Below, one piece after another: positions 1 to 64,000 of a stretch of DNA of 64,000 nt. Numbering within the stretch: the stretch's first letter is position 1; each line of letters starts with the position of its first letter. The stretch covers positions 1-64,000 of the forward strand of contig CANGTC010000001.1 of assembly GCA_947456505.1 (NCBI GenBank). Reading direction: 5' to 3'. The position numbers and the translations under genes were made by a program. Origin of the DNA: Beijerinckiaceae bacterium (GTDB lineage: Bacteria; Pseudomonadota; Alphaproteobacteria; Rhizobiales; Beijerinckiaceae). The notes beneath the pieces are model-generated. The model was not told where the DNA came from, made no database searches, and was given only the letters and a program-made list of their open reading frames with translations.

Positions 1-174
1 ATGCATAATGGAAATTTCGCGGGACACAAGCGGAAATTTGCCACTTTGACCCTCACCTGTGCAAAATAGGGACGCTGATCTTCGGGTGTGGGCTCGGCGC
101 CACGCTTGCCGACCTTCGCAAAGCCCGTTACCTCAAGCCTCAGGCGCTCCAGCCGCAGGGACTCCGCTGCATCC

Positions 175-1761
175 ATGTTCCAGATCGACCGTCGCAAGCT
201 CGTCGCGTCTCTGGCCCTGTCGGGGGCTTTGACCCTCGCCGGACGGGCTGAGGCCCAGCAGCCCGGCGCCAACGCGCCACAACCCCCGGCCGCCCCAAAT
301 GGGCCTACGGGGTTTGGCTACGAATCGGTCCTGCGCCGGGCGCGGGAACTGGCCAGCGTGCCGCTTACGCAAAGCCCTACCCTGCCGGAGCCCCTGACCA
401 AACTGGACGCAGAGGCCTGGCGCGACATCCGCTTTCGCCCGGAGAGGGCGCTTTTTTCGAATAATAACAGTCTCTTACGCCTCCAGACCTATCATCTCGG
501 CCATAGTTTCAGGCGCCCCGTGACCGTGAACGTGATTCGCGACGGCATCCCGACGCCCATTCCTTACGCCGCCAATCTCTTCGACTATGGGGCGACGAAA
601 TTCGACAAGCCCCTGCCCGTGAACCTCGGATTCGCCGGTTTCCGACTGCAATATCCGCTCAACGACCCCCGCAACTTCGACGAGATGATCTCCTTTCTCG
701 GCGCCAGCGCCTTCAGCTTTCTGGGTCGGGGGCAGCGCCCGGGCGTCTCCAATCGAGGGCTCGTCGTCAACGGGGGAGCGACTGCGGAGGAAACGCCCTT
801 CTTCCGTGAATTCTGGATCGAGACGCCCGAGCCGGGCTCCGACCGCATCGCCATCTACGCCCTGCTCGACGGCGAGGCCGCGACAGGCGCCTACCGTTTT
901 GACCTGTCGCCCGGCGCGGAGACCACGCTGGAGGTCAATCTCACCCTCTTCCCGCGCAAGGCCGGAACCAAACTCGGCGTCGCGCCCCTGCGCAGCATGT
1001 TCTTCACGGGCGAGACGGATCGGCGGGGGCATGGAGACTACCGACCGGAGGTGCATGATTCGGACGGCCTGCTGATTCACACCGGCGCGGGCGAATGGCT
1101 CTGGCGCCCCCTGCGCAACCCCGCCGCGCCTGAAATTTCCGCCTTCATGGACAAGGATGTGCGCGGCTTCGGCCTGCTCCAGCGCGACAGGTCCTTCGAA
1201 CATTACCAGGATCTGGATCAGGCCTATGAGCTGCGTCCCAGTTGCTGGATCGAGCCCCTCGGTGGCTGGGGGGAAGGCCATGTGGAGCTGCTGGAGTCCC
1301 CGACGACGGACGAAACGACGAAAAATATCGGCGTATTCTGGGTCCCCCGCGAGGCACCAGAGCCCGGCAAGCCCTTCACTCTGGGCTATCGCATTAGGTC
1401 CGGACTTGAGACGCCGCGGCTCTCCCCCGCAGGACGGGCCATCGGCGCCTATCAAACCGACGTGAAGGCGAGCAGCCCGAAGGAGCAAACGCCGCCCAAC
1501 GCCCGCCGCTTCCTGATCGATTTTGCAGGCGGGGACCTGCCCTTCTTCCTCAGCGAACCCGGCTCGGTGGCGGCTACGGTCACGTCGACCAATGGACGCA
1601 TCCTGCGGTCCTCCTTGGCGCCCAACCCCCATACCAAGGGGTTCCGCGCGGTCTTCGATCTGCAGCTTGAACCAGGCGAGGCGACCGATCTGCGCATCTT
1701 CCTGCGCAACGGATCGCGCGCGATTACGGAAACCTGGACACTGCCTTTCAAGGCCGAGTGA
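175..1761 (+). CDS. Periplasmic glucan biosynthesis protein, MdoG/OpgG-OpgD family
   Basis: ORF 88..1761; likely start at internal ATG 175 (MFQIDRRKLVASLALSGALTLAGRAEAQ, export signal with an RR pair), followed by FGYESVLRRARELA...FRPERALF typical of OpgG/OpgD. Confidence 0.88.
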   Translation: MFQIDRRKLVASLALSGALTLAGRAEAQQPGANAPQPPAAPNGPTGFGYESVLRRARELASVPLTQSPTLPEPLTKLDAEAWRDIRFRPERALFSNNNSLLRLQTYHLGHSFRRPVTVNVIRDGIPTPIPYAANLFDYGATKFDKPLPVNLGFAGFRLQYPLNDPRNFDEMISFLGASAFSFLGRGQRPGVSNRGLVVNGGATAEETPFFREFWIETPEPGSDRIAIYALLDGEAATGAYRFDLSPGAETTLEVNLTLFPRKAGTKLGVAPLRSMFFTGETDRRGHGDYRPEVHDSDGLLIHTGAGEWLWRPLRNPAAPEISAFMDKDVRGFGLLQRDRSFEHYQDLDQAYELRPSCWIEPLGGWGEGHVELLESPTTDETTKNIGVFWVPREAPEPGKPFTLGYRIRSGLETPRLSPAGRAIGAYQTDVKASSPKEQTPPNARRFLIDFAGGDLPFFLSEPGSVAATVTSTNGRILRSSLAPNPHTKGFRAVFDLQLEPGEATDLRIFLRNGSRAITETWTLPFKAE

Positions 1762-1843
1762 TCGGCCTTGCGCCGCGCGCCGTAAAACGCGACAACGGGT
1801 CCTTCATCAACACTGAGGGCCCGCATCGGCCGGAAGGAGCGTC

Positions 1844-2854
1844 GTGAAACATTTTCTCGCAATCTTGGGAACCACCCTCGCCCTTCTGGGTCAGCCCCTT
1901 AGCGGCGCCGCGCAGGCCGCCGACAAGGTGACCTTCGGCACCAACTGGCTCGCGGAAGCTGAGCACGGCGGCTATTATCAAGCGGTCGTGGACGGCACCT
2001 ACGCCAAATATGGCCTTGAGGTGAAGATCCTGCCCGGCGGGCCTCAGGCCAACAACCGCCTGCTGCTGGCCGCCGGCCGCATCGACTTCTTCATGGGCGC
2101 GAACATGCTGCAAGCCTTCACGGCGGTGGAGCAGAATGTGCCGACCCTGGCCATCTCCGCGAGCTTCCAGAAGGACCCCACCATTTTCCTGTCCCATCCC
2201 GGCGTGGGCTTCGACCGGTTCGAGGATCTGCCGAAAGCCACAGCTTTCATTGGCAAGGATATGCTGGTCTCAGCCTATCAATGGCTGAAGCTCGCCTATG
2301 GCTTCAAGGATGAGAAGGTGAAGCCCTATACCTTCAACTCCGCCCCCTTCATCGCGGACAAGAATTCGATTCAGCAGGGCTTCCTGACCTCCGAGCCCTT
2401 CGAGGTGGAGCGGCAGGGCAAATTCAAGCCCAATGTCTTCCTGCTGGCGGACCATGGCTACGACACCTATTCCACCACCATCGAGACGCGTCGCGAAACC
2501 ATCGACAAGAACCCCGACATGGTCCAGCGCTTCGTCGACGCCTCCACCATCGGCTGGTACAATTATCTTTATGGCGACAACGCCGCAGCCAACGCCGCCA
2601 TCAAGAAAGACAATCCCGACATCAGCGACGAGCAGATCGCCTATTCCATCGCCAAGATGAAGGAATATGGCGTCGTGGATTCCGGCGATTCGCTCAAGCT
2701 GGGCATCGGGGCCATGACGGACGAGCGCGTGAAAAGCTTCTTCGACAAGATGGCGAAAGCGGGCGTGGTCAAGGCGGATCTTGATTACAGGAAATCCTTC
2801 GACCTGCGCTTCGTGAACAAGGGCGTCGGCCTTTCCCTGCGTCCGAAGAACTGA
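1844..2854 (+). CDS. ABC transporter substrate-binding protein, NMT1/THI5-like (NitT/TauT type)
   Basis: GTG start after GGAAGGAG; signal peptide; KVTFGTNWLAEAEHGGYYQAVVDGTYAKYGLEVKILPGG; followed by ATPase and permease genes. Confidence 0.88.
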   Translation: MKHFLAILGTTLALLGQPLSGAAQAADKVTFGTNWLAEAEHGGYYQAVVDGTYAKYGLEVKILPGGPQANNRLLLAAGRIDFFMGANMLQAFTAVEQNVPTLAISASFQKDPTIFLSHPGVGFDRFEDLPKATAFIGKDMLVSAYQWLKLAYGFKDEKVKPYTFNSAPFIADKNSIQQGFLTSEPFEVERQGKFKPNVFLLADHGYDTYSTTIETRRETIDKNPDMVQRFVDASTIGWYNYLYGDNAAANAAIKKDNPDISDEQIAYSIAKMKEYGVVDSGDSLKLGIGAMTDERVKSFFDKMAKAGVVKADLDYRKSFDLRFVNKGVGLSLRPKN

Positions 2855-2860
2855 CCGGTC

Positions 2861-3607
2861 ATGGCTGACATGCTGAGCCTGCGCGGCGTCGACAAGGTCT
2901 TCGCCACGGGCGCGCAGGCGCTGGGCGGTCTGGACCTTGATGTGCGCGAAGGCGAGTTCCTGAGCCTGCTGGGGCCTTCGGGCTGCGGCAAGTCAACGGC
3001 GCTGCGCATGATCGCGGGCCTCTCCCAGCCCACGCGCGGAAGCCTCGAGTGGCGCGCGGGGCGGCCGGAGATCGGCTTCGTGTTTCAGGACGCGGTGCTG
3101 ATGCCCTGGGCCAATGTCTTCGACAATGTCTGGCTGCCGCTGCGGCTCACGGGCCAATCGCGCACGCAATCGGCCACGCGAATCGAGGCGGCGCTGGACC
3201 TGGTGGGCCTGACCGGTTTCGCCAAAGCCTATCCGCGCGAATTGTCCGGCGGCATGAAGATGCGCGTCTCCATCGCCCGCGCCATGGTGCTGCGCCCCGC
3301 CCTGCTGCTCATGGACGAGCCCTTTGCGGCGCTCGACGAGATCACGCGCCTGAAGCTCAACAACGATCTGCTGCGCCTGAAGCAGGAACTGGGGGCGACG
3401 GTGGTTTTCGTGACCCATTCGGTGTTCGAAAGCGTCTATCTGTCGAGCCGCATCGCGGTTTTCAGCGCACGGCCCGGACGCGTCGTCGCGGACATCGAGG
3501 TCGACGCGCCGCTGGCGCGCGATGACGCCTTCCGCCTGAGCCCGCTCTATGCGCAGGCCTGCAAGGAAGCCTCCGACGCCCTGCACAAAGCCATGGGAGA
3601 GGCCTGA
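2861..3607 (+). CDS. ABC transporter ATP-binding protein (NitT/TauT type)
   Basis: Walker A GPSGCGKST, signature LSGGMKMR, Walker B LLLMDEPFAALDE. Confidence 0.93.
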   Translation: MADMLSLRGVDKVFATGAQALGGLDLDVREGEFLSLLGPSGCGKSTALRMIAGLSQPTRGSLEWRAGRPEIGFVFQDAVLMPWANVFDNVWLPLRLTGQSRTQSATRIEAALDLVGLTGFAKAYPRELSGGMKMRVSIARAMVLRPALLLMDEPFAALDEITRLKLNNDLLRLKQELGATVVFVTHSVFESVYLSSRIAVFSARPGRVVADIEVDAPLARDDAFRLSPLYAQACKEASDALHKAMGEA

Positions 3608-3608
3608 C

Positions 3609-4391
3609 ATGCGCCGCTCTTTCGCCGACTATGCGCTGCCGCTCCTCGTCTTCCTGGCCATGATCGGCCTGTGGGAGGCGCTGGTGCGCGTCAACGACAT
3701 TCCGCCCTATGTGCTGCCGTCCCCCTCGCTGATCGGCGCGACCCTGGTGAAGGATTGGGGCACGCTTTCGGGCTCGCTGCTGGTGACCCTGCAGATCACC
3801 TTCGAGGCCCTGCTGGCGGCGACCGTTGGAGGCGTTACGCTTGCGATCCTCTTTGCGCGTTCGCGCTGGATCGAGCGATCGTTCTTCCCCTTCGCCGTCG
3901 TGTTGCAGGTGACGCCCATCGTGGCCATCGCGCCGCTGCTGCTGGTTTATCTCGACGCCAACACCGCCGTGCTGGTCTGCGCCTTTCTCGTGGCCTTCTT
4001 CCCGATTCTGTCCAACATGGCGCTGGGGCTGGCCTCGGCCGACCACAATCTGATCGACCTTTTCGAACTGTACAAGGCGTCGCGCTGGAAGCAGCTGATC
4101 CTGCTGCGCCTGCCCGCCGCCCTGCCCTATTTTCTGGGCGGGCTGCGCATCGCGGGCGGGCTGGCGCTGATCGGCGCCATCGTGGCGGAGATTGCGGCGG
4201 GGTCTGCGGGACAGGGCGCCGGGCTCGCCTATCGCATCGTGGAGGCGGGCTATCGGCTCAACATCCCCCGCATGTTCGCAGCGCTGGTGCTGATCTCCGT
4301 GAGCGGCATTCTGATCTATCTGGTCTTCACGCTGCTGTCTTATGTGCTGCTTTCGCGCTGGCATGACAGCGCCCGCGAGCGGGGGCTTTAG
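3609..4391 (+). CDS. ABC transporter permease (NitT/TauT type)
   Basis: Start MRRSFADYALPLLVFLAMIGLWEALVRV; several hydrophobic segments; next to SBP and ATPase. Confidence 0.88.
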   Translation: MRRSFADYALPLLVFLAMIGLWEALVRVNDIPPYVLPSPSLIGATLVKDWGTLSGSLLVTLQITFEALLAATVGGVTLAILFARSRWIERSFFPFAVVLQVTPIVAIAPLLLVYLDANTAVLVCAFLVAFFPILSNMALGLASADHNLIDLFELYKASRWKQLILLRLPAALPYFLGGLRIAGGLALIGAIVAEIAAGSAGQGAGLAYRIVEAGYRLNIPRMFAALVLISVSGILIYLVFTLLSYVLLSRWHDSARERGL

Positions 4392-5729
4392 TCACAGGGC
4401 GAAGCGCACCACGGCGCCCAACGCCGCCATGGCGAGCACCACCTGCACCAGCCCCCAATGCAGGCGCATGACCAGCACGAAGGCCAGCGCCGAGAGAACG
4501 GCGGCCTTCCAATCGAAGCTTGCGAGATCGACCGTCGGCCAGCGCAGCGGACCCCACTCGCCCCAGCCGCTTTCGCCAAAGAGAAGATGCAGGCCGAACC
4601 ATGCGGCGAGATAGGACATCACGCCCACCACAACCGCTGTAATCGCCGAGAGGGCCGCCGCCAGCCGTTTGTTGGAGCGCAATTCCTCCATGTGCGGCGC
4701 GCCCGCGAAGATCCATAAAAACGAGGGCGCAAAGGTGGCCCAGGTGGTCATCAGGGCGCCCAGCGCCGCCGCGACCGGCGGGGAGAAAGGGGCGGCGTCC
4801 CGCCAGGCCGCCAGAAAGCCCACATGCTGGGTGACGAGAATGGTCGGCCCGGGCGTGGTCTCGGCGAGGCCCAGCCCATCGGCCATTTCGGCGGCGCTGA
4901 GCCAGCCCTTCACGCTGACCGCATCCTGCGCGAGCCAGGCGAGCAAAGCATAGGCTCCGCCGAAGGAAAGCATGGCGAGCTTGCTGAAGAAGACGCCCAG
5001 GGTGGTGATGATGTGGTTGGAGCCGAGCATGAGGGCCGCGAAACCCACCGGCGCCCACCAGACGCCGATCCAGATCAAGATGGCCCGCAGGGTCTCGCCC
5101 CAGCGCCCTTCCCGCGCCGGTTCGGCCTTCAAAGGCGCGCTGGCGCCGAAAACGCCGGGCGCATAGGGCTGGGCCACATAGCCGATCAGCGCCGCGCCCA
5201 GGACCACCAGCGGAAAGGGCGCGTCAAGGAACATCAGCAGCGCAAAGGCGAGCGCCGCGATAACCTGAAAGACCCAATGCTTGAAAGCACGTTTGGCGAT
5301 GCGCGCAATGGCGTGGAACACCACCGCCAGAACCGCCGTCTTGATGCCGAAAAAGAGCCCGTCGACCAGCGGCAGATCATGCCCATAGGCGTAAAGAAAG
5401 CTCAGGCCCAGCATCACTGCGGCGCCGGGGACTACGAACATGAGCCCGGCGAAGAGCCCGCCGCGCACCCCGTGCAGCAGCCAGCCGATATAGGTCGCCA
5501 ACTGCTGGGCCTCCGGGCCGGGCAGCAGGGTGCAGTAGTTCAGGGCGTGCAGGAAACGCGGCTCGTCGATCCATTTGCGGTCATCGACCAGCACCCGGTG
5601 CATCAGGGCGATCTGCCCCGCCGCACCCCCGAAGGAGGTGAGGCCTATAAGGGTCCAGACGCGCGCGGCCTCCCAAAAGGAGACCTGCGGCATGAAGGGA
5701 TGGGTCGTGGTTTCCTGATCCTTGGTCAT
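4392..5729 (-). CDS. chrA: Chromate efflux transporter, ChrA family
   Basis: MTKDQETTTHPFMPQVSFWEAARVWTLIGLTSFGGAAGQIALMHRVLVDDRKWI...LLPGPEAQQLATYIGW with a second half FFSKLAMLSFGGAYALL...LAETTPGPTILV: two-domain ChrA. Confidence 0.9.
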   Translation of the reverse strand: MTKDQETTTHPFMPQVSFWEAARVWTLIGLTSFGGAAGQIALMHRVLVDDRKWIDEPRFLHALNYCTLLPGPEAQQLATYIGWLLHGVRGGLFAGLMFVVPGAAVMLGLSFLYAYGHDLPLVDGLFFGIKTAVLAVVFHAIARIAKRAFKHWVFQVIAALAFALLMFLDAPFPLVVLGAALIGYVAQPYAPGVFGASAPLKAEPAREGRWGETLRAILIWIGVWWAPVGFAALMLGSNHIITTLGVFFSKLAMLSFGGAYALLAWLAQDAVSVKGWLSAAEMADGLGLAETTPGPTILVTQHVGFLAAWRDAAPFSPPVAAALGALMTTWATFAPSFLWIFAGAPHMEELRSNKRLAAALSAITAVVVGVMSYLAAWFGLHLLFGESGWGEWGPLRWPTVDLASFDWKAAVLSALAFVLVMRLHWGLVQVVLAMAALGAVVRFAL

Positions 5730-5846
5730 GCAACAGCCTTGGCGAAGGGGGCACGCCCTGTCAAATCTTGCAATTCGGAGGGGCCAGCCTTGACCGCGCC
5801 CGCGCAAACCGGCATCCGATCAGGAATGAATGTCGGGAGATCGACC

Positions 5847-6839
5847 ATGGACCAGACCCGCACGCCCTCACGGCGCAGCTTCCTCAACGGCGCCGCCGCT
5901 CTGTCGCTCGGCGCCAGCCTGCCCCTGCCCGCTCTGGCGCAGGCCTATCCGTCCAAGCCCGTGCGCATTCTCGTGCCCTTCGGCGCAGGCGGCATCGCCG
6001 ACATCACCGTGCGGATTGTGGCCGAGCGACTGGGCGACAAGCTCGGCCAGCGCTTCGTGATCGAGAACCAACCCGGTCCCGGCGGCATCAACGCGGCGCG
6101 GGCGGCCCTGCAGGGCGGGCCGGATGGCTATAGCATGGCGCTCTTCTCCAATGGCACCGCCGTGGCCTCGGGCCTGTTCAAGAACCTGCGCTACGACCCG
6201 GTGAAGGAATTCGCCCCGGTCTCGGCGCTGGGCTATTTCGAGTTCATCTTCGCCACCGGGGGCGAGAGCCGCTTCAAGACCATGGGCGAATTGCTGGCCG
6301 AGGCGCGGGCGAAGCCAGGCTCCCTGAACATCGGCACCATCGCCACCGGCAGCACCCAGAACCTCTCGGGCGAGTTGTTCAAGAGCAGCGCCAATATCGA
6401 TGCGCGCATCGTGCCCTATCGCACCACGCCGGACGTGGTTCTGGCGGCGATGCGCGGGGATGTGGATCTGATCGTCGATTCCTACGCCTCCATGAAGGCC
6501 AATCTGGAGGATGGCAAGCTGCGGGCGCTGGGCGCCTCGAGCATCACCCGGTCCTTGTCCCTGCCCAATCTGCCAACCGTCGCCGAAGGCGGCGTCCCGG
6601 GTTTCGACGTGACCTCCTGGAACGCGATCTTCGCCCCCGCAGGCACGCCCCAGGCCGTGATCGACACGCTCAACAAGGGCATCCTCGAAGTTCTCGCCAT
6701 GCCCGAAACGAAGAAGCTGCTGCTGGATCTGGGCATCGAAGCCAAGGGCTCGACGCCTGCGGAACTGGGCGAGAAGCTGAAATCCGATATCGTGAAATGG
6801 ACAGCGATCATCGACAAGTCCGGTATCGAGAAGCAATAA
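5847..6839 (+). CDS. Tripartite tricarboxylate transporter substrate-binding protein (Bug/TctC family), Tat-type signal
   Basis: MDQTRTPSRRSFLNGAAALSLGASLPLPALAQAYPSKPVRILVPFGAGGIADITVRIVAERL; the SRRSFL motif suggests Tat export. The long upstream ORF extension is antisense to chrA. Confidence 0.9.
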   Translation: MDQTRTPSRRSFLNGAAALSLGASLPLPALAQAYPSKPVRILVPFGAGGIADITVRIVAERLGDKLGQRFVIENQPGPGGINAARAALQGGPDGYSMALFSNGTAVASGLFKNLRYDPVKEFAPVSALGYFEFIFATGGESRFKTMGELLAEARAKPGSLNIGTIATGSTQNLSGELFKSSANIDARIVPYRTTPDVVLAAMRGDVDLIVDSYASMKANLEDGKLRALGASSITRSLSLPNLPTVAEGGVPGFDVTSWNAIFAPAGTPQAVIDTLNKGILEVLAMPETKKLLLDLGIEAKGSTPAELGEKLKSDIVKWTAIIDKSGIEKQ

Positions 6840-6879
6840 GGCCGCAAGGCGCGTAACCAGTTCAGGGGAGGCGCGAAGT

Positions 6880-7878
6880 ATGGCGCAGGATGATTTGCTG
6901 ATGCCCGTTCCCCTTCCGCCGCTGGCGCAGGAGGGCCTGGGCGAGAGCTTCCACCTGATCAAGCTCTGGGAGGAGCCTAATCCGAAGGCGACGCTGGCGG
7001 CCATTGCGCCGGGCCTGCGCTTTATCGCGACCGGCGTGCCGATTCTGACCGAAGGCATGTCCTACCCCATCACCGCCGCCTTTCTGGCGCGGTTCCCGAA
7101 GCTGGAGCTCGTCGCCAATCTGGGCGTCGGCTATGACAACATCGACATCGCCGCCTGCGCGGCGCGGGGCGTGGTGGTCACCAATACGCCGGACGTGCTG
7201 ACGGAGGAAACCGCAGACACCGCCTTCGGCCTGCTGCTCTGCGTCATCCGGCAGTTTCCCCAGGCCGACCGATATCTGCGCGAGGGCAAATGGCTCAAGA
7301 CCGCCTTCCCCCTCACCGCCAGCCTGCGCGACCGCACCATGGGCATCGTGGGGCTGGGGCGGATCGGGCGGGCCATCGCCCGCCGGGGCGAGGCCTTCGG
7401 GTTGAAGATCGCCTATCACGGGCGCAAGGCGCAGGCGGACGCCCCCTGGCCCTTCTACGAGCGGCTTGAGGACATGGCCCGGGCCTGCGACATCCTCATG
7501 GTGTCGACGCCCGGCGGCCCCGCCACGCGCAACCTCATCGACGCGCCGATTCTTGACGCCTTGGGCCCGCAGGGGGTGCTGATCAACATCGCGCGCGGGA
7601 GCGTGGTGGACGAGCCCGCCCTGATCGCCGCCCTGCGGGAGGGGCGCATTCTCAGCGCCGGGCTTGACGTTTTCGCCGGGGAACCGGAGATTCCCGCTGA
7701 ACTCGTCGCCATGGACCATGTGGTGCTGCTGCCCCATGTGGGCTCGGCCAGCCACGCCACCCGCGACGCCATGAGCGCTCTGGTGGTGGACAATGCGGTC
7801 GCCTTTGCGGCAGGTCGCGGGCCGGTCACGCCTGTCGCGGAAACCCCTTGGCCTTTGCACGCAAAGGCGGCACATTGA
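6880..7878 (+). CDS. D-isomer-specific 2-hydroxyacid dehydrogenase (NAD-binding)
   Basis: MGIVGLGRIGRAIARRGEAFG, LINIARGSVVDEPALIAAL, LLPHVGSASHATRDAM. Confidence 0.92.
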   Translation: MAQDDLLMPVPLPPLAQEGLGESFHLIKLWEEPNPKATLAAIAPGLRFIATGVPILTEGMSYPITAAFLARFPKLELVANLGVGYDNIDIAACAARGVVVTNTPDVLTEETADTAFGLLLCVIRQFPQADRYLREGKWLKTAFPLTASLRDRTMGIVGLGRIGRAIARRGEAFGLKIAYHGRKAQADAPWPFYERLEDMARACDILMVSTPGGPATRNLIDAPILDALGPQGVLINIARGSVVDEPALIAALREGRILSAGLDVFAGEPEIPAELVAMDHVVLLPHVGSASHATRDAMSALVVDNAVAFAAGRGPVTPVAETPWPLHAKAAH

Positions 7879-7916
7879 GAAAAATGTCAGATGATCGACC
7901 TATGGAGGTGACTGTG

Positions 7917-8507
7917 ATGGGTGACGGACCACACAAGCGGCCCCCTAAAACCTGCCTGCGGGGCTGGCGCGCCTGGCGCAGACTGCCCATGGCGGCCCTC
8001 TTGCTGGCGCCGGGCGGGCTGACCGCCTCCGCTCAGGGGATCCAGACCCTGCCGCTTCCTCCCGGGCCCGCGATCATCACGCGGGAGACGCCAAAACCGG
8101 CGCCCGCCAAGCCCGCCCCCATCGTGGACAAACCCGCCGCGACGCAACCGCTTGCGCCTGCGGTGGCGGCCCAGAGCGCCGCTGCGGCCAGCGCCCCGGC
8201 CGCCCGCCCCAATGATGTGGCTGGCCGCTACATCATCCTGCGCGAAGGCGGCAGGGATGTGGGCTGCATGCTGACCCTGGACGACAAGGCGCGGGCGTCA
8301 AACGGCGACCTGAAGGCCCAACTCGCCCCCGCCTGCCGGGATCAGGGCATTGTGGTCTTCGATCCCGTGGCCTGGCGCGTCGAGCGGGGCCGCCTGGTGC
8401 TGACGGCCCGCAAGGGACATTCGGCGAACTTCGACCGGCAGGCGGACGGCGCCTGGTGGAAGGATCCGGCGGAAGGCGGCAAGCCGCTTGGCGTGAAGAA
8501 AATATAG
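7917..8507 (+). CDS. AprI/Inh family metalloprotease inhibitor domain protein
   Basis: GGAGGTG precedes ATG 7917; proline-rich region, then VAGRYIILREGGRDVGCMLTLDDKARASNGDLKAQLAPACRDQGIVVFDPVAWRVERGRLVLTARKGH (Inh fold). Confidence 0.75.
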   Translation: MGDGPHKRPPKTCLRGWRAWRRLPMAALLLAPGGLTASAQGIQTLPLPPGPAIITRETPKPAPAKPAPIVDKPAATQPLAPAVAAQSAAAASAPAARPNDVAGRYIILREGGRDVGCMLTLDDKARASNGDLKAQLAPACRDQGIVVFDPVAWRVERGRLVLTARKGHSANFDRQADGAWWKDPAEGGKPLGVKKI

Positions 8508-8708
8508 GGCCTGCGCAAACTTCGCATCGCGCCTTTTCCGCCGGTTGACAGGCGCCAGCCTATTGCAGATGTTGACGCCACGGATGCTAACAATCCGGCC
8601 CAGAGGAACATCCGTGATCAGCAAGCCCTGGTTTTGCGGACGCGGCCAGCCTGCGGACCGGCCCCGGCGTCAACATGGCGTCATATCTTCCAGCAGGCGG
8701 TGACAGAG

Positions 8709-9470
8709 ATGAAATATCCCCTTTCGCAACAGGGCAAGATCGTGCTCGTCGTGGGCGGCGCAGGCGGCGTGGGCAAGGCGACCGCGCAAATCTTCGCCGA
8801 AGCGGGCGCCCATGTGGCGATCACCCATCGTCCCGGCGCAGATAAAGCGAGCGAGGCGGCCGCCTTCGTGGCGAGCCTGCCGGGCGAGAACCATGCGGCC
8901 TTCGCCACCGATGTCGGCGACACCGCGACGATCCTCGCCCTGCGCGATGCGATCGCCGCACGTTACGGGCGGCTCGATGTGCTGGTCAACAGCGCGGGCT
9001 TCACCAAGCCCATTCCTCATGCGGACCTTGAGGCGCTGGATGATGAGCTGATCGACCGCATGTTCCAGATCAACTGGCGCGGACAGTTCGCCACCATCCG
9101 CGCCTTTGCGCCCATGCTGAAGGCGAGCGGCGACGGGCTCATCGTCTCCATCTCCTCCATCGCCGCCTTCAACGGCAATGGCTCGAATATCGCCTATGGC
9201 GCGGTGAAGGCGGGCACCGACGCCATGACGAAATCCCTCGCCCGGGCCCTCGCCCCCGAGATCCGCGTCATGGGCGTGGCGCCCGGCGTGGTCGACACGG
9301 GCTTTGTCGCGGGACGCGGGCCGGAGTTCAACGCCAAGGCTGGCCTCACCACGCCCCTGCGCCGCGTGGCCAACCCTGACGATGTGGCGGCGGCGGTGCT
9401 GTCCTGCGCCACCCATCTGGGCTATTCCACCGGCTCGACGCTCATCATCGACGGCGGCCGGGCCTTGTGA
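8709..9470 (+). CDS. SDR family NAD(P)-dependent oxidoreductase
   Basis: VLVVGGAGGVGKATAQIFAEAGAHVAITHR, LVNSAGF, ISSIAAFNG..AYGAVKAG (YxxxK). Confidence 0.93.
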   Translation: MKYPLSQQGKIVLVVGGAGGVGKATAQIFAEAGAHVAITHRPGADKASEAAAFVASLPGENHAAFATDVGDTATILALRDAIAARYGRLDVLVNSAGFTKPIPHADLEALDDELIDRMFQINWRGQFATIRAFAPMLKASGDGLIVSISSIAAFNGNGSNIAYGAVKAGTDAMTKSLARALAPEIRVMGVAPGVVDTGFVAGRGPEFNAKAGLTTPLRRVANPDDVAAAVLSCATHLGYSTGSTLIIDGGRAL

Positions 9471-9478
9471 GGAGCGCC

Positions 9479-10363
9479 ATGCAGAATCCGCGCGACAAGA
9501 TCTTCATCACCTGCGCCGTCACCGGCAATCTCACCCTGCCGGAGCAGACGCCCCATCTGCCGATCACCCCCGAAGAGATCGCCGACTCCTGCCTTGGCGC
9601 GGCGGAGGCGGGGGCCGCCATTGTGCATATCCATGTGCGCGAGCCCGGCACCGGCAAGCCTTCCATGGAGATCGCCTATTATCAGGACGTGGTGGCGCGT
9701 ATCCGCGACCGCAACAAGGATGTGATCCTGAATCTCACCACAGGTCCCGGCGGGCGCTTCGTGCCCTCGGACGAAGACCCCAAGGTGGCTGGCCCCGGAA
9801 CCACGCTCATCGCGCCGGAAAAGCGGGTGGAGCATATCGCGCTGTTGAAACCCGAGATCTGCACGCTCGATCTCAACACCATGAATTCGGGCGGGCAGGT
9901 CGTGATCAACACGCCCGGCAATGTGCGCCGCATGGCGAAGGTGATTGCGGCGGCGGGCGTGCGGCCGGAGATCGAGCTTTTCGATTCCGGCGACATCGCC
10001 CTCATGCACGATCTCATCAAGGACGGCTCCATCAAGCCCTCGCCGCTGTGTTCCTTCGTGCTGGGGGTGAACTATGGTTTCCAGCCAGGGCCCGAGACCG
10101 TGCTCTACGCCCGCAACATGCTGCCTGCAGGCGCCACTTTCACGGCGCTGGGCGTGGGGCGGCACATGTTCACCACCGTGGCGCAATCCTATCTGGCGGG
10201 CGGGCATGTGCGCGTCGGCATCGAAGATGGCGTCTACCTTTCGCGCGGCGTGCTGGCGCCATCCAATGCAAGCCTCGTGGAAAAGGCGCGGCGCATCGTC
10301 GAAGATCTCGGCGGACAGATCGCCAGCGCGCGCGAGACGCGCGCCATGCTGGGCTTCAACTGA
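9479..10363 (+). CDS. Beta-keto acid cleavage enzyme (BKACE, formerly DUF849)
   Basis: MQNPRDKIFITCAVTGNLTLPEQTPHLPITPEEIADSCLGAAEAGAAIVHIHVREPGTGKPS; ELFDSGDI; VRVGIEDGVY. Confidence 0.92.
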   Translation: MQNPRDKIFITCAVTGNLTLPEQTPHLPITPEEIADSCLGAAEAGAAIVHIHVREPGTGKPSMEIAYYQDVVARIRDRNKDVILNLTTGPGGRFVPSDEDPKVAGPGTTLIAPEKRVEHIALLKPEICTLDLNTMNSGGQVVINTPGNVRRMAKVIAAAGVRPEIELFDSGDIALMHDLIKDGSIKPSPLCSFVLGVNYGFQPGPETVLYARNMLPAGATFTALGVGRHMFTTVAQSYLAGGHVRVGIEDGVYLSRGVLAPSNASLVEKARRIVEDLGGQIASARETRAMLGFN

Positions 10364-10383
10364 ACAAGATTCGGAGATTATGA

Positions 10384-11412
10384 ATGACGCATGCGCCAAT
10401 GACAGGGGCGGGGACCGACGCGGTTCAGGCGACCTGTCTTCGCCTTCACGCCAAGGCTGCTGACGCCAACGCCGTCGCGCCCACCATCGAGCATCTGAGG
10501 CTCGCGCGCCGCAACGAGAGCGATGTGATCGTCGAATTGCGCGCCGCCGCCGTGAACCCTTCGGATGTGAAGGCCGCCATCGGCATGATGCCCTATGCCG
10601 TCTTCCCGCGCACGCCAGGCCGCGACTATGCGGGCGTGGTGATCGCTGGCCCCGCCGAATGGCTGGGCGCGGAGGTCTTCGGCTCCTCCGGGGATCTGGG
10701 CATCCGCCGGGATGGAACCCATGCGACCCATCTGGTCGTCGAGGCGGAAGCGCTGGTGCGCAAGCCCGCCTCCATCACCATCGAAGAGGCCGCTGGCATA
10801 GGCGTGCCCTTCGTCACCGCCAACGAGGGCCTGCGCCGCGCGGGCATGCCCAAGCCCGGTGAGACCGTGCTCATCATGGGCGTCAATGGCAAGGTCGGTC
10901 AGGCCGCCGCGCAGATCGCCGCCTGGTGCGGCGCCCGCGTGATTGGCGTGGTGCGCCGCGCAGAGCCCTATGCGGGCTTCGCCAGCGCGCCGGTCGAGAT
11001 CGTGGATTCCTCCGCTGGCGATGTGGCGAGCCGAGTGCGGGAGATGACCGGGGGCAAGGGCGCCGACATCGTCTACAACACGGTGGGCGATCCCTATTTT
11101 CAGGACGCCCATAAATCGCTGGCCCTGAAGGGGCGGCAGATCCTGATCTCAGCCATCGACAAGATCGTGCAGTTCAACATTTTCGAATTCTACCGTGGCC
11201 GCCACACCTATGTGGGCGTGGATTCGCTGGGCATGAACAGCATCGAGACAGGCGCCGTGCTGCGCGAGCTCGTCCCCGGTTTCGAAAGCGGCAAGCTGAA
11301 ACCCTTCCCGATCATCGAGCGCGCGATTTATCCGCTCTCGAAGGCGGCGGACGCCTATGTGGCCGTCATGGGTTCGGCGCGCGACCGCGTGCTGCTCGAC
11401 CCCAAACGCTAG
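10384..11412 (+). CDS. Zinc-type alcohol dehydrogenase-like / quinone oxidoreductase (MDR superfamily)
   Basis: FPRTPGRDYAGVV; ETVLIMGVNGKVGQAAAQIAAWCGARVIGVVRR. Confidence 0.9.
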   Translation: MTHAPMTGAGTDAVQATCLRLHAKAADANAVAPTIEHLRLARRNESDVIVELRAAAVNPSDVKAAIGMMPYAVFPRTPGRDYAGVVIAGPAEWLGAEVFGSSGDLGIRRDGTHATHLVVEAEALVRKPASITIEEAAGIGVPFVTANEGLRRAGMPKPGETVLIMGVNGKVGQAAAQIAAWCGARVIGVVRRAEPYAGFASAPVEIVDSSAGDVASRVREMTGGKGADIVYNTVGDPYFQDAHKSLALKGRQILISAIDKIVQFNIFEFYRGRHTYVGVDSLGMNSIETGAVLRELVPGFESGKLKPFPIIERAIYPLSKAADAYVAVMGSARDRVLLDPKR

Positions 11413-11423
11413 AGGAGCCATCC

Positions 11424-11768
11424 ATGCATTTGACCCGGTTCAACAAGGCGCCCGCCTATTTCCCGCCCGAGCATTTCGACATGCGCTGCCTTCGCCTGCA
11501 GGGGCACGAGGCTGGCCCTGCGACGCAGCTGTGGATGGGCATGTCGCAGATCCTGCCGGGCGGCCATATCACGCCGAGTTCCTCGCCCATCGAGAAGCTC
11601 TATTTCGTGGTGGAGGGCGAGCTGACCGTGGAGACGCCCGACGGCGTGAGCCTGCTGCAGCCCTATGATTCCTGCCGCATCGCGCCCGGCGAATCCCGCG
11701 CCCTGCGCAACAACACGAACCGCCCGGTCATGGTGCTTCTGGCGATGCCGCTGGAGCCGCCGAAATAA
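11424..11768 (+). CDS. Small cupin-domain protein
   Basis: LPGGHITPSSSPIEKLYFVVEGELTVETPDG...RALRNNTNRPVMVLLAMPLEPPK. Confidence 0.82.
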   Translation: MHLTRFNKAPAYFPPEHFDMRCLRLQGHEAGPATQLWMGMSQILPGGHITPSSSPIEKLYFVVEGELTVETPDGVSLLQPYDSCRIAPGESRALRNNTNRPVMVLLAMPLEPPK

Positions 11769-11808
11769 ACGCAGCATCACAAAAATCGAACCCAGGGGAA
11801 GCATCGTC

Positions 11809-12813
11809 ATGATCAAGAGAATGATTGCAGCCGCAGGCCTTCTCGCAGCCGCCCTCGCCCTGCCGGGCGCCGCCCAGGCCCAGACGCCCGTGAAGATCGG
11901 CATAGGCTTTGGCGTGGGCTTTCTGCCCATGTTCATCGCCGACGAAATGAAGCTGGTGGAGAAATACGCCAAGGCCGAAGGGCTCGACGTGACCGCCAGC
12001 TACCAGCGCTTCTCGGGCTCCGCCGCCATGCAGGACGCGGTTTTGTCGGGTTCGGTCGATGTGGGCGTCTATGGCGTCGCCGCCATGCTCATCGCCTGGG
12101 ACAAGGCGCGCAATTCCCCGCAGCAGATCTTCGGCATCGCGGGCGTGAATTCGAGCCCGCTGGTGCTCGTCGCCAACAAGCCCGACGCCAAGTCGCTGGA
12201 CGACCTTGGCCCCGGCGACAAGATCGCCATGCCCGCGCTGGTCTCGCCCCAGATGTACGCCCTGCAGATGCTGGCCGAGAAGCGCTATGGCAAGGGCCAG
12301 CAAGACAAGCTGAAGCCGCAGGTCGTCGCCCTGCCCCATCCTGAAGCCGTCAACGCCATGCTTAGCGGCGGCACGGAGGTGAAGGCCTATTTCGCCGCGC
12401 CGCCCTTCACCCAATTGGTGCTCGACAGCGGCAAGGCCCGCATCATCACCTCCTCGGAAGAGGCCTTTGGCGGGCGTTCCACCTTCCTGGCCGCTGGAGC
12501 CACGAAGAAATATCTCGACGCCAATCCCAAAATGGCGGGCGTGCTGATCAAGGCCATCGACGAGGCCAGCGCCGTGATCCGCAAGGATCCCGCGACCGCC
12601 GCGCGCATCTATCTCAAGGCCGAGCCCTCCAAGCTCATCGACGAGGCGCGGGTCGAGGCCATGTTGAAGACCATGCCCGATGATTTCGGCAGCGCCGCCC
12701 ATGGCGTGCAGACCCTCGCCGATTTCATGGGCCGCATCGGCGGCCTGAAGAATGTGCCCGCGAAGTGGCAGGATGTCTTCGTGCCCGCCGCCCATGGCTC
12801 GGCCAGCAACTGA
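11809..12813 (+). CDS. ABC transporter substrate-binding protein (NitT/TauT/SsuA type)
   Basis: MIKRMIAAAGLLAAALALPGAAQAQTPVKIGIGFGVGFLPMFIADEMKLVEKYAKAEGLDV; followed by ATPase and permease. Confidence 0.88.
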   Translation: MIKRMIAAAGLLAAALALPGAAQAQTPVKIGIGFGVGFLPMFIADEMKLVEKYAKAEGLDVTASYQRFSGSAAMQDAVLSGSVDVGVYGVAAMLIAWDKARNSPQQIFGIAGVNSSPLVLVANKPDAKSLDDLGPGDKIAMPALVSPQMYALQMLAEKRYGKGQQDKLKPQVVALPHPEAVNAMLSGGTEVKAYFAAPPFTQLVLDSGKARIITSSEEAFGGRSTFLAAGATKKYLDANPKMAGVLIKAIDEASAVIRKDPATAARIYLKAEPSKLIDEARVEAMLKTMPDDFGSAAHGVQTLADFMGRIGGLKNVPAKWQDVFVPAAHGSASN

Positions 12814-12828
12814 TTGTCGGAGCCCTCG

Positions 12829-13647
12829 ATGTCGCAAGTCCTCACCCCTTCCACGCAGCCCTTTCAGGGGGTGCAGGCGACCTCGCCGCTCGTCAGCGTG
12901 GAGGGGGTGACGCTGCAATATAAAACCCCCGATCATCTGGTGACCGCCACCTATCGGGTGAGCTTCGACATCCACAGCCAGGAGCGCGTGGTGCTGCTGG
13001 GCCCCTCGGGCTGCGGCAAGTCGACGATCCTGAAGGCCATCGCGGGTTTCATGCCCCCGGTGGAGGGGCGCGTGACCCTCAAGGGAAGCGCCATCACCGG
13101 GCCCGGTCCGGACCGCATGATGGTGTTTCAGGAATTCGACCAGTTGCTGCCCTGGAAGACCGTGCAGGCCAATGTGGCCTATCCCATGCTCGTCAATGGG
13201 GTCAGCCGGGACGAGGCCGCCCACCGCGCCGCCGACGCCCTCACCAAGGTGAACCTCGCCAAATTCATGGACGCCTATCCCCATATGCTCTCGGGCGGCA
13301 TGAAGCAGCGCGTAGCCATCGCCCGCGCCATGGCCATGAAGCCCGATGTGCTGCTGATGGACGAACCCTATGCGGCGCTCGACGCGCTCACCCGCCGCAA
13401 GATGCAGGAAGAGCTGCTGCAACTGTGGGACGATGTGGGCTTCACGCTGGTCTTCGTCACCCATTCCATTGAGGAGGCCATCGTGGTGGGCTCGCGGATC
13501 GTGGTGCTCTCGCCCCATCCCGGCCAGGTGCGCGCCGAGCTGAACTGCGACCATCTGGGCTTCGCCGAGCGCGAAAGCCCCGAGTTCGGACAGCTCGCCA
13601 AACGCATCTCCGCCATGCTGTTCGATGACCACGCCGTTGCGCATTGA
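12829..13647 (+). CDS. ABC transporter ATP-binding protein (NitT/TauT type)
   Basis: LLGPSGCGKSTILKAIAGF, LSGGMKQRVAIARA, LLMDEPYAALD. Confidence 0.94.
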   Translation: MSQVLTPSTQPFQGVQATSPLVSVEGVTLQYKTPDHLVTATYRVSFDIHSQERVVLLGPSGCGKSTILKAIAGFMPPVEGRVTLKGSAITGPGPDRMMVFQEFDQLLPWKTVQANVAYPMLVNGVSRDEAAHRAADALTKVNLAKFMDAYPHMLSGGMKQRVAIARAMAMKPDVLLMDEPYAALDALTRRKMQEELLQLWDDVGFTLVFVTHSIEEAIVVGSRIVVLSPHPGQVRAELNCDHLGFAERESPEFGQLAKRISAMLFDDHAVAH

Positions 13648-14533
13648 GGATAAGACCATGACGCGCAGCGCGCCCCCGGCGAGGCCGGAACAGGAATTTC
13701 AGGTGACCGCGCCCGTGGCGCTGGGGGATGTGGCCAAGCCCCTGCCCTTCATCGAGAAGATCTTCGAGAAGGCCGTGGTGCGGCGCGGGCTGATCCTGTT
13801 CGCCCTCGCGCTGGTCTGGGAGGCCTACGGGCGCTGGCTGGACAGCCCGCTCACCTTCCCCACCTTCCTTGACACAATGACCGCCCTGAAGGACGGCATC
13901 GCCTCGGGCGTGATCCCCAAGCGCATGATGGTGACGCTGGAGACGCTGGTGACCGGCTATTTCCTGGGCCTGATCATCGCGGCCCTGCTCACCACCGTGG
14001 CGGTCACGAGCCGGGTGGGCACGGATCTGCTCTCCACCTTCACCGCCATGTTCAATCCACTCCCCGCCATCGCCTTGCTGCCGCTGGCGCTGCTGTGGTT
14101 CGGGCTGGGGCGGCCATCGCTCGTTTTCGTGATCGTCCATTCCGTGCTCTGGGCGGTGGCGCTCAACATGCACTCGGGCTTTCTGTCGGTGTCGGAGACC
14201 CAGCGCATGGCCGGGCGCACCTTCGGCCTCAAGGGCCTGCGCTTCGTACTGGGCATTCTCATCCCCGCCGCCTTCCCGGCCATTCTGGCGGGCCTGAAAA
14301 TCGGCTGGGCCTTCGCCTGGCGCACGCTCATCGCCGCCGAACTCGTCTTTGGCGTGTCGTCGGGCCAGGGCGGACTCGGCTGGTATATTTTCGAAAACCG
14401 CAATACGCTCGACACGGCCGCAGTCTTCGCCGGACTTCTCTCGGTGATGGCGGTGGGCCTGGTGGTCGAAGCGGTCATCTTCCGCGTCATCGAAGCCAAA
14501 ACGGTCCGCCGCTGGGGCATGCAGCGCGGTTGA
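13625..14533 (+). CDS. ABC transporter permease (NitT/TauT type)
   Basis: Overlaps the end of the ATPase; alternative start at 13658; hydrophobic helices; EAA-like segment MAGRTFGLKGLRFVLGILIPAAFPAILAGLKIGWAFAW. Confidence 0.88.
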   Translation: MTTPLRIEDKTMTRSAPPARPEQEFQVTAPVALGDVAKPLPFIEKIFEKAVVRRGLILFALALVWEAYGRWLDSPLTFPTFLDTMTALKDGIASGVIPKRMMVTLETLVTGYFLGLIIAALLTTVAVTSRVGTDLLSTFTAMFNPLPAIALLPLALLWFGLGRPSLVFVIVHSVLWAVALNMHSGFLSVSETQRMAGRTFGLKGLRFVLGILIPAAFPAILAGLKIGWAFAWRTLIAAELVFGVSSGQGGLGWYIFENRNTLDTAAVFAGLLSVMAVGLVVEAVIFRVIEAKTVRRWGMQRG

Positions 14534-14571
14534 ATGAATGCAGAGCCCCAAAGGCCTGACTGGAGGAAGCC

Positions 14572-15567
14572 ATGATCAAGTCGACCATCCTGCAAGCGGC
14601 CCTTCTGGCGGGCATCGCCCTCTCGGCGCCCCTGACCAGCGCCCGCGCCGAACCCTTCAAGGTGGTGGCCTTCGCAGGCTCGTCCAACTGGGCCTTCTGG
14701 GTGGCGCAGGAGAAGGGCTACTTCAAGAAACACGGCGTCGAGCCGACGCTGACCATCACGCCTGGCTCCATCGCCATGGCGAAGGATCTCTACGCCGGCA
14801 ATTTCGACCTCGCTCTCACCGCCGCCGACAACATGATCGCCTATAACGAGGGCCAGGGCGAAACCGATCTTGGCGGGACGCCCGACTTCGTGGTGCTCTT
14901 TGGCGTCGATCCCGGCATGTTGCAGATCATGGCCGCGCCGCAGATCAAGAGCCTCGCCGACCTCAAGGGCAAGACCATCGCCGTCGACGCCATGACCTCC
15001 GGCTTCGCCTTCGTGCTCAACGACGCCCTGGCCAAGCAGGGAATCGCCGTCTCCGACGTCAAATGGGACAAGGTGGGCGGCGGCGCCCAGCGTCTGCAGG
15101 CCCTGCTGGAGGGCAAGCAGGACGCGACCCTGCTCAACTCGCCTCTCGACATCGCCGCCGAGGCCAAGGGCTTCGTGAACCTGCAGGACGCCTCCCAGGC
15201 GCTGGGCGCCTATCAGGGCATTTCCGGCTCCACGCGCCGGGGCGCTGCGGCGGCCAAGCGCACGGAAATCGTGGCCTTCATCCGCGCCTTCAAGGAGTCG
15301 ATGGACTGGCTGACGGCGCCCGCCAACCGCGAGGAGGCCATCGCACTGCTGACGAAGAACATGCGCGGCATGGAGCGGCCCCAGGCGGAATTGGCCTACG
15401 CCAAACTGCTGGACCCCAAGCTCGGCATGTTCCGCGATCTGCGCATCGACCCCGAGGGGATGAAGACCGTGCTGCGCCTGCGCAGCGCCTATGGCGCGCC
15501 GCGCAAGGAACTGAAGGACGCCTCGGCCTATATCGACGAAAGCTTCCTGAAGGAGGCGCTGAAATAG
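14572..15567 (+). CDS. ABC transporter substrate-binding protein (NMT1-like), second SBP of the cluster
   Basis: MIKSTILQAALLAGIALSAPLTSARAEPFKVVAFAGSSNWAFWVAQEKGYFKKHGVEPTLTITPGS. Confidence 0.88.
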   Translation: MIKSTILQAALLAGIALSAPLTSARAEPFKVVAFAGSSNWAFWVAQEKGYFKKHGVEPTLTITPGSIAMAKDLYAGNFDLALTAADNMIAYNEGQGETDLGGTPDFVVLFGVDPGMLQIMAAPQIKSLADLKGKTIAVDAMTSGFAFVLNDALAKQGIAVSDVKWDKVGGGAQRLQALLEGKQDATLLNSPLDIAAEAKGFVNLQDASQALGAYQGISGSTRRGAAAAKRTEIVAFIRAFKESMDWLTAPANREEAIALLTKNMRGMERPQAELAYAKLLDPKLGMFRDLRIDPEGMKTVLRLRSAYGAPRKELKDASAYIDESFLKEALK

Positions 15568-15619
15568 GCGCCAAGAAACGTCGACCGTGAAGCGTAAAAA
15601 AACAAAAGGGAGAGCAAAC

Positions 15620-16501
15620 ATGACTGGCAAATTCGTCGTCGCGCCGCATTTTCGGCTGCATGAATGGGTCGCTGAGGAGAAGGGCTATTTCACGGACGAA
15701 AAGCTCGACTACGAGTTTCGCGAGACCATGGATTCCAAGGCGTCCCAGGGTCACCACATCGGCAACAAGGTCGGCGCCTATCAAAACATAGAGCAGGGCC
15801 GTTCCTGCAACGTCAGCGGCGCCTGCCACTGGACCGTGAATGTGGCCGCCGCCAATGGGCACGGCAAACTCTATCCCGATTGCTATTCGGTCTCCCCCGC
15901 AGGCGTCTTCGTGCCTAAGGATTCGCCGATCATGACGCCAGAGGATCTGAAGGGCGTGCCGATTTCGGTGGGCTACCAGTCCGGCAGCCACTATTCGACC
16001 ATTCAGGCCCTCGAACAGTATATGCCGGTCGAAGACATCAACCTGTCCTTCAACGACGGATTGCTCTTCGCCCGCATGGAGGCCCTGATCGACGGGCGCA
16101 CGCCCGCCTGCGCGGCCTTCAGCGGGCCCTATTATTTCCTGGAGCAACTGGGCTATCGCAAGGTCATCGACAGCACCTTCATGATGGCGGCCTCGATCAC
16201 GGGGGATCCAGACCCGCAGGATGTGGCGAAATATTTCCGCGCCCTGCGCCGCGCCCAGCACGACATCGACCTGCGGCCGGAGCTCTACACCCACTATTAC
16301 CGCAACGAATTCCCCCAGCGCTTCCATGACGTGATGGACACGCGCCGCTGGGGACCGGGCGAGCGCATCGTCTTCGAGCCCTATTCCCGCGAGATCTTCG
16401 AGAACACGCGCCACTGGATCTCCGAGCGCGACATCTTCGAGAAAAACGCCATGGGCTCCGAGCGCTACGAAGACGCCATCTTCATGGTGGCGGCGGAATA
16501 A
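15620..16501 (+). CDS. Substrate-binding-protein-like (NMT1/4,5-dihydroxyphthalate-decarboxylase-like) protein without an evident signal peptide
   Basis: Start MTGKFVVAPHFRLHEWVAEEKGYFTDEKLDYEFRETMDSKASQG; SBP fold features (EEKGYF, TPEDLKGVPISVGYQSGSHY) but no hydrophobic leader. Confidence 0.7.
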   Translation: MTGKFVVAPHFRLHEWVAEEKGYFTDEKLDYEFRETMDSKASQGHHIGNKVGAYQNIEQGRSCNVSGACHWTVNVAAANGHGKLYPDCYSVSPAGVFVPKDSPIMTPEDLKGVPISVGYQSGSHYSTIQALEQYMPVEDINLSFNDGLLFARMEALIDGRTPACAAFSGPYYFLEQLGYRKVIDSTFMMAASITGDPDPQDVAKYFRALRRAQHDIDLRPELYTHYYRNEFPQRFHDVMDTRRWGPGERIVFEPYSREIFENTRHWISERDIFEKNAMGSERYEDAIFMVAAE

Positions 16502-16514
16502 GCCGCAGAGAACC

Positions 16515-16549
16515 ACGCCCCGGAGCCTTTGGGCGCCGGGGCGTTTTTT
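16515..16549 (+). terminator. Rho-independent terminator
   Basis: CGCCCCGG (16516-16523) pairs with CCGGGGCG (16536-16543), followed by TTTTTT (16544-16549); 15 nt after the stop of the preceding + strand gene, between convergent genes. Confidence 0.88.
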
Positions 16550-16556
16550 GTTGGGG

Positions 16557-18167
16557 TCAGATCCCCTTGTTGGGGTCGTGGTAGAGTTCGCCCACGATGG
16601 CGGTGAGGCCGGGCGTTCCTTCGGCCAGATGGTAGCGGCCATCGGCGTCGCGACCGAGGCGCCCCTGAGAGCGCAACGCGTCCAGCGCCAGCGCCACCTC
16701 GCGGCCATCGGAACTGCCGATGCCCTCCACCAGCGCCGAATAGAAATGCGGGCCGGACTCCAGCGCCTGCTCAACCGTCTGGAACCGCGCCGCGCCCGTG
16801 AACTCCTTCGCCGCGCAGCGGGTCAACACCACCGTCTGCTTGCGGCCGAAGGGCATGGTGCAATCAAAGCCCGCCTTCGCGCCGGTGCGGCGGCCATTGA
16901 GGGACGGGTCCATGGCCTTGCCCATCATGCCCGTGACCATGACGATGTCTTCATCCGCCTGGAAGCGCGTGCCGAAGGCCCATTCCACCTGCCGGTCGTC
17001 GGCGGGATCGATATCCTCATCGAAGACATAGACATGTTTCACCTGCAGCATGGCGGCGAAGATGGCGAGAATGGCGTTGCGCGCCTCCCCATGCCGATGC
17101 TGCTTCATGGAGATGCGCAGGGTGCCAGCGCCCCCCGACAAGGACCGCGAACTGACCGCGATGGGCTCCTGACAGACGGTCTTGAGAATGCGCATGGCGG
17201 TGGCTTCCACGCGCAGCTCCGTCATGCAGGCCGCGTCCGTCTGATCCAGCACGAAGGCGGAGCCGTGCTGCAGGGTCATGTGCATGACGTCGCTGCGCAT
17301 GGTGATCGCCGTGCAGGTGAAAACGGGATCCATATGAATCGAGCCGTAGTAACCCATGTATTCGCCATAGGGCCCTTCGGGCTCGCAATAGCCGCGCTCG
17401 TCAAGATAGCCCTCGATGACGATCTCCGCATCGGCGGGCACCAGGATATTGTTGGTGAGGCTCTTCACGAAGGGCGCGGGCTCCCCGCGCAGGGCCGAGA
17501 CCATATGGTGTTCGTCACCCTGCTGGCGCGTGGTGGCGGCGAGGAAATCGAGGGGATGGCAGCCGAGCGTGAAGCTCATGGGCAAACGCTCGCCACGCTT
17601 CACGCAGCCTTCATAGATGCGCTTGAGATCGGAGGGCGCGGTGACATTGGTGCCCGCCTGGGTGCGGTTGCGCAGGGCGAGGCGCCTGCTGCCCACATTG
17701 GTGCGGCCGGACACGGGATCGATCACATAATCGACGCCGGAACTGATGTAGCAGCTGCCATCGAGCCCATGCTGGGGATAGAAAGGCAGCTTGCTGAGAT
17801 CAATGTCCTTGCCGGTGATCTGCACCGCATGGACCGGCGCCTCGTTGGAAGGAACCTCGACGGAGGTTTTCGGGGTCGCAATGCGCGTGAGCAGCTTTTC
17901 GTGCATGGTCTCGGGTGTGGCGTCGAGGGCGACCATGAGGCGCTCGCGGCTGGCGGCGACCTTGGCGGCAAGCTCCACCCGCTCGGGCCCCGCCTGCCGG
18001 AAGAGCACGGCCTTTGGGGTTTTCTCGATGATGGAGGCCAGCGCTGTAAGCGCCACGGGCTCGTCGTGAATCTCCACATCATCGCGGGCGATCAGTTGAT
18101 CAACGAAACTGCGCAACCGATATTTTTCGAAGTCGAATTCCTGGCCCAGCCTGCCGGTCCCGCTCAT
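16557..18167 (-). CDS. UbiD family decarboxylase
   Basis: YRLRSFVDQLIARDDVEIHDEPVALTALASIIEKTPKAVLF; PYGEYMGYYGS; VFDEDIDPADDRQVEWAFGTRFQADEDI. GGAGAC precedes ATG 18167. Confidence 0.92.
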   Translation of the reverse strand: MSGTGRLGQEFDFEKYRLRSFVDQLIARDDVEIHDEPVALTALASIIEKTPKAVLFRQAGPERVELAAKVAASRERLMVALDATPETMHEKLLTRIATPKTSVEVPSNEAPVHAVQITGKDIDLSKLPFYPQHGLDGSCYISSGVDYVIDPVSGRTNVGSRRLALRNRTQAGTNVTAPSDLKRIYEGCVKRGERLPMSFTLGCHPLDFLAATTRQQGDEHHMVSALRGEPAPFVKSLTNNILVPADAEIVIEGYLDERGYCEPEGPYGEYMGYYGSIHMDPVFTCTAITMRSDVMHMTLQHGSAFVLDQTDAACMTELRVEATAMRILKTVCQEPIAVSSRSLSGGAGTLRISMKQHRHGEARNAILAIFAAMLQVKHVYVFDEDIDPADDRQVEWAFGTRFQADEDIVMVTGMMGKAMDPSLNGRRTGAKAGFDCTMPFGRKQTVVLTRCAAKEFTGAARFQTVEQALESGPHFYSALVEGIGSSDGREVALALDALRSQGRLGRDADGRYHLAEGTPGLTAIVGELYHDPNKGI

Positions 18168-18197
18168 CTGCTTTGTCTCCACCCGTTTTATCAAAAA

Positions 18198-19226
18198 TCA
18201 CTGCGCCAGCGTTGCGCGCACTTTTTCCACCAGTTCCGGCGGCGTCGCAAGGCTCTCGTTCACGATCTCGCTGACGCGCGCGCCCGACAGCGGATTGAGG
18301 TCGAGCTGCATCTTCGCGGCCTCGTCCAGAAAGTCAGGATCGCCCATGGAATCGCTGAACGCCTTGCGCAACATCTCGACCCGATCCGCAGGCACGCCGG
18401 GCGCTGTCATGAAGGGTCGACCCAGCGCCACCGGCGATGACACGAGCTTGAGCAGGGCGCGTTCCTCGTCGTTGCGCGCAAGCTCCTCCATGAGGGGAAC
18501 ATCCGGCAAGGAGGCCTCGCGCCTGGCGCCGACCTGCGTGAGCACCGCGACCTTCTTGCTGGCGAACCAGTCGGGCCGCTCCTGCACCATGCCCACGATG
18601 CTGCCGCCGCTGCGCGCGCTCACCTCGCCGCGCTCCATGGCCATATCGAGTTCGGACGTGCTCTTGTAGCCCATGACAAGCTTGAACTTCGTGCCCAGCA
18701 CCATGTTCATGACCGTGGGATAGAGATAGGTGCCGGAGCCCGTTCCCGTAGCGCCGGTCACAAGGTCCTTGCGCCTCACGTCGTCGATGGTCGTCACGCC
18801 CGACGTATGCCAGGCGACGGTGACGAGATTGGCGATGCCGGTGGAGCCGATCCAGTTGAACTTGCGGGCGTCATAGCGCACGCCCTTGCCATCGATGAGC
18901 TGATGCAGGGGAATGGAATTGGCCACGACAGCGATGACCGTGCCATCCTTGGCGGCCTGATTGTAGATGTAATTGGTGGCGAGCACATGTCCCGCCCCCG
19001 GCATGTTCTGCACGACGGCGCCGGGCTGACCGGGCAAGTGCTTCGTCATATATTTGCCGACGAGCCGCGCCACCATGTCATAGGGCCCGCCAGCGCCCGT
19101 GCTGGTGATGATGGTGAGCGACTTGCCCTTGTAGAAATCGGCGGAAGTCTGGGCCATGGCCGCCTGCGAAGAGCATAGGGCGAAGAACGCCGCTGCGATG
19201 CTCAGGCTGGCGTTCATGATCCGCAT
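18198..19226 (-). CDS. Orphan Bug/TctC-like substrate-binding protein (FYxGK subfamily)
   Basis: MRIMNASLSIAAAFFALCSSQAAMAQTSADFYKGKSLTIITSTGAGGPYDMVARLVGKYMTKHLPGQPGAVVQNMPGAG. Confidence 0.85.
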   Translation of the reverse strand: MRIMNASLSIAAAFFALCSSQAAMAQTSADFYKGKSLTIITSTGAGGPYDMVARLVGKYMTKHLPGQPGAVVQNMPGAGHVLATNYIYNQAAKDGTVIAVVANSIPLHQLIDGKGVRYDARKFNWIGSTGIANLVTVAWHTSGVTTIDDVRRKDLVTGATGTGSGTYLYPTVMNMVLGTKFKLVMGYKSTSELDMAMERGEVSARSGGSIVGMVQERPDWFASKKVAVLTQVGARREASLPDVPLMEELARNDEERALLKLVSSPVALGRPFMTAPGVPADRVEMLRKAFSDSMGDPDFLDEAAKMQLDLNPLSGARVSEIVNESLATPPELVEKVRATLAQ

Positions 19227-19381
19227 GGAGTCCTCCCGTTGTTTCATTACCGCATTCGAGCAACGGCTTACCACATTCAGCGCATGTTGAAAGCGCCTTT
19301 CGCCCGCATTGCCTTCGCCCTCTTCGTCTGATTAGTTCTCGCCAAGCGTCCACAAATCGACGCGAGACGCGGGAGGATCAG

Positions 19382-20434
19382 ATGCAGGACGCAGAAGCCG
19401 CCCAACATGGGGCGGCGACCAAAGGCCCAAGAGGCCGCAGCCGCCCATTGATTGCGCTGCTCGCGCTCTGCCTCAACGCATCGTCCGTCATGGCGGCCGA
19501 TCCCTTCGCGGGCAAGACGATCAATATCTATGTGGGCTCAGGCGCAGGCGGCGTTTATGATGTGTTCGGACGTCTGGTGTCCCGGCATATCAGCCGCTAT
19601 ATCGCGGGCCAGCCCAATGTGGTGGTCCAGCCCATGCCAGGGGCGGGCGGCATCACCGCCTCGAATTTCATCTATAATGTCGCGCCGAAGGATGGCACGG
19701 CGATGGGCATCGTCAGCCCCTCCATCGGCGTCATCGAAATGACCAAGGGCGCGCGCTACCAGACCAGTAAATATCAGTGGATCGGCCGCATCGTCTCTAC
19801 GGTCAACGTCACTTATACGCGCGGCCCCGGCCGCGCGACGAACATTGAGGAAGCGCGCAATCGCGAGAGCACCATCGCCGTGTCGGGAGCGGGGTCGGCG
19901 CTGGCGATCTTCACGCGCGTGATGACCGAGACTGCAGGCCTGCGGTTCAAGCCCATCAATGGCTATGTAGACGCCGCCGCGATGATTCTGGCGGTCGAGC
20001 GCGGCGAGGTCGATGGCGCCACGACCTCGTGGAATTCTCTCAAGAACATGCGGCCCCAATGGCTCGCGGACAAATCGGTGAATGTGCTGCTGCAATATGC
20101 CCCGCAAAGCCACTCGCAACTGACTCATGTGCCCAACGCTCTTGATCTCGGCCGCACGAAGGAAGACCGGGAATTGCTCGCGCTTTTCATGAGCGCGGCC
20201 GATGTGGGCCTGGCGCTGATGGCGCCGCCGGAGACGCCGGGCGAGCGGGTGGCGATTCTGCGCACGGCCTTCACCGCCATGCTCAGCGATCCCGAATACA
20301 AGAAAGAAGGCGCCATGATCGAGCCGGACATGGATCCCTTGCCTGGCGACAAGCTGCAAGCCATCATCGGCGCCGCGCAGGTGGACTCGCCACAACTGCT
20401 CGAGAAGGTGCGGCGAATTGTGAATGCGGAATAG
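19382..20434 (+). CDS. Orphan Bug/TctC-like substrate-binding protein (FYxGK subfamily)
   Basis: DPFAGKTINIYVGSGAGGVYDVFGRLVSRHISRYIAGQPNVVVQPMPGAGG. Confidence 0.85.
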   Translation: MQDAEAAQHGAATKGPRGRSRPLIALLALCLNASSVMAADPFAGKTINIYVGSGAGGVYDVFGRLVSRHISRYIAGQPNVVVQPMPGAGGITASNFIYNVAPKDGTAMGIVSPSIGVIEMTKGARYQTSKYQWIGRIVSTVNVTYTRGPGRATNIEEARNRESTIAVSGAGSALAIFTRVMTETAGLRFKPINGYVDAAAMILAVERGEVDGATTSWNSLKNMRPQWLADKSVNVLLQYAPQSHSQLTHVPNALDLGRTKEDRELLALFMSAADVGLALMAPPETPGERVAILRTAFTAMLSDPEYKKEGAMIEPDMDPLPGDKLQAIIGAAQVDSPQLLEKVRRIVNAE

Positions 20435-20498
20435 GGGCTGCGATTTGCGAGCGAGCGGTTTTTACCCTAGAAACTACCGGGAATTCGAGGGAGAAATC

Positions 20499-21467
20499 AT
20501 GGATCGCCGTCATGTTCTGACCGCTCTTGGAGCGCTGCCCTTCGTATCCGCATCCGGCTTTGCGCAGAGTTGGCCGTCCCAGCCCATCAAGATCATCGTC
20601 TCCCAGGCGGCGGGCGGCACCCCTGACATTCTGTGCCGGCTTGTCATGGGCATGGTGGAGAAGGTTATTGGCCAGTCCATCGTGGTGGAGAACAAGCCCG
20701 GCGCCGGCAACACAATCGCAGCCCAGGCCGCCGCGCGCGCCGCGCCCGATGGCTATACGCTTTTCTGGGCGACGGGCGCCGCGCTGGTCACCAATCCCCA
20801 CACCTTCAAGACGCTCCCCTACAATCCGCAGAAGGATTTCACCCCGGTGGGCAAGGTGGCGGACGGGCCGTTTCTTCTGTTAGCCCATCCAAGCGTGCCC
20901 GCCCGGACCCTGCCCGAACTCATCGCCTACGCCAAGGCGAACCAGGGCAAGCTGACCATCGCCACCGACGGTCCACGCAACTTCTCCGGGCTTCTGGCCG
21001 CATGGATCAGCAAGCTCGGCGGCGTTGATTTCAACATGGTGCCCTATAACGCCATGCCACAGGGCGTTCAGGATGCGCTGGCGGGGCGTGTGCAGCTGAT
21101 CATTCTGGCGATTCCCTCGGCGGCGAGTTTCATGAAGGACAAGATGCTCACGCCCATCGCCATCAGCACGAAGTCGCGGGCGCCTGGCTATGAGGAGATC
21201 ACGCCCTTCGCCGAAACCTTTCCCGGCTTTGATTTCAGCGGCTGGATGAGCGTGGTGGCGCCTGCGGGCACGCCCGACGACATCGTGCAGAAACTCAACC
21301 GCGCCATGGATGGGGTGCTGAAGCAGCCGGAGGTCGTCGCGAAGTTAAGAGAAATCGGCTTCTACACCACAGGCGCCGGAACCACCGCCGAACTGGCGAC
21401 CTTCATCTCCTCGCAATATGACGCCTTCGGGCGCGTGGTCAGGGACATTGGCCTGCAACCTGAATAA
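20499..21467 (+). CDS. Tripartite tricarboxylate transporter substrate-binding protein (classical Bug family)
   Basis: MDRRHVLTALGALPFVSASGFAQSWPSQPIKIIVSQAAGGTPDILCRLVMGMVEKVIGQSIVVENKPGAGNTIAAQAAARAAPDGYTL. Confidence 0.93.
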   Translation: MDRRHVLTALGALPFVSASGFAQSWPSQPIKIIVSQAAGGTPDILCRLVMGMVEKVIGQSIVVENKPGAGNTIAAQAAARAAPDGYTLFWATGAALVTNPHTFKTLPYNPQKDFTPVGKVADGPFLLLAHPSVPARTLPELIAYAKANQGKLTIATDGPRNFSGLLAAWISKLGGVDFNMVPYNAMPQGVQDALAGRVQLIILAIPSAASFMKDKMLTPIAISTKSRAPGYEEITPFAETFPGFDFSGWMSVVAPAGTPDDIVQKLNRAMDGVLKQPEVVAKLREIGFYTTGAGTTAELATFISSQYDAFGRVVRDIGLQPE

Positions 21468-21482
21468 GGGGCGAACATCCTC

Positions 21483-23174
21483 ATGGTCAGCGTGAAGCCC
21501 AATTATCCCGCCGCCTGGCTGCGCTCGCCGGTCCCCCCGGACCATGCCTTGCTGCAGGAGAATATCCGCGTTTCCATGCGCGACGGGGTCACGCTGGCGG
21601 TGGATGTCTATTCGCCCAAACAGGGCGGGCCCTATCCGGTGCTGCTGTCGCTCTCGCCCTATGCGAAGGACATCCAGCAAAATCCGCCGCAATGGAGCCA
21701 CGCGATTGAGTCCGGCGCCACCGGCTTTTATGTCTCCCATGGCTATATCCATGTGATTGCGCAGGGCCGGGGTTGCGGGCTGTCGCAGGGCCAGTGGAAA
21801 TGGTTCGACGAGAAAGAGCGCACTGACGGCTATGATCTGATCGAATGGATCGCCAGTCAGCCCTGGTGCGATGGCAATGTGGGGATGATCGGCGATTCCT
21901 ACTGGAGCTGGAGCCAGTATTTCGCCGCCGCCGCCCAGCCGCCCCATCTGCGCTGCATCTGCCAGTGCGATGCGACCACCGATCTTTATCGCGACGCGGC
22001 CTTTCCCGGCGGCATCTTCAATGCGGCTTTCATGACCGACTGGATCGCCTATCAGACCGCCATGTCCGCATGGCCGGGCGAGGTCGAGGGCAAAGAGCCG
22101 CCCATGAACACCCATTTCGAAATCGCCAATCATCCCGTGGATGGTCCATGGTGGCGAGAGCGGTCGGCCTTCACTTACCTCGGCCAAATCAAGGTTCCCG
22201 TGATGAGCATCGCGCCCCAGGGCGGGCAGATGCATTTTCGCGGACAGCTCGCAGGCTTCACGCAGATCAAGTCGCCGAAGAAGCTGCTGGTGGTTCCGCC
22301 CACGGGCTTCTGGTCCCATGTGCGCTATCTCACCCATCCCGCGCTGAATGCGCAGATGCTGCGCTGGTTCGACCACTGGATGAAGGGCAAGGACACCGGC
22401 GTGATGGACGAGCCGGAGGTGGCGATCTTCGACTCAGGCACACGCAGCTGGAACCATGAGCCCGCCTATCCCAGCCCGCGCACGCAGTGGAAGAAGCTCT
22501 ATCTCGATGGCGCCGCGCTTTCACCAACGCCGCCGGATGGCGCGCAAGCGCCTGACAGCTACCGCCTGCCCGACAGCTATGCTCTGCATGTAAAAGGCAA
22601 GCCCTCGCTCAGCTACGAGACAGCACCCCTGCCGAAGCCCATGCGCCTGGCGGGACCTTTGAGCCTGACGCTCCATGCCTCCTCAAGCCAGATCGACACG
22701 CTCTGGTTCGTTGGGCTTTTCGATATTGATCCCGCAGGAAAGGCGACGGCGCTGAGCCGGGGCATGCTGCGCGCCTCCTTCCGCGCTGTGGACGAGGGCA
22801 AGTCGCAGCCGGGCCAGCCCTGGCATCCCTTCAACAGGATGGAGCCGCTGAAGCCGGGCCGCGTTTATGAATTCCAGATCGAGATGCGCCCGGTGTTCCA
22901 CACGCTGAAAGCGGGCCATAGCCTGCAACTGACGATTTCGAGCGAAGACATCCAGTTCAACAATCCCCTGCGCAACATCGATGTGCAGCTCCTGCCCTGG
23001 CCGGTGGAGAACCGCGTGTTTCACGACGCCGCCCATCCCACCCATCTCCTTTTGCCGATTTGCGCGGCGGATGAGAGCCAGCCCGTGGGCTCGCCCATTC
23101 GGGAGATCGACTGGCCGCTGGTTCCCGGCCAATGGATGGCGGACACACAAGGCTATCCGCTGAAGGCGGAATGA
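21483..23174 (+). CDS. CocE/NonD family hydrolase (X-Pro dipeptidyl-peptidase S15 type)
   Basis: MRDGVTLAVDVYSPKQGGPYPVLLSLSPY; GNVGMIGDSYWSWSQYFAAAAQPPHLRCI (nucleophile elbow GDSYW). Confidence 0.9.
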   Translation: MVSVKPNYPAAWLRSPVPPDHALLQENIRVSMRDGVTLAVDVYSPKQGGPYPVLLSLSPYAKDIQQNPPQWSHAIESGATGFYVSHGYIHVIAQGRGCGLSQGQWKWFDEKERTDGYDLIEWIASQPWCDGNVGMIGDSYWSWSQYFAAAAQPPHLRCICQCDATTDLYRDAAFPGGIFNAAFMTDWIAYQTAMSAWPGEVEGKEPPMNTHFEIANHPVDGPWWRERSAFTYLGQIKVPVMSIAPQGGQMHFRGQLAGFTQIKSPKKLLVVPPTGFWSHVRYLTHPALNAQMLRWFDHWMKGKDTGVMDEPEVAIFDSGTRSWNHEPAYPSPRTQWKKLYLDGAALSPTPPDGAQAPDSYRLPDSYALHVKGKPSLSYETAPLPKPMRLAGPLSLTLHASSSQIDTLWFVGLFDIDPAGKATALSRGMLRASFRAVDEGKSQPGQPWHPFNRMEPLKPGRVYEFQIEMRPVFHTLKAGHSLQLTISSEDIQFNNPLRNIDVQLLPWPVENRVFHDAAHPTHLLLPICAADESQPVGSPIREIDWPLVPGQWMADTQGYPLKAE

Positions 23175-23271
23175 CGTCGCCAACAATGGCGGCTTGATCA
23201 TCCAACCATATCCCTGCTTATCAGGCGGCGGCCGCCAGCACGGCGCCGTCTGACAACCACCGGACCCGCAA

Positions 23272-25248
23272 GTGAAATACAGAGCCGACATTGATGGACT
23301 GCGGTCCCTGGCCATCGCCCCGATCGTGCTGTTTCACGCGGGGTTCTCCAGCTTTTCGGGCGGCTTTGTCGGGGTCGATATTTTCTTTGTGATTTCAGGC
23401 TATCTGATCACTTCGATCATCGCGGGGGAGGTGGACGAGGGGCGGTTTGATCTGTGGCGCTTCTACGAGCGGCGCATCCGACGCATCTTCCCCGCTCTGG
23501 TCGCCATGTTGCTGGCGAGTTCGTTGGCCGCCTGGTGGCTGCTGTTTCCGCTGGATCTGCAAGCCTATGGGGAGAGCGTCGTCGCCTCCATGGGCTTTTT
23601 CGCCAATATCAGCTTTTGGCGGCAAAGCGGCTATTTCGACACCCAGTCGGACCTCAAACCCCTGCTGCATACCTGGTCGCTGGCGGTGGAGGAGCAGTTC
23701 TATCTGTTCTTCCCCCTGCTGCTGCTGGCCTGCCATCGATGGCGGTTCGGTCGGCGCTGGCTGGTCTGGGCGCTGCTGGGCGCCTCCTTCGCCCTCAGCC
23801 TTTATGGCGTGAACCATTGGCGCGACGGCGCCTTCTATCTCATCCCCACCCGGGCCTGGGAGCTGCTGATGGGCTCCGTGCTGGCTCTGCGGGCGGCGCC
23901 TATGCTGCACAGCCATACCCTGCGCGAAGGGCTGGCGAGGCTGGGGCTGGCGCTGATCGGGGCCAGCACCTTCGCCTATGACAGCCAGACTCCCTTCCCG
24001 GGCCTCGCGGCCCTGCCGCCCTGCCTCGGCTCGGCGCTGATCATCTGGACCGGGCAAAGCGGCCAGCAGACCCTTGTGGCGCGGCTGCTGACCCTGCGGG
24101 GCTTCGTGGTGCTGGGGCTCATGTCCTATTCACTCTATCTCTGGCACTGGCCGGTGATCGTCTTCAGTCACCACTGGGCGCTGGAGTCGCCAAGCGTGGC
24201 CAGCAAAATCGGCTTGGTGCTGGCGTCGCTCGCCTGCGCCTTCGCCTCCTGGCGCTGGATCGAGGGGCCGACGCGCAGGCTGGGCGGGCGGGTGTCGCAG
24301 CCCGTGGTCTTCGCCAGCGCGGGGCTGGCGGCGCTGGCGCTCTTGGGCCTTGGGGGCCTGTTCTGGCGCGATGGCTTCATCAACCGCTATCCGCAGCCTC
24401 TACAAAAGCTGCTGGTGGAGCATGAGGCGCAGACGAAGGGCTTTCGCGGCCTGATGCAGACCGCCGGGGGACAGGTGGTCGCAGGCCTGCCCAAGGGCGG
24501 CTTCGTGACCGCAGACCCCGCCCAGCCCCCGCAAATCGCTGTCTGGGGCGATTCTCATGTAGGGGCGATCCTCGACGGGTTGACGCAGGCCGCCAGCCCG
24601 CAGGCGCCGCCCCGCTTCAGCGTCTTCGCCCTGGGGGGCTGTCGGCCCATCGCAGGAGTCTTTCTGGCCGACGACCCCACCGACTTCTGCAAGCGCCATA
24701 ACGACGAGGTGCTGGCCTATCTCAGGGGCGGGCCGGAGACGAAGGTGATTCTGGTATCGCGCTGGCCCATCTCCCTCTTCGGCGATGTGCGCGCAGCTGG
24801 CCGAGGCGCCGGGCCCGGCACCATCGCCCGCGCGCCGGGGGTGAGCCTGCCGGAGGCGGAAGGGATGGCGCTCTTCGCCGAAGCGCTGGGCCGCACCATT
24901 GACGCGCTGAGGGCCGCGGGCAAGCAGGTGATGCTGGTGGAGACCATCGTGGACCTGCCGGTCAACGCCCCGCATCTGACCTTCAAGCGCCTGCTGCGCG
25001 AACCGGGCGCGGGCGCGATGACCTGGGACGTGGCGCCCTATCAGGAGCGCTTCACCGTCACGGAGGCCCTGCTGGCGGATTTGCAGAAGACGAGGGGCTT
25101 CCAGCGCATTCGCCCGCGCGAGGCCCTTTGCGAGGGCTGGCGCTGCGCCTTCTACCGGGAAGGGCGGCTACTCTATACGGACAACAACCACCTGAGCCAC
25201 GACGGCGCGCTGGCGCTGGCGCCCCTGCTGCGGGATGCGCTGCGTTAG
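23272..25248 (+). CDS. Acyltransferase 3 (OafA/YrhL type) with C-terminal SGNH domain
   Basis: GTG start; YRADIDGLRSLAIAPIVLFHAGFSSFSGGFVGVDIFFVISGYLIT; SGNH region AVWGDSHVGAILDGL and DNNHLSHDGALALAPLL. Confidence 0.93.
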   Translation: MKYRADIDGLRSLAIAPIVLFHAGFSSFSGGFVGVDIFFVISGYLITSIIAGEVDEGRFDLWRFYERRIRRIFPALVAMLLASSLAAWWLLFPLDLQAYGESVVASMGFFANISFWRQSGYFDTQSDLKPLLHTWSLAVEEQFYLFFPLLLLACHRWRFGRRWLVWALLGASFALSLYGVNHWRDGAFYLIPTRAWELLMGSVLALRAAPMLHSHTLREGLARLGLALIGASTFAYDSQTPFPGLAALPPCLGSALIIWTGQSGQQTLVARLLTLRGFVVLGLMSYSLYLWHWPVIVFSHHWALESPSVASKIGLVLASLACAFASWRWIEGPTRRLGGRVSQPVVFASAGLAALALLGLGGLFWRDGFINRYPQPLQKLLVEHEAQTKGFRGLMQTAGGQVVAGLPKGGFVTADPAQPPQIAVWGDSHVGAILDGLTQAASPQAPPRFSVFALGGCRPIAGVFLADDPTDFCKRHNDEVLAYLRGGPETKVILVSRWPISLFGDVRAAGRGAGPGTIARAPGVSLPEAEGMALFAEALGRTIDALRAAGKQVMLVETIVDLPVNAPHLTFKRLLREPGAGAMTWDVAPYQERFTVTEALLADLQKTRGFQRIRPREALCEGWRCAFYREGRLLYTDNNHLSHDGALALAPLLRDALR

Positions 25249-25251
25249 GGC

Positions 25252-25707
25252 CTACTTCGGCCGGTCGGCGCCGATGTTCAGGGCCACCTTGTCAATCAGT
25301 TTCGTGAGGGTCCTGACCTCCGCCTCGTTCAGCCCCTTCAGGCCGTCCTGATTGAGGCGTTGCACCAGACCCACGGCGGCGGCGTGTTTGGCGCGGCCTT
25401 CGTCCGTGAGGGTGACATTGCGAAAGCGACGGTCGTCGGCGTCGCCCGTCGCCTGCACCAATCCAAGCTCGGCCATGCGCGCCACAAGGCGGCTCACATA
25501 GGAGCGCTCGAAGGCCGCATGGACCGCAAGGTCCCCCACGGAACTGTCGCCGCCTTCGGCGAGCCCGTTCAGCACCCGCCACATGGGGGCGGTGAGGCCG
25601 AGCGGCCGCAAGACCTTGGTGATATTGACCAGATGCCGGTCGACGATATGCGACATGCGCCGGATGGGCCATGAGGCGGAAGTCTGTGGATCGCCCTTGC
25701 CTGTCAT
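25252..25707 (-). CDS. MarR family transcriptional regulator
   Basis: MTGKGDPQTSASWPIRRMSHIVDRHLVNITKVLRPLGLTAPMWRVLNGLAEGGDSSVGDLAVHAAFERSYVSRLVARMAELGLVQATGDADDRRFRNVTLTDEGR. Confidence 0.9.
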   Translation of the reverse strand: MTGKGDPQTSASWPIRRMSHIVDRHLVNITKVLRPLGLTAPMWRVLNGLAEGGDSSVGDLAVHAAFERSYVSRLVARMAELGLVQATGDADDRRFRNVTLTDEGRAKHAAAVGLVQRLNQDGLKGLNEAEVRTLTKLIDKVALNIGADRPK

Positions 25708-25755
25708 GCTCCGAATCAGTCTCCGATTGACCGATCCATATAACCATGACAATCC

Positions 25756-25769
25756 TGTGCATAAGCACA
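25756..25769. promoter_or_regulatory. Candidate MarR operator palindrome
   Basis: TGTGC-ATAA-GCACA perfect inverted repeat in the divergent intergenic region between marR-like (start 25707, -) and the Bug SBP (start 25800, +). Confidence 0.45.
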
Positions 25770-25799
25770 CATTCCATAAAAGCAAAGGGAGCCAGCCCC

Positions 25800-26786
25800 A
25801 TGACGCCCAAGAGCCTGCGCAAGATCGCCCTCGCCCTTCTCTCCGCCGCCACCCTGCCCTTCCTGGCGCCGGGCGCCCTGCAGGCCCAGACCTGGCCCGA
25901 CCGCACCATCCGCATCGTGGTGGGCACGGCGCCCAGCACCCCCACCGACATCGTCAGCCGCATCATCGCGGGCGAGTTGCAGAAGGCGGAGGGCTGGACG
26001 GTGATCATCGAGAACAAGCCGGGCGCGGTAAATACCCTTGGCGCGCGTGAAGTGGCGCAGGCCCCCGCCGATGGCTATTCGATCTTCGCCGCCAGCATGC
26101 CGATCACGGCGGCGGGCGCCCTGCTGCCCAATTCGCAGGTCGACATGGTCCGCGACTTCGCGCCCATCATCAAGGCGACGGTCTCCTACAACGCCCTTGT
26201 CACCAAGCCGACCCTTCAGGTCAATTCCATGAAGGAGCTTGTCGAGATGATGAAGAAGAACCCAGGCAAGATGAATTATTCATCAGGCGGCTATGGCACG
26301 CCCGCCCATCTCGTCGGCGAACTCTTCAAGCTCGAGACCAAGGTGGATGTGGCCCATGTGCCCTATCAGGTCATTCCTCAGGCGATTCAGGACCTGATCG
26401 GCGGCGTGAATGATTACATGTTCATCACCACCCTGCCAGTGGTGGAGCTTGTCGCGGCTGGCAAGTTGAAGGCGCTGGCGGTCACTTCGCCCAAGCCGCT
26501 GGCCTCGTTCAAGGATGTGCCGAGCGTGGTCGATCAGGGCTACCCCGCGCTCGCGGTGGCGGACTGGGTTGGCTTTCTCATGCGTCAGGGCACATCGCCC
26601 GAGATCGTGAACAAGGTCAACGCGGCCATGAACAAGGCCATCGCCAACCCCGCCGTACGCGAGACCCTTGAGCGCATCGGCGCCGAGGTGCAGGGGGGAA
26701 CGCCCGCCGAATTCGGCGCCTTCGTGAAGGCGCAGGTGGAGCAGTGGGAAGGCGTGGTGAAGCAAGCCAATATCAAGATGCAATAG
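25800..26786 (+). CDS. Tripartite tricarboxylate transporter substrate-binding protein (classical Bug family)
   Basis: MTPKSLRKIALALLSAATLPFLAPGALQAQTWPDRTIRIVVGTAPSTPTDIVSRIIAGEL...VIIENKPGAVNTLGAREVAQAPADGYSIF. Confidence 0.93.
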   Translation: MTPKSLRKIALALLSAATLPFLAPGALQAQTWPDRTIRIVVGTAPSTPTDIVSRIIAGELQKAEGWTVIIENKPGAVNTLGAREVAQAPADGYSIFAASMPITAAGALLPNSQVDMVRDFAPIIKATVSYNALVTKPTLQVNSMKELVEMMKKNPGKMNYSSGGYGTPAHLVGELFKLETKVDVAHVPYQVIPQAIQDLIGGVNDYMFITTLPVVELVAAGKLKALAVTSPKPLASFKDVPSVVDQGYPALAVADWVGFLMRQGTSPEIVNKVNAAMNKAIANPAVRETLERIGAEVQGGTPAEFGAFVKAQVEQWEGVVKQANIKMQ

Positions 26787-26816
26787 GCTGATTGGCAGCG
26801 CGCAAGGGAAGCTGAC

Positions 26817-28391
26817 ATGGCAAGCGTCAAGAACATCCTGTTCATCATGTGCGACCAGTTGCGCTGGGACTATCTGTCCTGCACAGGACATCCTTCCCTC
26901 AAGACGCCGAACATTGACCGACTCGCCAGCATGGGCGTGCGGTTCAACCGAGCCTTTGTGCAATCGCCGGTCTGCGGGCCCTCGCGCGCGTCCTACTATA
27001 CGGGGCGCACGGCCTTCTCCCATGGCGCCACATGGAACTTCGTGCCCCTGCCCATCGGCGAACTCACCATTGGCGATTACCTCGCGCCCAAGGGCGTGCG
27101 GGTGGCGGTGGCGGGCAAGACGCATTTTCGCACGGATGTGGACGGCATGGCGCGCCTTGGCCTGACGCGCGATACGGAGATCGGGCTCAAGGTTGCAGAA
27201 GGCGGCTTCGAGCCATGGGAGCGCGACGATGGAGAACATCCCGACCCCATCGTCTCGCCGACCCTGCCCTACAACGCCTATCTGCGCGCCCATGGCTACG
27301 AAGGCGCAAACCCATGGAATGAATTCGCCAATGCGGCGGAAGGGCCAAATGGCGAGATCCTCTCGGGCTGGCAGATGCGCCATTCGCACCTGCCCGCGCG
27401 CGTGAAAGAAGAGCATTCCGAAACCGCCTATATCACCAACCGCGCCCTGCAATTCATGGATACGGCGGGCGATGCGCCCTGGCTCATGCATCTGTCCTAT
27501 ATCAAGCCCCATTGGCCCTATATGGCGCCAGCGCCCTATCACGCGATCTATGGCAAAGCGGATCTGAAGCCGCGCAACGCCACGGCGGCTGAACGTGCGA
27601 GCACCCATCCGGTCTATCAGGCCTTCATGCAGATGGACGCCGCCAACTCTTTCGCGCGCGATGAGGTGCGCGAGACAGTGATGCCCACCTACATGGGCCT
27701 GATCAAGCAGATCGACGATCATCTGGGCCGCGTGCTCACCATGCTCGAAGACAAAGGGCGCATGAAGGACACGATGATCGTGTTCACCAGCGATCATGGC
27801 GATTATCTCGGCGATCACTGGCTCGGCGAAAAGGAGCTGTTCCACGACGCCAGCGTGCGTGTGCCGCTCATCATCTATGACCCCGACAGCGCCGCCGACA
27901 AGACGCGCGGCACGGTCTGTGACAAGCTGGTGGAGGCCATCGACCTCGTTCCCACCTTCATGGAAGCCCATGGGATGGAGCCCGCCTATCACCGCCTCGA
28001 AGGCCGCTCCCTGCTGCTGATCCTGCGCGGTGAACAAATGAGCGCATGGCGCGATTTCGTTTTCAGCGAACTCGATTATTCCTTTTACAAGGCCCGCCTG
28101 ACGCTGGGGCGCACACCCGCCGAATGCCGCATCTTCATGGTGCGCGACGACCGCTGGAAATATATCCACTACACCGGTTATCGACCGCAACTCTTCGATC
28201 TGCAGGCGGACCCGGACGAAGTCGTGGATCTCGGCGAATCCCCCGACCACGGGCAGGTGCGCGAGACCATGCGCACGAAACTCTTCGACCGCCTGACCTC
28301 CCGCCGCAACCGCGTCACCGTGACCGACGAACAGGTGGAAGCGCGCACCAATGGCGCGCGGTCCCATGGCGTCATTATCGGCGAATGGTAG
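26817..28391 (+). CDS. Sulfatase / phosphonate monoester hydrolase family protein (formylglycine type)
   Basis: NILFIMCDQLRWDYLSCTGHPSLKTPNIDRLASMGVRFNRAFVQSPVCGPSRASYYTGRTAFSHG: CxPSR formylglycine motif; FTSDHGDYLGDH. Confidence 0.93.
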   Translation: MASVKNILFIMCDQLRWDYLSCTGHPSLKTPNIDRLASMGVRFNRAFVQSPVCGPSRASYYTGRTAFSHGATWNFVPLPIGELTIGDYLAPKGVRVAVAGKTHFRTDVDGMARLGLTRDTEIGLKVAEGGFEPWERDDGEHPDPIVSPTLPYNAYLRAHGYEGANPWNEFANAAEGPNGEILSGWQMRHSHLPARVKEEHSETAYITNRALQFMDTAGDAPWLMHLSYIKPHWPYMAPAPYHAIYGKADLKPRNATAAERASTHPVYQAFMQMDAANSFARDEVRETVMPTYMGLIKQIDDHLGRVLTMLEDKGRMKDTMIVFTSDHGDYLGDHWLGEKELFHDASVRVPLIIYDPDSAADKTRGTVCDKLVEAIDLVPTFMEAHGMEPAYHRLEGRSLLLILRGEQMSAWRDFVFSELDYSFYKARLTLGRTPAECRIFMVRDDRWKYIHYTGYRPQLFDLQADPDEVVDLGESPDHGQVRETMRTKLFDRLTSRRNRVTVTDEQVEARTNGARSHGVIIGEW

Positions 28392-28398
28392 GCGGCTG

Positions 28399-29361
28399 AT
28401 GGCTCTGCATCGCGTGGTCGGTTGTTTCATTGCGATGCTCTTGAGCGCCCCAGCATGGGCGCAAGAGATCAAGGTGACTCTGCTGGGCACAGGCGCGCCC
28501 ATTCCCCTCATGGACCGACAAGGGCCCGCGACCCTGATCGAGGCTGGCGGCAAGCGCTTGTTGTTCGATGCGGGGCGAGGCGTTTCACAACGGCTGTGGC
28601 AGTTGAAAAAACCCCTCAGCTCCATTGACGCCGTCTTCCTCACCCATCTGCATTCCGATCACCTCGTGGGACTTCCGGATCTCTGGCTGACGGGCTGGCT
28701 GCAACCGGAATATGGTCGCCGCCAGACACCGCTGCGCCTGATCGGGCCGCAAAAGACATCCTTGCTCGCCCAATCCCTGAAGGCGGGCTTTGCGCCCGAC
28801 ATCGCCTACCGCAGCGAAAAAGAGGGACTGCCAACGGCGGGTATAGACTTCAACGTGACCGAGATCGAGGAGGCGGGCGCGGTCTTCGAAGAAGCTGGCT
28901 TGCGCGTCACAGCCTTCGAGGTGGACCATGGCGTGGTGAAGCCGGCCTATGGCTATCGGATCGATTTCGCGGGCAAGAGCGTTGTGATTTCCGGCGACGC
29001 GACTTTCACGCCAGCGCTGGTAGAACAGGCGCGCGGGGTTGATCTGCTAGTGCATGAAGTCGTCGCTGCGGCGCCAGCCCTTCGCGGGACGGCCTTTGTC
29101 CAGCGTCAGTTCGAATATCACAGCTCACCGCAAAGCCTCGCCCGCACTCTTGACCAGGCGCATCCCAAGGCGGCGGTGCTGACCCATTTTGTTCTGCTGG
29201 GAAACGCTGCAAACCCACCACCTACGCCTGATGCGGCGGTGGCGGAGGTGCGCGCCGAAGGCTACCATGGCCCACTGGTTGCGGGCGATGATCTGATGGA
29301 GATCACCGTGGGAGTGGACGTGACCATTCAAGCTCCGACACCACAACCAGCGCGCCCGTAA
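28399..29361 (+). CDS. Secreted MBL-fold hydrolase (RNase Z/arylsulfatase AtsA-like)
   Basis: Signal MALHRVVGCFIAMLLSAPAWAQ; LLGTGAPIPLMDRQGPATLIEAGGKRLLFDAGRG; FLTHLHSDHLVGLP (HxHxDH). Confidence 0.88.
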   Translation: MALHRVVGCFIAMLLSAPAWAQEIKVTLLGTGAPIPLMDRQGPATLIEAGGKRLLFDAGRGVSQRLWQLKKPLSSIDAVFLTHLHSDHLVGLPDLWLTGWLQPEYGRRQTPLRLIGPQKTSLLAQSLKAGFAPDIAYRSEKEGLPTAGIDFNVTEIEEAGAVFEEAGLRVTAFEVDHGVVKPAYGYRIDFAGKSVVISGDATFTPALVEQARGVDLLVHEVVAAAPALRGTAFVQRQFEYHSSPQSLARTLDQAHPKAAVLTHFVLLGNAANPPPTPDAAVAEVRAEGYHGPLVAGDDLMEITVGVDVTIQAPTPQPARP

Positions 29362-29382
29362 CGGCTAGCGCGCGCGACCTGC

Positions 29383-30504
29383 TTACGCCCCATCCCCCTC
29401 CCGATGGGGCGCGCGCAGGCCCACCCGCTCCATGCGCGGCAAGATCTCATCGCGGATATGGGGGATGTCATCGATATAGTTGATCAGGCCCAGAGCCAGC
29501 CCGTCGAGCCCAAGATCGGCCATCTTCTGGAAGACCTCCACTGCATCATCATAGCTGCCGATGATCGGATAGCCCGAACCAAGGATCAGCCGCGCCTGCA
29601 AATCCTTTTCGTCGCTCATCCAGCTTCCCTTGCGCTTTCCGCGAAAGGCCGCAGCATATTCCGCCGCCTCCCAGTCCCCCATCTCATGGACGATATAGTG
29701 ATGATACTCCTGCGCCTCCTTGCGGGTGCGGCGGCACATGAGATGGGCGCTTGAAAAAATGTTGCGCAACTGACCTTCTGGCGCCTGCGCGCGAAAATAG
29801 GCGATCTTGGCCGGGCCATCCTCGAAATTGGGAATCGCGGTGAAGAGACAATCGGCGTTTTGCGCGGCGAAGGCGCGGCCCATCTGCGAATTGCCTGCGC
29901 TGACGAGAATGGGGCGTGAGCCCCAGAAGGGCTTGGGTTTCGACAAAACGCCCTTCAAGTGAAAATTTTCGCCGTCATGATCGAAGGGCTGTTCCTCCGA
30001 CCAGATGCGTTTGACGATATTGATCCACTCCTGCGAGTAGGCGTAGCGGTCGTCGTGCTCCCTGAGATCGACGCCGAACATGTCGAATTCCAGGGGGTTC
30101 CAGCCTGACACGATGTTGAGGCCGAAGCGCCCGCCCCCGATGTGATCGGCCGTCACCATCTGCTTGGCGGCGAAGACGGGATTGACGAAGGAGACATGCA
30201 GGGTGCCAAAGCAGTTGATGCCCTTGGTGGAGGCCAGAAGACCGCAAGCCCAGGTCAGGGTCTCGAAGGTCGTGCCCTGCGTGTCCGTCACGCCCTTGTA
30301 GCCAACCCAGCGGCCAATGGGCAGCAAGAATTCAAGCCCCGCCTCTTCGGCGAGGCGCGCAGAGGTGACATTGTCCCCCCAGGTGGCGCGCCAGCGTTCA
30401 GGAGCCTTCGTCAGCGACAGGCCCCCGGAACAATTCGCGCCGAACAGGCCGAGCTTGAAGCGGTTCTTGTTGAAGATGCGCGTCTCATCCCGGCTCTTCG
30501 ACAT
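29383..30504 (-). CDS. LLM-class flavin-dependent oxidoreductase (RutA/SfnG/NtaA-like)
   Basis: FKLGLFGANCSGGLSLTKAPERW...RFGLNIVSGWNPLEFDMFGVDLREHDDRYAYSQEWINIVKRIW. Confidence 0.9.
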   Translation of the reverse strand: MSKSRDETRIFNKNRFKLGLFGANCSGGLSLTKAPERWRATWGDNVTSARLAEEAGLEFLLPIGRWVGYKGVTDTQGTTFETLTWACGLLASTKGINCFGTLHVSFVNPVFAAKQMVTADHIGGGRFGLNIVSGWNPLEFDMFGVDLREHDDRYAYSQEWINIVKRIWSEEQPFDHDGENFHLKGVLSKPKPFWGSRPILVSAGNSQMGRAFAAQNADCLFTAIPNFEDGPAKIAYFRAQAPEGQLRNIFSSAHLMCRRTRKEAQEYHHYIVHEMGDWEAAEYAAAFRGKRKGSWMSDEKDLQARLILGSGYPIIGSYDDAVEVFQKMADLGLDGLALGLINYIDDIPHIRDEILPRMERVGLRAPHREGDGA

Positions 30505-30536
30505 AGGTATCACTCCCCCGCAGGTTCAAAGATGTT

Positions 30537-30551
30537 TTTGGCGACGCCAAA
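30537..30551. promoter_or_regulatory. Perfect 15-bp palindrome in divergent promoter region (candidate operator)
   Basis: TTTGGCG-A-CGCCAAA, 33 bp upstream of the LLM start; a second one, CGCAC-G-GTGCG, at 30559-30569. Confidence 0.4.
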
Positions 30552-30676
30552 GCTGCATCGCACGGTGCGTCCGAAGCAGGATAGATAGTGGTCACGGACG
30601 GAACAATCGCTTTTTGCAGAAGACTTGCGCTTAGGAGGGCGATACCTAAAGTGAACTGCAAGATAGTCGGGAGGAA

Positions 30677-31525
30677 ATGATGGATCTGGAACACATGCCG
30701 GGTCGTGATCGCTTGAAGGGCAAGATCGCCCTGGTGATCGGCGGCGGCTCCATTGGCGAGGGCTGGGGCAACGGGAAAGCGGCGGCATTCGTTTATGCGC
30801 GCGAGGGCGCCCGGGTCGTGGTCGTGGACCTGCGGCTTGAGGCCGCGCAGGAGACTGTGGCGCTGATCCATCAGGCGAGTGGCGAGGCCATGGCGCTCAG
30901 CGGCGACATGACAAAGGAAGATGATGTCGCCGGGGTCGTCGAAGAAGCGGTGAAGATCTATGGGCGTATCGATGTCCTACACAACAACGTCGGCGGTTCC
31001 GGCACGGGCAAGCACCTCGGCAACATGACCCTTGAGGACTGGAACATCACAATGGCGCGCAATGTGACGAGCGCTATGCTCACCTGCCGCGCCGTGGCGC
31101 CCATCATGGCGCAGCAAGGCGGCGGCTCGATCATCAATGTCTCGTCGATTTCCTCGATTCGCTACCTGAACCTGCCGACGGCGGTTTATTCAGCCGCCAA
31201 GGGCGCGCTGAATGAATTGACGCGCAACATCGCCGTCCACCATGCGCCCCAGCAGATACGCGCCAACTGCGTGCTGCCTGGCTATATCGACACGCCCTTC
31301 ATCAATCGCAAGGTCGGCGGTCGCCCCAACTACGAACTGAAGGGCTTCACCAGCGCGAAGGACTATGCGGCCGCGCGCAACGCCATCATCCCCATGCGGC
31401 GCATGGGCACTGGCTTTGATGTGGCTTATGCCGCGCTTTATTTCGCCAGCGATGACAGCGCCTATGTGACCGGCCAGATGCTGGTGGTTGATGGGGGCGT
31501 GACCAACGCCTGCGCGGGCGTGTGA
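30677..31525 (+). CDS. SDR family oxidoreductase
   Basis: KIALVIGGGSIGEGWGNGKAAAFVYAREGARVVVVD; LHNNVGGSGTG; ISSIRYLNLPTAVYSAAKGAL. Confidence 0.92.
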   Translation: MMDLEHMPGRDRLKGKIALVIGGGSIGEGWGNGKAAAFVYAREGARVVVVDLRLEAAQETVALIHQASGEAMALSGDMTKEDDVAGVVEEAVKIYGRIDVLHNNVGGSGTGKHLGNMTLEDWNITMARNVTSAMLTCRAVAPIMAQQGGGSIINVSSISSIRYLNLPTAVYSAAKGALNELTRNIAVHHAPQQIRANCVLPGYIDTPFINRKVGGRPNYELKGFTSAKDYAAARNAIIPMRRMGTGFDVAYAALYFASDDSAYVTGQMLVVDGGVTNACAGV

Positions 31526-31547
31526 ACAAAAGATCGGGGAGACGAGG

Positions 31548-32561
31548 ATGTTCAAGATACTGGCCGCTATCTGCGCGGCGCTGTGGATGGGTGCAAGCGC
31601 GCAAGCGCAGACACCTGCCGATTTCTACCGTGGCAAAACCATTGATCTCATCATCGGCTTTCCCACGGGCGGCAGCAATGACGCATATGCGCGGGCGCTT
31701 GGTCGTCATATGGGCAAGCACATCCCGGGCAATCCCGCCATCGTCGTTCGCAACATGCCCGGCGCGGGCAGCTTCCAGGCGGCGGCCCATGTCTATTCAG
31801 TCGCGCCGCAGGACGGCTCCGTGCTCGCTATCGGGGCGCCGACCCTGTCGCTGGAGCAAAAGATCGGCGCTCAGGGCGTGCGCTTCGATACGGCGCAATT
31901 CAACTGGATCGGGCGCATCAATTCGCTCATCAACATGATCTTCATCAACGGCGCCAGTCCAGTGACCTCGGTGAAGGACGCACGCACGCGGGAAGTTATT
32001 CTGGCAGGCACAGGCGTTGGCTCCACGGTCTCCATCTATCCCACCGTGATGAACAAGCTGCTTGGCTACAAATTCAAGTTGATCATGGGCTACAAGGGCA
32101 CCAATGAGGCCATGCTGGCGGTGGAGCGCGGCGAGGCGGAGGGCCACAACACCGCCTGGGAAGCGCTGAAAGTCGCCCATCCCGACTGGATCGAACAGAA
32201 AAAGGTACGCTTCCTCGTGCAGTTCGGCCTCAAGCGCCATCCCGATCTGGCGGATACGCCAACGGTGATCGAGCTGACCGAGGACCCGCAGGAAAAGCAG
32301 ATCCTTGAAGCGCTGGTGAACGCCACGGAAATCGGCACTTCGTTCTTCTCCACGCCCAATGTCCCGGCGGACCGGGTGAGCGCCCTGCGCCGCGCCTTTG
32401 ACGCGACCATGACCAACAAGGAGTTTCTGGACGAGCTGCGCATGACGCGCCTCAGCGTCAGCCCGCTTGCTGGCGAACAATTGCAAACCTTCAGCCAAAA
32501 TCTGGGCGCCCTGCCCGATGCGCTCACCCAGCGCCTGAAATCCGTGTATAGCGAGAATTGA
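31548..32561 (+). CDS. Orphan Bug/TctC-like substrate-binding protein (FYxGK subfamily)
   Basis: Signal MFKILAAICAALWMGASAQAQ; DFYRGKTIDLIIGFPTGGSNDAYARALGRHMGKHIPGNPAIVVRNMPGAG. Confidence 0.86.
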   Translation: MFKILAAICAALWMGASAQAQTPADFYRGKTIDLIIGFPTGGSNDAYARALGRHMGKHIPGNPAIVVRNMPGAGSFQAAAHVYSVAPQDGSVLAIGAPTLSLEQKIGAQGVRFDTAQFNWIGRINSLINMIFINGASPVTSVKDARTREVILAGTGVGSTVSIYPTVMNKLLGYKFKLIMGYKGTNEAMLAVERGEAEGHNTAWEALKVAHPDWIEQKKVRFLVQFGLKRHPDLADTPTVIELTEDPQEKQILEALVNATEIGTSFFSTPNVPADRVSALRRAFDATMTNKEFLDELRMTRLSVSPLAGEQLQTFSQNLGALPDALTQRLKSVYSEN

Positions 32562-32563
32562 TC

Positions 32564-33424
32564 ATGTCATGCGTCGCTCTTGAGGGAACCGTCTGCATCG
32601 TAACGGGCGCGGGCAGTGGGCTGGGCAAGGCCATGGCCCTCGGTTTGCTGGAGGCGGGCGCGCGCGTCTGCGCCCTCGATGTGAGCGGCAGGGGCCTAGC
32701 GGCTCTGCGCGCGGCGACGCAGGAGTCCCCCAGCCTGCTGACGCTGACAGCGGACATTCGCAGTGAAGAGGATTGCGCCCGCGCGGTGAGCGCCGCCTTG
32801 CATGGCTTCGGTTGCGTGCAGGTGCTCGTCAACTGCGCCGGGCTCGGCATGCCCCATATCCGGTATGACTATCTGCGCGATCCCATCAAGTTCTGGGAGA
32901 TCGAGCCGCAGAGATGGCGCGACCTGATCGACGTGAATATCAACGGCGCTTTTTTGCTTTCACGCGCAGTGGCGCCCCATCTGGTTACGCAAGGCTGGGG
33001 CCGCATCGTCAATGTCACCACGAGTTTCTCCACCATGATCCGTGGCGGCAATATGCCCTATGGCGCGACGAAAGCAGCTCTTGAGGCCGTGAGCAATGGC
33101 TGGGTTCAGGACCTCGAGGGGACAGGCGTCACGATGAATGTGCTGATCCCCGGCGGCGCAGCGGCGACAGCGATGATACCCGAGGATTCGCCCTATGATC
33201 GAGAGAAGCTCATCGACCCCGTAGTGATGGCGGCGCCCATCTGCTGGCTCGCCTCGCGCCTGTCCGATGGGGTGACGGGTCGGCGCCTTGTGGCGCGTCA
33301 GTGGGACCCCGCAAAGCCGTGGGAGGAGGCTCTGGCGCAAGCCAGCTCACCCATCGCCTGGCCAGGCCTCGCCAGCGAGGCGCTGAAGGGCCAACCACGC
33401 AGCGCGGGCGCATTGAAGGTGTGA
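32564..33424 (+). CDS. SDR family oxidoreductase
   Basis: GTVCIVTGAGSGLGKAMALGLLEAGARVCALD; LVNCAGLG; TTSFSTMIRGGNMPYGATKAAL. Confidence 0.92.
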   Translation: MSCVALEGTVCIVTGAGSGLGKAMALGLLEAGARVCALDVSGRGLAALRAATQESPSLLTLTADIRSEEDCARAVSAALHGFGCVQVLVNCAGLGMPHIRYDYLRDPIKFWEIEPQRWRDLIDVNINGAFLLSRAVAPHLVTQGWGRIVNVTTSFSTMIRGGNMPYGATKAALEAVSNGWVQDLEGTGVTMNVLIPGGAAATAMIPEDSPYDREKLIDPVVMAAPICWLASRLSDGVTGRRLVARQWDPAKPWEEALAQASSPIAWPGLASEALKGQPRSAGALKV

Positions 33425-33456
33425 GGGACTGCGGCGCCAAAGTCTCCGCAGCCAAG

Positions 33457-33717
33457 TCAGACGCCCGCGTAGGCGTAGCCCTTGCCGTCCCGCTGGATGC
33501 GGCCTACGGAGGGATAGGGGAAATGGGTGCAGGCGCAGAGCGCATTTTCCGCCACCATGCGGTCAAACATCTTCCGCCGCGTCGCCTCCGCGCCCGGTCC
33601 ATCCTGATCATAGAACACATGCCACTGGGGATTGCGCACGAAGAGCGCGGGCACATTGGCGGTGTCGCCAAGGTAGAAGAACTGATCTGCGCCAGATGAA
33701 ATATGAAACACGCTGAA
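33457..33717 (-). pseudogene. C-terminal remnant of an MBL-fold metallohydrolase
   Basis: Within ORF 33457..33780: FHISSGADQFFYLGDTANVPALFVRNPQWHVFYDQDGPGAEATRRKMFDRMVAENALCACTHFPYPSVGRIQRDGKGY resembles the C-terminal third of MBL hydrolases; the HxHxDH half is missing. Confidence 0.65.
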
Positions 33718-33811
33718 ACGAACTGTCAAACTGACTCTTCTTTGAATTTCACGAGAGCAGATGCTTTTTGGTCGCCGCAAACCTGAGACGGATAAAGCCT
33801 TTGTTCCAGAA

Positions 33812-34204
33812 TCACGTTCTGGTCTCTCGAGGCCTCGGGAATCGCATCACGATCATCTTCTGGGCAACGATCTTCCCGAAATTCTCGGTCACCGGCACGG
33901 GCATGCATTTTTCAAAAGCGTCCAGGGCGGCGGAGACGAAGACCCGCTGATCCTCCGGGCTGCCCACCAGTTTCGAATAGGTGATCATCGGTTTGCCACG
34001 CAGGGCGCCGTAATGGGTCAGGCTGAATCTAAGTGTGAGCTCAGAACCCTCAACGCCCGGCGGAACCTTGGCGCATTGATACAGGAATTGAAAAAGCTCC
34101 TGTATATTATCTGGCGTTTGAGAAATGCCCTTTGTCTGCGCCTGGACGGGCGCGTTCAAAGCCAGCAACCCGAGGGCCGCGAATCCGAAAACAAAGAAAC
34201 GCAT
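33812..34204 (-). CDS. Small secreted protein of unknown function
   Basis: MRFFVFGFAALGLLALNAPVQAQTKGISQTPDNIQELFQFLYQCAKVPPGVEGSELTLRFSLTHYGALRGKPMITYSKLVG; clear signal peptide. Confidence 0.7.
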   Translation of the reverse strand: MRFFVFGFAALGLLALNAPVQAQTKGISQTPDNIQELFQFLYQCAKVPPGVEGSELTLRFSLTHYGALRGKPMITYSKLVGSPEDQRVFVSAALDAFEKCMPVPVTENFGKIVAQKMIVMRFPRPRETRT

Positions 34205-34336
34205 ATCAGCCTCCTTCCATGAGGCCCATGCCAGGGCGCTCAAAAAGTGAGTGACCGATAGGCTAGAGCGAAATCAACCTGGCAGGCAAGCCTGGCATAC
34301 GCCAAGCGTTGGAACCAAGGCTCAAGTCCCTGCCGC

Positions 34337-35356
34337 TCACTTGGCCTCTGTCAACGCCAATGCGCGATCCACAACAGCCCTGTCAAAGGTGCTGACCCGC
34401 GCCACCAGGGCCTGCATGACTTCGCCCGTCACCGGCTCCACGTCAATATTCAGCTTTTTTGCATCGCCGAGAAAATCGGGATCTTTCATCGTATCGTTGA
34501 AAGCCTTGCGCAGGGTTGCAACCCGATCCGCTGGCACGTCAGGCGGGGCGACAATGGGCCAGGCCATGACTTGGGAGGAGAAAAGCAGTTCCAGCGCCTT
34601 CTTGTCGAGGTCGCTCTTTGCGAAATCCATGATCAACGGCACATCCGGCAGGTCAGGCGCCTTTTCCAGGGCCATTTGAACGATGATGTTGATCTTCTTT
34701 TCATCAAGCCACGCCTTCGAACGGCTCTTCAGACTGCCCCACGACCAGCCAAAGCGCGCATCCACCTCGCCCTTTTCCATGGCCATGGTGACATTGTTAC
34801 CCCCGGGATAGCCGTTGACGAGTTTGATCTTGGCGCCGGTGAGATTGCGCAGCAGGGTCGGAAAGCGTCCTGTATCGTCCGTGAGGCCAGTGGCGCCCGT
34901 GGTGATCTCCTCCGTCATCAACTGATCGATGGAATGGATCCCGCGCGTATGCCAGACCACCGCCACCGAAACCTCGTTGCTGGTGCTGCCAATGGGGATG
35001 AAGCGCTTTGGATCATATCGCGCCGTCTGGGGATTGAAGACGGGTTCGATGGGATAGCTGCGCGACAGGATGGCCAAGGTCGTACCATCTCGCGGGGCGA
35101 CCGAATAAAGATTCAACACCGTCTTGATGCCGCCCGAACTTGGCATGTTCTGGGGCAACATATTCGGATGCCCCGGAATATGCTTGGGCATATGGCGCGA
35201 CACCAGGCGGGCGGTGGCGTCATAGGTGCCGCCTGCGGCGTAGCCGATGAGCACGTTGATGGTCTTGCCTGCGAAGAAGGAGGGCTCGGCGGTTTGCGCC
35301 ATCGCCGGATCGGCGATGGCAAGCCCGAAGGCAAGCGCTATCATCGCTTTCTTCAT
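34337..35356 (-). CDS. Orphan Bug/TctC-like substrate-binding protein (FYxGK subfamily)
   Basis: MKKAMIALAFGLAIADPAMAQTAEPSFFAGKTINVLIGYAAGGTYDATARLVSRHMPKHIPGHPNMLPQNMPSSGG. Confidence 0.86.
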   Translation of the reverse strand: MKKAMIALAFGLAIADPAMAQTAEPSFFAGKTINVLIGYAAGGTYDATARLVSRHMPKHIPGHPNMLPQNMPSSGGIKTVLNLYSVAPRDGTTLAILSRSYPIEPVFNPQTARYDPKRFIPIGSTSNEVSVAVVWHTRGIHSIDQLMTEEITTGATGLTDDTGRFPTLLRNLTGAKIKLVNGYPGGNNVTMAMEKGEVDARFGWSWGSLKSRSKAWLDEKKINIIVQMALEKAPDLPDVPLIMDFAKSDLDKKALELLFSSQVMAWPIVAPPDVPADRVATLRKAFNDTMKDPDFLGDAKKLNIDVEPVTGEVMQALVARVSTFDRAVVDRALALTEAK

Positions 35357-35491
35357 CTTGGCTTTTCCTTCCCACTTGCGCATGAGCCTTCTTCCGTGGC
35401 GCGCAAGGCGAGCATATCGCGCCGCAAGCTGCGGCGCATGACGATTGGTCGCCATCCCGGCCGCGATGGCGGCAGGGACGGCGGCTACATC

Positions 35492-36598
35492 TCAGGCAAG
35501 TTCCAACTGGAACAGGTTGATCGCATTGTCGCGGGTCAAACGCTGACGGCGCTCCTCGGACAATCCCTTCAGATGATGCTCCACCACCTGTCTTGAATGG
35601 GGGAAAGTCATATTGAAATGCGGATAGTCGTTGGACCACATGCAGTTCTTCTCGCCCCACCAGGGGAAGAAGCGCGTGCCCACATAGTCCTCAAGGAAGG
35701 TCCCGTAGACATGCTCGGCGAAGATCTCGCTGGGCTTGCGATTGATGGGCAAGGGTCGGCTGTGGCGGAACCGCTCGAAATAATAGTCCCATTGCTGAAG
35801 GAGGAAGGGCAGCCAGCCAATCTCGCTTTCCGCCATGAGCAGCTTCAGGTCGGGATGACGATCAAAGGCGCCGGAGAAGATGAAATCGAACAGGGTATTG
35901 GCGGAGTCATTCGTCTTTGTGTTGGTGGCGTCCTTGAGGCCCTGTACGCCGCCCTTCTGGCCGGTCTTGGTATAGGAATGGCCGGTCAGAATGTGGCAGA
36001 TGACCGGCTGCTTGGCCTCAGCGCAGGCAGCCCAAAGGGGTTCATAATGTTCTGAGGTGAAGGGCAGGCGCGGGTCAGGGACCTGCCAGATCATTGCGCC
36101 CTTCAGACCCATATCGAAACCGCGCTGCATCTCCTTGATGCCCGCCTTCATGTCGTAGACCGAAACCAGCGGGCTGCCATAGAGGCGCTTGGGGTCGGCC
36201 TTGCAGAAACCATGCATCCAGTCGTTGTAGAGCTTGAAGGCTTCCTGCTGGGTCTCGACATCATCCATGCCGAAGAGCGCCATCCCGTAGTTGGGGAAGA
36301 GAATTTCCGCCGCCACGCCATCGGTGTCCTGATCCTGCAGGCGCAGATGGGGGTCGGTCGCGCCAGGGGGAGAGTTGCGGAAGGGCACTTTCGGCAGGTG
36401 CTCCTGAAGCCGCTTGGGCAATTCACGCCAGAGCTCCTCGGGCTCCATCACATGAGAATCCGTAGACACCATCTTGGGCATGGCGGACAGCTCGTCATTG
36501 CTCAAATCCTCGCCAACCACGGTGCGCCGGGGGAAGGTGCGGGCTTGTTCTTCCGACATGCCTGCGAATTTGGAGGCGTCAACGGGCAATTCAGGCAT
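35492..36598 (-). CDS. Amidohydrolase family protein (ACMSD-like metal-dependent hydrolase)
   Basis: MVSTDSHVMEPEELWRELPKRLQEHLPK; PVICHILTGHSY; FFPWWGEKNCMWSNDYPHFNMTFPHSRQVVE. Confidence 0.9.
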   Translation of the reverse strand: MPELPVDASKFAGMSEEQARTFPRRTVVGEDLSNDELSAMPKMVSTDSHVMEPEELWRELPKRLQEHLPKVPFRNSPPGATDPHLRLQDQDTDGVAAEILFPNYGMALFGMDDVETQQEAFKLYNDWMHGFCKADPKRLYGSPLVSVYDMKAGIKEMQRGFDMGLKGAMIWQVPDPRLPFTSEHYEPLWAACAEAKQPVICHILTGHSYTKTGQKGGVQGLKDATNTKTNDSANTLFDFIFSGAFDRHPDLKLLMAESEIGWLPFLLQQWDYYFERFRHSRPLPINRKPSEIFAEHVYGTFLEDYVGTRFFPWWGEKNCMWSNDYPHFNMTFPHSRQVVEHHLKGLSEERRQRLTRDNAINLFQLELA

Positions 36599-36681
36599 GG
36601 GTCGCTTCCTTCTGCGATGGCGCGGTCAGACGCGCTTGCTGTTGTCTTCAGGCTGCAGTGGCCAGATTCAACGGATGAACG

Positions 36682-37212
36682 TCACTCGGGGGAAAAGAAC
36701 TTGGCCTTGGCGTAGATGCGCTTCTTCGAGGTTTCGCCATTCTTGGGATCGTCGCCGACCTTGGTGGAGCCATCGCTGAATTTGGTCAGCTTCATCACAT
36801 CCTTGGGGGTGCCGACGCGGGACAGGTCATCGAGGCCCTTGACGCTGCGCTCGCCGCCGCCGACCCGAAGCATGACCAGATTTTCGGCCTCATCCGCCTC
36901 AAACTTGTATTCCACGTCCCTGGGGATCATCACGCCCTGATGAACGCCCACCAATTCGGTCCGACCATCGGCGAAAGTGAAGGTGGCCTTGCCCTGCAAG
37001 ACGATAAAGGAGTGATCCTCGCCCCCGTGGGAATGGAGGGCGTTCTCGCCGCCGCTGGCGTAGACCTTGACGCTGACCCAGAGGTTCTCAGCGGTCGCGA
37101 GGGGGTCATAAGTGGTGCCCTGCTCCAGCAGCGGCAGGTTACGCATGGAAAAGACCACGGCGCTATCCGTGGCGGCCACTGGGCTTCGCACGGCGATTTT
37201 GGCGTCATCCAT
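36682..37212 (-). CDS. Cupin-domain protein
   Basis: MDDAKIAVRSPVAATDSAVVFSMRNLPLLEQG...YASGGENALHSHGGEDHSFIVLQGKATFTFADGRTELVGVHQGVMIPRDVEYKFEADE. Confidence 0.85.
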   Translation of the reverse strand: MDDAKIAVRSPVAATDSAVVFSMRNLPLLEQGTTYDPLATAENLWVSVKVYASGGENALHSHGGEDHSFIVLQGKATFTFADGRTELVGVHQGVMIPRDVEYKFEADEAENLVMLRVGGGERSVKGLDDLSRVGTPKDVMKLTKFSDGSTKVGDDPKNGETSKKRIYAKAKFFSPE

Positions 37213-37369
37213 GGACCAGTCTCCCCTTAAATTTTTTGCAATCTCTTGTTGCCCCTGCGCGCGAGGCCTGTCAACCGCTCCGCCTCCGAGCCGCTTGACC
37301 TGCACCGGCGAGCCTGATCGACTGAGCTCCAGGCAGCCGCCCCAACAGAGCGGCGCAGGAGGAGCGTGG

Positions 37370-38386
37370 ATGTTGAGGGGCTTAACGGGTTTTCTGGCGG
37401 TGGCGCTGCCGACCCTATGGGCGCAGCCGGGGCAGGCGCAATCCCCCTCGGTCGAATCCTTCTATCGCGGCAAGACGGTCACGATCACGATCGGGTATGG
37501 CGTGGGCGGGTCCGATGATCTCTGGGGTCGACTGGCGGCCCGCTACATGGGGCGACACATCCCCGGGCAACCCCTTGTTGTGCCTCAAAATGCGCCAGGG
37601 GCCGGGAGTCTGGTCGCCGCCAACCAGGTCTATAACGTCGCCCCCAAGGACGGCACGGTCATCGGCGTGATCAATCGGGGCGTTCCCTTCGAGGCGGTTC
37701 TGGGCGGCGGCGGGGTGCAATTTGATCCCCGCAAATTCAACTGGCTGGGAAGCCCGGACAGCGACGTGATCGTGGCTTATGTTCGCACCGACGCCCCGGT
37801 CGCTCACGTGCGCGAGCTTCGCGATAAGGAGCTCATCGTCGCCTCCACCGGCAGCGGCGCCGATAGCCAGACCTACCCGCAGGTTCTCGCCAGGCTCTTT
37901 GGATGGAAGCTGCGCATCGTTCAGGGCTATCCGGGCTCGCGCGACATGAACCTCGCCGTTGAGCGCAATGAAGCGCAGGGAACTTTCATCAGCTATGACA
38001 CGGCCGCACGTGAACCAACCTTTGGCGACGGAACGCGACGCCTGCTGGTTCAGGGGACCATGACTCCCGACGAACGCATGAAGGATGTCCCCACCCTCGC
38101 CGGCCTCGCCCAATCCGAGGCGGAACAGCGCGCCGTTGATTTTTTCCTCCTGCGCGCGGGCATGGGGCGCCCCTTTGTGGCGGCGCCGGGCGTGCCGCCC
38201 GAGCGACTGAGCGCGCTGCGAGCCGCCTTTGCGGCCGCCTTGCGCGACCCGGATCTCATTGAAGAAAGCAAAAAGTTGCGGCTGAACATATCCTATGTGC
38301 CTCCAGAGATTCTCGAAGGCCTTGTCGACAAGGCCTATCGCGCGGACGCAGAAACGCTAGAGCGCGTTCGCAAGGCCATGCGCTGA
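37370..38386 (+). CDS. Orphan Bug/TctC-like substrate-binding protein (FYxGK subfamily)
   Basis: MLRGLTGFLAVALPTLWAQPGQAQSPSVESFYRGKTVTITIGYGVGGSDDLWGRLAARYMGRHIPGQPLVVPQNAPGAG. Confidence 0.85.
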   Translation: MLRGLTGFLAVALPTLWAQPGQAQSPSVESFYRGKTVTITIGYGVGGSDDLWGRLAARYMGRHIPGQPLVVPQNAPGAGSLVAANQVYNVAPKDGTVIGVINRGVPFEAVLGGGGVQFDPRKFNWLGSPDSDVIVAYVRTDAPVAHVRELRDKELIVASTGSGADSQTYPQVLARLFGWKLRIVQGYPGSRDMNLAVERNEAQGTFISYDTAAREPTFGDGTRRLLVQGTMTPDERMKDVPTLAGLAQSEAEQRAVDFFLLRAGMGRPFVAAPGVPPERLSALRAAFAAALRDPDLIEESKKLRLNISYVPPEILEGLVDKAYRADAETLERVRKAMR

Positions 38387-38391
38387 GACCC

Positions 38392-39513
38392 ATGCCATCA
38401 GACCAAGGACGACCAATGCCCTCCATCAAACTCCCCGATCCCTATCTCGACTGGGCGCGCGGCGAAGGCGTGCCAATTGTCGAGGATTTCGGTATCGACA
38501 TCCGAAAGGTCCCGGTCAAGCATTGGGACCGCTATGGCATGAACGGCGCCTTCTGCCACCTGAAGGGGCGCGACGACTATATCTCCATCTTCGCCTTTGA
38601 ACTGCCGCCCGGCGGCAAATCCGCCCCGCTGAAACATATCTGCGAAGAGGTGATCTATGTCATCTCCGGTCATGGCTCGACGACCGTGGAACTGGAGGAT
38701 GGCCGCAAGCACCAATTCGAATGGGGACCCAAGAGCCTCTTTTCCATTCCGCTGAACGCCCGTCACCAATATTTCAACGGATCGGGCCGCGAGCCCGCCC
38801 GCTTCGCCTCCGTCAACAATATGGTTTTCACCATGGGACGGTTTCGCGATGAAAACCTGATCTTCAATTGCCCCGTGAGTTTCCCCGAGCGGGTGGGGCA
38901 TGCGAATTATTTCGCGGGCGAAGGCGAATTCATCTCGATTTCGCCGGGGCGGCACCAGTGGGAAACCAATTTCGTACCGGATCTCTCTGGCTTCGAACTG
39001 CGCCAATGGGCCAAGCGCGGCGCGGGCGGCTCCAACCTGCGTTTCATGCTCACCGAAAACACCATCGGCGCTCATTCTTCGGAAATGCCCGTCGGCACCT
39101 ACAAGAAAGGCCACCGGCATTTTGACGGGGTCTGCGTTTTCGCGGTGACTGGCAAGGGCTATTCGCTGTTGTGGCGTGAGGAGAACGAGGACTTCACCCG
39201 CGTGGACTGGGAGCATGGCTGCGTTTACTGCCCGCCCGACTCCATGTTCCATCAGCACTTCAACGTCGCCGACCATCCCTCGCGCTACCTCGCGCTGCAA
39301 ATTGGAACTGTGCGCTATCCCCTGCTCAAGATGAAGCGGGAGATCTGGGATGTGGGCGTCGACAAGGATGTGAAACAGGGTGGCGCACAAGTGGAATATG
39401 AAGATCAGGACATGCGCGTACATGACATCTGGCTCCATGAAATCGCGAAAAACGGGGTTGAATCGCGCATGGGTCAATTCATCGACGAAAGCAAATTCAA
39501 GAGGAAGGCTTGA
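38392..39513 (+). CDS. Bicupin protein (dioxygenase-like), paralog 1
   Basis: Alternative start at 38416. Two cupin domains: GGKSAPLKHICEEVIYVISGHG..LFSIPLNARHQYFN and KKGHRHFDGVCVFAVTGKGY..SMFHQHFNVADHPSRYLALQIG. Confidence 0.85.
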   Translation: MPSDQGRPMPSIKLPDPYLDWARGEGVPIVEDFGIDIRKVPVKHWDRYGMNGAFCHLKGRDDYISIFAFELPPGGKSAPLKHICEEVIYVISGHGSTTVELEDGRKHQFEWGPKSLFSIPLNARHQYFNGSGREPARFASVNNMVFTMGRFRDENLIFNCPVSFPERVGHANYFAGEGEFISISPGRHQWETNFVPDLSGFELRQWAKRGAGGSNLRFMLTENTIGAHSSEMPVGTYKKGHRHFDGVCVFAVTGKGYSLLWREENEDFTRVDWEHGCVYCPPDSMFHQHFNVADHPSRYLALQIGTVRYPLLKMKREIWDVGVDKDVKQGGAQVEYEDQDMRVHDIWLHEIAKNGVESRMGQFIDESKFKRKA

Positions 39514-39515
39514 CC

Positions 39516-40430
39516 ATGAGCGAGACGGCGCCCGATCTCAGCGCGAAATATCTCGTCGATCCCTATCTGAACTGGGCGAAAGCCGAAGGCGTGCCTATAG
39601 TGGAGAGCGCGATGCTCGACCTTCATGCGCTTGAAACCAGGCCCTGGGCTCGATTCGGGATAAATGGGGCAATATGCCATGTGGAGGGGCGATGCGATTT
39701 TCTATCGGCCTTCTTGTTCGAACTGGCTCCAGGCCAAAGCTCGACGCCCCTTCGCCATCTCTATGAAGACTGCTTCTATGTACTTGAAGGATCGGGCGTC
39801 AGCGAAACCGAATTGTCCAATGGCGCGCGCCATGAGACACATTGGGGACCGAACATGGTCTTCACCACTCCGGTCAACGCGACCTGCAGGCTAAGGGCTG
39901 ACGGCGCCACCCGCGCGCGACTGCTGTCTCTGAACGACATGCGTTATCTCATGGGGCTTTATCGGAACGAGGACTTCCTCTTCCATAATTCTTCCCCCAT
40001 GAGCGCGCGTCAGGCGAAGGCGCTGGAAGCCACGCTTCAAGCTGATCTGACTAGGCTGAATGGCGATACGTCTCTACAACTGGGCGACAGCGCCATCGGC
40101 GCCGCCTACATCAGTCTGGCTCCAGGCGCCAAGACGCAAGCCAGGCGCCAGATGCAGGGCGCGCACCTGCTCTGCACCATGAGCGAGGCGACGATCATGT
40201 CCTGCGTTGACGAGACCTCCGAGCGGATCACGACCAGCTTGCGCCATGGCTGCCTCACGGGACTTACGGGCATGATGTTTCACCAACAAAGCAATAGGCG
40301 CGACGAGATGCTGGGCTTGCTGAAGGTGGAATTGGGCTCGCAGGCCTCCCCGCTCTTTCGCAGCCGCCGCGCAGCCTATGGGGATCAGGAGGTCTACGCG
40401 TCCGGCAGCGCCATACTGACGGGGATTTGA
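39516..40430 (+). CDS. Degenerate bicupin protein, paralog 2 (putative metal sites eroded)
   Basis: Colinear with 38392..39513 (VDPYLNWAKAEGVPIVESAMLD vs LPDPYLDWARGEGVPIVEDFGID), but ARHQYFN->ATCRLRA, GHRHFDG->ARRQMQG, FHQHFN->FHQQSN. Confidence 0.82.
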   Translation: MSETAPDLSAKYLVDPYLNWAKAEGVPIVESAMLDLHALETRPWARFGINGAICHVEGRCDFLSAFLFELAPGQSSTPLRHLYEDCFYVLEGSGVSETELSNGARHETHWGPNMVFTTPVNATCRLRADGATRARLLSLNDMRYLMGLYRNEDFLFHNSSPMSARQAKALEATLQADLTRLNGDTSLQLGDSAIGAAYISLAPGAKTQARRQMQGAHLLCTMSEATIMSCVDETSERITTSLRHGCLTGLTGMMFHQQSNRRDEMLGLLKVELGSQASPLFRSRRAAYGDQEVYASGSAILTGI

Positions 40431-40460
40431 GGCGCATTCCATCTTCTGTCCGAGGTGACC

Positions 40461-41504
40461 ATGCATGCCAATTCTGAAAAGATGATGACGCGCCGCGCCG
40501 CCTTGGCGGGCGCCGCGATCATGATCGGCGCCAGCCTGGCGCAGGCGCAAACGCCTGCAGAATTCTACAAGGGCAAACAGATCCAGATGATGGTCTATTC
40601 CGGCGCTGGATCGACCTATGACACCTATGCACGCCTGCTCTCCCGCCACATGATCCGCCATATCCCCGGTTCACCCAATATCGTGGTGCAGAACATGGTC
40701 GGCGCAGGCGGCCTCAAGCTGGTGGATTATCTCAACCGCATCGCGCCCAAAGATGGGACCGTCTTCGGCACGGTCAGTCGCGGCAATCCCTTTGACCCGA
40801 TCATGGGGAAGAAAGATATCGAATTCGATCCGCTCAAGCTGACCTGGATCGGCAGCATGAACCGGGAGGTCGCCATCGCCCTTTCCTGGGGAACATCGCC
40901 GGTCAAAACATTCGAGGATCTGCGGAAAATCGAATTGCTTGTCCCAGGCACAGGCGCTGGAGCGGATTCAGAGATCATCCCACGCGCCTACAATGTCCTG
41001 GCGGGAACCAAATTCAAGATCGTGTCAGGCTATCGCGACACGTCGGAAGCCTCGCTGCAGCTGGAAACCGGAGAATTGCAGGGCATCGCCTATTGGTCCA
41101 TGAGCGCCATCATGTCATTGAAGCCCGACTGGGTGCTCAACAAGAAGGTCAACATCCTCTTCCATACCGGCGTGAGCGAGGCGCCGGACCTGCCGGGTGT
41201 GCCACGTATCCGCGAACTGATAAAAGATGAGACCGACCGGAAGGCGCTGGAGTTTCTGCTCGCACGCGAAGTCATGGGCCGCCCCTTCGTAGGACCGCCA
41301 GGGATCCCAGCTGATCGCGCCAAGGCTCTGCGCGACGCTTTTGACGCCACCATGAAAGACCCGGAATTTCTAAAGGACGCCGCGCGGGGCAATGTCGAGG
41401 TGAACCTGGTCACAGCGGACGAAATCAACACATTGCTCAGGGACGCCGCCGCCTTGCCGCCCGCCGTCATCGAGCGCGCGCGCCAGACCCTCGAACGTAA
41501 CTAA
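40461..41504 (+). CDS. Orphan Bug/TctC-like substrate-binding protein (FYxGK subfamily), possibly Tat-exported
   Basis: MTRRAALAGAAIMIGASLAQAQTPAEFYKGKQIQMMVYSGAGSTYDTYARLLSRHMIRHIPGSPNIVVQNMVGAGG. Confidence 0.86.
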   Translation: MHANSEKMMTRRAALAGAAIMIGASLAQAQTPAEFYKGKQIQMMVYSGAGSTYDTYARLLSRHMIRHIPGSPNIVVQNMVGAGGLKLVDYLNRIAPKDGTVFGTVSRGNPFDPIMGKKDIEFDPLKLTWIGSMNREVAIALSWGTSPVKTFEDLRKIELLVPGTGAGADSEIIPRAYNVLAGTKFKIVSGYRDTSEASLQLETGELQGIAYWSMSAIMSLKPDWVLNKKVNILFHTGVSEAPDLPGVPRIRELIKDETDRKALEFLLAREVMGRPFVGPPGIPADRAKALRDAFDATMKDPEFLKDAARGNVEVNLVTADEINTLLRDAAALPPAVIERARQTLERN

Positions 41505-41583
41505 TCGCGCGCATTGAAGCCTCTATTTGCGCTGGAGTATACTTTTCGTCGGAAACTTTTGTTGATTCGCTGCGGGAGGCGAA

Positions 41584-41802
41584 ATGCGATGCAATCTGTG
41601 TGATGGATCCGGCATGCAGCGCGCGGCCATTGGATTGACGCCCTGTCCGGAGTGCGGAGGTTGCGGCGTGGCTCACTGTTGCGATGGGTTGGTCGCTTGC
41701 GGCGAGGTGGAAGGCGACATACGGTTCGAGCGCGCGAAAATATCCCATGCGACGGCGAATATCTCGCCGCCTCAACTACCAACGCCCATCGTCAAGCCAT
41801 GA
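41584..41802 (+). CDS. Small DnaJ-type zinc-finger-like protein
   Basis: MRCNLCDGSGMQRAAIGLTPCPECGGCGVAHCCDG: CxxCxGxG and CxxCGGCG motifs. Confidence 0.6.
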   Translation: MRCNLCDGSGMQRAAIGLTPCPECGGCGVAHCCDGLVACGEVEGDIRFERAKISHATANISPPQLPTPIVKP

Positions 41803-41845
41803 CGCTCTGGACAGCAAACAATCACCTCAAGGAAAGTGAATAATC

Positions 41846-42442
41846 ATGAAATTGCTCGGTTCAAGCCGCAGTCCCTATGTGCAGAAAGTTCGCATCGCCA
41901 TGGTCGAGAAAGGTCTGGCGTTCGAATACGATCCAGCCTTGCCGAACAGCGATGAAGTGACCGGCGCCAATCCGCTCGCCAAGATCCCGACCCTGATCCG
42001 CGATGACGGCAAGGGCCTCTATGATTCTTCGGTCATCGTTGAATATGTGGACGGTTGCGCCGGGAACCCGACATTACTACCAAAGGATTTCGAAGCCCGC
42101 ATCGAGGCACGCCGTTGGGAGGCGCTTGGCAACGGCGTCACCGACGCCACCGTGCAGATCTCCCATGAGCACCGGGCCCCGCCCGAGCAACGCAAGGGAC
42201 CTGAATTTATCGCGAAGCATCAACGCAAGATCGACGCGGGGCTCGACGCCATGGAAAGGGACATGGGGCCAAACGGCTTTTGCATGGGCTCCAGCTTCAC
42301 GCTGGCGGATGTCGGTTGCGCCAGCGCCCTGCTCTATCTGGATCTCGCCCAGCCCGACCTGAAATGGCGCGACACCCATCCGAAACTGGCCAAAGCCTTC
42401 GCCCAATGGAAAGAACGCCCCTCCTTGAAGGCGCTGGCTTGA
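41846..42442 (+). CDS. Glutathione S-transferase
   Basis: MKLLGSSRSPYVQKVRIAMVEKGLAFEYDPA...NPLAKIPTLIRDDGKGLYDSSVIVEYVD. Confidence 0.92.
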   Translation: MKLLGSSRSPYVQKVRIAMVEKGLAFEYDPALPNSDEVTGANPLAKIPTLIRDDGKGLYDSSVIVEYVDGCAGNPTLLPKDFEARIEARRWEALGNGVTDATVQISHEHRAPPEQRKGPEFIAKHQRKIDAGLDAMERDMGPNGFCMGSSFTLADVGCASALLYLDLAQPDLKWRDTHPKLAKAFAQWKERPSLKALA

Positions 42443-42475
42443 TGGCGCTGACGCTTAGCGCCTGACAGCTATATT

Positions 42476-42505
42476 CCCCTCACGGATGACATCGTCCGTG
42501 AGGGG
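42476..42505. promoter_or_regulatory. Perfect 11-bp inverted repeat (hairpin or operator) between GST and bicupin genes
   Basis: CCCCTCACGGA-TGACATCG-TCCGTGAGGGG with no adjacent T-run; a second hairpin GGCGCT-GACGCTT-AGCGCC lies at 42444-42462. Confidence 0.55.
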
Positions 42506-42605
42506 TCGCTTCGCCGCTGCGGTGGCGACCACGCGCGACGAGCGGCAGGGTTGCGAAGGGTCTCCACCAGGCATAAGTTCCCTTAAAAGTATGGGGAGCG
42601 AAGCT

Positions 42606-43808
42606 ATGCCGCATGATGAAACAACCACGCATTGGCATGAACCTAAGGCCGGTGAGAATGCAGGCTTTGGCAAGTTCAAGCGCCCCGCAATGCCCTATGA
42701 CCGCTTCATAGAGGCGGAGGGAATTCCCTGTTATCGCGGCATTGGCCTGAGGCGAGCGCAAGACCTCCCGATGGCGCCATGGAAGCGGCTGGGCGGCAAA
42801 GGCTCCTATATCCAGCTCTACGGCACCGAAGGACTCTGGGGCTCCTATGTGGTCGAAATCCCCGCAGGCGGCGCGCTCAACATCGAGCATCACCTCTACG
42901 AAAAGCAATGCTATATCGCCGAAGGGCGAGGCTCGACGGAGGTCTGGCAGGAAGGCCAGACGAAGAAGCAGACCTTCGAATGGCAGAAGGGCTCGCTTTT
43001 CTCGATCCCGCTCAATGCCTACCATCGCTTTGTCAACGCGACGAATGCGCCAGCCATCATGATCTGCGGCACCTCTGCGCCCAACATCATGAACCTCTTC
43101 GACAATCCCCGCTTCGTCTTCGAATGCCCCTTCAACTTCACAGACCGCTATTCCGGCGAAGACGATTACTTCAAAAGCCGCGACGATCTGGAGCCTGACC
43201 CCGTGCGCGGCCTGGCCATGCGCCGCACCAATTTCATGCCCGACATCATCAATTGCGAAATGCCGCTGGATAACCGCAGGTCCCCGGGCTACCGGCGCAT
43301 CGAACCGGAAATGGCGGGACAGCGCTTTCACCTGTGGATCGGCCAGCATGAAACGGGCCGCTACTCAAAGGCCCATGCGCATGAAAGCTGCGCAGTGCTC
43401 ATCTGCGTCAAGGGCAAGGGCTATACCTATACATGGCCGGCGATCTACGGCTCGACGCCCTGGAAAGACGGGCATGCGGACAAGGTTCTGCGACAAGACT
43501 ATGAGGCCGGCGGCATGGTCTCGGCGGCGCCTATGACGGGCGACTGGAACCACCAGCATTTCGGCGTCTCGAAGGACCCGCTGCGCGTCACCGCATGGTT
43601 CGGCCCGAACAATCATCCCGCCCGCAAACCCGGACTTCCGGGAGAGGCGATGACTGACAAATGGGCCATCGACATCAAGAAGGGGGGCGTCGCCATCCCC
43701 TACCACGCCGAGGACCCCTTCCTGCGTCAGGAGTTCGAAGACTATATGAAACGAGAGGGAGTGCCGGTGCGGATGGAGCCAAAGCTCTACGAGCCTCCGG
43801 CGGATTAG
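42606..43808 (+). CDS. Bicupin protein (dioxygenase-like), paralog 3
   Basis: AGGALNIEHHLYEKQCYIAEGRGSTEVWQ..LFSIPLNAYHRFVN and SKAHAHESCAVLICVKGKGY..GDWNHQHFGVSKDPLRVTAWFG. Start taken at ATG 42606, preceded by GGGGAG. Confidence 0.84.
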   Translation: MPHDETTTHWHEPKAGENAGFGKFKRPAMPYDRFIEAEGIPCYRGIGLRRAQDLPMAPWKRLGGKGSYIQLYGTEGLWGSYVVEIPAGGALNIEHHLYEKQCYIAEGRGSTEVWQEGQTKKQTFEWQKGSLFSIPLNAYHRFVNATNAPAIMICGTSAPNIMNLFDNPRFVFECPFNFTDRYSGEDDYFKSRDDLEPDPVRGLAMRRTNFMPDIINCEMPLDNRRSPGYRRIEPEMAGQRFHLWIGQHETGRYSKAHAHESCAVLICVKGKGYTYTWPAIYGSTPWKDGHADKVLRQDYEAGGMVSAAPMTGDWNHQHFGVSKDPLRVTAWFGPNNHPARKPGLPGEAMTDKWAIDIKKGGVAIPYHAEDPFLRQEFEDYMKREGVPVRMEPKLYEPPAD

Positions 43809-43883
43809 CGATCATTCAAGGAGCGCCGAGTTGCGGCGACCCAGCAAAGACGCCTTATAAAAGGGCCTGCAGGGAGGATTTTC

Positions 43884-44912
43884 ATGGCATGGCCGAATTG
43901 CATCCATGCGCTCGCGCTGGCGGTTGCGCTGTCAGGCGCTCAAACGGCTATCGCTCAGGATTTTTATAGTGGCAAAAAGATTTTCATTGTCAGCGCCTCC
44001 TCCGCAGGCGGAGGATACGACCAATATGCGCGGCTGCTGGCGCGCCATCTGGGGAAGCGTATTCCCGGCGCGCCAACAATCATTGTGCAGAACATGCCCG
44101 GCGCGGAAGGCGTCAAGGCCGCCAACTACATCTATCATCTGGCGCCGCAGGACGGGACCTATATCGGCGCCCTGCCGCGCTCTGTGAGCCTGTCCAAACT
44201 CTATGCCCATCATGAGCAGTCGCTGCAATTCGATCCCTTCACCTTCCAATGGCTGGGGTCGCTGAAACGCGACACCGGCGTTCTCGCGGTGAACGCGAAA
44301 TCTGGCCTCCAAAGTCCGGAAGATCTCAAGAAGCGTGAGGTCACGCTGAGTTCTCAAGCCTCGAACTCTCCCAATTCCATGTATGCGCGGATGCTCAATG
44401 CGCTCTATGGGTCGAAGCTGAAACCCATCGAAGGCTATGAGGGATCCACCGCAGGAATGCTGGCGGTAGAGCGTTTCGAAGTGGATGGACATGTGAGCGG
44501 CGGCACAACGGCGCCGCTGAAAAACAAGATCGCTGGCTGGATGAAGGCGGGAACGGGAAAAGTCCTCCTGCAATTCGGCATGAACCGAGACATGGATTAT
44601 CCGGATGCGCCAACCGCGCTGGACCTGATCCCTGATGCTGAAGGGCGGGCGGTTTTTGAACTGGCCTTCACCGAACAGGAAATCGGCAGCCCCTATGTGC
44701 TGGGACCCAAAGTGCCCGCCGCGCAGATGGAAATTCTGGAAAAGGCTTTCATCGACACTGCGCGCGACCCGAATTTTCTGACCGACGCCGCCAGCGAAAA
44801 CGCTCCCATCTATCTGCTGGACGCCACAGCGATACAAGCTCTACTCAAAAAGGCCTATGGGTCGCCGCCCCCGCGAATCCAGCGATTGCGCGATCTGGCC
44901 ATCGCCAAGTAA
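43884..44912 (+). CDS. Orphan Bug/TctC-like substrate-binding protein (FYxGK subfamily)
   Basis: DFYSGKKIFIVSASSAGGGYDQYARLLARHLGKRIPGAPTIIVQNMPGAEGVKAANYIYHLAPQDGTYIG. Confidence 0.87.
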   Translation: MAWPNCIHALALAVALSGAQTAIAQDFYSGKKIFIVSASSAGGGYDQYARLLARHLGKRIPGAPTIIVQNMPGAEGVKAANYIYHLAPQDGTYIGALPRSVSLSKLYAHHEQSLQFDPFTFQWLGSLKRDTGVLAVNAKSGLQSPEDLKKREVTLSSQASNSPNSMYARMLNALYGSKLKPIEGYEGSTAGMLAVERFEVDGHVSGGTTAPLKNKIAGWMKAGTGKVLLQFGMNRDMDYPDAPTALDLIPDAEGRAVFELAFTEQEIGSPYVLGPKVPAAQMEILEKAFIDTARDPNFLTDAASENAPIYLLDATAIQALLKKAYGSPPPRIQRLRDLAIAK

Positions 44913-45017
44913 ACTGAATCCAGCGCGAGCGGGCGGCACGCTTGTCAAAAAGTCGCACAGAAGGCATCTTGAAACAGAGGGGCGCAGCATAAGCCGTCCA
45001 CAAGGGAGGCTGGTCCA

Positions 45018-45125
45018 ATGACGGATCGCAACAAGCAGCGCTCACCGTCCAATTTTCACTGGTTCGACGCAGGCCATGCGCCGCGTCGCGGCTCGCTCTG
45101 GCGCTTTTCACCACGGGGACACTGA
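45018..45125 (+). CDS. Candidate 35-codon leader ORF upstream of the AMDase-like gene
   Basis: GGGAGG Shine-Dalgarno followed by ATG 45018: MTDRNKQRSPSNFHWFDAGHAPRRGSLWRFSPRGH*, TGA at 45123-45125, 1 nt before ATG 45127. Below the size cutoff of the ORF track. Confidence 0.4.
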   Translation: MTDRNKQRSPSNFHWFDAGHAPRRGSLWRFSPRGH

Positions 45126-45126
45126 C

Positions 45127-45861
45127 ATGGCTTTTTCGGCTTGGCGCGGCATTGCCGGCATCATCCATCCCACCCTGCGCCCCGGCGCGCTGGAGGAATT
45201 CATCCGCCTCATGCCGGAAGGGATCGGCATATTGCCCCTCTTCACCAATATCCGACAGGGCACACGCGCCGAATTCGCCACCGTGATGGGCGCTTATGAA
45301 ACCCAGATCGCCCTGCTCGCCGAACAGGGATGCGACGCCATCCATCCCAATGGCGCGCCGCCCTTCATGGTGCATGGACTGAAAGGCGAGGCGGAGATCG
45401 TCTCCGCCTGGGAAAAGAAATATCAAACGCCGATTTTCACCGCCGGGCAGAACCACATTACCGCCCTTCGCGCGATGAAGGTGAAAAGCATTGCCGGCGT
45501 CAGCTACTTCCCCGGCGAAATCAACAACACCTTCGCGCAATATTTCACCGACGCCGGGTTCGAGGTGCGTTGCATGGAGGGCATGGAAACGCCCTTCAAC
45601 AAGGCGCAGGAACTCTCGGGCGAACAGGTCTACGCCTTCATCAAGCACCACTTCCTGAAGTGCGGCGGCGCCGACGCCATCTATATGCTGGGCTCGGGCT
45701 GGCGCACGCTGCATATCATCGACCTGCTGGAGCGCGATCTCGGCGTGCCGGTCCTCCATCCCGTTCCCGCGCGCGTCTGGGAGTTCCAGAAGCGCCTGCA
45801 TGTCAATGAGCCAAGGCTCGGCTATGGTCAGTTGCTCGCCACGCTGCCGCCCCTCCCCTGA
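45127..45861 (+). CDS. Asp/Glu racemase superfamily protein (maleate isomerase/arylmalonate decarboxylase-like), paralog 1
   Basis: MAFSAWRGIAGIIHPTLRPGALEEFIRLMPEG...IHPNGAPPFMVHG...AIYMLGSGWRTLHIIDLLERDLGVPVLHPVPARVWE...LGYGQLLA. Confidence 0.8.
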   Translation: MAFSAWRGIAGIIHPTLRPGALEEFIRLMPEGIGILPLFTNIRQGTRAEFATVMGAYETQIALLAEQGCDAIHPNGAPPFMVHGLKGEAEIVSAWEKKYQTPIFTAGQNHITALRAMKVKSIAGVSYFPGEINNTFAQYFTDAGFEVRCMEGMETPFNKAQELSGEQVYAFIKHHFLKCGGADAIYMLGSGWRTLHIIDLLERDLGVPVLHPVPARVWEFQKRLHVNEPRLGYGQLLATLPPLP

Positions 45862-46925
45862 TGGAAAGGCAGTTCGCAATGTCGTCTCGCCTCGCTCATT
45901 TGCTCGCCGCCATTCTGTCCCTGGCCCTACTCGCGCCCTGCGCCGCGCAAACGCCGGAGCAGTTCTACGCAGGCAAAGCGCTGAGCCTTGTCGTACCGAC
46001 CTCTCCGGGCGGCAATTTTGACCTGAACGCGCGTCTGGTCGCGCGACATATCGGGCGGTTTATCCCTGGGCAGCCCTCGGTTGTGGTGCGCAATATGCCA
46101 GGCGCCGGGGGCATGCTGCTCGCCAATCAGTTGGTGAATAGCCGCGAGCAAGATGGCCTGACCATCGCCATCATGGAGCGCGGCACGCCGCAATTGGCCT
46201 ATGAGGGCAATCCCAATGTGCGTTTCGATCCGCTCAAGTTCAACTGGATCGGATCGCTATCCTCCTACGCAAGCGACGCCTATCTGATGCTGGTCAACGA
46301 CTCCCATCCAGCCAGAAGCGTCGCTGATTTACGCAAGCCTGAGATGGTTGTGCGGCTGGGTGGGGACATGCCCGGCTCCACCAATCTTACCTTCGCCATC
46401 CTCGCCCGCGATGTTCTTAAGCTCAACGTCAAGCTCGTGCGCGGCTACCCTGGCGCGGCGCCCATGTTCATCGCCATGCAGGGCGGCGAACTTGATGGGC
46501 AGATGATTGGTCTGGGGTCGGTGCGCGGCGGGCAACCCGCGCTGTGGAATGGCAAGAAGGTGCGCCCCCTGCTGCAGGTGGGCCGCACGAGCCGCCTCGC
46601 AGAACTCTCTGATATTCCCACGGGACGCGAGCTGCTCTCAGATCCAGACGATCTTGCTTTGATGCAATTTGCGGAACTGTCCTTCTTCATCGCCTTGCCC
46701 TTTCTGGCGCCGCAGAATGTGCCTGCTGATCGCGTCGCCGCTCTGCAAAAAGCCTTTATGGATATGACGCGGGACAAGGATTTCCTTGAGGACGCCGCAC
46801 GCGCCAATTTCGAGCTGAGCCCGATCGACGGTGCGGCCGTGCGGGCCGTTATCGAGAAAATGGCGGCTACGCCGCAAGCGATCATCCGTCGCTATGTCGA
46901 TATCGTACGCCAGGGCAGCGAGTAA
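45861..46925 (+). CDS. Orphan Bug/TctC-like substrate-binding protein (FYxGK subfamily)
   Basis: TGATG stop/start overlap with the preceding gene; EQFYAGKALSLVVPTSPGGNFDLNARLVARHIGRFIPGQPSVVVRNMPGAGG. Confidence 0.87.
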   Translation: MERQFAMSSRLAHLLAAILSLALLAPCAAQTPEQFYAGKALSLVVPTSPGGNFDLNARLVARHIGRFIPGQPSVVVRNMPGAGGMLLANQLVNSREQDGLTIAIMERGTPQLAYEGNPNVRFDPLKFNWIGSLSSYASDAYLMLVNDSHPARSVADLRKPEMVVRLGGDMPGSTNLTFAILARDVLKLNVKLVRGYPGAAPMFIAMQGGELDGQMIGLGSVRGGQPALWNGKKVRPLLQVGRTSRLAELSDIPTGRELLSDPDDLALMQFAELSFFIALPFLAPQNVPADRVAALQKAFMDMTRDKDFLEDAARANFELSPIDGAAVRAVIEKMAATPQAIIRRYVDIVRQGSE

Positions 46926-46974
46926 GCCCCGCGCCACCCAACCTGTTCAACCCGTCCAGATGGAGAAATAAAAA

Positions 46975-47706
46975 ATGGCCTATACCAGCTGGAGAGGCGT
47001 GGTCGGCTGCATCAAGCCAACGCTACGCCCGGGCGGCATCGAGGAGTTGATCCGTATCTTGCCCGATGGAGTTTGCCTGCTGCCCCTGTTCCTCGACATC
47101 CGAAAAGGCACGGTGGACGAATTCAAACGGGCCATCGACCCCTACGAGCCCCTGTTGGCGCGCCTGGCAGAAGCCAAAGTGGATTTGCTGCATCCTGAGG
47201 GCGCGCCGCCCTTCATGCTGCTGGGCTACCAAGGCGAGTGTGAGGTGATCGCGCGCTGGGAAGACAAATACAACATTCCCGTCTTCACCTCCGGCAGCAA
47301 CCATGTGCGCGCCATGAGAGCGCTGGGTGTCAAGAGCTTTGTAGGCGCCACCTATTTCAATGGACCCATTAATGACGTCTTCGCCAAATATTTCGTCGAA
47401 GCGGGCTTTGACGTATTGGGGATGGAAGGGCTTGATGTGCCCTTCCAGGATGTAGGCCAGCTCTCGCCCTATGAAGTCTACGCCCACGTGAAACGCGCCT
47501 TCCTGCGCCAGCCCAAGGCCCAAGCGATCTATCTGCTGGGCTCCGGCTGGCGTGTGATGGAGATGATTGAAGAACTGGAGCAGGATTGCGGCGTGCCCGT
47601 CATACACCCGATCCCGGCGCGCGCATGGGAGATCCAGCGCAGACTGTGCATCCGCCAGCGCGTCACAGGCTATGGCCAGTTGCTCGCGGATATGCCAGTG
47701 GACTGA
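46975..47706 (+). CDS. Asp/Glu racemase superfamily protein (maleate isomerase/arylmalonate decarboxylase-like), paralog 2
   Basis: MAYTSWRGVVGCIKPTLRPGGIEELIRILPDG...LHPEGAPPFMLLG...AIYLLGSGWRVMEMIEELEQDCGVPVIHPIPARAWE...TGYGQLLA. Confidence 0.8.
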   Translation: MAYTSWRGVVGCIKPTLRPGGIEELIRILPDGVCLLPLFLDIRKGTVDEFKRAIDPYEPLLARLAEAKVDLLHPEGAPPFMLLGYQGECEVIARWEDKYNIPVFTSGSNHVRAMRALGVKSFVGATYFNGPINDVFAKYFVEAGFDVLGMEGLDVPFQDVGQLSPYEVYAHVKRAFLRQPKAQAIYLLGSGWRVMEMIEELEQDCGVPVIHPIPARAWEIQRRLCIRQRVTGYGQLLADMPVD

Positions 47707-47739
47707 AATCCGCCACGCAAACCTCTCAAGGCCATAACC

Positions 47740-48717
47740 GTGACTCACTTAACCCTGCCCATAGCCGTCACCATCGGGGACCCTCATGGCATTGGCCCGG
47801 AGATCGCCGTGAAGGCCGCTGTCGCTTTTATGAACGGCGGCCCCCGTGTGATTCTCGTCGGCGATCGTTTCATCATCGAACACTATGCACAGCGCCTTTT
47901 TCCCGATGTGCTCCTGCAGGAGACGCGCGAGGGCGGAGCGCCGGGGCCCGGCTGCATCGAATTTCTGCCGGTGGAGGCTATGCAGCCGGACCATTTCAAG
48001 CCCGGCCAGATTGACCCTGCGGCCGGCGCCGCCATGGTGGCCTATGCGGCGGCGGCGCTCGATTTCGCGCGCGCAGGCAAGGCGCATGCGGTGGTGGGGT
48101 GTCCGCATAACGAGACTGCGGTGAACCGGGCGGGCATTCCCTTCAGCGGCTATCCCGGCCTTGTGGCGCGCCTCACGAATGTGCCCGAAGATCAGGTCTT
48201 CATGATGTTGGTCGGTGGAGGCCTCCGCATTCTCCATGTCACCCTGCATGAGCGTCTGGCGGATGGGCTAGCGCGCATTACCCCGGAACTCGTGGAGGCC
48301 GCAGTGCATGCCTGCGTCGCAGCGCTCACTACTTTGGGCGTCGCTTCTCCACGCATCGGCCTCTTCGGCATCAATCCCCATGCAGGCGAAGGCGGCCTCT
48401 TTGGCGATGACGATGAGCGCGTCAATGTCCCTGCGGCGGCGCGCCTGCGCGCGGCGGGCATTGATGTGGTTGGGCCAGTGGGCGCTGACGTGATGCTGGG
48501 CGAGCGCAACTGTGACGCCTATATCGCCATGTTCCACGATCAGGGCCACATACCTGTCAAGCTGATGGCGGGTCGCCATGCGTCGGCGCTGTCAATTGGC
48601 TCGGGCGTTCTCTTCTCCAGCGTCGGCCATGGCAGCGCCTTTGATATCGCAGGCCAGGGCATCGCTGATCCGGAAGCCGTCATCCGCACCGTGCGCTTGC
48701 TGGCGGGGCATGGGTGA
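47740..48717 (+). CDS. PdxA family (PdxA2-like) NAD-dependent dehydrogenase
   Basis: GTG start; IAVTIGDPHGIGPEIAVKAAV; GINPHAGEGGLFGDDDE; MFHDQGHIPVKLM. Confidence 0.88.
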   Translation: MTHLTLPIAVTIGDPHGIGPEIAVKAAVAFMNGGPRVILVGDRFIIEHYAQRLFPDVLLQETREGGAPGPGCIEFLPVEAMQPDHFKPGQIDPAAGAAMVAYAAAALDFARAGKAHAVVGCPHNETAVNRAGIPFSGYPGLVARLTNVPEDQVFMMLVGGGLRILHVTLHERLADGLARITPELVEAAVHACVAALTTLGVASPRIGLFGINPHAGEGGLFGDDDERVNVPAAARLRAAGIDVVGPVGADVMLGERNCDAYIAMFHDQGHIPVKLMAGRHASALSIGSGVLFSSVGHGSAFDIAGQGIADPEAVIRTVRLLAGHG

Positions 48718-48991
48718 AAAACCAAGACTGTGCTCGCTATTTGCCAGCGTTTCGAACCGTCGGCGTCGGCAGCCGCAGCTTCTGGCGCAGGGGCTTGCCT
48801 TCATAAACTTTGCGGACATGCACTCTGCTCTGCAGCTCTGGAACAGGACGATTAAAGATCTGTCCCGCACCGGTCGTAAAGATCAGGAGCATGACATTGA
48901 CGTCATCCGCAGCGCCCTGCGAGGATCAGAAGGCGCCCGGGACATGCTCATGGTGAAGGGCGAACCATGATCCCCATCATCTTCAACAAAT

Positions 48992-50011
48992 TCATTTGCC
49001 ATCGAGCGCCTTCCGCACTCGCGCCACCACCGCTGGCGGCGTCGCCATGACGCTCTTGACCAGCGCAGCTACCTCCTCGCCGGTCATCGGCTCCACATCC
49101 AACTGCAGCCGCTTGGCCTCGGCTATAAGCGACGCGTCCCGCATGGTCGCATCAAACGCCTTGCGCAGCGCTGCGACACGCGCGGCCGGTACGCCCGGAG
49201 GCGCGACAAATGGACGGCCCGCCTCCAGCCTTGAGGTCAGAAGTTTGAGCGCCAGATGATCCTCGTCCGTCTTGGCCAGGCTTTCCACCAAGGGATAGGC
49301 GGTAAGATCGGGATGCGCGGGTCCGTTCCATTGAGCCAGAAGCCGTATTTTACCACGGACGATCCAGTCCGCATTCAGCGTCTTGAGACTGGACCAGGCC
49401 AGAGCGCCGAGGCCCTGAACCTCGCCAGCCTCCATGGCCTTGTGGATCTGGGCAGTGCCTTCATAGCCGCTGACGACTTTGAATCTAGTCCCCAGAATGG
49501 CGTTGGTGACCAGCGGAAAATCCGCCTGGGTGGTCCCTGACGAGGTGGCGCCGATGATCAATTCCTTCGACAACAAATCCTGTAAATTTAAAACAGGCGA
49601 GGTGTGCCATGCATAAATCACCTGCGTGTCACGATTGGTGCTGCCAATCCAGTTGAACTGGACGGGGTCGAAACGGGCGGAATCAGGCTGCAACAGTGGT
49701 GCTGTGGGAACCCCGTTTATGATTGCGGCGACGACAGTTCCATCCTTGGCTGCGGTGTTGGCGAGCGTATTGGCCGTGATGAGACTTCCCGCGCCCGGCT
49801 GATTTTGCACCACGATGGTGGGATTACCGGGAATATGACCGCCCCAATGGCGCGCGACCATGCGGGCGTTAATGTCATAGCCTGAGCCCACGCCACTGCC
49901 GACAATCAGATGGATCTGTTTGCCCCTGTAAAAGGAGGCGACGTCCTCATCTGCCCCGGGGGCGGACGAGACGCTGGCTAACAGGCCAACCAACACAAAA
50001 GCCTTACGCAT
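48992..50011 (-). CDS. Orphan Bug/TctC-like substrate-binding protein (FYxGK subfamily)
   Basis: MRKAFVLVGLLASVSSAPGADEDVASFYRGKQIHLIVGSGVGSGYDINARMVARHWGGHIPGNPTIVVQNQPGAG. Confidence 0.86.
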   Translation of the reverse strand: MRKAFVLVGLLASVSSAPGADEDVASFYRGKQIHLIVGSGVGSGYDINARMVARHWGGHIPGNPTIVVQNQPGAGSLITANTLANTAAKDGTVVAAIINGVPTAPLLQPDSARFDPVQFNWIGSTNRDTQVIYAWHTSPVLNLQDLLSKELIIGATSSGTTQADFPLVTNAILGTRFKVVSGYEGTAQIHKAMEAGEVQGLGALAWSSLKTLNADWIVRGKIRLLAQWNGPAHPDLTAYPLVESLAKTDEDHLALKLLTSRLEAGRPFVAPPGVPAARVAALRKAFDATMRDASLIAEAKRLQLDVEPMTGEEVAALVKSVMATPPAVVARVRKALDGK

Positions 50012-50061
50012 CGTATGAACCTCCCTCTTATTCTCAGCAGACCAAACTGGATCGCGCAAAA

Positions 50062-52416
50062 CTAATTCATATCGCGGTCCGCACGCGCCATCTTGATTGC
50101 ATGCCAGATAGCTTGTGGCGTCGCAGGCAAAGGCAGATCGGTAACCCCCAGCGGCCGCAAGGCGTCCAGAAGCGCATTCATGATAGCTGCAGGCGCAGGC
50201 ACCACGCCTCCCTCGCCGCCCGCTCGAACTCCCAATTCGTTGGTGGGGGACGGCAGCTCGAGTATTTCAGTCTCGAAGAAAGGCAAATCGCTCGCACGTG
50301 GCAGCGCATAATCCATCAGGGATCCCGTCAAAAGCTGCCCGTCATCGGCATAAATACAGCGTTCAAGAAGCGCCTGACCGATGCCCTGCACAATTCCACC
50401 ATGGGTCTGCCCATGAATGATCATCGGGTTCACCGACTTCCCGACATCATCCACTGCGGCATATTGCACAACTTGCGCCAGGCCCGTATCGGGGTCTATT
50501 TCCACCTCCGCCATCGCAGCGCCATAGGGGAAGCCTGCGACGCGATGAATTTCTTCAAAAGACGCCGAAAGCATTTTTTCCTCATCCAAGGCTGCGATTT
50601 CGAAAAGGGTAAGCCCCTTGTCCGTCCCATGCACAAAGCATCGACCTGCTTCATAATGAATGTCCGTCGCCGCTACTTCGAGCAGTTCCGCCGCTGCAAC
50701 CTTCGCCTTCTCTATCAATTTGACAACTGCGCCTTTGATCACAATTCCGGCCATGCGCATCGAACGACTTGAAGCGGTCCCCCCGCCAGCCGTCGCAATA
50801 TCAGTGTCGCCACTGAGAATACGCACGGACTCGACGGGAACCTCGAGCCATTGGGACACAACCTGAGCGAAGCTGGTCTCATGGCCCTGCCCGCTGGATT
50901 GGGTGCCTATGATCACATCTAGACCGCGATCCGGAAGGACATGAATAATGGCTCGTTCAAAGGGATCCCCGGTAGCAATTTCGATATAATTGGAAACACC
51001 TATCCCTCGCAGCTTCCCCTCTTTGCCAGACGCGCTTTTACGATCAAAAAACCCAGCCCAATTTCCCAAGCCAACTACAACGTCCATTGCGGAAGGAAAA
51101 TCACCGCTATCATAAATGACGCCAAATGGATTCCGGTAACGACCATCGTGAAGCCCGAGCAGATTCCGGCGCCTGATTTCGAGCCGGTCCATCTTCAGCT
51201 CAAATGCCGCCTGGTCGATCAATCTTTCAATCACATACATGGCCTCGGGCCTGCCCGCGCCCCGCAGATTGGTTATCGGCGGCAAGTTCGTGTTCACAAC
51301 GCGGACATGCGCGCAGGCCAAAGGAATCTTGTAAACGCTAGTCATCAATTCTGCAGATTTGATCGATGGCACAATTGTTACGGCATAGGCGCCCACGTTC
51401 AAAACGCTGGATTCACGCATCGCCAAAAACCTGCCCTCCGCATCGAGCGCCAGCTCGGCCTGCGCATATAAATCCCTTCCCTGATAGTCGGACAAAAATG
51501 ATTCCTGACGATCAGCTGTCCATTCAACAGGCTTTCCCACGAATTTCGAAGCCCAGGCCACAAGCGCGAATTCTGGCGAGAGAGGATTGCGGCTGCCAAA
51601 ATTTCCACCGACATCGCCGGCGATGACCCGCACCTGATCCGGCTGAACGCCCAGCACCGTCGCCAGCGCGTGCTTGTGGCGGACCGCGCCACCACCCCCT
51701 GCATGAATCGTATAATGATCGAGGACTGCATCATATTGAGCACGCACAGCACGAGGTTCAAGCGGCGCGGCGGTGACGCGCGGTATCAATGTGTCAAGAC
51801 GAACCCGATGTGGCGCGGCTGAGAAGACAGCTTCGACTGCGGAGATATCGCCGATGGTGGAATCCAAAATCACATTTGTGTTGCGTTCGCTCCAAGCGGG
51901 AGGAGCGTCGGGCGCACAAGCGCGAAGTCCGTCAGTCACTGCAGGCAATAGCTCGAATTCGAAATGCACCTGTTCCGCAGCATCGCGAGCCTGAAAAGCG
52001 GTCTGCGCCACTACGACGGCAATGACCTCCCCAATAAAGCGGACTTCGGGGCCCGCAAGTGGAAAATGCGGAACGACGAATGGCCCGGAACCGTCCGCAT
52101 TGAACATCTCCACATCCATTCCCCCCGTCGGCATTGGCCGATGGGGAAGCGCCTTCAGGCCGACTGCGTGGCACGCCGTCAGAATCGCCAACACGCCCGG
52201 CAGACGCGTCGCAGCTTCATCATTGACCCGGACGATGCGCGCATGAGCATGCGGTGAGCGAATCATGACAGCGCTGACCACGCCGGGCGCTCTAATATCA
52301 TCGGTGAAGCACCCAAGCCCCCTAATAAACCGCCCATCCTCGCGGCGCAGCACAGACGCACCAATTCCCGTCGCCACTCGACCAGGGGCGCTAATAGCCA
52401 ATTCGCCTTTTTTCAT
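50062..52416 (-). CDS. Xanthine dehydrogenase family molybdopterin-binding (large) subunit
   Basis: GIGASVLRREDGRFIRGLGCFTDD; RSPHAHARI; GDVGGNFGSRNP; LRGAGRPEAMYVIERLID; GTQSSGQGHETSFAQVV; AGGEGGVVPAPAAIMNALLDAL. Confidence 0.92.
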   Translation of the reverse strand: MKKGELAISAPGRVATGIGASVLRREDGRFIRGLGCFTDDIRAPGVVSAVMIRSPHAHARIVRVNDEAATRLPGVLAILTACHAVGLKALPHRPMPTGGMDVEMFNADGSGPFVVPHFPLAGPEVRFIGEVIAVVVAQTAFQARDAAEQVHFEFELLPAVTDGLRACAPDAPPAWSERNTNVILDSTIGDISAVEAVFSAAPHRVRLDTLIPRVTAAPLEPRAVRAQYDAVLDHYTIHAGGGGAVRHKHALATVLGVQPDQVRVIAGDVGGNFGSRNPLSPEFALVAWASKFVGKPVEWTADRQESFLSDYQGRDLYAQAELALDAEGRFLAMRESSVLNVGAYAVTIVPSIKSAELMTSVYKIPLACAHVRVVNTNLPPITNLRGAGRPEAMYVIERLIDQAAFELKMDRLEIRRRNLLGLHDGRYRNPFGVIYDSGDFPSAMDVVVGLGNWAGFFDRKSASGKEGKLRGIGVSNYIEIATGDPFERAIIHVLPDRGLDVIIGTQSSGQGHETSFAQVVSQWLEVPVESVRILSGDTDIATAGGGTASSRSMRMAGIVIKGAVVKLIEKAKVAAAELLEVAATDIHYEAGRCFVHGTDKGLTLFEIAALDEEKMLSASFEEIHRVAGFPYGAAMAEVEIDPDTGLAQVVQYAAVDDVGKSVNPMIIHGQTHGGIVQGIGQALLERCIYADDGQLLTGSLMDYALPRASDLPFFETEILELPSPTNELGVRAGGEGGVVPAPAAIMNALLDALRPLGVTDLPLPATPQAIWHAIKMARADRDMN

Positions 52417-52419
52417 GTT

Positions 52420-53439
52420 TTAATTTTCCTTGACGGGAATACGGAAGAGCTCAGTCACCTGCTCCTGCGTCAAAGGCGACTGAAGAAATTTAAAAGCCCG
52501 CGCATCCTCGATATTCTCGTCAAGTCCATGGAGCCGCTCCGTCTGCAAACTTTCACGAGAAATAAAGTCTTTCATCATACTATTCACCGCCGTCTCTGAG
52601 AGGCCGGAAAAAGCCATGTAACGGTGCTTTGCTTCTGGACTGGCGTACATCCAATCGAGGGTTTCGCGATAGGCGACAAGATAGTTTTTGATCAGCTCAG
52701 GCTTTTCCAGATAGGATTTCGCATTCGCGACCTGAACGCGCATCGTCATGTTTCTGAGTCGTGGCGCATCGCTCGCGCGGGCGATCATCCGCACCTCGCC
52801 CTTACTGATCTGATCAAGTAAAAATGGGGCGGTGGCCCAACCAATATCAACCTGGCCTGACATAACCTGCGTGAGGGTGGCAGGCACGTCCCCAGTCGCT
52901 ATGCCTTTCGCAGATGTTCCAGCCAGGCTGATCAATGACAAAGCAGCGATCTGCGTGGAAGATCCGACCGTCGCGAAAGCCACTGTCTTGCCGTTGGTGT
53001 CTTTCATGGAACGCACAGGCGAAGCGGCGGGGACATAGAAGAAGGTTTCTTCGAAACCGGTTGAGCTGGAGGCTATGACCCGAATGGGTGCGCCCTTCTG
53101 GTAAGCGCCCATTACGCTGAGCGTCCCAAGGCTTATGCCGACATCTACCTGTCCGGACACAACGAGTTGGATTGTTTCGCCCGTGCCCTGACTGTAGATG
53201 ATGTCAAGATCAACCCCATGCTTTCGGAATATTCCTTGAGCTTTGCCTAGTTCCGGTACGGCTGTCTCCCAGTTACCCCGCTGCGCCGCAACCAACCTGA
53301 GTTGCTCAGCATAGACCGGTTGGGCGGCAATCAAACCAAGCAGGGTCAATGTCGTTAATCGACCCTTTGTAAAGCGCAGCAGTCGCTGAATCTGCCCACA
53401 AAGATGTGACAAGCAGCCAGCATATGGTCTTGAATCCAT
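52420..53439 (-). CDS. ABC-type NMT1/SsuA-like substrate-binding protein (orphan)
   Basis: Start MDSRPYAG or upstream at 53478; EQLRLVAAQRGNWETAVPELGKAQGIFRKHGVDLDIIYSQGTGETIQLVVSGQVDVGISLGT; no ABC permease or ATPase next to it. Confidence 0.85.
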   Translation of the reverse strand: MDSRPYAGCLSHLCGQIQRLLRFTKGRLTTLTLLGLIAAQPVYAEQLRLVAAQRGNWETAVPELGKAQGIFRKHGVDLDIIYSQGTGETIQLVVSGQVDVGISLGTLSVMGAYQKGAPIRVIASSSTGFEETFFYVPAASPVRSMKDTNGKTVAFATVGSSTQIAALSLISLAGTSAKGIATGDVPATLTQVMSGQVDIGWATAPFLLDQISKGEVRMIARASDAPRLRNMTMRVQVANAKSYLEKPELIKNYLVAYRETLDWMYASPEAKHRYMAFSGLSETAVNSMMKDFISRESLQTERLHGLDENIEDARAFKFLQSPLTQEQVTELFRIPVKEN

Positions 53440-53519
53440 CTTGCCCCCCAACAGTGATCTTCTTTTAATCGGCTGCAAAAGATCGACAATGGTCGCAATC
53501 TGATGCCTCCATCGAGTGA

Positions 53520-53936
53520 TTATGCCTTACATGGTCTGAACTTCGGTATGGAGACCTCAGCATCATAGTCGTCGAACACCACTTGAACCGGCATTTCGCA
53601 ACGTACCTGATCGGACGAGATCCCCAGAATATTCGTCAGCAGGCGCGGGCCTTCATCAAGTTCCACCAACGCCACCACATAGGGGACGTCTTCTGCGAAC
53701 GCTGGGCGATAAACCCGATGAAATGTGACAAAGCTGAAAACCTTCCCTCGACCTGAGACATTCTTGAATTCAAAATTCATCGACAGGCAATGTGGGCATG
53801 TTCGCGAGGGCGGAAACCAGAATTTCTCGCATTCATCACAGCGTGGCAATGCAAGACGATGCTCTTTCGCCGCCTGCCAATAAGGCACAGATTCCGGCGC
53901 GGGACGAGGTTTGGGTTTTAAGGGTTTCATAGTCAT
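53520..53936 (-). CDS. Zn-ribbon/OB-fold (DUF35) acyl-CoA-binding-type protein
   Basis: YWQAAKEHRLALPRCDECEKFWFPPSRTCPHCLSMNFEFKNVSGRGKVFSFVTFHRVYRPAFAEDVPYVVALVELDEG; TAATG overlap with the thiolase gene. Confidence 0.9.
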   Translation of the reverse strand: MTMKPLKPKPRPAPESVPYWQAAKEHRLALPRCDECEKFWFPPSRTCPHCLSMNFEFKNVSGRGKVFSFVTFHRVYRPAFAEDVPYVVALVELDEGPRLLTNILGISSDQVRCEMPVQVVFDDYDAEVSIPKFRPCKA

Positions 53937-55141
53937 TACGCGCGCCCCAGAATTAGAGTGGAATGACAAACCTGATTGCCGCCATGGCCGGATATGAGGG
54001 CGATCTCAGCATCTTTCACCTGACGATGCACAGGGTAGGTATGTCGCATTTGGCGAACCCCCTCCACAATCTGCAGCATGCCCTCGCAATGAGATTCAGA
54101 AAGCTGACCGCCCGAAGTGTTGCAGGGTAGCGCGCCCCCAAGGCGCAGCGCGCCGGAGGCGACAAAGGGACCCCCCTCGCCCTTCTTGCAGAAACCGTAA
54201 TCTTCAAGCTGGGTGAGCACCATATAGGTGAAGCAATCGTATATCTGTGCGGTATCCACATCCTGTGGCCCCAGGCCCGCCATGCGATATGCGGCTTCGC
54301 CCGCCTGTTTGGCGGCGGTCACAACCATATTGTCGTCGGCGAACCAACCGCGCGTGTTATTGTGGAGGCCGAAACCCTTGATGAGAACCGGCGGCTGATT
54401 CAAGTCCTTTGCGCGCCCCGCGCTTGTGACGATGACAGCGCCTGCCGCATCTGACCTCAAGCTACAATCATAGATGCCAAAAGGCGCGACGATGAGGCGG
54501 CCAGCATGATAATCTTCGATGGTCAGGGGCTTCTTCATCTGCGCCTGAGGATTACGCAGCGCATGTTCACGAAAGGCGACAGCGATCTCGCCGAAATGAT
54601 CCCGTGTGGTGCCATAAAGATGCATGTGACGCGTGGCGCCAAAGGCATGCGCAGCGGTAGCGCCAAAATAGCCATACTCCGGGCCGAATTCACTCGCCAG
54701 CATGGATTCGGGTCGCGTTTCATTGCGCACCCGAACCTCCTCATTCGCGTGGGTGCGCGACCAGGTGTCACGGGCGAACCCACAGACGATTGTTCTGGCA
54801 AGCCCAAAGCGAATAGCCATAACAGCCAATGCAACCGACATGATCTGGCTGGCGCCGCCATTGGTCAGGGTTGTGGAAAAGCTTGCGTTGACGCCAAGTC
54901 TCTCAGCCACCAACTGATGATAAGAGTAGGAATCATCTGGTCCGCGGCATAGCACGCCATCGATATCGGAGGCCCTAAGGCCCGCGTCCTCCAGCGCGTT
55001 GCGAACGGCCTCCACCATCAGATCAAGCGCGGACGTGCCTACAACCTTTCCAAGGCGGCTCGTCGCTGCGCCGACAATGGCGCAGGTATCTCGCAATTCG
55101 CGTGAGGGCTCGATCATTTGACTTTGCGAAAAGGTATTCAT
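53936..55141 (-). CDS. Thiolase family protein (SCP-2/acetyl-CoA acetyltransferase type)
   Basis: CAIVGAATSRLGKVVGTSALDLMVEAVRNALEDAGLRASDIDGVLC; PCNTSGGQLSESHCEGMLQIVEGVRQMR; SGHGGNQVCHSTLILGR. Confidence 0.9.
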   Translation of the reverse strand: MNTFSQSQMIEPSRELRDTCAIVGAATSRLGKVVGTSALDLMVEAVRNALEDAGLRASDIDGVLCRGPDDSYSYHQLVAERLGVNASFSTTLTNGGASQIMSVALAVMAIRFGLARTIVCGFARDTWSRTHANEEVRVRNETRPESMLASEFGPEYGYFGATAAHAFGATRHMHLYGTTRDHFGEIAVAFREHALRNPQAQMKKPLTIEDYHAGRLIVAPFGIYDCSLRSDAAGAVIVTSAGRAKDLNQPPVLIKGFGLHNNTRGWFADDNMVVTAAKQAGEAAYRMAGLGPQDVDTAQIYDCFTYMVLTQLEDYGFCKKGEGGPFVASGALRLGGALPCNTSGGQLSESHCEGMLQIVEGVRQMRHTYPVHRQVKDAEIALISGHGGNQVCHSTLILGRA

Positions 55142-55149
55142 TTCAGTCC

Positions 55150-56172
55150 CTATTGAACGAGATCACGGACGCGCCGGGTAAGGTCGGAAGACGCAAGATA
55201 GACCTTGTCCAGCAATTCATTGATACGCTCGCCTGCGACCGGGTCGATTTCGACCCCCAACTTCGCCGCTTCGTCAAGCAAGGCGGAATCTTTCATGCTT
55301 TCGTCAAAGGCGCGACGTAAAATTTCGATTCGATCCCTGGGCACGTCCGGCGGCAGCACAAAAGGCCGTCCCATCACTTGTTCAACAAAAGCGATCTCGA
55401 AAATAGACCGGACCAAGGGATCGGGACTTAACTCCAACGCTGTCGGCACATTCGGATATTCCTTATCACGTTCCATCCCCAGTTGCATGACAACCGCAAC
55501 CTCACCTGCCTTTTCCCACGGACGGTAGCGGGCGCGGAATGCGGCGGAAGTACCGCCGGATATGTGGCCGTCGACCTCGCCCCGCTCAACCGCCATCAAT
55601 GCGGCCTGAGATCCTTCATACCCCTCGATCATCCGAATTTTAGAGCCCAATAATTCATTGAGAATTCGTCCGTAGATGGAACTGGGGGAAGTACGCGCCG
55701 TGGAAGAGATCGTCACCGGCCGGCCGCGAAGACCTTCCAGGTCTTTGACGCCGGTGGCGGCTCTCAAGAGGAAGAACCCTATTTCCTGCTGGGTTGAGCC
55801 CAGCCAATTGAATTTACGCGCATCGAACTGCACGCCAGCATTTTCGGGATAATAAAATTTCACCAGACCCGTGTTGCGCTGCAATCCGCCGATCACGCTT
55901 CCATCGCGTGGCGCCACGGCATATAGGTAATTAGCGGCCTTGATGCCTTCCGCTCCCGGCATGTTTTGTACGATCATTGTAGGAGCGCCGGGGAGATATT
56001 TTTGCATATGGCGGGCCAGAAGGCGGGCATATTGATCATACCCGCCGCCAGCAGAAGCTGAGGTAATCAGCGTCATCTTGCGATGTTTGAAAAATTCCGC
56101 AGCTTGCTGAGCCGAAGCAAGGGTAGAGTAAGCAAATAACAGGAGCGTGAAAAAGAGACGTTGCATGGCCAT
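55150..56172 (-). CDS. Orphan Bug/TctC-like substrate-binding protein (FYxGK subfamily)
   Basis: Signal MAMQRLFFTLLLFAYSTLASAQ; EFFKHRKMTLITSASAGGGYDQYARLLARHMQKYLPGAPTMIVQNMPGAEGIKAANYLYAVAPRDGSVIG. Confidence 0.86.
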   Translation of the reverse strand: MAMQRLFFTLLLFAYSTLASAQQAAEFFKHRKMTLITSASAGGGYDQYARLLARHMQKYLPGAPTMIVQNMPGAEGIKAANYLYAVAPRDGSVIGGLQRNTGLVKFYYPENAGVQFDARKFNWLGSTQQEIGFFLLRAATGVKDLEGLRGRPVTISSTARTSPSSIYGRILNELLGSKIRMIEGYEGSQAALMAVERGEVDGHISGGTSAAFRARYRPWEKAGEVAVVMQLGMERDKEYPNVPTALELSPDPLVRSIFEIAFVEQVMGRPFVLPPDVPRDRIEILRRAFDESMKDSALLDEAAKLGVEIDPVAGERINELLDKVYLASSDLTRRVRDLVQ

Positions 56173-56422
56173 GCCTCCCTCAATCGCCTTTACGCCGTAG
56201 AGGAGTTAAGGGGACAGAGACTTTCGTGGCGAATTCGATGACGCGAACGCCGTCAAGGGCTCCTGACATTTCCCGTCCCTTTGCTTGTAGCGACCACCCA
56301 GGCTGAAGATATTATGATGCCCGGTTTTGCCCGCTTCAAGGATTTTCGTGTGGGACTTGGGCGCCATTACGCCTGGAGAGCGACGTCGTCAGGCAAATCA
56401 GACGGACACGGCCAAGCGCGCC

Positions 56423-58783
56423 CTAACCACGCCCGGCGCTCTTGCCTTGCTGAATCGCGCGCCAAACTTTTTCCGGCGTTGCGGGCATATCCATATGCGC
56501 GACGCCGTAGTCTTTGAGCGCATCCACAACGGCGTTGATCGTGACCCCAAGCGCAGGGGTGGTGCCGCCCTCGCCTGCAGGACGAATGCCCAGCGGATGG
56601 GTTGTGCAGGGAATTTCGGCGAATTCGGCGTCAAAGGAGGGGAAATTGTCCGCCCGCGGCATGCAATAATCCATGAAGGAGCCCGTCAACAATTGCCCGG
56701 AGTCGCTAGCGTAGACGATTTGCTCCATCAGGGCCTGACCAGTCCCTTGTGCAATGCCACCGTGGGTTTGCCCATGGATGATCATGGGGTTCACAGCGCG
56801 GCCTACGTCATCGACGGTGGTGTAGCGGACAATCTCGACCGTCCCGAGCGTAGGATCAATTTCCACCTCGCATACATGCGCCCCATAAGGAAAGGCCGCT
56901 TCGTTCACGGTCTCGTCGCTAAAGGCGAAGAGGGGCGCCCGCAAATCATCGGGAAGGTCATTACGTTCGCCAGCGGCTCGGGCGACATCGAAGAGATCAA
57001 CGGAGGCCCCATCGGGCGCGCTGAAGCGACCATTCTCGAAGGTCACCAGCGCCGGGTCGGCGCCCAGCATAAGCCCCGAGATTTGCTTGCCCTTGGCGAT
57101 GATCTGGTTGGACGCCTTCCAGATCACGATGCTGGCGAGGCGCATGCCTCGGCCTGAATGGGTGCCGCCGCCGATGGACACCACATCGGTATCGCCAGTG
57201 ATGATGTTAACATTCTCGATGGGCGCGCCAAGCCACTCGGTCACAAGCTGAGCGAAGCTGGTCTCATGGCCTTGCCCTTGAGAGATCGTGCCGATCACCA
57301 CATCCACAACGCCATCCGGGCGCACGGTGATCTCGGCGCGCTCGCGCGGAACGCCAGTTGCCGTATCCACATAGTTGGCGACCCCGATGCCACGCAGGCG
57401 CCCGCGCGCCGCAGATTCCGCCTTGCGGGTGGGAAAGCCTGTCCAATCTGCAATTTCGAGCACCTGCTCGAAAACCGCATGATAATCGCCATTATCATAG
57501 ACCATCCCGAAGGGATTGAGATAGGGCAGGTCGGATTTGGTGAGCAGATTGCGGCGGCGAAGATCGAGCCGATCAAAGCCGCACTGCTGCGCAGCCACAT
57601 CGATCAGGCGCTCCATCACGAAAATCACTTCGGGACGGCCAGCGCTGCGATAGGGCCTTGTCGGCAGGGTGTTGCTGACCACGGGCTTCACCTTGAAGAA
57701 GGCCGTCGGAACGCGATAAATGCTACTCATGATCTCCACGCCCTTTTGCAGGGGCGAGAAGTTCGTCGTGTGCGCGCCGGCGTTGCCGATATTGGTTCCG
57801 CGCATGGCGAGGAAGGTTCCCTCGGCGTCCAGCGCGATCTCCACATTCACCGCGAGATCGCGCGCCTGATAGTCGCTCAGGAAAGCTTCGCTTCGTTCGC
57901 ACGTCCATTTCACGGGCAGAGCAACACGTCGCGAGGCCCAGGCGACCAGGGTGAATTCGGGATAGATCATCCCGCGCGTACCGAAATTGCCGCCGACGTC
58001 CTTCATGATGACGCGCACGTCCTCGGACTTCATGCCGAGCATATGGGCTAGATCATGCTTCAGGCGCACCGAGCCGCCGCTGCCTGCGGACAAGGTCATG
58101 CGACCAGTGGCGGAGTCATAGTCAGCAAGGGCGGCGCGGGGCTCCATGGGCACGCCCGCGACACGCTGCACCCAGGTGTCAAGCTTCACCACATGGGCGG
58201 CGCTGGCGAAGGCCGCCTCCGTCGCAGCGCGGTCGCCTACTTCGGCGTGGACGCAGACGTTGGACTCCGCATCGTCCCAAAGCTTCGGCGCGTCGGGCGC
58301 CGCCGTGTCCCATGTGTTCGTGACGGACGGCAGGATCTCGTAGTCCACAACCACCAGTTCCGCCGCATCCTTTGCGAGCGCCACCGAGGTCGCCACGATC
58401 AGGGCGACGATCTCGCCGACGTGGCGCACCTTTTCAACGGCGATGGGATAGTGAGGCGCCGTGAACACCGGCGTGCCATCGGGATTCTCGATGGCGATAT
58501 CGGCGGGATGCAGCGCCCAGACATGGTGTGGCAGAGGCTTCAGGCCGTCGGCCTGCTGGTCGGCGCCGGTCAATACGGCCTTCACGCCAGGCAGCGACAG
58601 CGCCGCCGATGCGTCGATGGATTTGACGCGCGCATGGGCATGGGGTGAGCGCAGGAAAAAGGCGTGCAGTTGGCCAGACGCACAGAAATCATCGCTGAAG
58701 CAGCCCCGTCCGGTCACGAGGCGAAGGTCTTCCTTACGTGTGATCGCTGCGCCGATTCCGGTCATCTTGGTGGTGGCGTTCAT
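56423..58783 (-). CDS. Xanthine dehydrogenase family molybdopterin-binding (large) subunit
   Basis: GIGAAITRKEDLRLVTGRGCFSDD; KDVGGNFGTRGMIYPEF; YRSAGRPEVIFVMERLID; GTISQGQGHETSFAQLV; AGEGGTTPALGVTINAVVDAL. Confidence 0.93.
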   Translation of the reverse strand: MNATTKMTGIGAAITRKEDLRLVTGRGCFSDDFCASGQLHAFFLRSPHAHARVKSIDASAALSLPGVKAVLTGADQQADGLKPLPHHVWALHPADIAIENPDGTPVFTAPHYPIAVEKVRHVGEIVALIVATSVALAKDAAELVVVDYEILPSVTNTWDTAAPDAPKLWDDAESNVCVHAEVGDRAATEAAFASAAHVVKLDTWVQRVAGVPMEPRAALADYDSATGRMTLSAGSGGSVRLKHDLAHMLGMKSEDVRVIMKDVGGNFGTRGMIYPEFTLVAWASRRVALPVKWTCERSEAFLSDYQARDLAVNVEIALDAEGTFLAMRGTNIGNAGAHTTNFSPLQKGVEIMSSIYRVPTAFFKVKPVVSNTLPTRPYRSAGRPEVIFVMERLIDVAAQQCGFDRLDLRRRNLLTKSDLPYLNPFGMVYDNGDYHAVFEQVLEIADWTGFPTRKAESAARGRLRGIGVANYVDTATGVPRERAEITVRPDGVVDVVIGTISQGQGHETSFAQLVTEWLGAPIENVNIITGDTDVVSIGGGTHSGRGMRLASIVIWKASNQIIAKGKQISGLMLGADPALVTFENGRFSAPDGASVDLFDVARAAGERNDLPDDLRAPLFAFSDETVNEAAFPYGAHVCEVEIDPTLGTVEIVRYTTVDDVGRAVNPMIIHGQTHGGIAQGTGQALMEQIVYASDSGQLLTGSFMDYCMPRADNFPSFDAEFAEIPCTTHPLGIRPAGEGGTTPALGVTINAVVDALKDYGVAHMDMPATPEKVWRAIQQGKSAGRG

Positions 58784-58785
58784 GC

Positions 58786-59607
58786 TCAGGCGTTCCGCGA
58801 TGAGGTGGAGGGGTGGAGGCAGGCCTGCACGGCGCGACGAACCATCTCGCCGATGACATGGGCGCGGTATTCGCTGCTGGCGAAGAGGTCGGCGTTGAGG
58901 TCGCCATAGGTCGGTGTGACGCCCATGAGCGCGTCCAGCGACAGGCTCTTCGACAGCGCCGCCTCGAAGGCCGGCACGCGGAATACATGCGAAGCGGCGC
59001 CCGTCACGGCGACGCGTACGCCTTGCGCTGTCTCCGCCACAAAGGCGCCGACCACGGCGTAGCGTGAGGCGGGATGGCGGTATTTGGCGTAGGCTGCGCG
59101 CTTCGGCGGGGGAAAGCGCACCGCCGTGATGATTTCTCCCGCTTCGAGCGCGGTCTCGAAGAGACCAGTGAAAAAGTCATCGGCCGCGATTTCCCGGCGG
59201 TTGGTCACCACCGTCGCGCCCAGCCCCAGCAGGGCGGCGGGATAGTCCGCCGCCGGGTCCGCGTTGGCGACCGATCCTCCTATCGTGCCGCGATTGCGAA
59301 CGAGGGGGTCGCCGATCCCTTCCGCCAGGTCCGCAAGGGCGGGAATGGCGGAACGCACGACGGAAGAGCTCAACACCGACACATGCCGCGCCCGCGCGCC
59401 GATCACCAGCGCGCCATGCTCTATTTTGATGTCGTCGAGTCCCGCGACGCCGCCCAGATCGATGATCGCCGACCAACGGGCCAGGCGCTGCTTCATCGCG
59501 GGCAGAAGGCTCATTCCGCCAGACATTGGCTTGGCGTCAGGCCGGGCCGCCAGCAAGGTCGCGGCTTCGTCGATGGTGGCGGGACGGAGATATTGAAAGT
59601 CATACAT
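58786..59607 (-). CDS. Xanthine dehydrogenase/CO dehydrogenase family FAD-binding (medium) subunit
   Basis: MYDFQYLRPATIDEAATLLAARPDAKPMSGGMSLLPAMKQRLA; DPLVRNRGTIGGSVANADPAADYPAALLGLGA. Confidence 0.94.
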   Translation of the reverse strand: MYDFQYLRPATIDEAATLLAARPDAKPMSGGMSLLPAMKQRLARWSAIIDLGGVAGLDDIKIEHGALVIGARARHVSVLSSSVVRSAIPALADLAEGIGDPLVRNRGTIGGSVANADPAADYPAALLGLGATVVTNRREIAADDFFTGLFETALEAGEIITAVRFPPPKRAAYAKYRHPASRYAVVGAFVAETAQGVRVAVTGAASHVFRVPAFEAALSKSLSLDALMGVTPTYGDLNADLFASSEYRAHVIGEMVRRAVQACLHPSTSSRNA

Positions 59608-59613
59608 GGCCGC

Positions 59614-60087
59614 TCACGCCCCCTTCATGGCGGATGCGCCTGCCTGGATGGCTTTCACTATATTTTGGTAGCCTGTGCAGCGGCAGATATTGCCCTCAAG
59701 CTCGTGGCGAACAAGGCGCTCGTCGAGATCATGCCCCTTGCGGCGCACCATATCGACAGCAGACATGATCATTCCGGGTGTGCAGAAACCGCATTGCAGA
59801 CCATGATGCTCGCGAAAGGCGGCCTGCATGGGATGCAGTTCATCGCCAGTTGCAAGGCCCTCGATGGTCAGCACCTCGGCGCCCTGACAGGCCACAGCGA
59901 GCACCGTGCAGGATTTCACGCCCACCCCATCCAGATGCACCGTACAGCAGCCACATTGGGTGGTGTCACAACCCACGTGGGTGCCGGTCATCTCCAAATG
60001 GTTGCGCAAGAACTCCACAAGCAGGGTGCGCGCCTCCACCTCGGCGCTTGCCAAAGTCCCATTTACGGTCATTGTCACTACGGGCAT
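59614..60087 (-). CDS. (2Fe-2S)-binding (small) subunit, xanthine dehydrogenase family
   Basis: [26 protein letters not shown]...[17 protein letters not shown]...[17 protein letters not shown]. Confidence 0.95.
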
Positions 60088-60144
60088 GAATATCCTCATC
60101 GCGAGACGGACAACGGTGCTCTCACCGTCACCGAGGCGCCCCTT

Positions 60145-61155
60145 TCAGATGCCAAAGAGCCTGCGCGCCGTTCCGCCAGCGATGGCCACGCGGGACGCCT
60201 CGTCGAAGTTGCAGGAGTTAAGGAACTCGACCGGATTGGACTCGCCGATGGCGAAGGGCTGATCCGTGCCCAAAACAATCTTGTCCGCGCCCGCGATTTC
60301 CGCAACGAAGCGGATAGTCGCGGGATCATAGACCACCGTGTCGAAATAGAGTTTCTTGAAGCCCTCATAGGGGTCCGCATTATCAGCAGGGGCGGTCTCG
60401 AAACTGCGGCGCAGGCGGCCCAGAGCCATGGGCAGGGCGGCGCCGCCATGGGAGAGGATGAGATTGGCGCCGGGATAACGCAGGAGATGACCGGAATAGA
60501 GCAGACGCGCCACAGCAATGCTCGTATCCGTCAGGCGCCCGATGGCGCTCACCAGACCATAGGCTTTCAGCCGGTCATCCCTCGCGCCGAAGGTCGGATG
60601 CACGAACAGGGTCGCTTTCCGCTCCGAGGCCATTTCCCAGAAGGGATCGAGATCGGGGTCATCGAGAACGCCGGTGGCGCCCTTGGGCTGGGTGCCGATC
60701 ATGGCGCCGTGAAAACCTGCATCAAGCGCCTCACCCAGCACCTTGGCGGCGAGCTTTCCATTCTGCATGGGCACGGTTGCGAGCGGCACAAAGAAGGGAT
60801 AATCGCGCACGCCCTTCAACATATGCTCATTCAAAAAGCGACTCCAGTCCGCGCCCTCTTCGGCGGGAATGTCATAGCCGAACATATCAAGCCAGCCACC
60901 GACAACCTGCTTGTCGATGTGCTTGTCGGACAACCATTTGCGACGACCTTCGGCATCACGCATGCCCTTGGGGATCGGACGCTTGGCTTCGTTCTGGGCG
61001 AAGGCGAAACGCACGGCCTCGCCATCCACCATCATCTTGACAGAGGGAAACTGACGAGCATGACTGGTCAGCGCTTCGATGATGGACGGGGGAACATAAT
61101 GGGCGTGGGCATCGACGATCACAGGGCGTCTCCGGGTATCAGCTGAATCTGTCAA
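60145..61155 (-). CDS. Amidohydrolase family protein (ACMSD-like)
   Basis: VIVDAHAHYVPPSIIEAL; LFVHPTFGARD; LILSHGGAALPMALGRL; KIVLGTDQPFAIGESNPVEFL. Confidence 0.9.
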   Translation of the reverse strand: MTDSADTRRRPVIVDAHAHYVPPSIIEALTSHARQFPSVKMMVDGEAVRFAFAQNEAKRPIPKGMRDAEGRRKWLSDKHIDKQVVGGWLDMFGYDIPAEEGADWSRFLNEHMLKGVRDYPFFVPLATVPMQNGKLAAKVLGEALDAGFHGAMIGTQPKGATGVLDDPDLDPFWEMASERKATLFVHPTFGARDDRLKAYGLVSAIGRLTDTSIAVARLLYSGHLLRYPGANLILSHGGAALPMALGRLRRSFETAPADNADPYEGFKKLYFDTVVYDPATIRFVAEIAGADKIVLGTDQPFAIGESNPVEFLNSCNFDEASRVAIAGGTARRLFGI

Positions 61156-61526
61156 AGCTTCATTTCATCAAAGACACGCTGCGCTTCGGCGGTCGCATGG
61201 TTGCCCATGGGCACACCGCAATAGACCGATTGCTGCAGGATGATTTCCTTGATGTCGTCCTTGGTGAAGCCTGCGCGCGTGGCGGCGCCAACATGCAGGC
61301 GGAACTCCTCCCAGCGGCCCAGCGCCATCATGGTGGAGAGCACCATGTAACGGCGCGTCTTCTGGTCGATGGCTGGACGGGTCCAGATCTCCTTCCACAC
61401 ATAGCGCGTGATGAAGTTCTGAAATTCTGAATTAAAGTCGTTCAGATTGGCGAGGCTGCGGTCGACCCATTCGTCGCCGAGCACCTTGCGGCGGGACTCC
61501 AGCCCCTCTTCGTAATCATTGCTCAT
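61152..61526 (-). CDS. Carboxymuconolactone decarboxylase family protein
   Basis: GLESRRKVLGDEWVDRSLANLNDFNSEFQNFITRYVWKEIW...EEFRLHVGAATRAGFTKDDIKEIILQQSVYCGVPMGNHA. Confidence 0.93.
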   Translation of the reverse strand: MSNDYEEGLESRRKVLGDEWVDRSLANLNDFNSEFQNFITRYVWKEIWTRPAIDQKTRRYMVLSTMMALGRWEEFRLHVGAATRAGFTKDDIKEIILQQSVYCGVPMGNHATAEAQRVFDEMKL

Positions 61527-61643
61527 GGCCTGTTTCTGCCCTTGATGCGGAGGCTACGCCCCTTCTCTGCCTTGAGAGAATAGGTGGCTGATCTGCGCTC
61601 ACAACTTCGTATCGGGCAAGGGGCTTTGAGTTTTTGTCATCCA

Positions 61644-62576
61644 CTAGTAGGAGGGGTCCACAAGACCGGACAGATGTGGTTTGAAAGCGCGCTGCACCTC
61701 CTTTTCGAGCCAGATTAGAAATTGCCGGATCTTCCGATTTGGTTCGGCGCCCGCGCGCCAGACCGCATAATAAGCGTTGCTGGGGATGGCGGGGCCCAGG
61801 AAGGCGGTGAGGCGCCCGGTCTCGACCTCCTGGGACAGGATGGGGAGCTGGCCAAGCGCCACGCCAACGCCGTCCATGGCCGCCTGATACATCAACACCG
61901 AATTGGAAAACTCGATCACTTCGCAGGCGCCCAGCGAGAAATCGGGCCTGCCCTTGGCTTTCAGCCAGTCCGCCCAGTCATCGGGGCGGTTGCGCGAGAA
62001 CAGCAGGGGCACATCCCGCAACCCGTCTATGGTCGTGATCTTCTTCGAAGCCTTCACCCACTGACCGCCACAGATGGGCTGCACGAAACTCTCGAACAAG
62101 AGCCTGGCTTCAGTCCCCGGCCAGGCGCCAGAGCCAAGCTGGATGGAGACATCCACATCCGCCCGGCTGAAGTCAGCAGGGGCGAAGCCGGTCTCGATGC
62201 TCAGGTGAATGGAGGGGTGAAGGGCGCGGAATTGCGGCAGGCGAGGGATCAGAAACCGCATGCCGAAGGTGGACAGCACACGAATCCGAAGAGGCGTCGA
62301 GACCCGGGATTCCTGGATCGCCTGGGTGGCGGAGGTGATCAGGTCGAAGGCGGGCGCCACTTCATTGAAATAGGCCTTGCCGGGGTCAGTAAGGACGTTG
62401 GAATGGACGCCTCTGTGGAACAACCGCGCGTCAAGAAAAGCTTCCAAAACAGCTATTTGCCGACTTACAGCCGAAGGCGTGACCCCCAAGGCCTCCGCTG
62501 CGGCGGTGAAGTTGCCAACCTTGGCCGCAGTAACGAATACATGAAGCGGATTGAGAGGTGGAACGCTTCGGCTCAC
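61644..62576 (-). CDS. LysR family transcriptional regulator
   Basis: LNPLHVFVTAAKVGNFTAAAEALGVTPSAVSRQIAVLEAFLDARLFHRG; substrate-binding C-terminal domain. Confidence 0.94.
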   Translation of the reverse strand: MSRSVPPLNPLHVFVTAAKVGNFTAAAEALGVTPSAVSRQIAVLEAFLDARLFHRGVHSNVLTDPGKAYFNEVAPAFDLITSATQAIQESRVSTPLRIRVLSTFGMRFLIPRLPQFRALHPSIHLSIETGFAPADFSRADVDVSIQLGSGAWPGTEARLLFESFVQPICGGQWVKASKKITTIDGLRDVPLLFSRNRPDDWADWLKAKGRPDFSLGACEVIEFSNSVLMYQAAMDGVGVALGQLPILSQEVETGRLTAFLGPAIPSNAYYAVWRAGAEPNRKIRQFLIWLEKEVQRAFKPHLSGLVDPSY

Positions 62577-62694
62577 AGAAACGCCCCCATTGAGTTATTG
62601 TCATACCCAGCTAACCATAACGAAGTTGCGAGTCAAGTTCCAAACCCCGATCCTTCCCGAAGGGTGAAAACGCGCGCTTGGGAGGCGCTCAGAG

Positions 62695-63081
62695 GTGGAC
62701 GACCTTCTCGCACGCGCGCAAATGCTGCCGCAACTTCTTGGCGCATCACCCTATCTCCAACACCGTGGCCGCTTCGCCAATGGCGCCTTTCTCATGGAGA
62801 TCGGCGACGTTCCTTTCCATGCGGAACTGCGCGATGGATCTTTCGTGCATTACGCGCGCGGCCCGGCCTTGATGCGGCCCTGGCGCTTCGCTCTTCGGGG
62901 AGATGCTGAGGCCTGGGAGCGCTTCTGGCTCCCCTGCCCGCCGCCGGACTTCCACGACATTCTCGCGCTGACGAAGTTCAAGCGTTTCCAACTGGAAGGC
63001 GACCTCCATCCGTTCTTGAGCAACCTGCTCTTCTTCAAGGATCTCTTCGCCTTGCCCCGCACCCTTGGGGGCGCTCCATGA
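62695..63081 (+). CDS. Conserved-looking protein of unknown function, coupled to an alpha/beta hydrolase
   Basis: GTG start after CAGAGG; MDDLLARAQMLPQLLGASPYLQHRGRFANGAFLMEIGDVPFHAELRDGSFVHYARGPALMRPWRFALRG; ATGA overlap with the next gene. Confidence 0.7.
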   Translation: MDDLLARAQMLPQLLGASPYLQHRGRFANGAFLMEIGDVPFHAELRDGSFVHYARGPALMRPWRFALRGDAEAWERFWLPCPPPDFHDILALTKFKRFQLEGDLHPFLSNLLFFKDLFALPRTLGGAP

Positions 63082-63926
63082 CTGCGGCGCTCGAGCCCAT
63101 CATCGGCCGTTATCTCAGCCTCGAGGTCGGCGGAACGACGCATCGGATCTATTTTGAGGAGGCGGGCGCCGGAATCCCGCTTCTGTGCCTGCATACGGGC
63201 GGCGCGGACACGCGCCAGTACCGGCATCTGATGCTGGACGAGGCGATCACCGCCCGTTTCCGCGTCATCGCCTTCGACATGCCCTTCCACGGCAAATCAA
63301 CGCCCCCCGATGGCTGGGAGCTGGAGGAATACAAGCTCACGCTGGAAAGCTACACGCAGACCATCCTGGCCTTTTCACAGGCGCTGGGCCTTGATCGCCC
63401 GGTCTTGCTCGGCTGCTCCATTGGCGGACGCATCGTGCTGCATCTGGCGATTTCTCACCCGCAGGCCTTTCGCGCCATGGTCGGAATCGCCTGCGCCGTC
63501 TCAACGACGCCCTGGTATGACACCCAATGGCTGCATCGCCCGGATGTGAATGGCGGCGAAATCTGTGCGGGCATCGTGTCAGGCCTCATGTCGCCTGCAA
63601 GCCCCTCACCGCGTCGGCAGGAGACACTTTGGTCCTATATGCAGAGCGGGCCCGGGGTCTTCAAAGGCGATCTATTCTTCTATCGCCAGAGCCAGGGCCT
63701 GAGCGAAGGCGTCGCCAGCATCGACACGCAAGCCTGTCCTCTCTATCTCATGTCGGGGAACTATGACTTCTCCTGCACCCGCGAGGATATGACACGCACA
63801 GCGGACATGGTCGCCGGAGCCCGTCTCGTGGCGATGGAGGGCGTTGGTCATTTCCCGATGAGTGAGAATCCCGATCTCTTCGCCAGCTACCTCCGGCCCG
63901 TGCTGGACGAGATCTTTTCCCGCTGA
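63078..63926 (+). CDS. Alpha/beta fold hydrolase
   Basis: IPLLCLHTGGADTRQYRHLM; FDMPFHGKSTPP; VLLGCSIGGRIVLHLAISHP; MEGVGHFPMSENPDLF. Confidence 0.92.
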   Translation: MTAALEPIIGRYLSLEVGGTTHRIYFEEAGAGIPLLCLHTGGADTRQYRHLMLDEAITARFRVIAFDMPFHGKSTPPDGWELEEYKLTLESYTQTILAFSQALGLDRPVLLGCSIGGRIVLHLAISHPQAFRAMVGIACAVSTTPWYDTQWLHRPDVNGGEICAGIVSGLMSPASPSPRRQETLWSYMQSGPGVFKGDLFFYRQSQGLSEGVASIDTQACPLYLMSGNYDFSCTREDMTRTADMVAGARLVAMEGVGHFPMSENPDLFASYLRPVLDEIFSR

Positions 63927-63974
63927 GTACAATGACCCCGGGCGTCACAAACAGGCTGCATAGGAGAGGAAACC

Positions 63975-64000
63975 ATGACGCTGCTTGAAAAGGCCCGTTT
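63975..64000 (+). CDS. Truncated start of a further CDS (runs off the window)
   Basis: AGGAGAGGAAACC precedes ATG 63975; MTLLEKAR...; too short to assign. Confidence 0.5.

Follow-up and report, generated by a model that had tools for sequence, protein, structure and literature searches.

Introduction

The tph operon of Comamonas comprises the TphC receptor, the TphA2A3 Rieske dioxygenase and TphB, and arylmalonate decarboxylase (AMDase) loci carry tripartite tricarboxylate transporter (TTT) genes (Maimanakos et al. 2016, PMC4996985). The gene block analysed here lies in a 64,000-nucleotide stretch of Beijerinckiaceae DNA, which as a whole is called the window. Like the tph operon, it encodes a TphB-like protein of the PdxA family (about 52% identity) and TctC-type receptors. 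Terephthalate-binding TctC proteins are the solved structures closest to SBP4, and in congeners PdxA directly follows the alpha and beta genes of a Rieske oxygenase (RHO). However, the block has no Rieske oxygenase, it has bicupin and AMDase-like (AMD) genes in addition, and the ring-cleavage partner in congeners is gentisate-dioxygenase-like. With the AMDase/TTT loci the block shares an AMDase fold and a TTT-family receptor alongside, but here Cys188 and T75-S76 are missing in every member, and two AMD genes flank one receptor.

Gentisate and 5-aminosalicylate 1,2-dioxygenases have two cupin domains, as have the bicupins of the block, and BC1 is a weak, remote match of 5-aminosalicylate dioxygenase (E 2e-6 to MabB). 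On the other hand, the bicupins of the block carry metal-type His motifs in the C-terminal cupin, show no full-length match and include a pair of an intact and a degenerate protein, BC1 and BC2. By both sequence and fold, AMD2 is best matched by OPAG_01669 of Rhodococcus opacus (PDB 4ix1, hypothetical), which in the alignment with AMD2 also has no cysteine at the Cys188 position, but is only 26% identical to it. In the literature we found no description of a Cys-less AMDase or of a bicupin/TTT cluster like this system.

Layout of the gene block

The twelve co-directional plus-strand ORFs of the preliminary description (37370-48717) are present and intact. These and the neighbouring genes of module A are as follows.

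34337..35455, minus strand: unnamed gene, leftmost in module A and next to the Amidohydro_2 gene; DNA homology begins at 34332
35492..36598, minus strand: Amidohydro_2 (PF04909) gene, module A (Pfam)
37370..38386, plus strand: SBP1, divergent TctC-type receptor, module A (Pfam, 26.1 bits)
38392..39513, plus strand: BC1, intact bicupin, C-terminal HxH...HQHF (Pfam Cupin_2)
39510..40430, plus strand: BC2, degenerate bicupin paired with BC1 (RxQ in place of the C-terminal HxH)
40461..41504, plus strand: SBP2, TctC-type receptor, last gene of module A (Pfam TctC)
41584..41802, plus strand: "ZnF", small Cys-rich zinc-finger-like ORF of 72 aa (weak coding evidence)
41846..42442, plus strand: GST family protein (Pfam GST_N/GST_C)
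42606..43808, plus strand: BC3, bicupin, first gene of module B (Cupin_2; homologues)
43807..47737, plus strand: AMD cassette SBP3-AMD1-SBP4-AMD2 (precisely missing from G537)
43884..44912, plus strand: SBP3, divergent TctC-type receptor (Pfam, 25.9 bits)
45127..45861, plus strand: AMD1, Cys-less AMDase-like protein (Pfam Amdase PF17645)
45861..46925, plus strand: SBP4, TctC-type receptor (Pfam TctC)
46975..47706, plus strand: AMD2, Cys-less AMDase-like protein (Pfam Amdase PF17645)
47740..48717, plus strand: PdxA family, TphB-like cis-dihydrodiol dehydrogenase, probably relocated (PF04166; TphB comparison)

The start codons of BC3 and AMD1 were revised from homologues, to 42606 (not 42486) and 45127 (not 45076), respectively. 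Across the twelve genes the intergenic gaps range from -4 to about 214 nt. In the module A part they are 5 nt (SBP1/BC1), an overlap of 4 nt (BC1/BC2), about 24-30 nt (BC2/SBP2) and 79 nt (SBP2/ZnF); in the middle, 43 nt (ZnF/GST), 163 nt (GST/BC3) and 75 nt (BC3/SBP3); and at the module B end, 214 nt (SBP3/AMD1), an overlap of 1 nt (AMD1/SBP4), 49 nt (SBP4/AMD2) and 33 nt (AMD2/PdxA). Tight co-directional packing, as seen in the window and in the sister species G537, is equally expected of one operon. In a sequence scan, promoter-like and terminator-like sites within the block occurred at chance level. The genes compared with relatives showed purifying selection (dN/dS 0.014-0.15), ZnF least clearly (0.27).

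Modules across congeneric genomes

Comparison with 51 congeneric genomes, which are Beijerinckiaceae MAGs and in many cases come from lakes, shows precise breakpoints in the DNA at which the block divides. SBP1-BC1-BC2-SBP2 make up module A (34332-41502) together with two divergent genes counted as amidohydrolases, one of which (34337..35455) itself matches no Pfam family at E<=0.001. This gene adjoins the 35492 gene, divergent from SBP1, in G541 (L187), G028 (L186), G543 (L218) and G538 (L219), and the Amidohydro_2 gene holds the same position in four congeners with 90-93% aa identity. The DNA homology of module A has its right edge at 41498-41502, and in G541 and G538 it covers 34332-41502 only. 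Module B (42606-48717) consists of BC3-SBP3-AMD1-SBP4-AMD2-PdxA and shows DNA homology over this range in G028, G541 and G543.

We consider that the block is probably a mosaic of cassettes, inherited separately, for the uptake and catabolism of carboxylated compounds that are most likely aromatic. An integrated operon for one carboxylated aromatic, in which the enzymes catalyse successive steps and the receptors serve related acids, appears unlikely to us. Such an operon would agree with twelve co-directional genes at gaps of -4 to 214 nt, but modules A and B lie on separate contigs in G028, G541, G543 and G538. G537 is colinear over 36682-43806 and again from 47738, and its fused order SBP1-BC1-BC2-SBP2-ZnF-GST-BC3-PdxA speaks for a single operon; however, this order is retained minus the 3.9-kb AMD cassette, no AMD gene was found anywhere in the G537 assembly, and the cassette is thus dispensable. 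Likewise, the order BC3-AMD-PdxA is retained in G028, G541 and G543, and a bicupin lies near AMD in G096, G067, G509 and G550, in G513 (as BC1-AMD1-SBP4) and on the "Deltaproteobacteria" and Chloroflexi contigs L140, L143 and L148, whereas six genomes (G512, G548, G551, G521, G528 and G506) have the AMD1-SBP4-AMD tandem without BC3 or PdxA, and PdxA is elsewhere part of an RHO operon.

Accordingly, the single twelve-gene route of the preliminary description is not supported, considering the different contigs in four species and the missing cassette in the colinear G537. Its interpretation is supported in part: pairs of SBP with bicupin and of SBP with an AMD-like gene recur elsewhere, but the block itself breaks into modules. 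BC3 and AMD2 orthologues are found together in 13 genomes (BC3 in 14, AMD2 in 15); this could reflect a functional link, but it is confounded by shared ancestry, as the carriers may be one clade. In the mosaic, module A would bring together amidohydrolase-superfamily enzymes with BC1 and the degenerate BC2, and module B would bring together BC3 with an insertable cassette of receptor-AMD1-receptor-AMD2. In this way, an apparent twelve-step pathway is resolved into testable modules.

PdxA and aromatic-acid catabolism

The PdxA sequences of the block group in a single clade of six, with 51-53% identity to TphB (52% to the solved TphB 4aty for the PdxA described here). PdxA scores 333 bits against 4aty and 124 bits against E. 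coli-type PdxA, and its 244 bits with the NCBIfam pdxA model lie under the cut-off of 290. In the alignment, the metal-binding His motifs LHE, NPHAGEGG and HDQGH and the FSSVGHGS loop are the same as in 4aty. In at least 8 congeners PdxA is the third gene of an operon, RHO alpha-RHO beta-PdxA; divergent to this operon lies a gentisate-dioxygenase-like gene, in most cases together with FAH. Considering this TphB likeness and the position of the congener orthologues in an RHO/gentisate-dioxygenase-like/FAH operon, the earlier reading of PdxA as a catabolic diol dehydrogenase is supported, and aromatic-acid catabolism is a sound reading.

The window block contains no Rieske oxygenase, and the RHO orthologue of the sister species was not found in the window MAG (88% complete), which has only a 54% paralogue. 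Since the RHO locus persists without PdxA in four block-bearing species (G028, G537, G538 and G541), sequence comparison indicates that PdxA has probably moved out of the Rieske operon. Judging from synteny, it would act in trans, as the putative dihydrodiol dehydrogenase of a Rieske-oxygenase pathway. Comparative synteny gives this orphan PdxA a link to a Rieske-oxygenase pathway.

It is improbable, in our estimation, that the block does not concern aromatics, that is, that PdxA is a sugar-acid or threonate phosphate dehydrogenase or that the bicupins are not enzymes but cupins of a sensor or storage type. D-threonate 4-phosphate is the substrate of some PdxA-like proteins, but PdxA reaches only 164 bits against D-threonate 4-phosphate dehydrogenase, compared with the 333 bits to TphB, and it lies beside RHO genes in relatives.

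Bicupins

In terms of the bicupins, this alternative gains from the BC3 model, for which Foldseek found generic bicupins only (OxDC/MncA/vicilin, TM about 0.46) and not gentisate dioxygenase; a comparison of BC3 with PDB sequences gave nothing useful. On the other hand, HxH and HQHF of the C-terminal cupin are invariant across phyla, and the BC1/BC2 profile weakly matches gentisate dioxygenase (E=5e-4), beside the likeness of BC1 to 5-aminosalicylate dioxygenase. Cupin_2 is matched by the bicupins, with BC2 just short of the cut-off (26.7 against 27.2 bits), and none of the three has a full-length NCBIfam match, including gentisate dioxygenase.

BC1 is conserved across the genus (85-97% aa, dN/dS 0.035), and BC3 has a dN/dS of 0.014-0.03. 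The HxH ligands are retained by BC1 in all six orthologues and lost by BC2 in all six, and the two genes are neighbours in at least 25 of 31 genomes. BC1 and BC2 probably form one hetero-oligomeric metal oxygenase.

AMDase-like proteins

AMD1 and AMD2 match Pfam Amdase (PF17645) with 59-70 bits (cut-off 25.9), and the predicted model of AMD2 (pLDDT 88.8) aligns with structures of AMDase and maleate isomerase at TM 0.83-0.88. On the NCBIfam AMDase model, however, both proteins score 57-59 bits, far under the cut-off of 225. We judged them by the AMDase residues given in PMC4996985. The Cys188 position is Gly in 40 of 40 aligned relatives from several phyla, with ILLSCGGL replaced by IYLLGSGWR. 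Of the dioxyanion hole Gly74-Thr75-Ser76 (LMGTSLSF) the Gly is retained, whereas T75 is Ala and S76 is Pro (40/40); Tyr126 is retained as Tyr127, again in 40/40. Both catalytic cysteines of maleate cis-trans isomerase and Asp/Glu racemase correspond to glycines at the aligned positions (Gly76 and Gly189). Conserved in the AMD1/AMD2 group are His73, Trp192, Arg193, His211, Arg216 and Trp218, and dN/dS is 0.03 for AMD1 and 0.02 for AMD2.

Because Cys188 is Gly in all 40 relatives, AMD1 and AMD2 are by chemistry neither AMDase nor maleate isomerase, the two enzymes that the preliminary description had named. True cysteine-type decarboxylases or cis-trans isomerases are thus highly improbable, in spite of the Pfam and fold matches and of known AMDase genes near TTT genes (PMC4996985), given the Ala-Pro exchange and the NCBIfam scores as well. 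Considering the AMDase fold without catalytic cysteine, Cys-free chemistry on carboxylates may be expected, such as decarboxylation, isomerisation, a lyase reaction or hydration.

AMD2 at first appeared to be an extreme orphan, matched only in its own genome within a 399-genome phylum sample; this was dropped after a GTDB contig scan yielded 249 relatives. The Cys-free family spans Alphaproteobacteria, Binatia and "Deltaproteobacteria", and a plasmid collection held only distant AMD relatives (about 31% or less). We tentatively propose, as a possibility short of an even chance, that AMD1 and AMD2 represent a widespread Cys-free branch of the Asp/Glu-racemase/AMDase group that acts by a new mechanism on an aromatic or dicarboxylic acid taken up from outside, and that is linked to a bicupin oxygenase in which BC2 is the obligate partner of active BC1. 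The Cys-free AMDase-like family and the paired intact and degenerate bicupins are two uncharacterised enzyme groups exposed by this analysis.

Receptors, GST and ZnF

With the Pfam TctC cut-off at 27 bits, SBP2 (36.4) and SBP4 (35.1) score above it and SBP1 (26.1) and SBP3 (25.9) just below; SBP1 has a dN/dS of 0.09. The nearest solved relatives of SBP4 include the terephthalate-binding TctC proteins at E 1e-11, a distance at which specificity is unreadable, and we do not claim a substrate of SBP4 from this likeness. The genome of the window has about 148 TctC matches versus 8 TctA matches, and therefore the receptors must share membrane partners. The ligands of periplasmic receptors are imported substrates, not cytoplasmic intermediates. 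For both reasons, a dedicated receptor per intermediate, as proposed earlier, is not supported. The TctC-type receptors would instead pass their acids on to a small number of tripartite membrane units that they use in common.

The GST family protein (95% aa identity in G537, dN/dS 0.05) scores 127 bits with the generic GST model PRK10357 (cut-off 181). Its suggested role as maleylpyruvate isomerase is not supported, with 55 bits on the MaiA model against a cut-off of 171. ZnF is the least certain gene of the block, since it has no Pfam match and is found only in the window and the sister species G537 (78% aa, dN/dS 0.27).

The Cys-free AMDase-like and paired-bicupin groups are expanded in Beijerinckiaceae, many from lakes, and the window host is a freshwater bacterium. 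With about 150 receptors in the window genome, such bacteria could plausibly feed on dissolved organic carbon of terrestrial origin.

Composition of the gene block

All twelve forward-strand open reading frames of the co-directional block at 37370-48717 were found, with intact frames and tight packing, as the preliminary description had reported. Pfam recognized divergent TctC-type receptors (SBP1 to SBP4; two slightly under the cut-off), three Cupin_2 bicupins (BC1 to BC3; BC2 slightly under the cut-off), one GST, two Amdase-fold proteins (AMD1 and AMD2) and one PdxA-family protein. Based on homologues, the starts of BC3 and AMD1 were shifted to 42606 and 45127, respectively. In sister genomes, the reading frames of every block gene compared were open, and dN/dS against G537 (a sister species) or G028 was 0.014-0.15, with SBP4 left out; the small Cys-rich ORF (ZnF), the weakest gene of the block, had a value of 0.27.

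Mosaic structure of the block

The AMD, PdxA, BC3 and BC2 genes were located in 51 genomes of the genus, and the loci around them were read. The order BC3-SBP3-AMD1-SBP4-AMD2-PdxA is present in G028, G541 and G543, and is broken over two contigs in G538. In these four genomes, genes 34337 and 35492 with SBP1-BC1-BC2 lie on separate contigs from this module, joined there by SBP2 in G541 and G538. G537 keeps the window order SBP1-BC1-BC2-SBP2-ZnF-GST-BC3-PdxA at 82-98% identity, with PdxA directly after BC3 (gap 62 nt), and no AMD gene was found in its assembly (86% complete). The window combines both arrangements. By BLASTN, the breakpoints coincide with gene ends: DNA homology covers 34332-41502 (module A) in G541 and G538, and 42606-48717 (module B) in G028 and, piecewise, in G541 and G543, while G537 is colinear with the window over 36682-43806 and again from 47738. 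Therefore, the AMD cassette, 43807-47737, is gained or lost as a unit, and modules A and B have been brought together in the lineage of the window and G537, where ZnF and GST separate them. Because more distant relatives carry the cassette at the same place, we infer that it was lost in G537. An AMD-receptor-AMD tandem without BC3 or PdxA occurs in G512, G548, G551, G521, G528 and G506.

A single new twelve-gene pathway is unsupported, as its modules lie on different contigs in four genomes and the cassette is absent in G537. The block remains of interest as an unusually clear example of cassette assembly.

PdxA and the Rieske operon

The best solved relative of PdxA is the terephthalate dihydrodiol dehydrogenase TphB (333 bits, 52% identity), a match far exceeding that to biosynthetic PdxA. 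In eight genomes (G506, G507, G512, G516, G519, G520, G531, G549), its orthologue (60-66%) is the third gene of an operon that begins with the alpha and beta genes of a Rieske dioxygenase (RHO). Divergent from this operon are a TctC gene, the gene of a gentisate-dioxygenase-like bicupin and, in most cases, a FAH hydrolase gene. G028, G537, G538 and G541 have kept the RHO genes in one place with the gentisate-dioxygenase-like gene; PdxA is absent there, and the TphB-like PdxA found in these genomes is the block copy. The block sequences form a single clade of six. The simplest reading is that PdxA was relocated from the RHO operon and serves the Rieske pathway in trans. In the assembly that holds the window, RHO is present only as a 54% paralogue, and therefore the link in trans is drawn from the sister species. 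PdxA and its ancestral operon thus support the earlier reading of carboxylated-aromatic catabolism.

Past PdxA, the window carries the following genes, of which the first group is convergent to the block:

48992-53478, reverse strand, a TctC-type receptor (the fifth), the large subunit of a molybdopterin dehydrogenase and a receptor of the NMT1 type
53936-56172, reverse strand, a thiolase-like gene and a TctC receptor

The pair of receptor and molybdopterin dehydrogenase likewise adjoins PdxA in G537 (L184; 80-86%), and the thiolase-like and receptor genes are kept beside the block PdxA in G028, G541 and G543 (81-94%). A FAA-hydrolase gene is convergent to PdxA in G541, G543 and G538 (L063:11369-12220, reverse strand; L064, L081, L217), and was not observed adjoining PdxA in the window.

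AMD proteins without the catalytic cysteine

The AlphaFold model of AMD2 (pLDDT 88.8) gave TM scores of 0.83-0.88 to 4ix1, maleate isomerase and AMDase. AMD1 and AMD2 were aligned with relatives from Alphaproteobacteria, 'Deltaproteobacteria', Binatia and one Chloroflexi-labelled MAG. In 40/40 relatives, Gly takes the place of Cys188, the proton donor of AMDase, and Ala-Pro that of Thr75-Ser76, and Tyr126 is retained. Since these positions are published AMDase criteria (PMC4996985), AMD1 and AMD2 are not AMDases by that definition. The same alignment excludes a two-cysteine racemase/isomerase mechanism, and the AMDase or maleate-isomerase chemistry suggested earlier is not supported. The conserved residues His73, Trp192, Arg193, His211, Arg216 and Trp218 may form an alternative active site. 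This Cys-free AMDase-like family is one point of remaining interest. PDB 4ix1, a solved 'hypothetical protein' (Rhodococcus opacus OPAG_01669), likewise has no cysteine at the AMDase position in a separate alignment, and is a ready structural template for this branch.

In ten loci, most of them on contigs of 'Deltaproteobacteria' and Binatia, a UbiD-type decarboxylase gene is no more than four genes away from an AMD relative, which hints at carboxylated AMD substrates and proves nothing. Such (prFMN) ORFs near Cys-less AMD genes include L138:5187-6683, with similar ones in L134, L136, L139, L146, L153, L157, L163, L169, L079 and L168, from distant lineages and the congener G528. In a second conserved context in congeners (L084, L085, L087-L090, L094), AMD adjoins genes for an alpha/beta hydrolase and for a second molybdopterin dehydrogenase. 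The tandem also lies next to putative ABC-transporter receptors (L076-L078, L150, L151, L160), and to a small protein (cluster 10) that matches no Pfam family in L077, L078, L151 and L160.

Bicupins

BC3-type genes are present in 50/51 congeners (3-19 copies per genome) and in 0/115 sampled genomes from other genera of the family. Full-length BC2 is present in 31 genomes, at least 25 of which have BC1 next to it. The C-terminal motif HxH...HQHF is intact in BC1 (6/6 orthologues), the HxH of BC2 is replaced by RxQ in 6/6, and dN/dS of BC2 is about four times that of BC1. We propose a non-catalytic role for BC2, as a partner of BC1; this intact/degenerate pair is a further point of remaining interest. 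A full-length relation of BC1-BC3 to gentisate dioxygenase was looked for and not found, the similarity being remote, and the predicted model of BC3 resembles generic bicupins.

Receptor surplus in the host genome

The window is 64 kb out of a 4.39-Mb MAG (88% complete), whose congeners are labelled Beijerinckiaceae, Rhizobiales or Hyphomicrobiales, several of lake origin. This 4.4-Mb genome has ~148 TctC-family matches versus only 8 to TctA, the membrane partner, an extreme orphan-receptor expansion. Therefore, most receptors would be orphans and membrane units must be shared, and one dedicated receptor per intermediate, as once envisaged, finds no support. TctC matches in the window outside the block include, among others:

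18201-19274, TctC receptor
31548-32561, TctC receptor
48992-50059, TctC receptor

In river microbiomes, tripartite tricarboxylate transporter genes were proposed to be linked with terrestrial organic matter degradation (PMC7597016). At 26817-29361 and 29383-30513, close to another TctC receptor, a sulfatase, a metallo-beta-lactamase-fold protein and a luciferase-like monooxygenase are encoded; these are additional catabolic cassettes.
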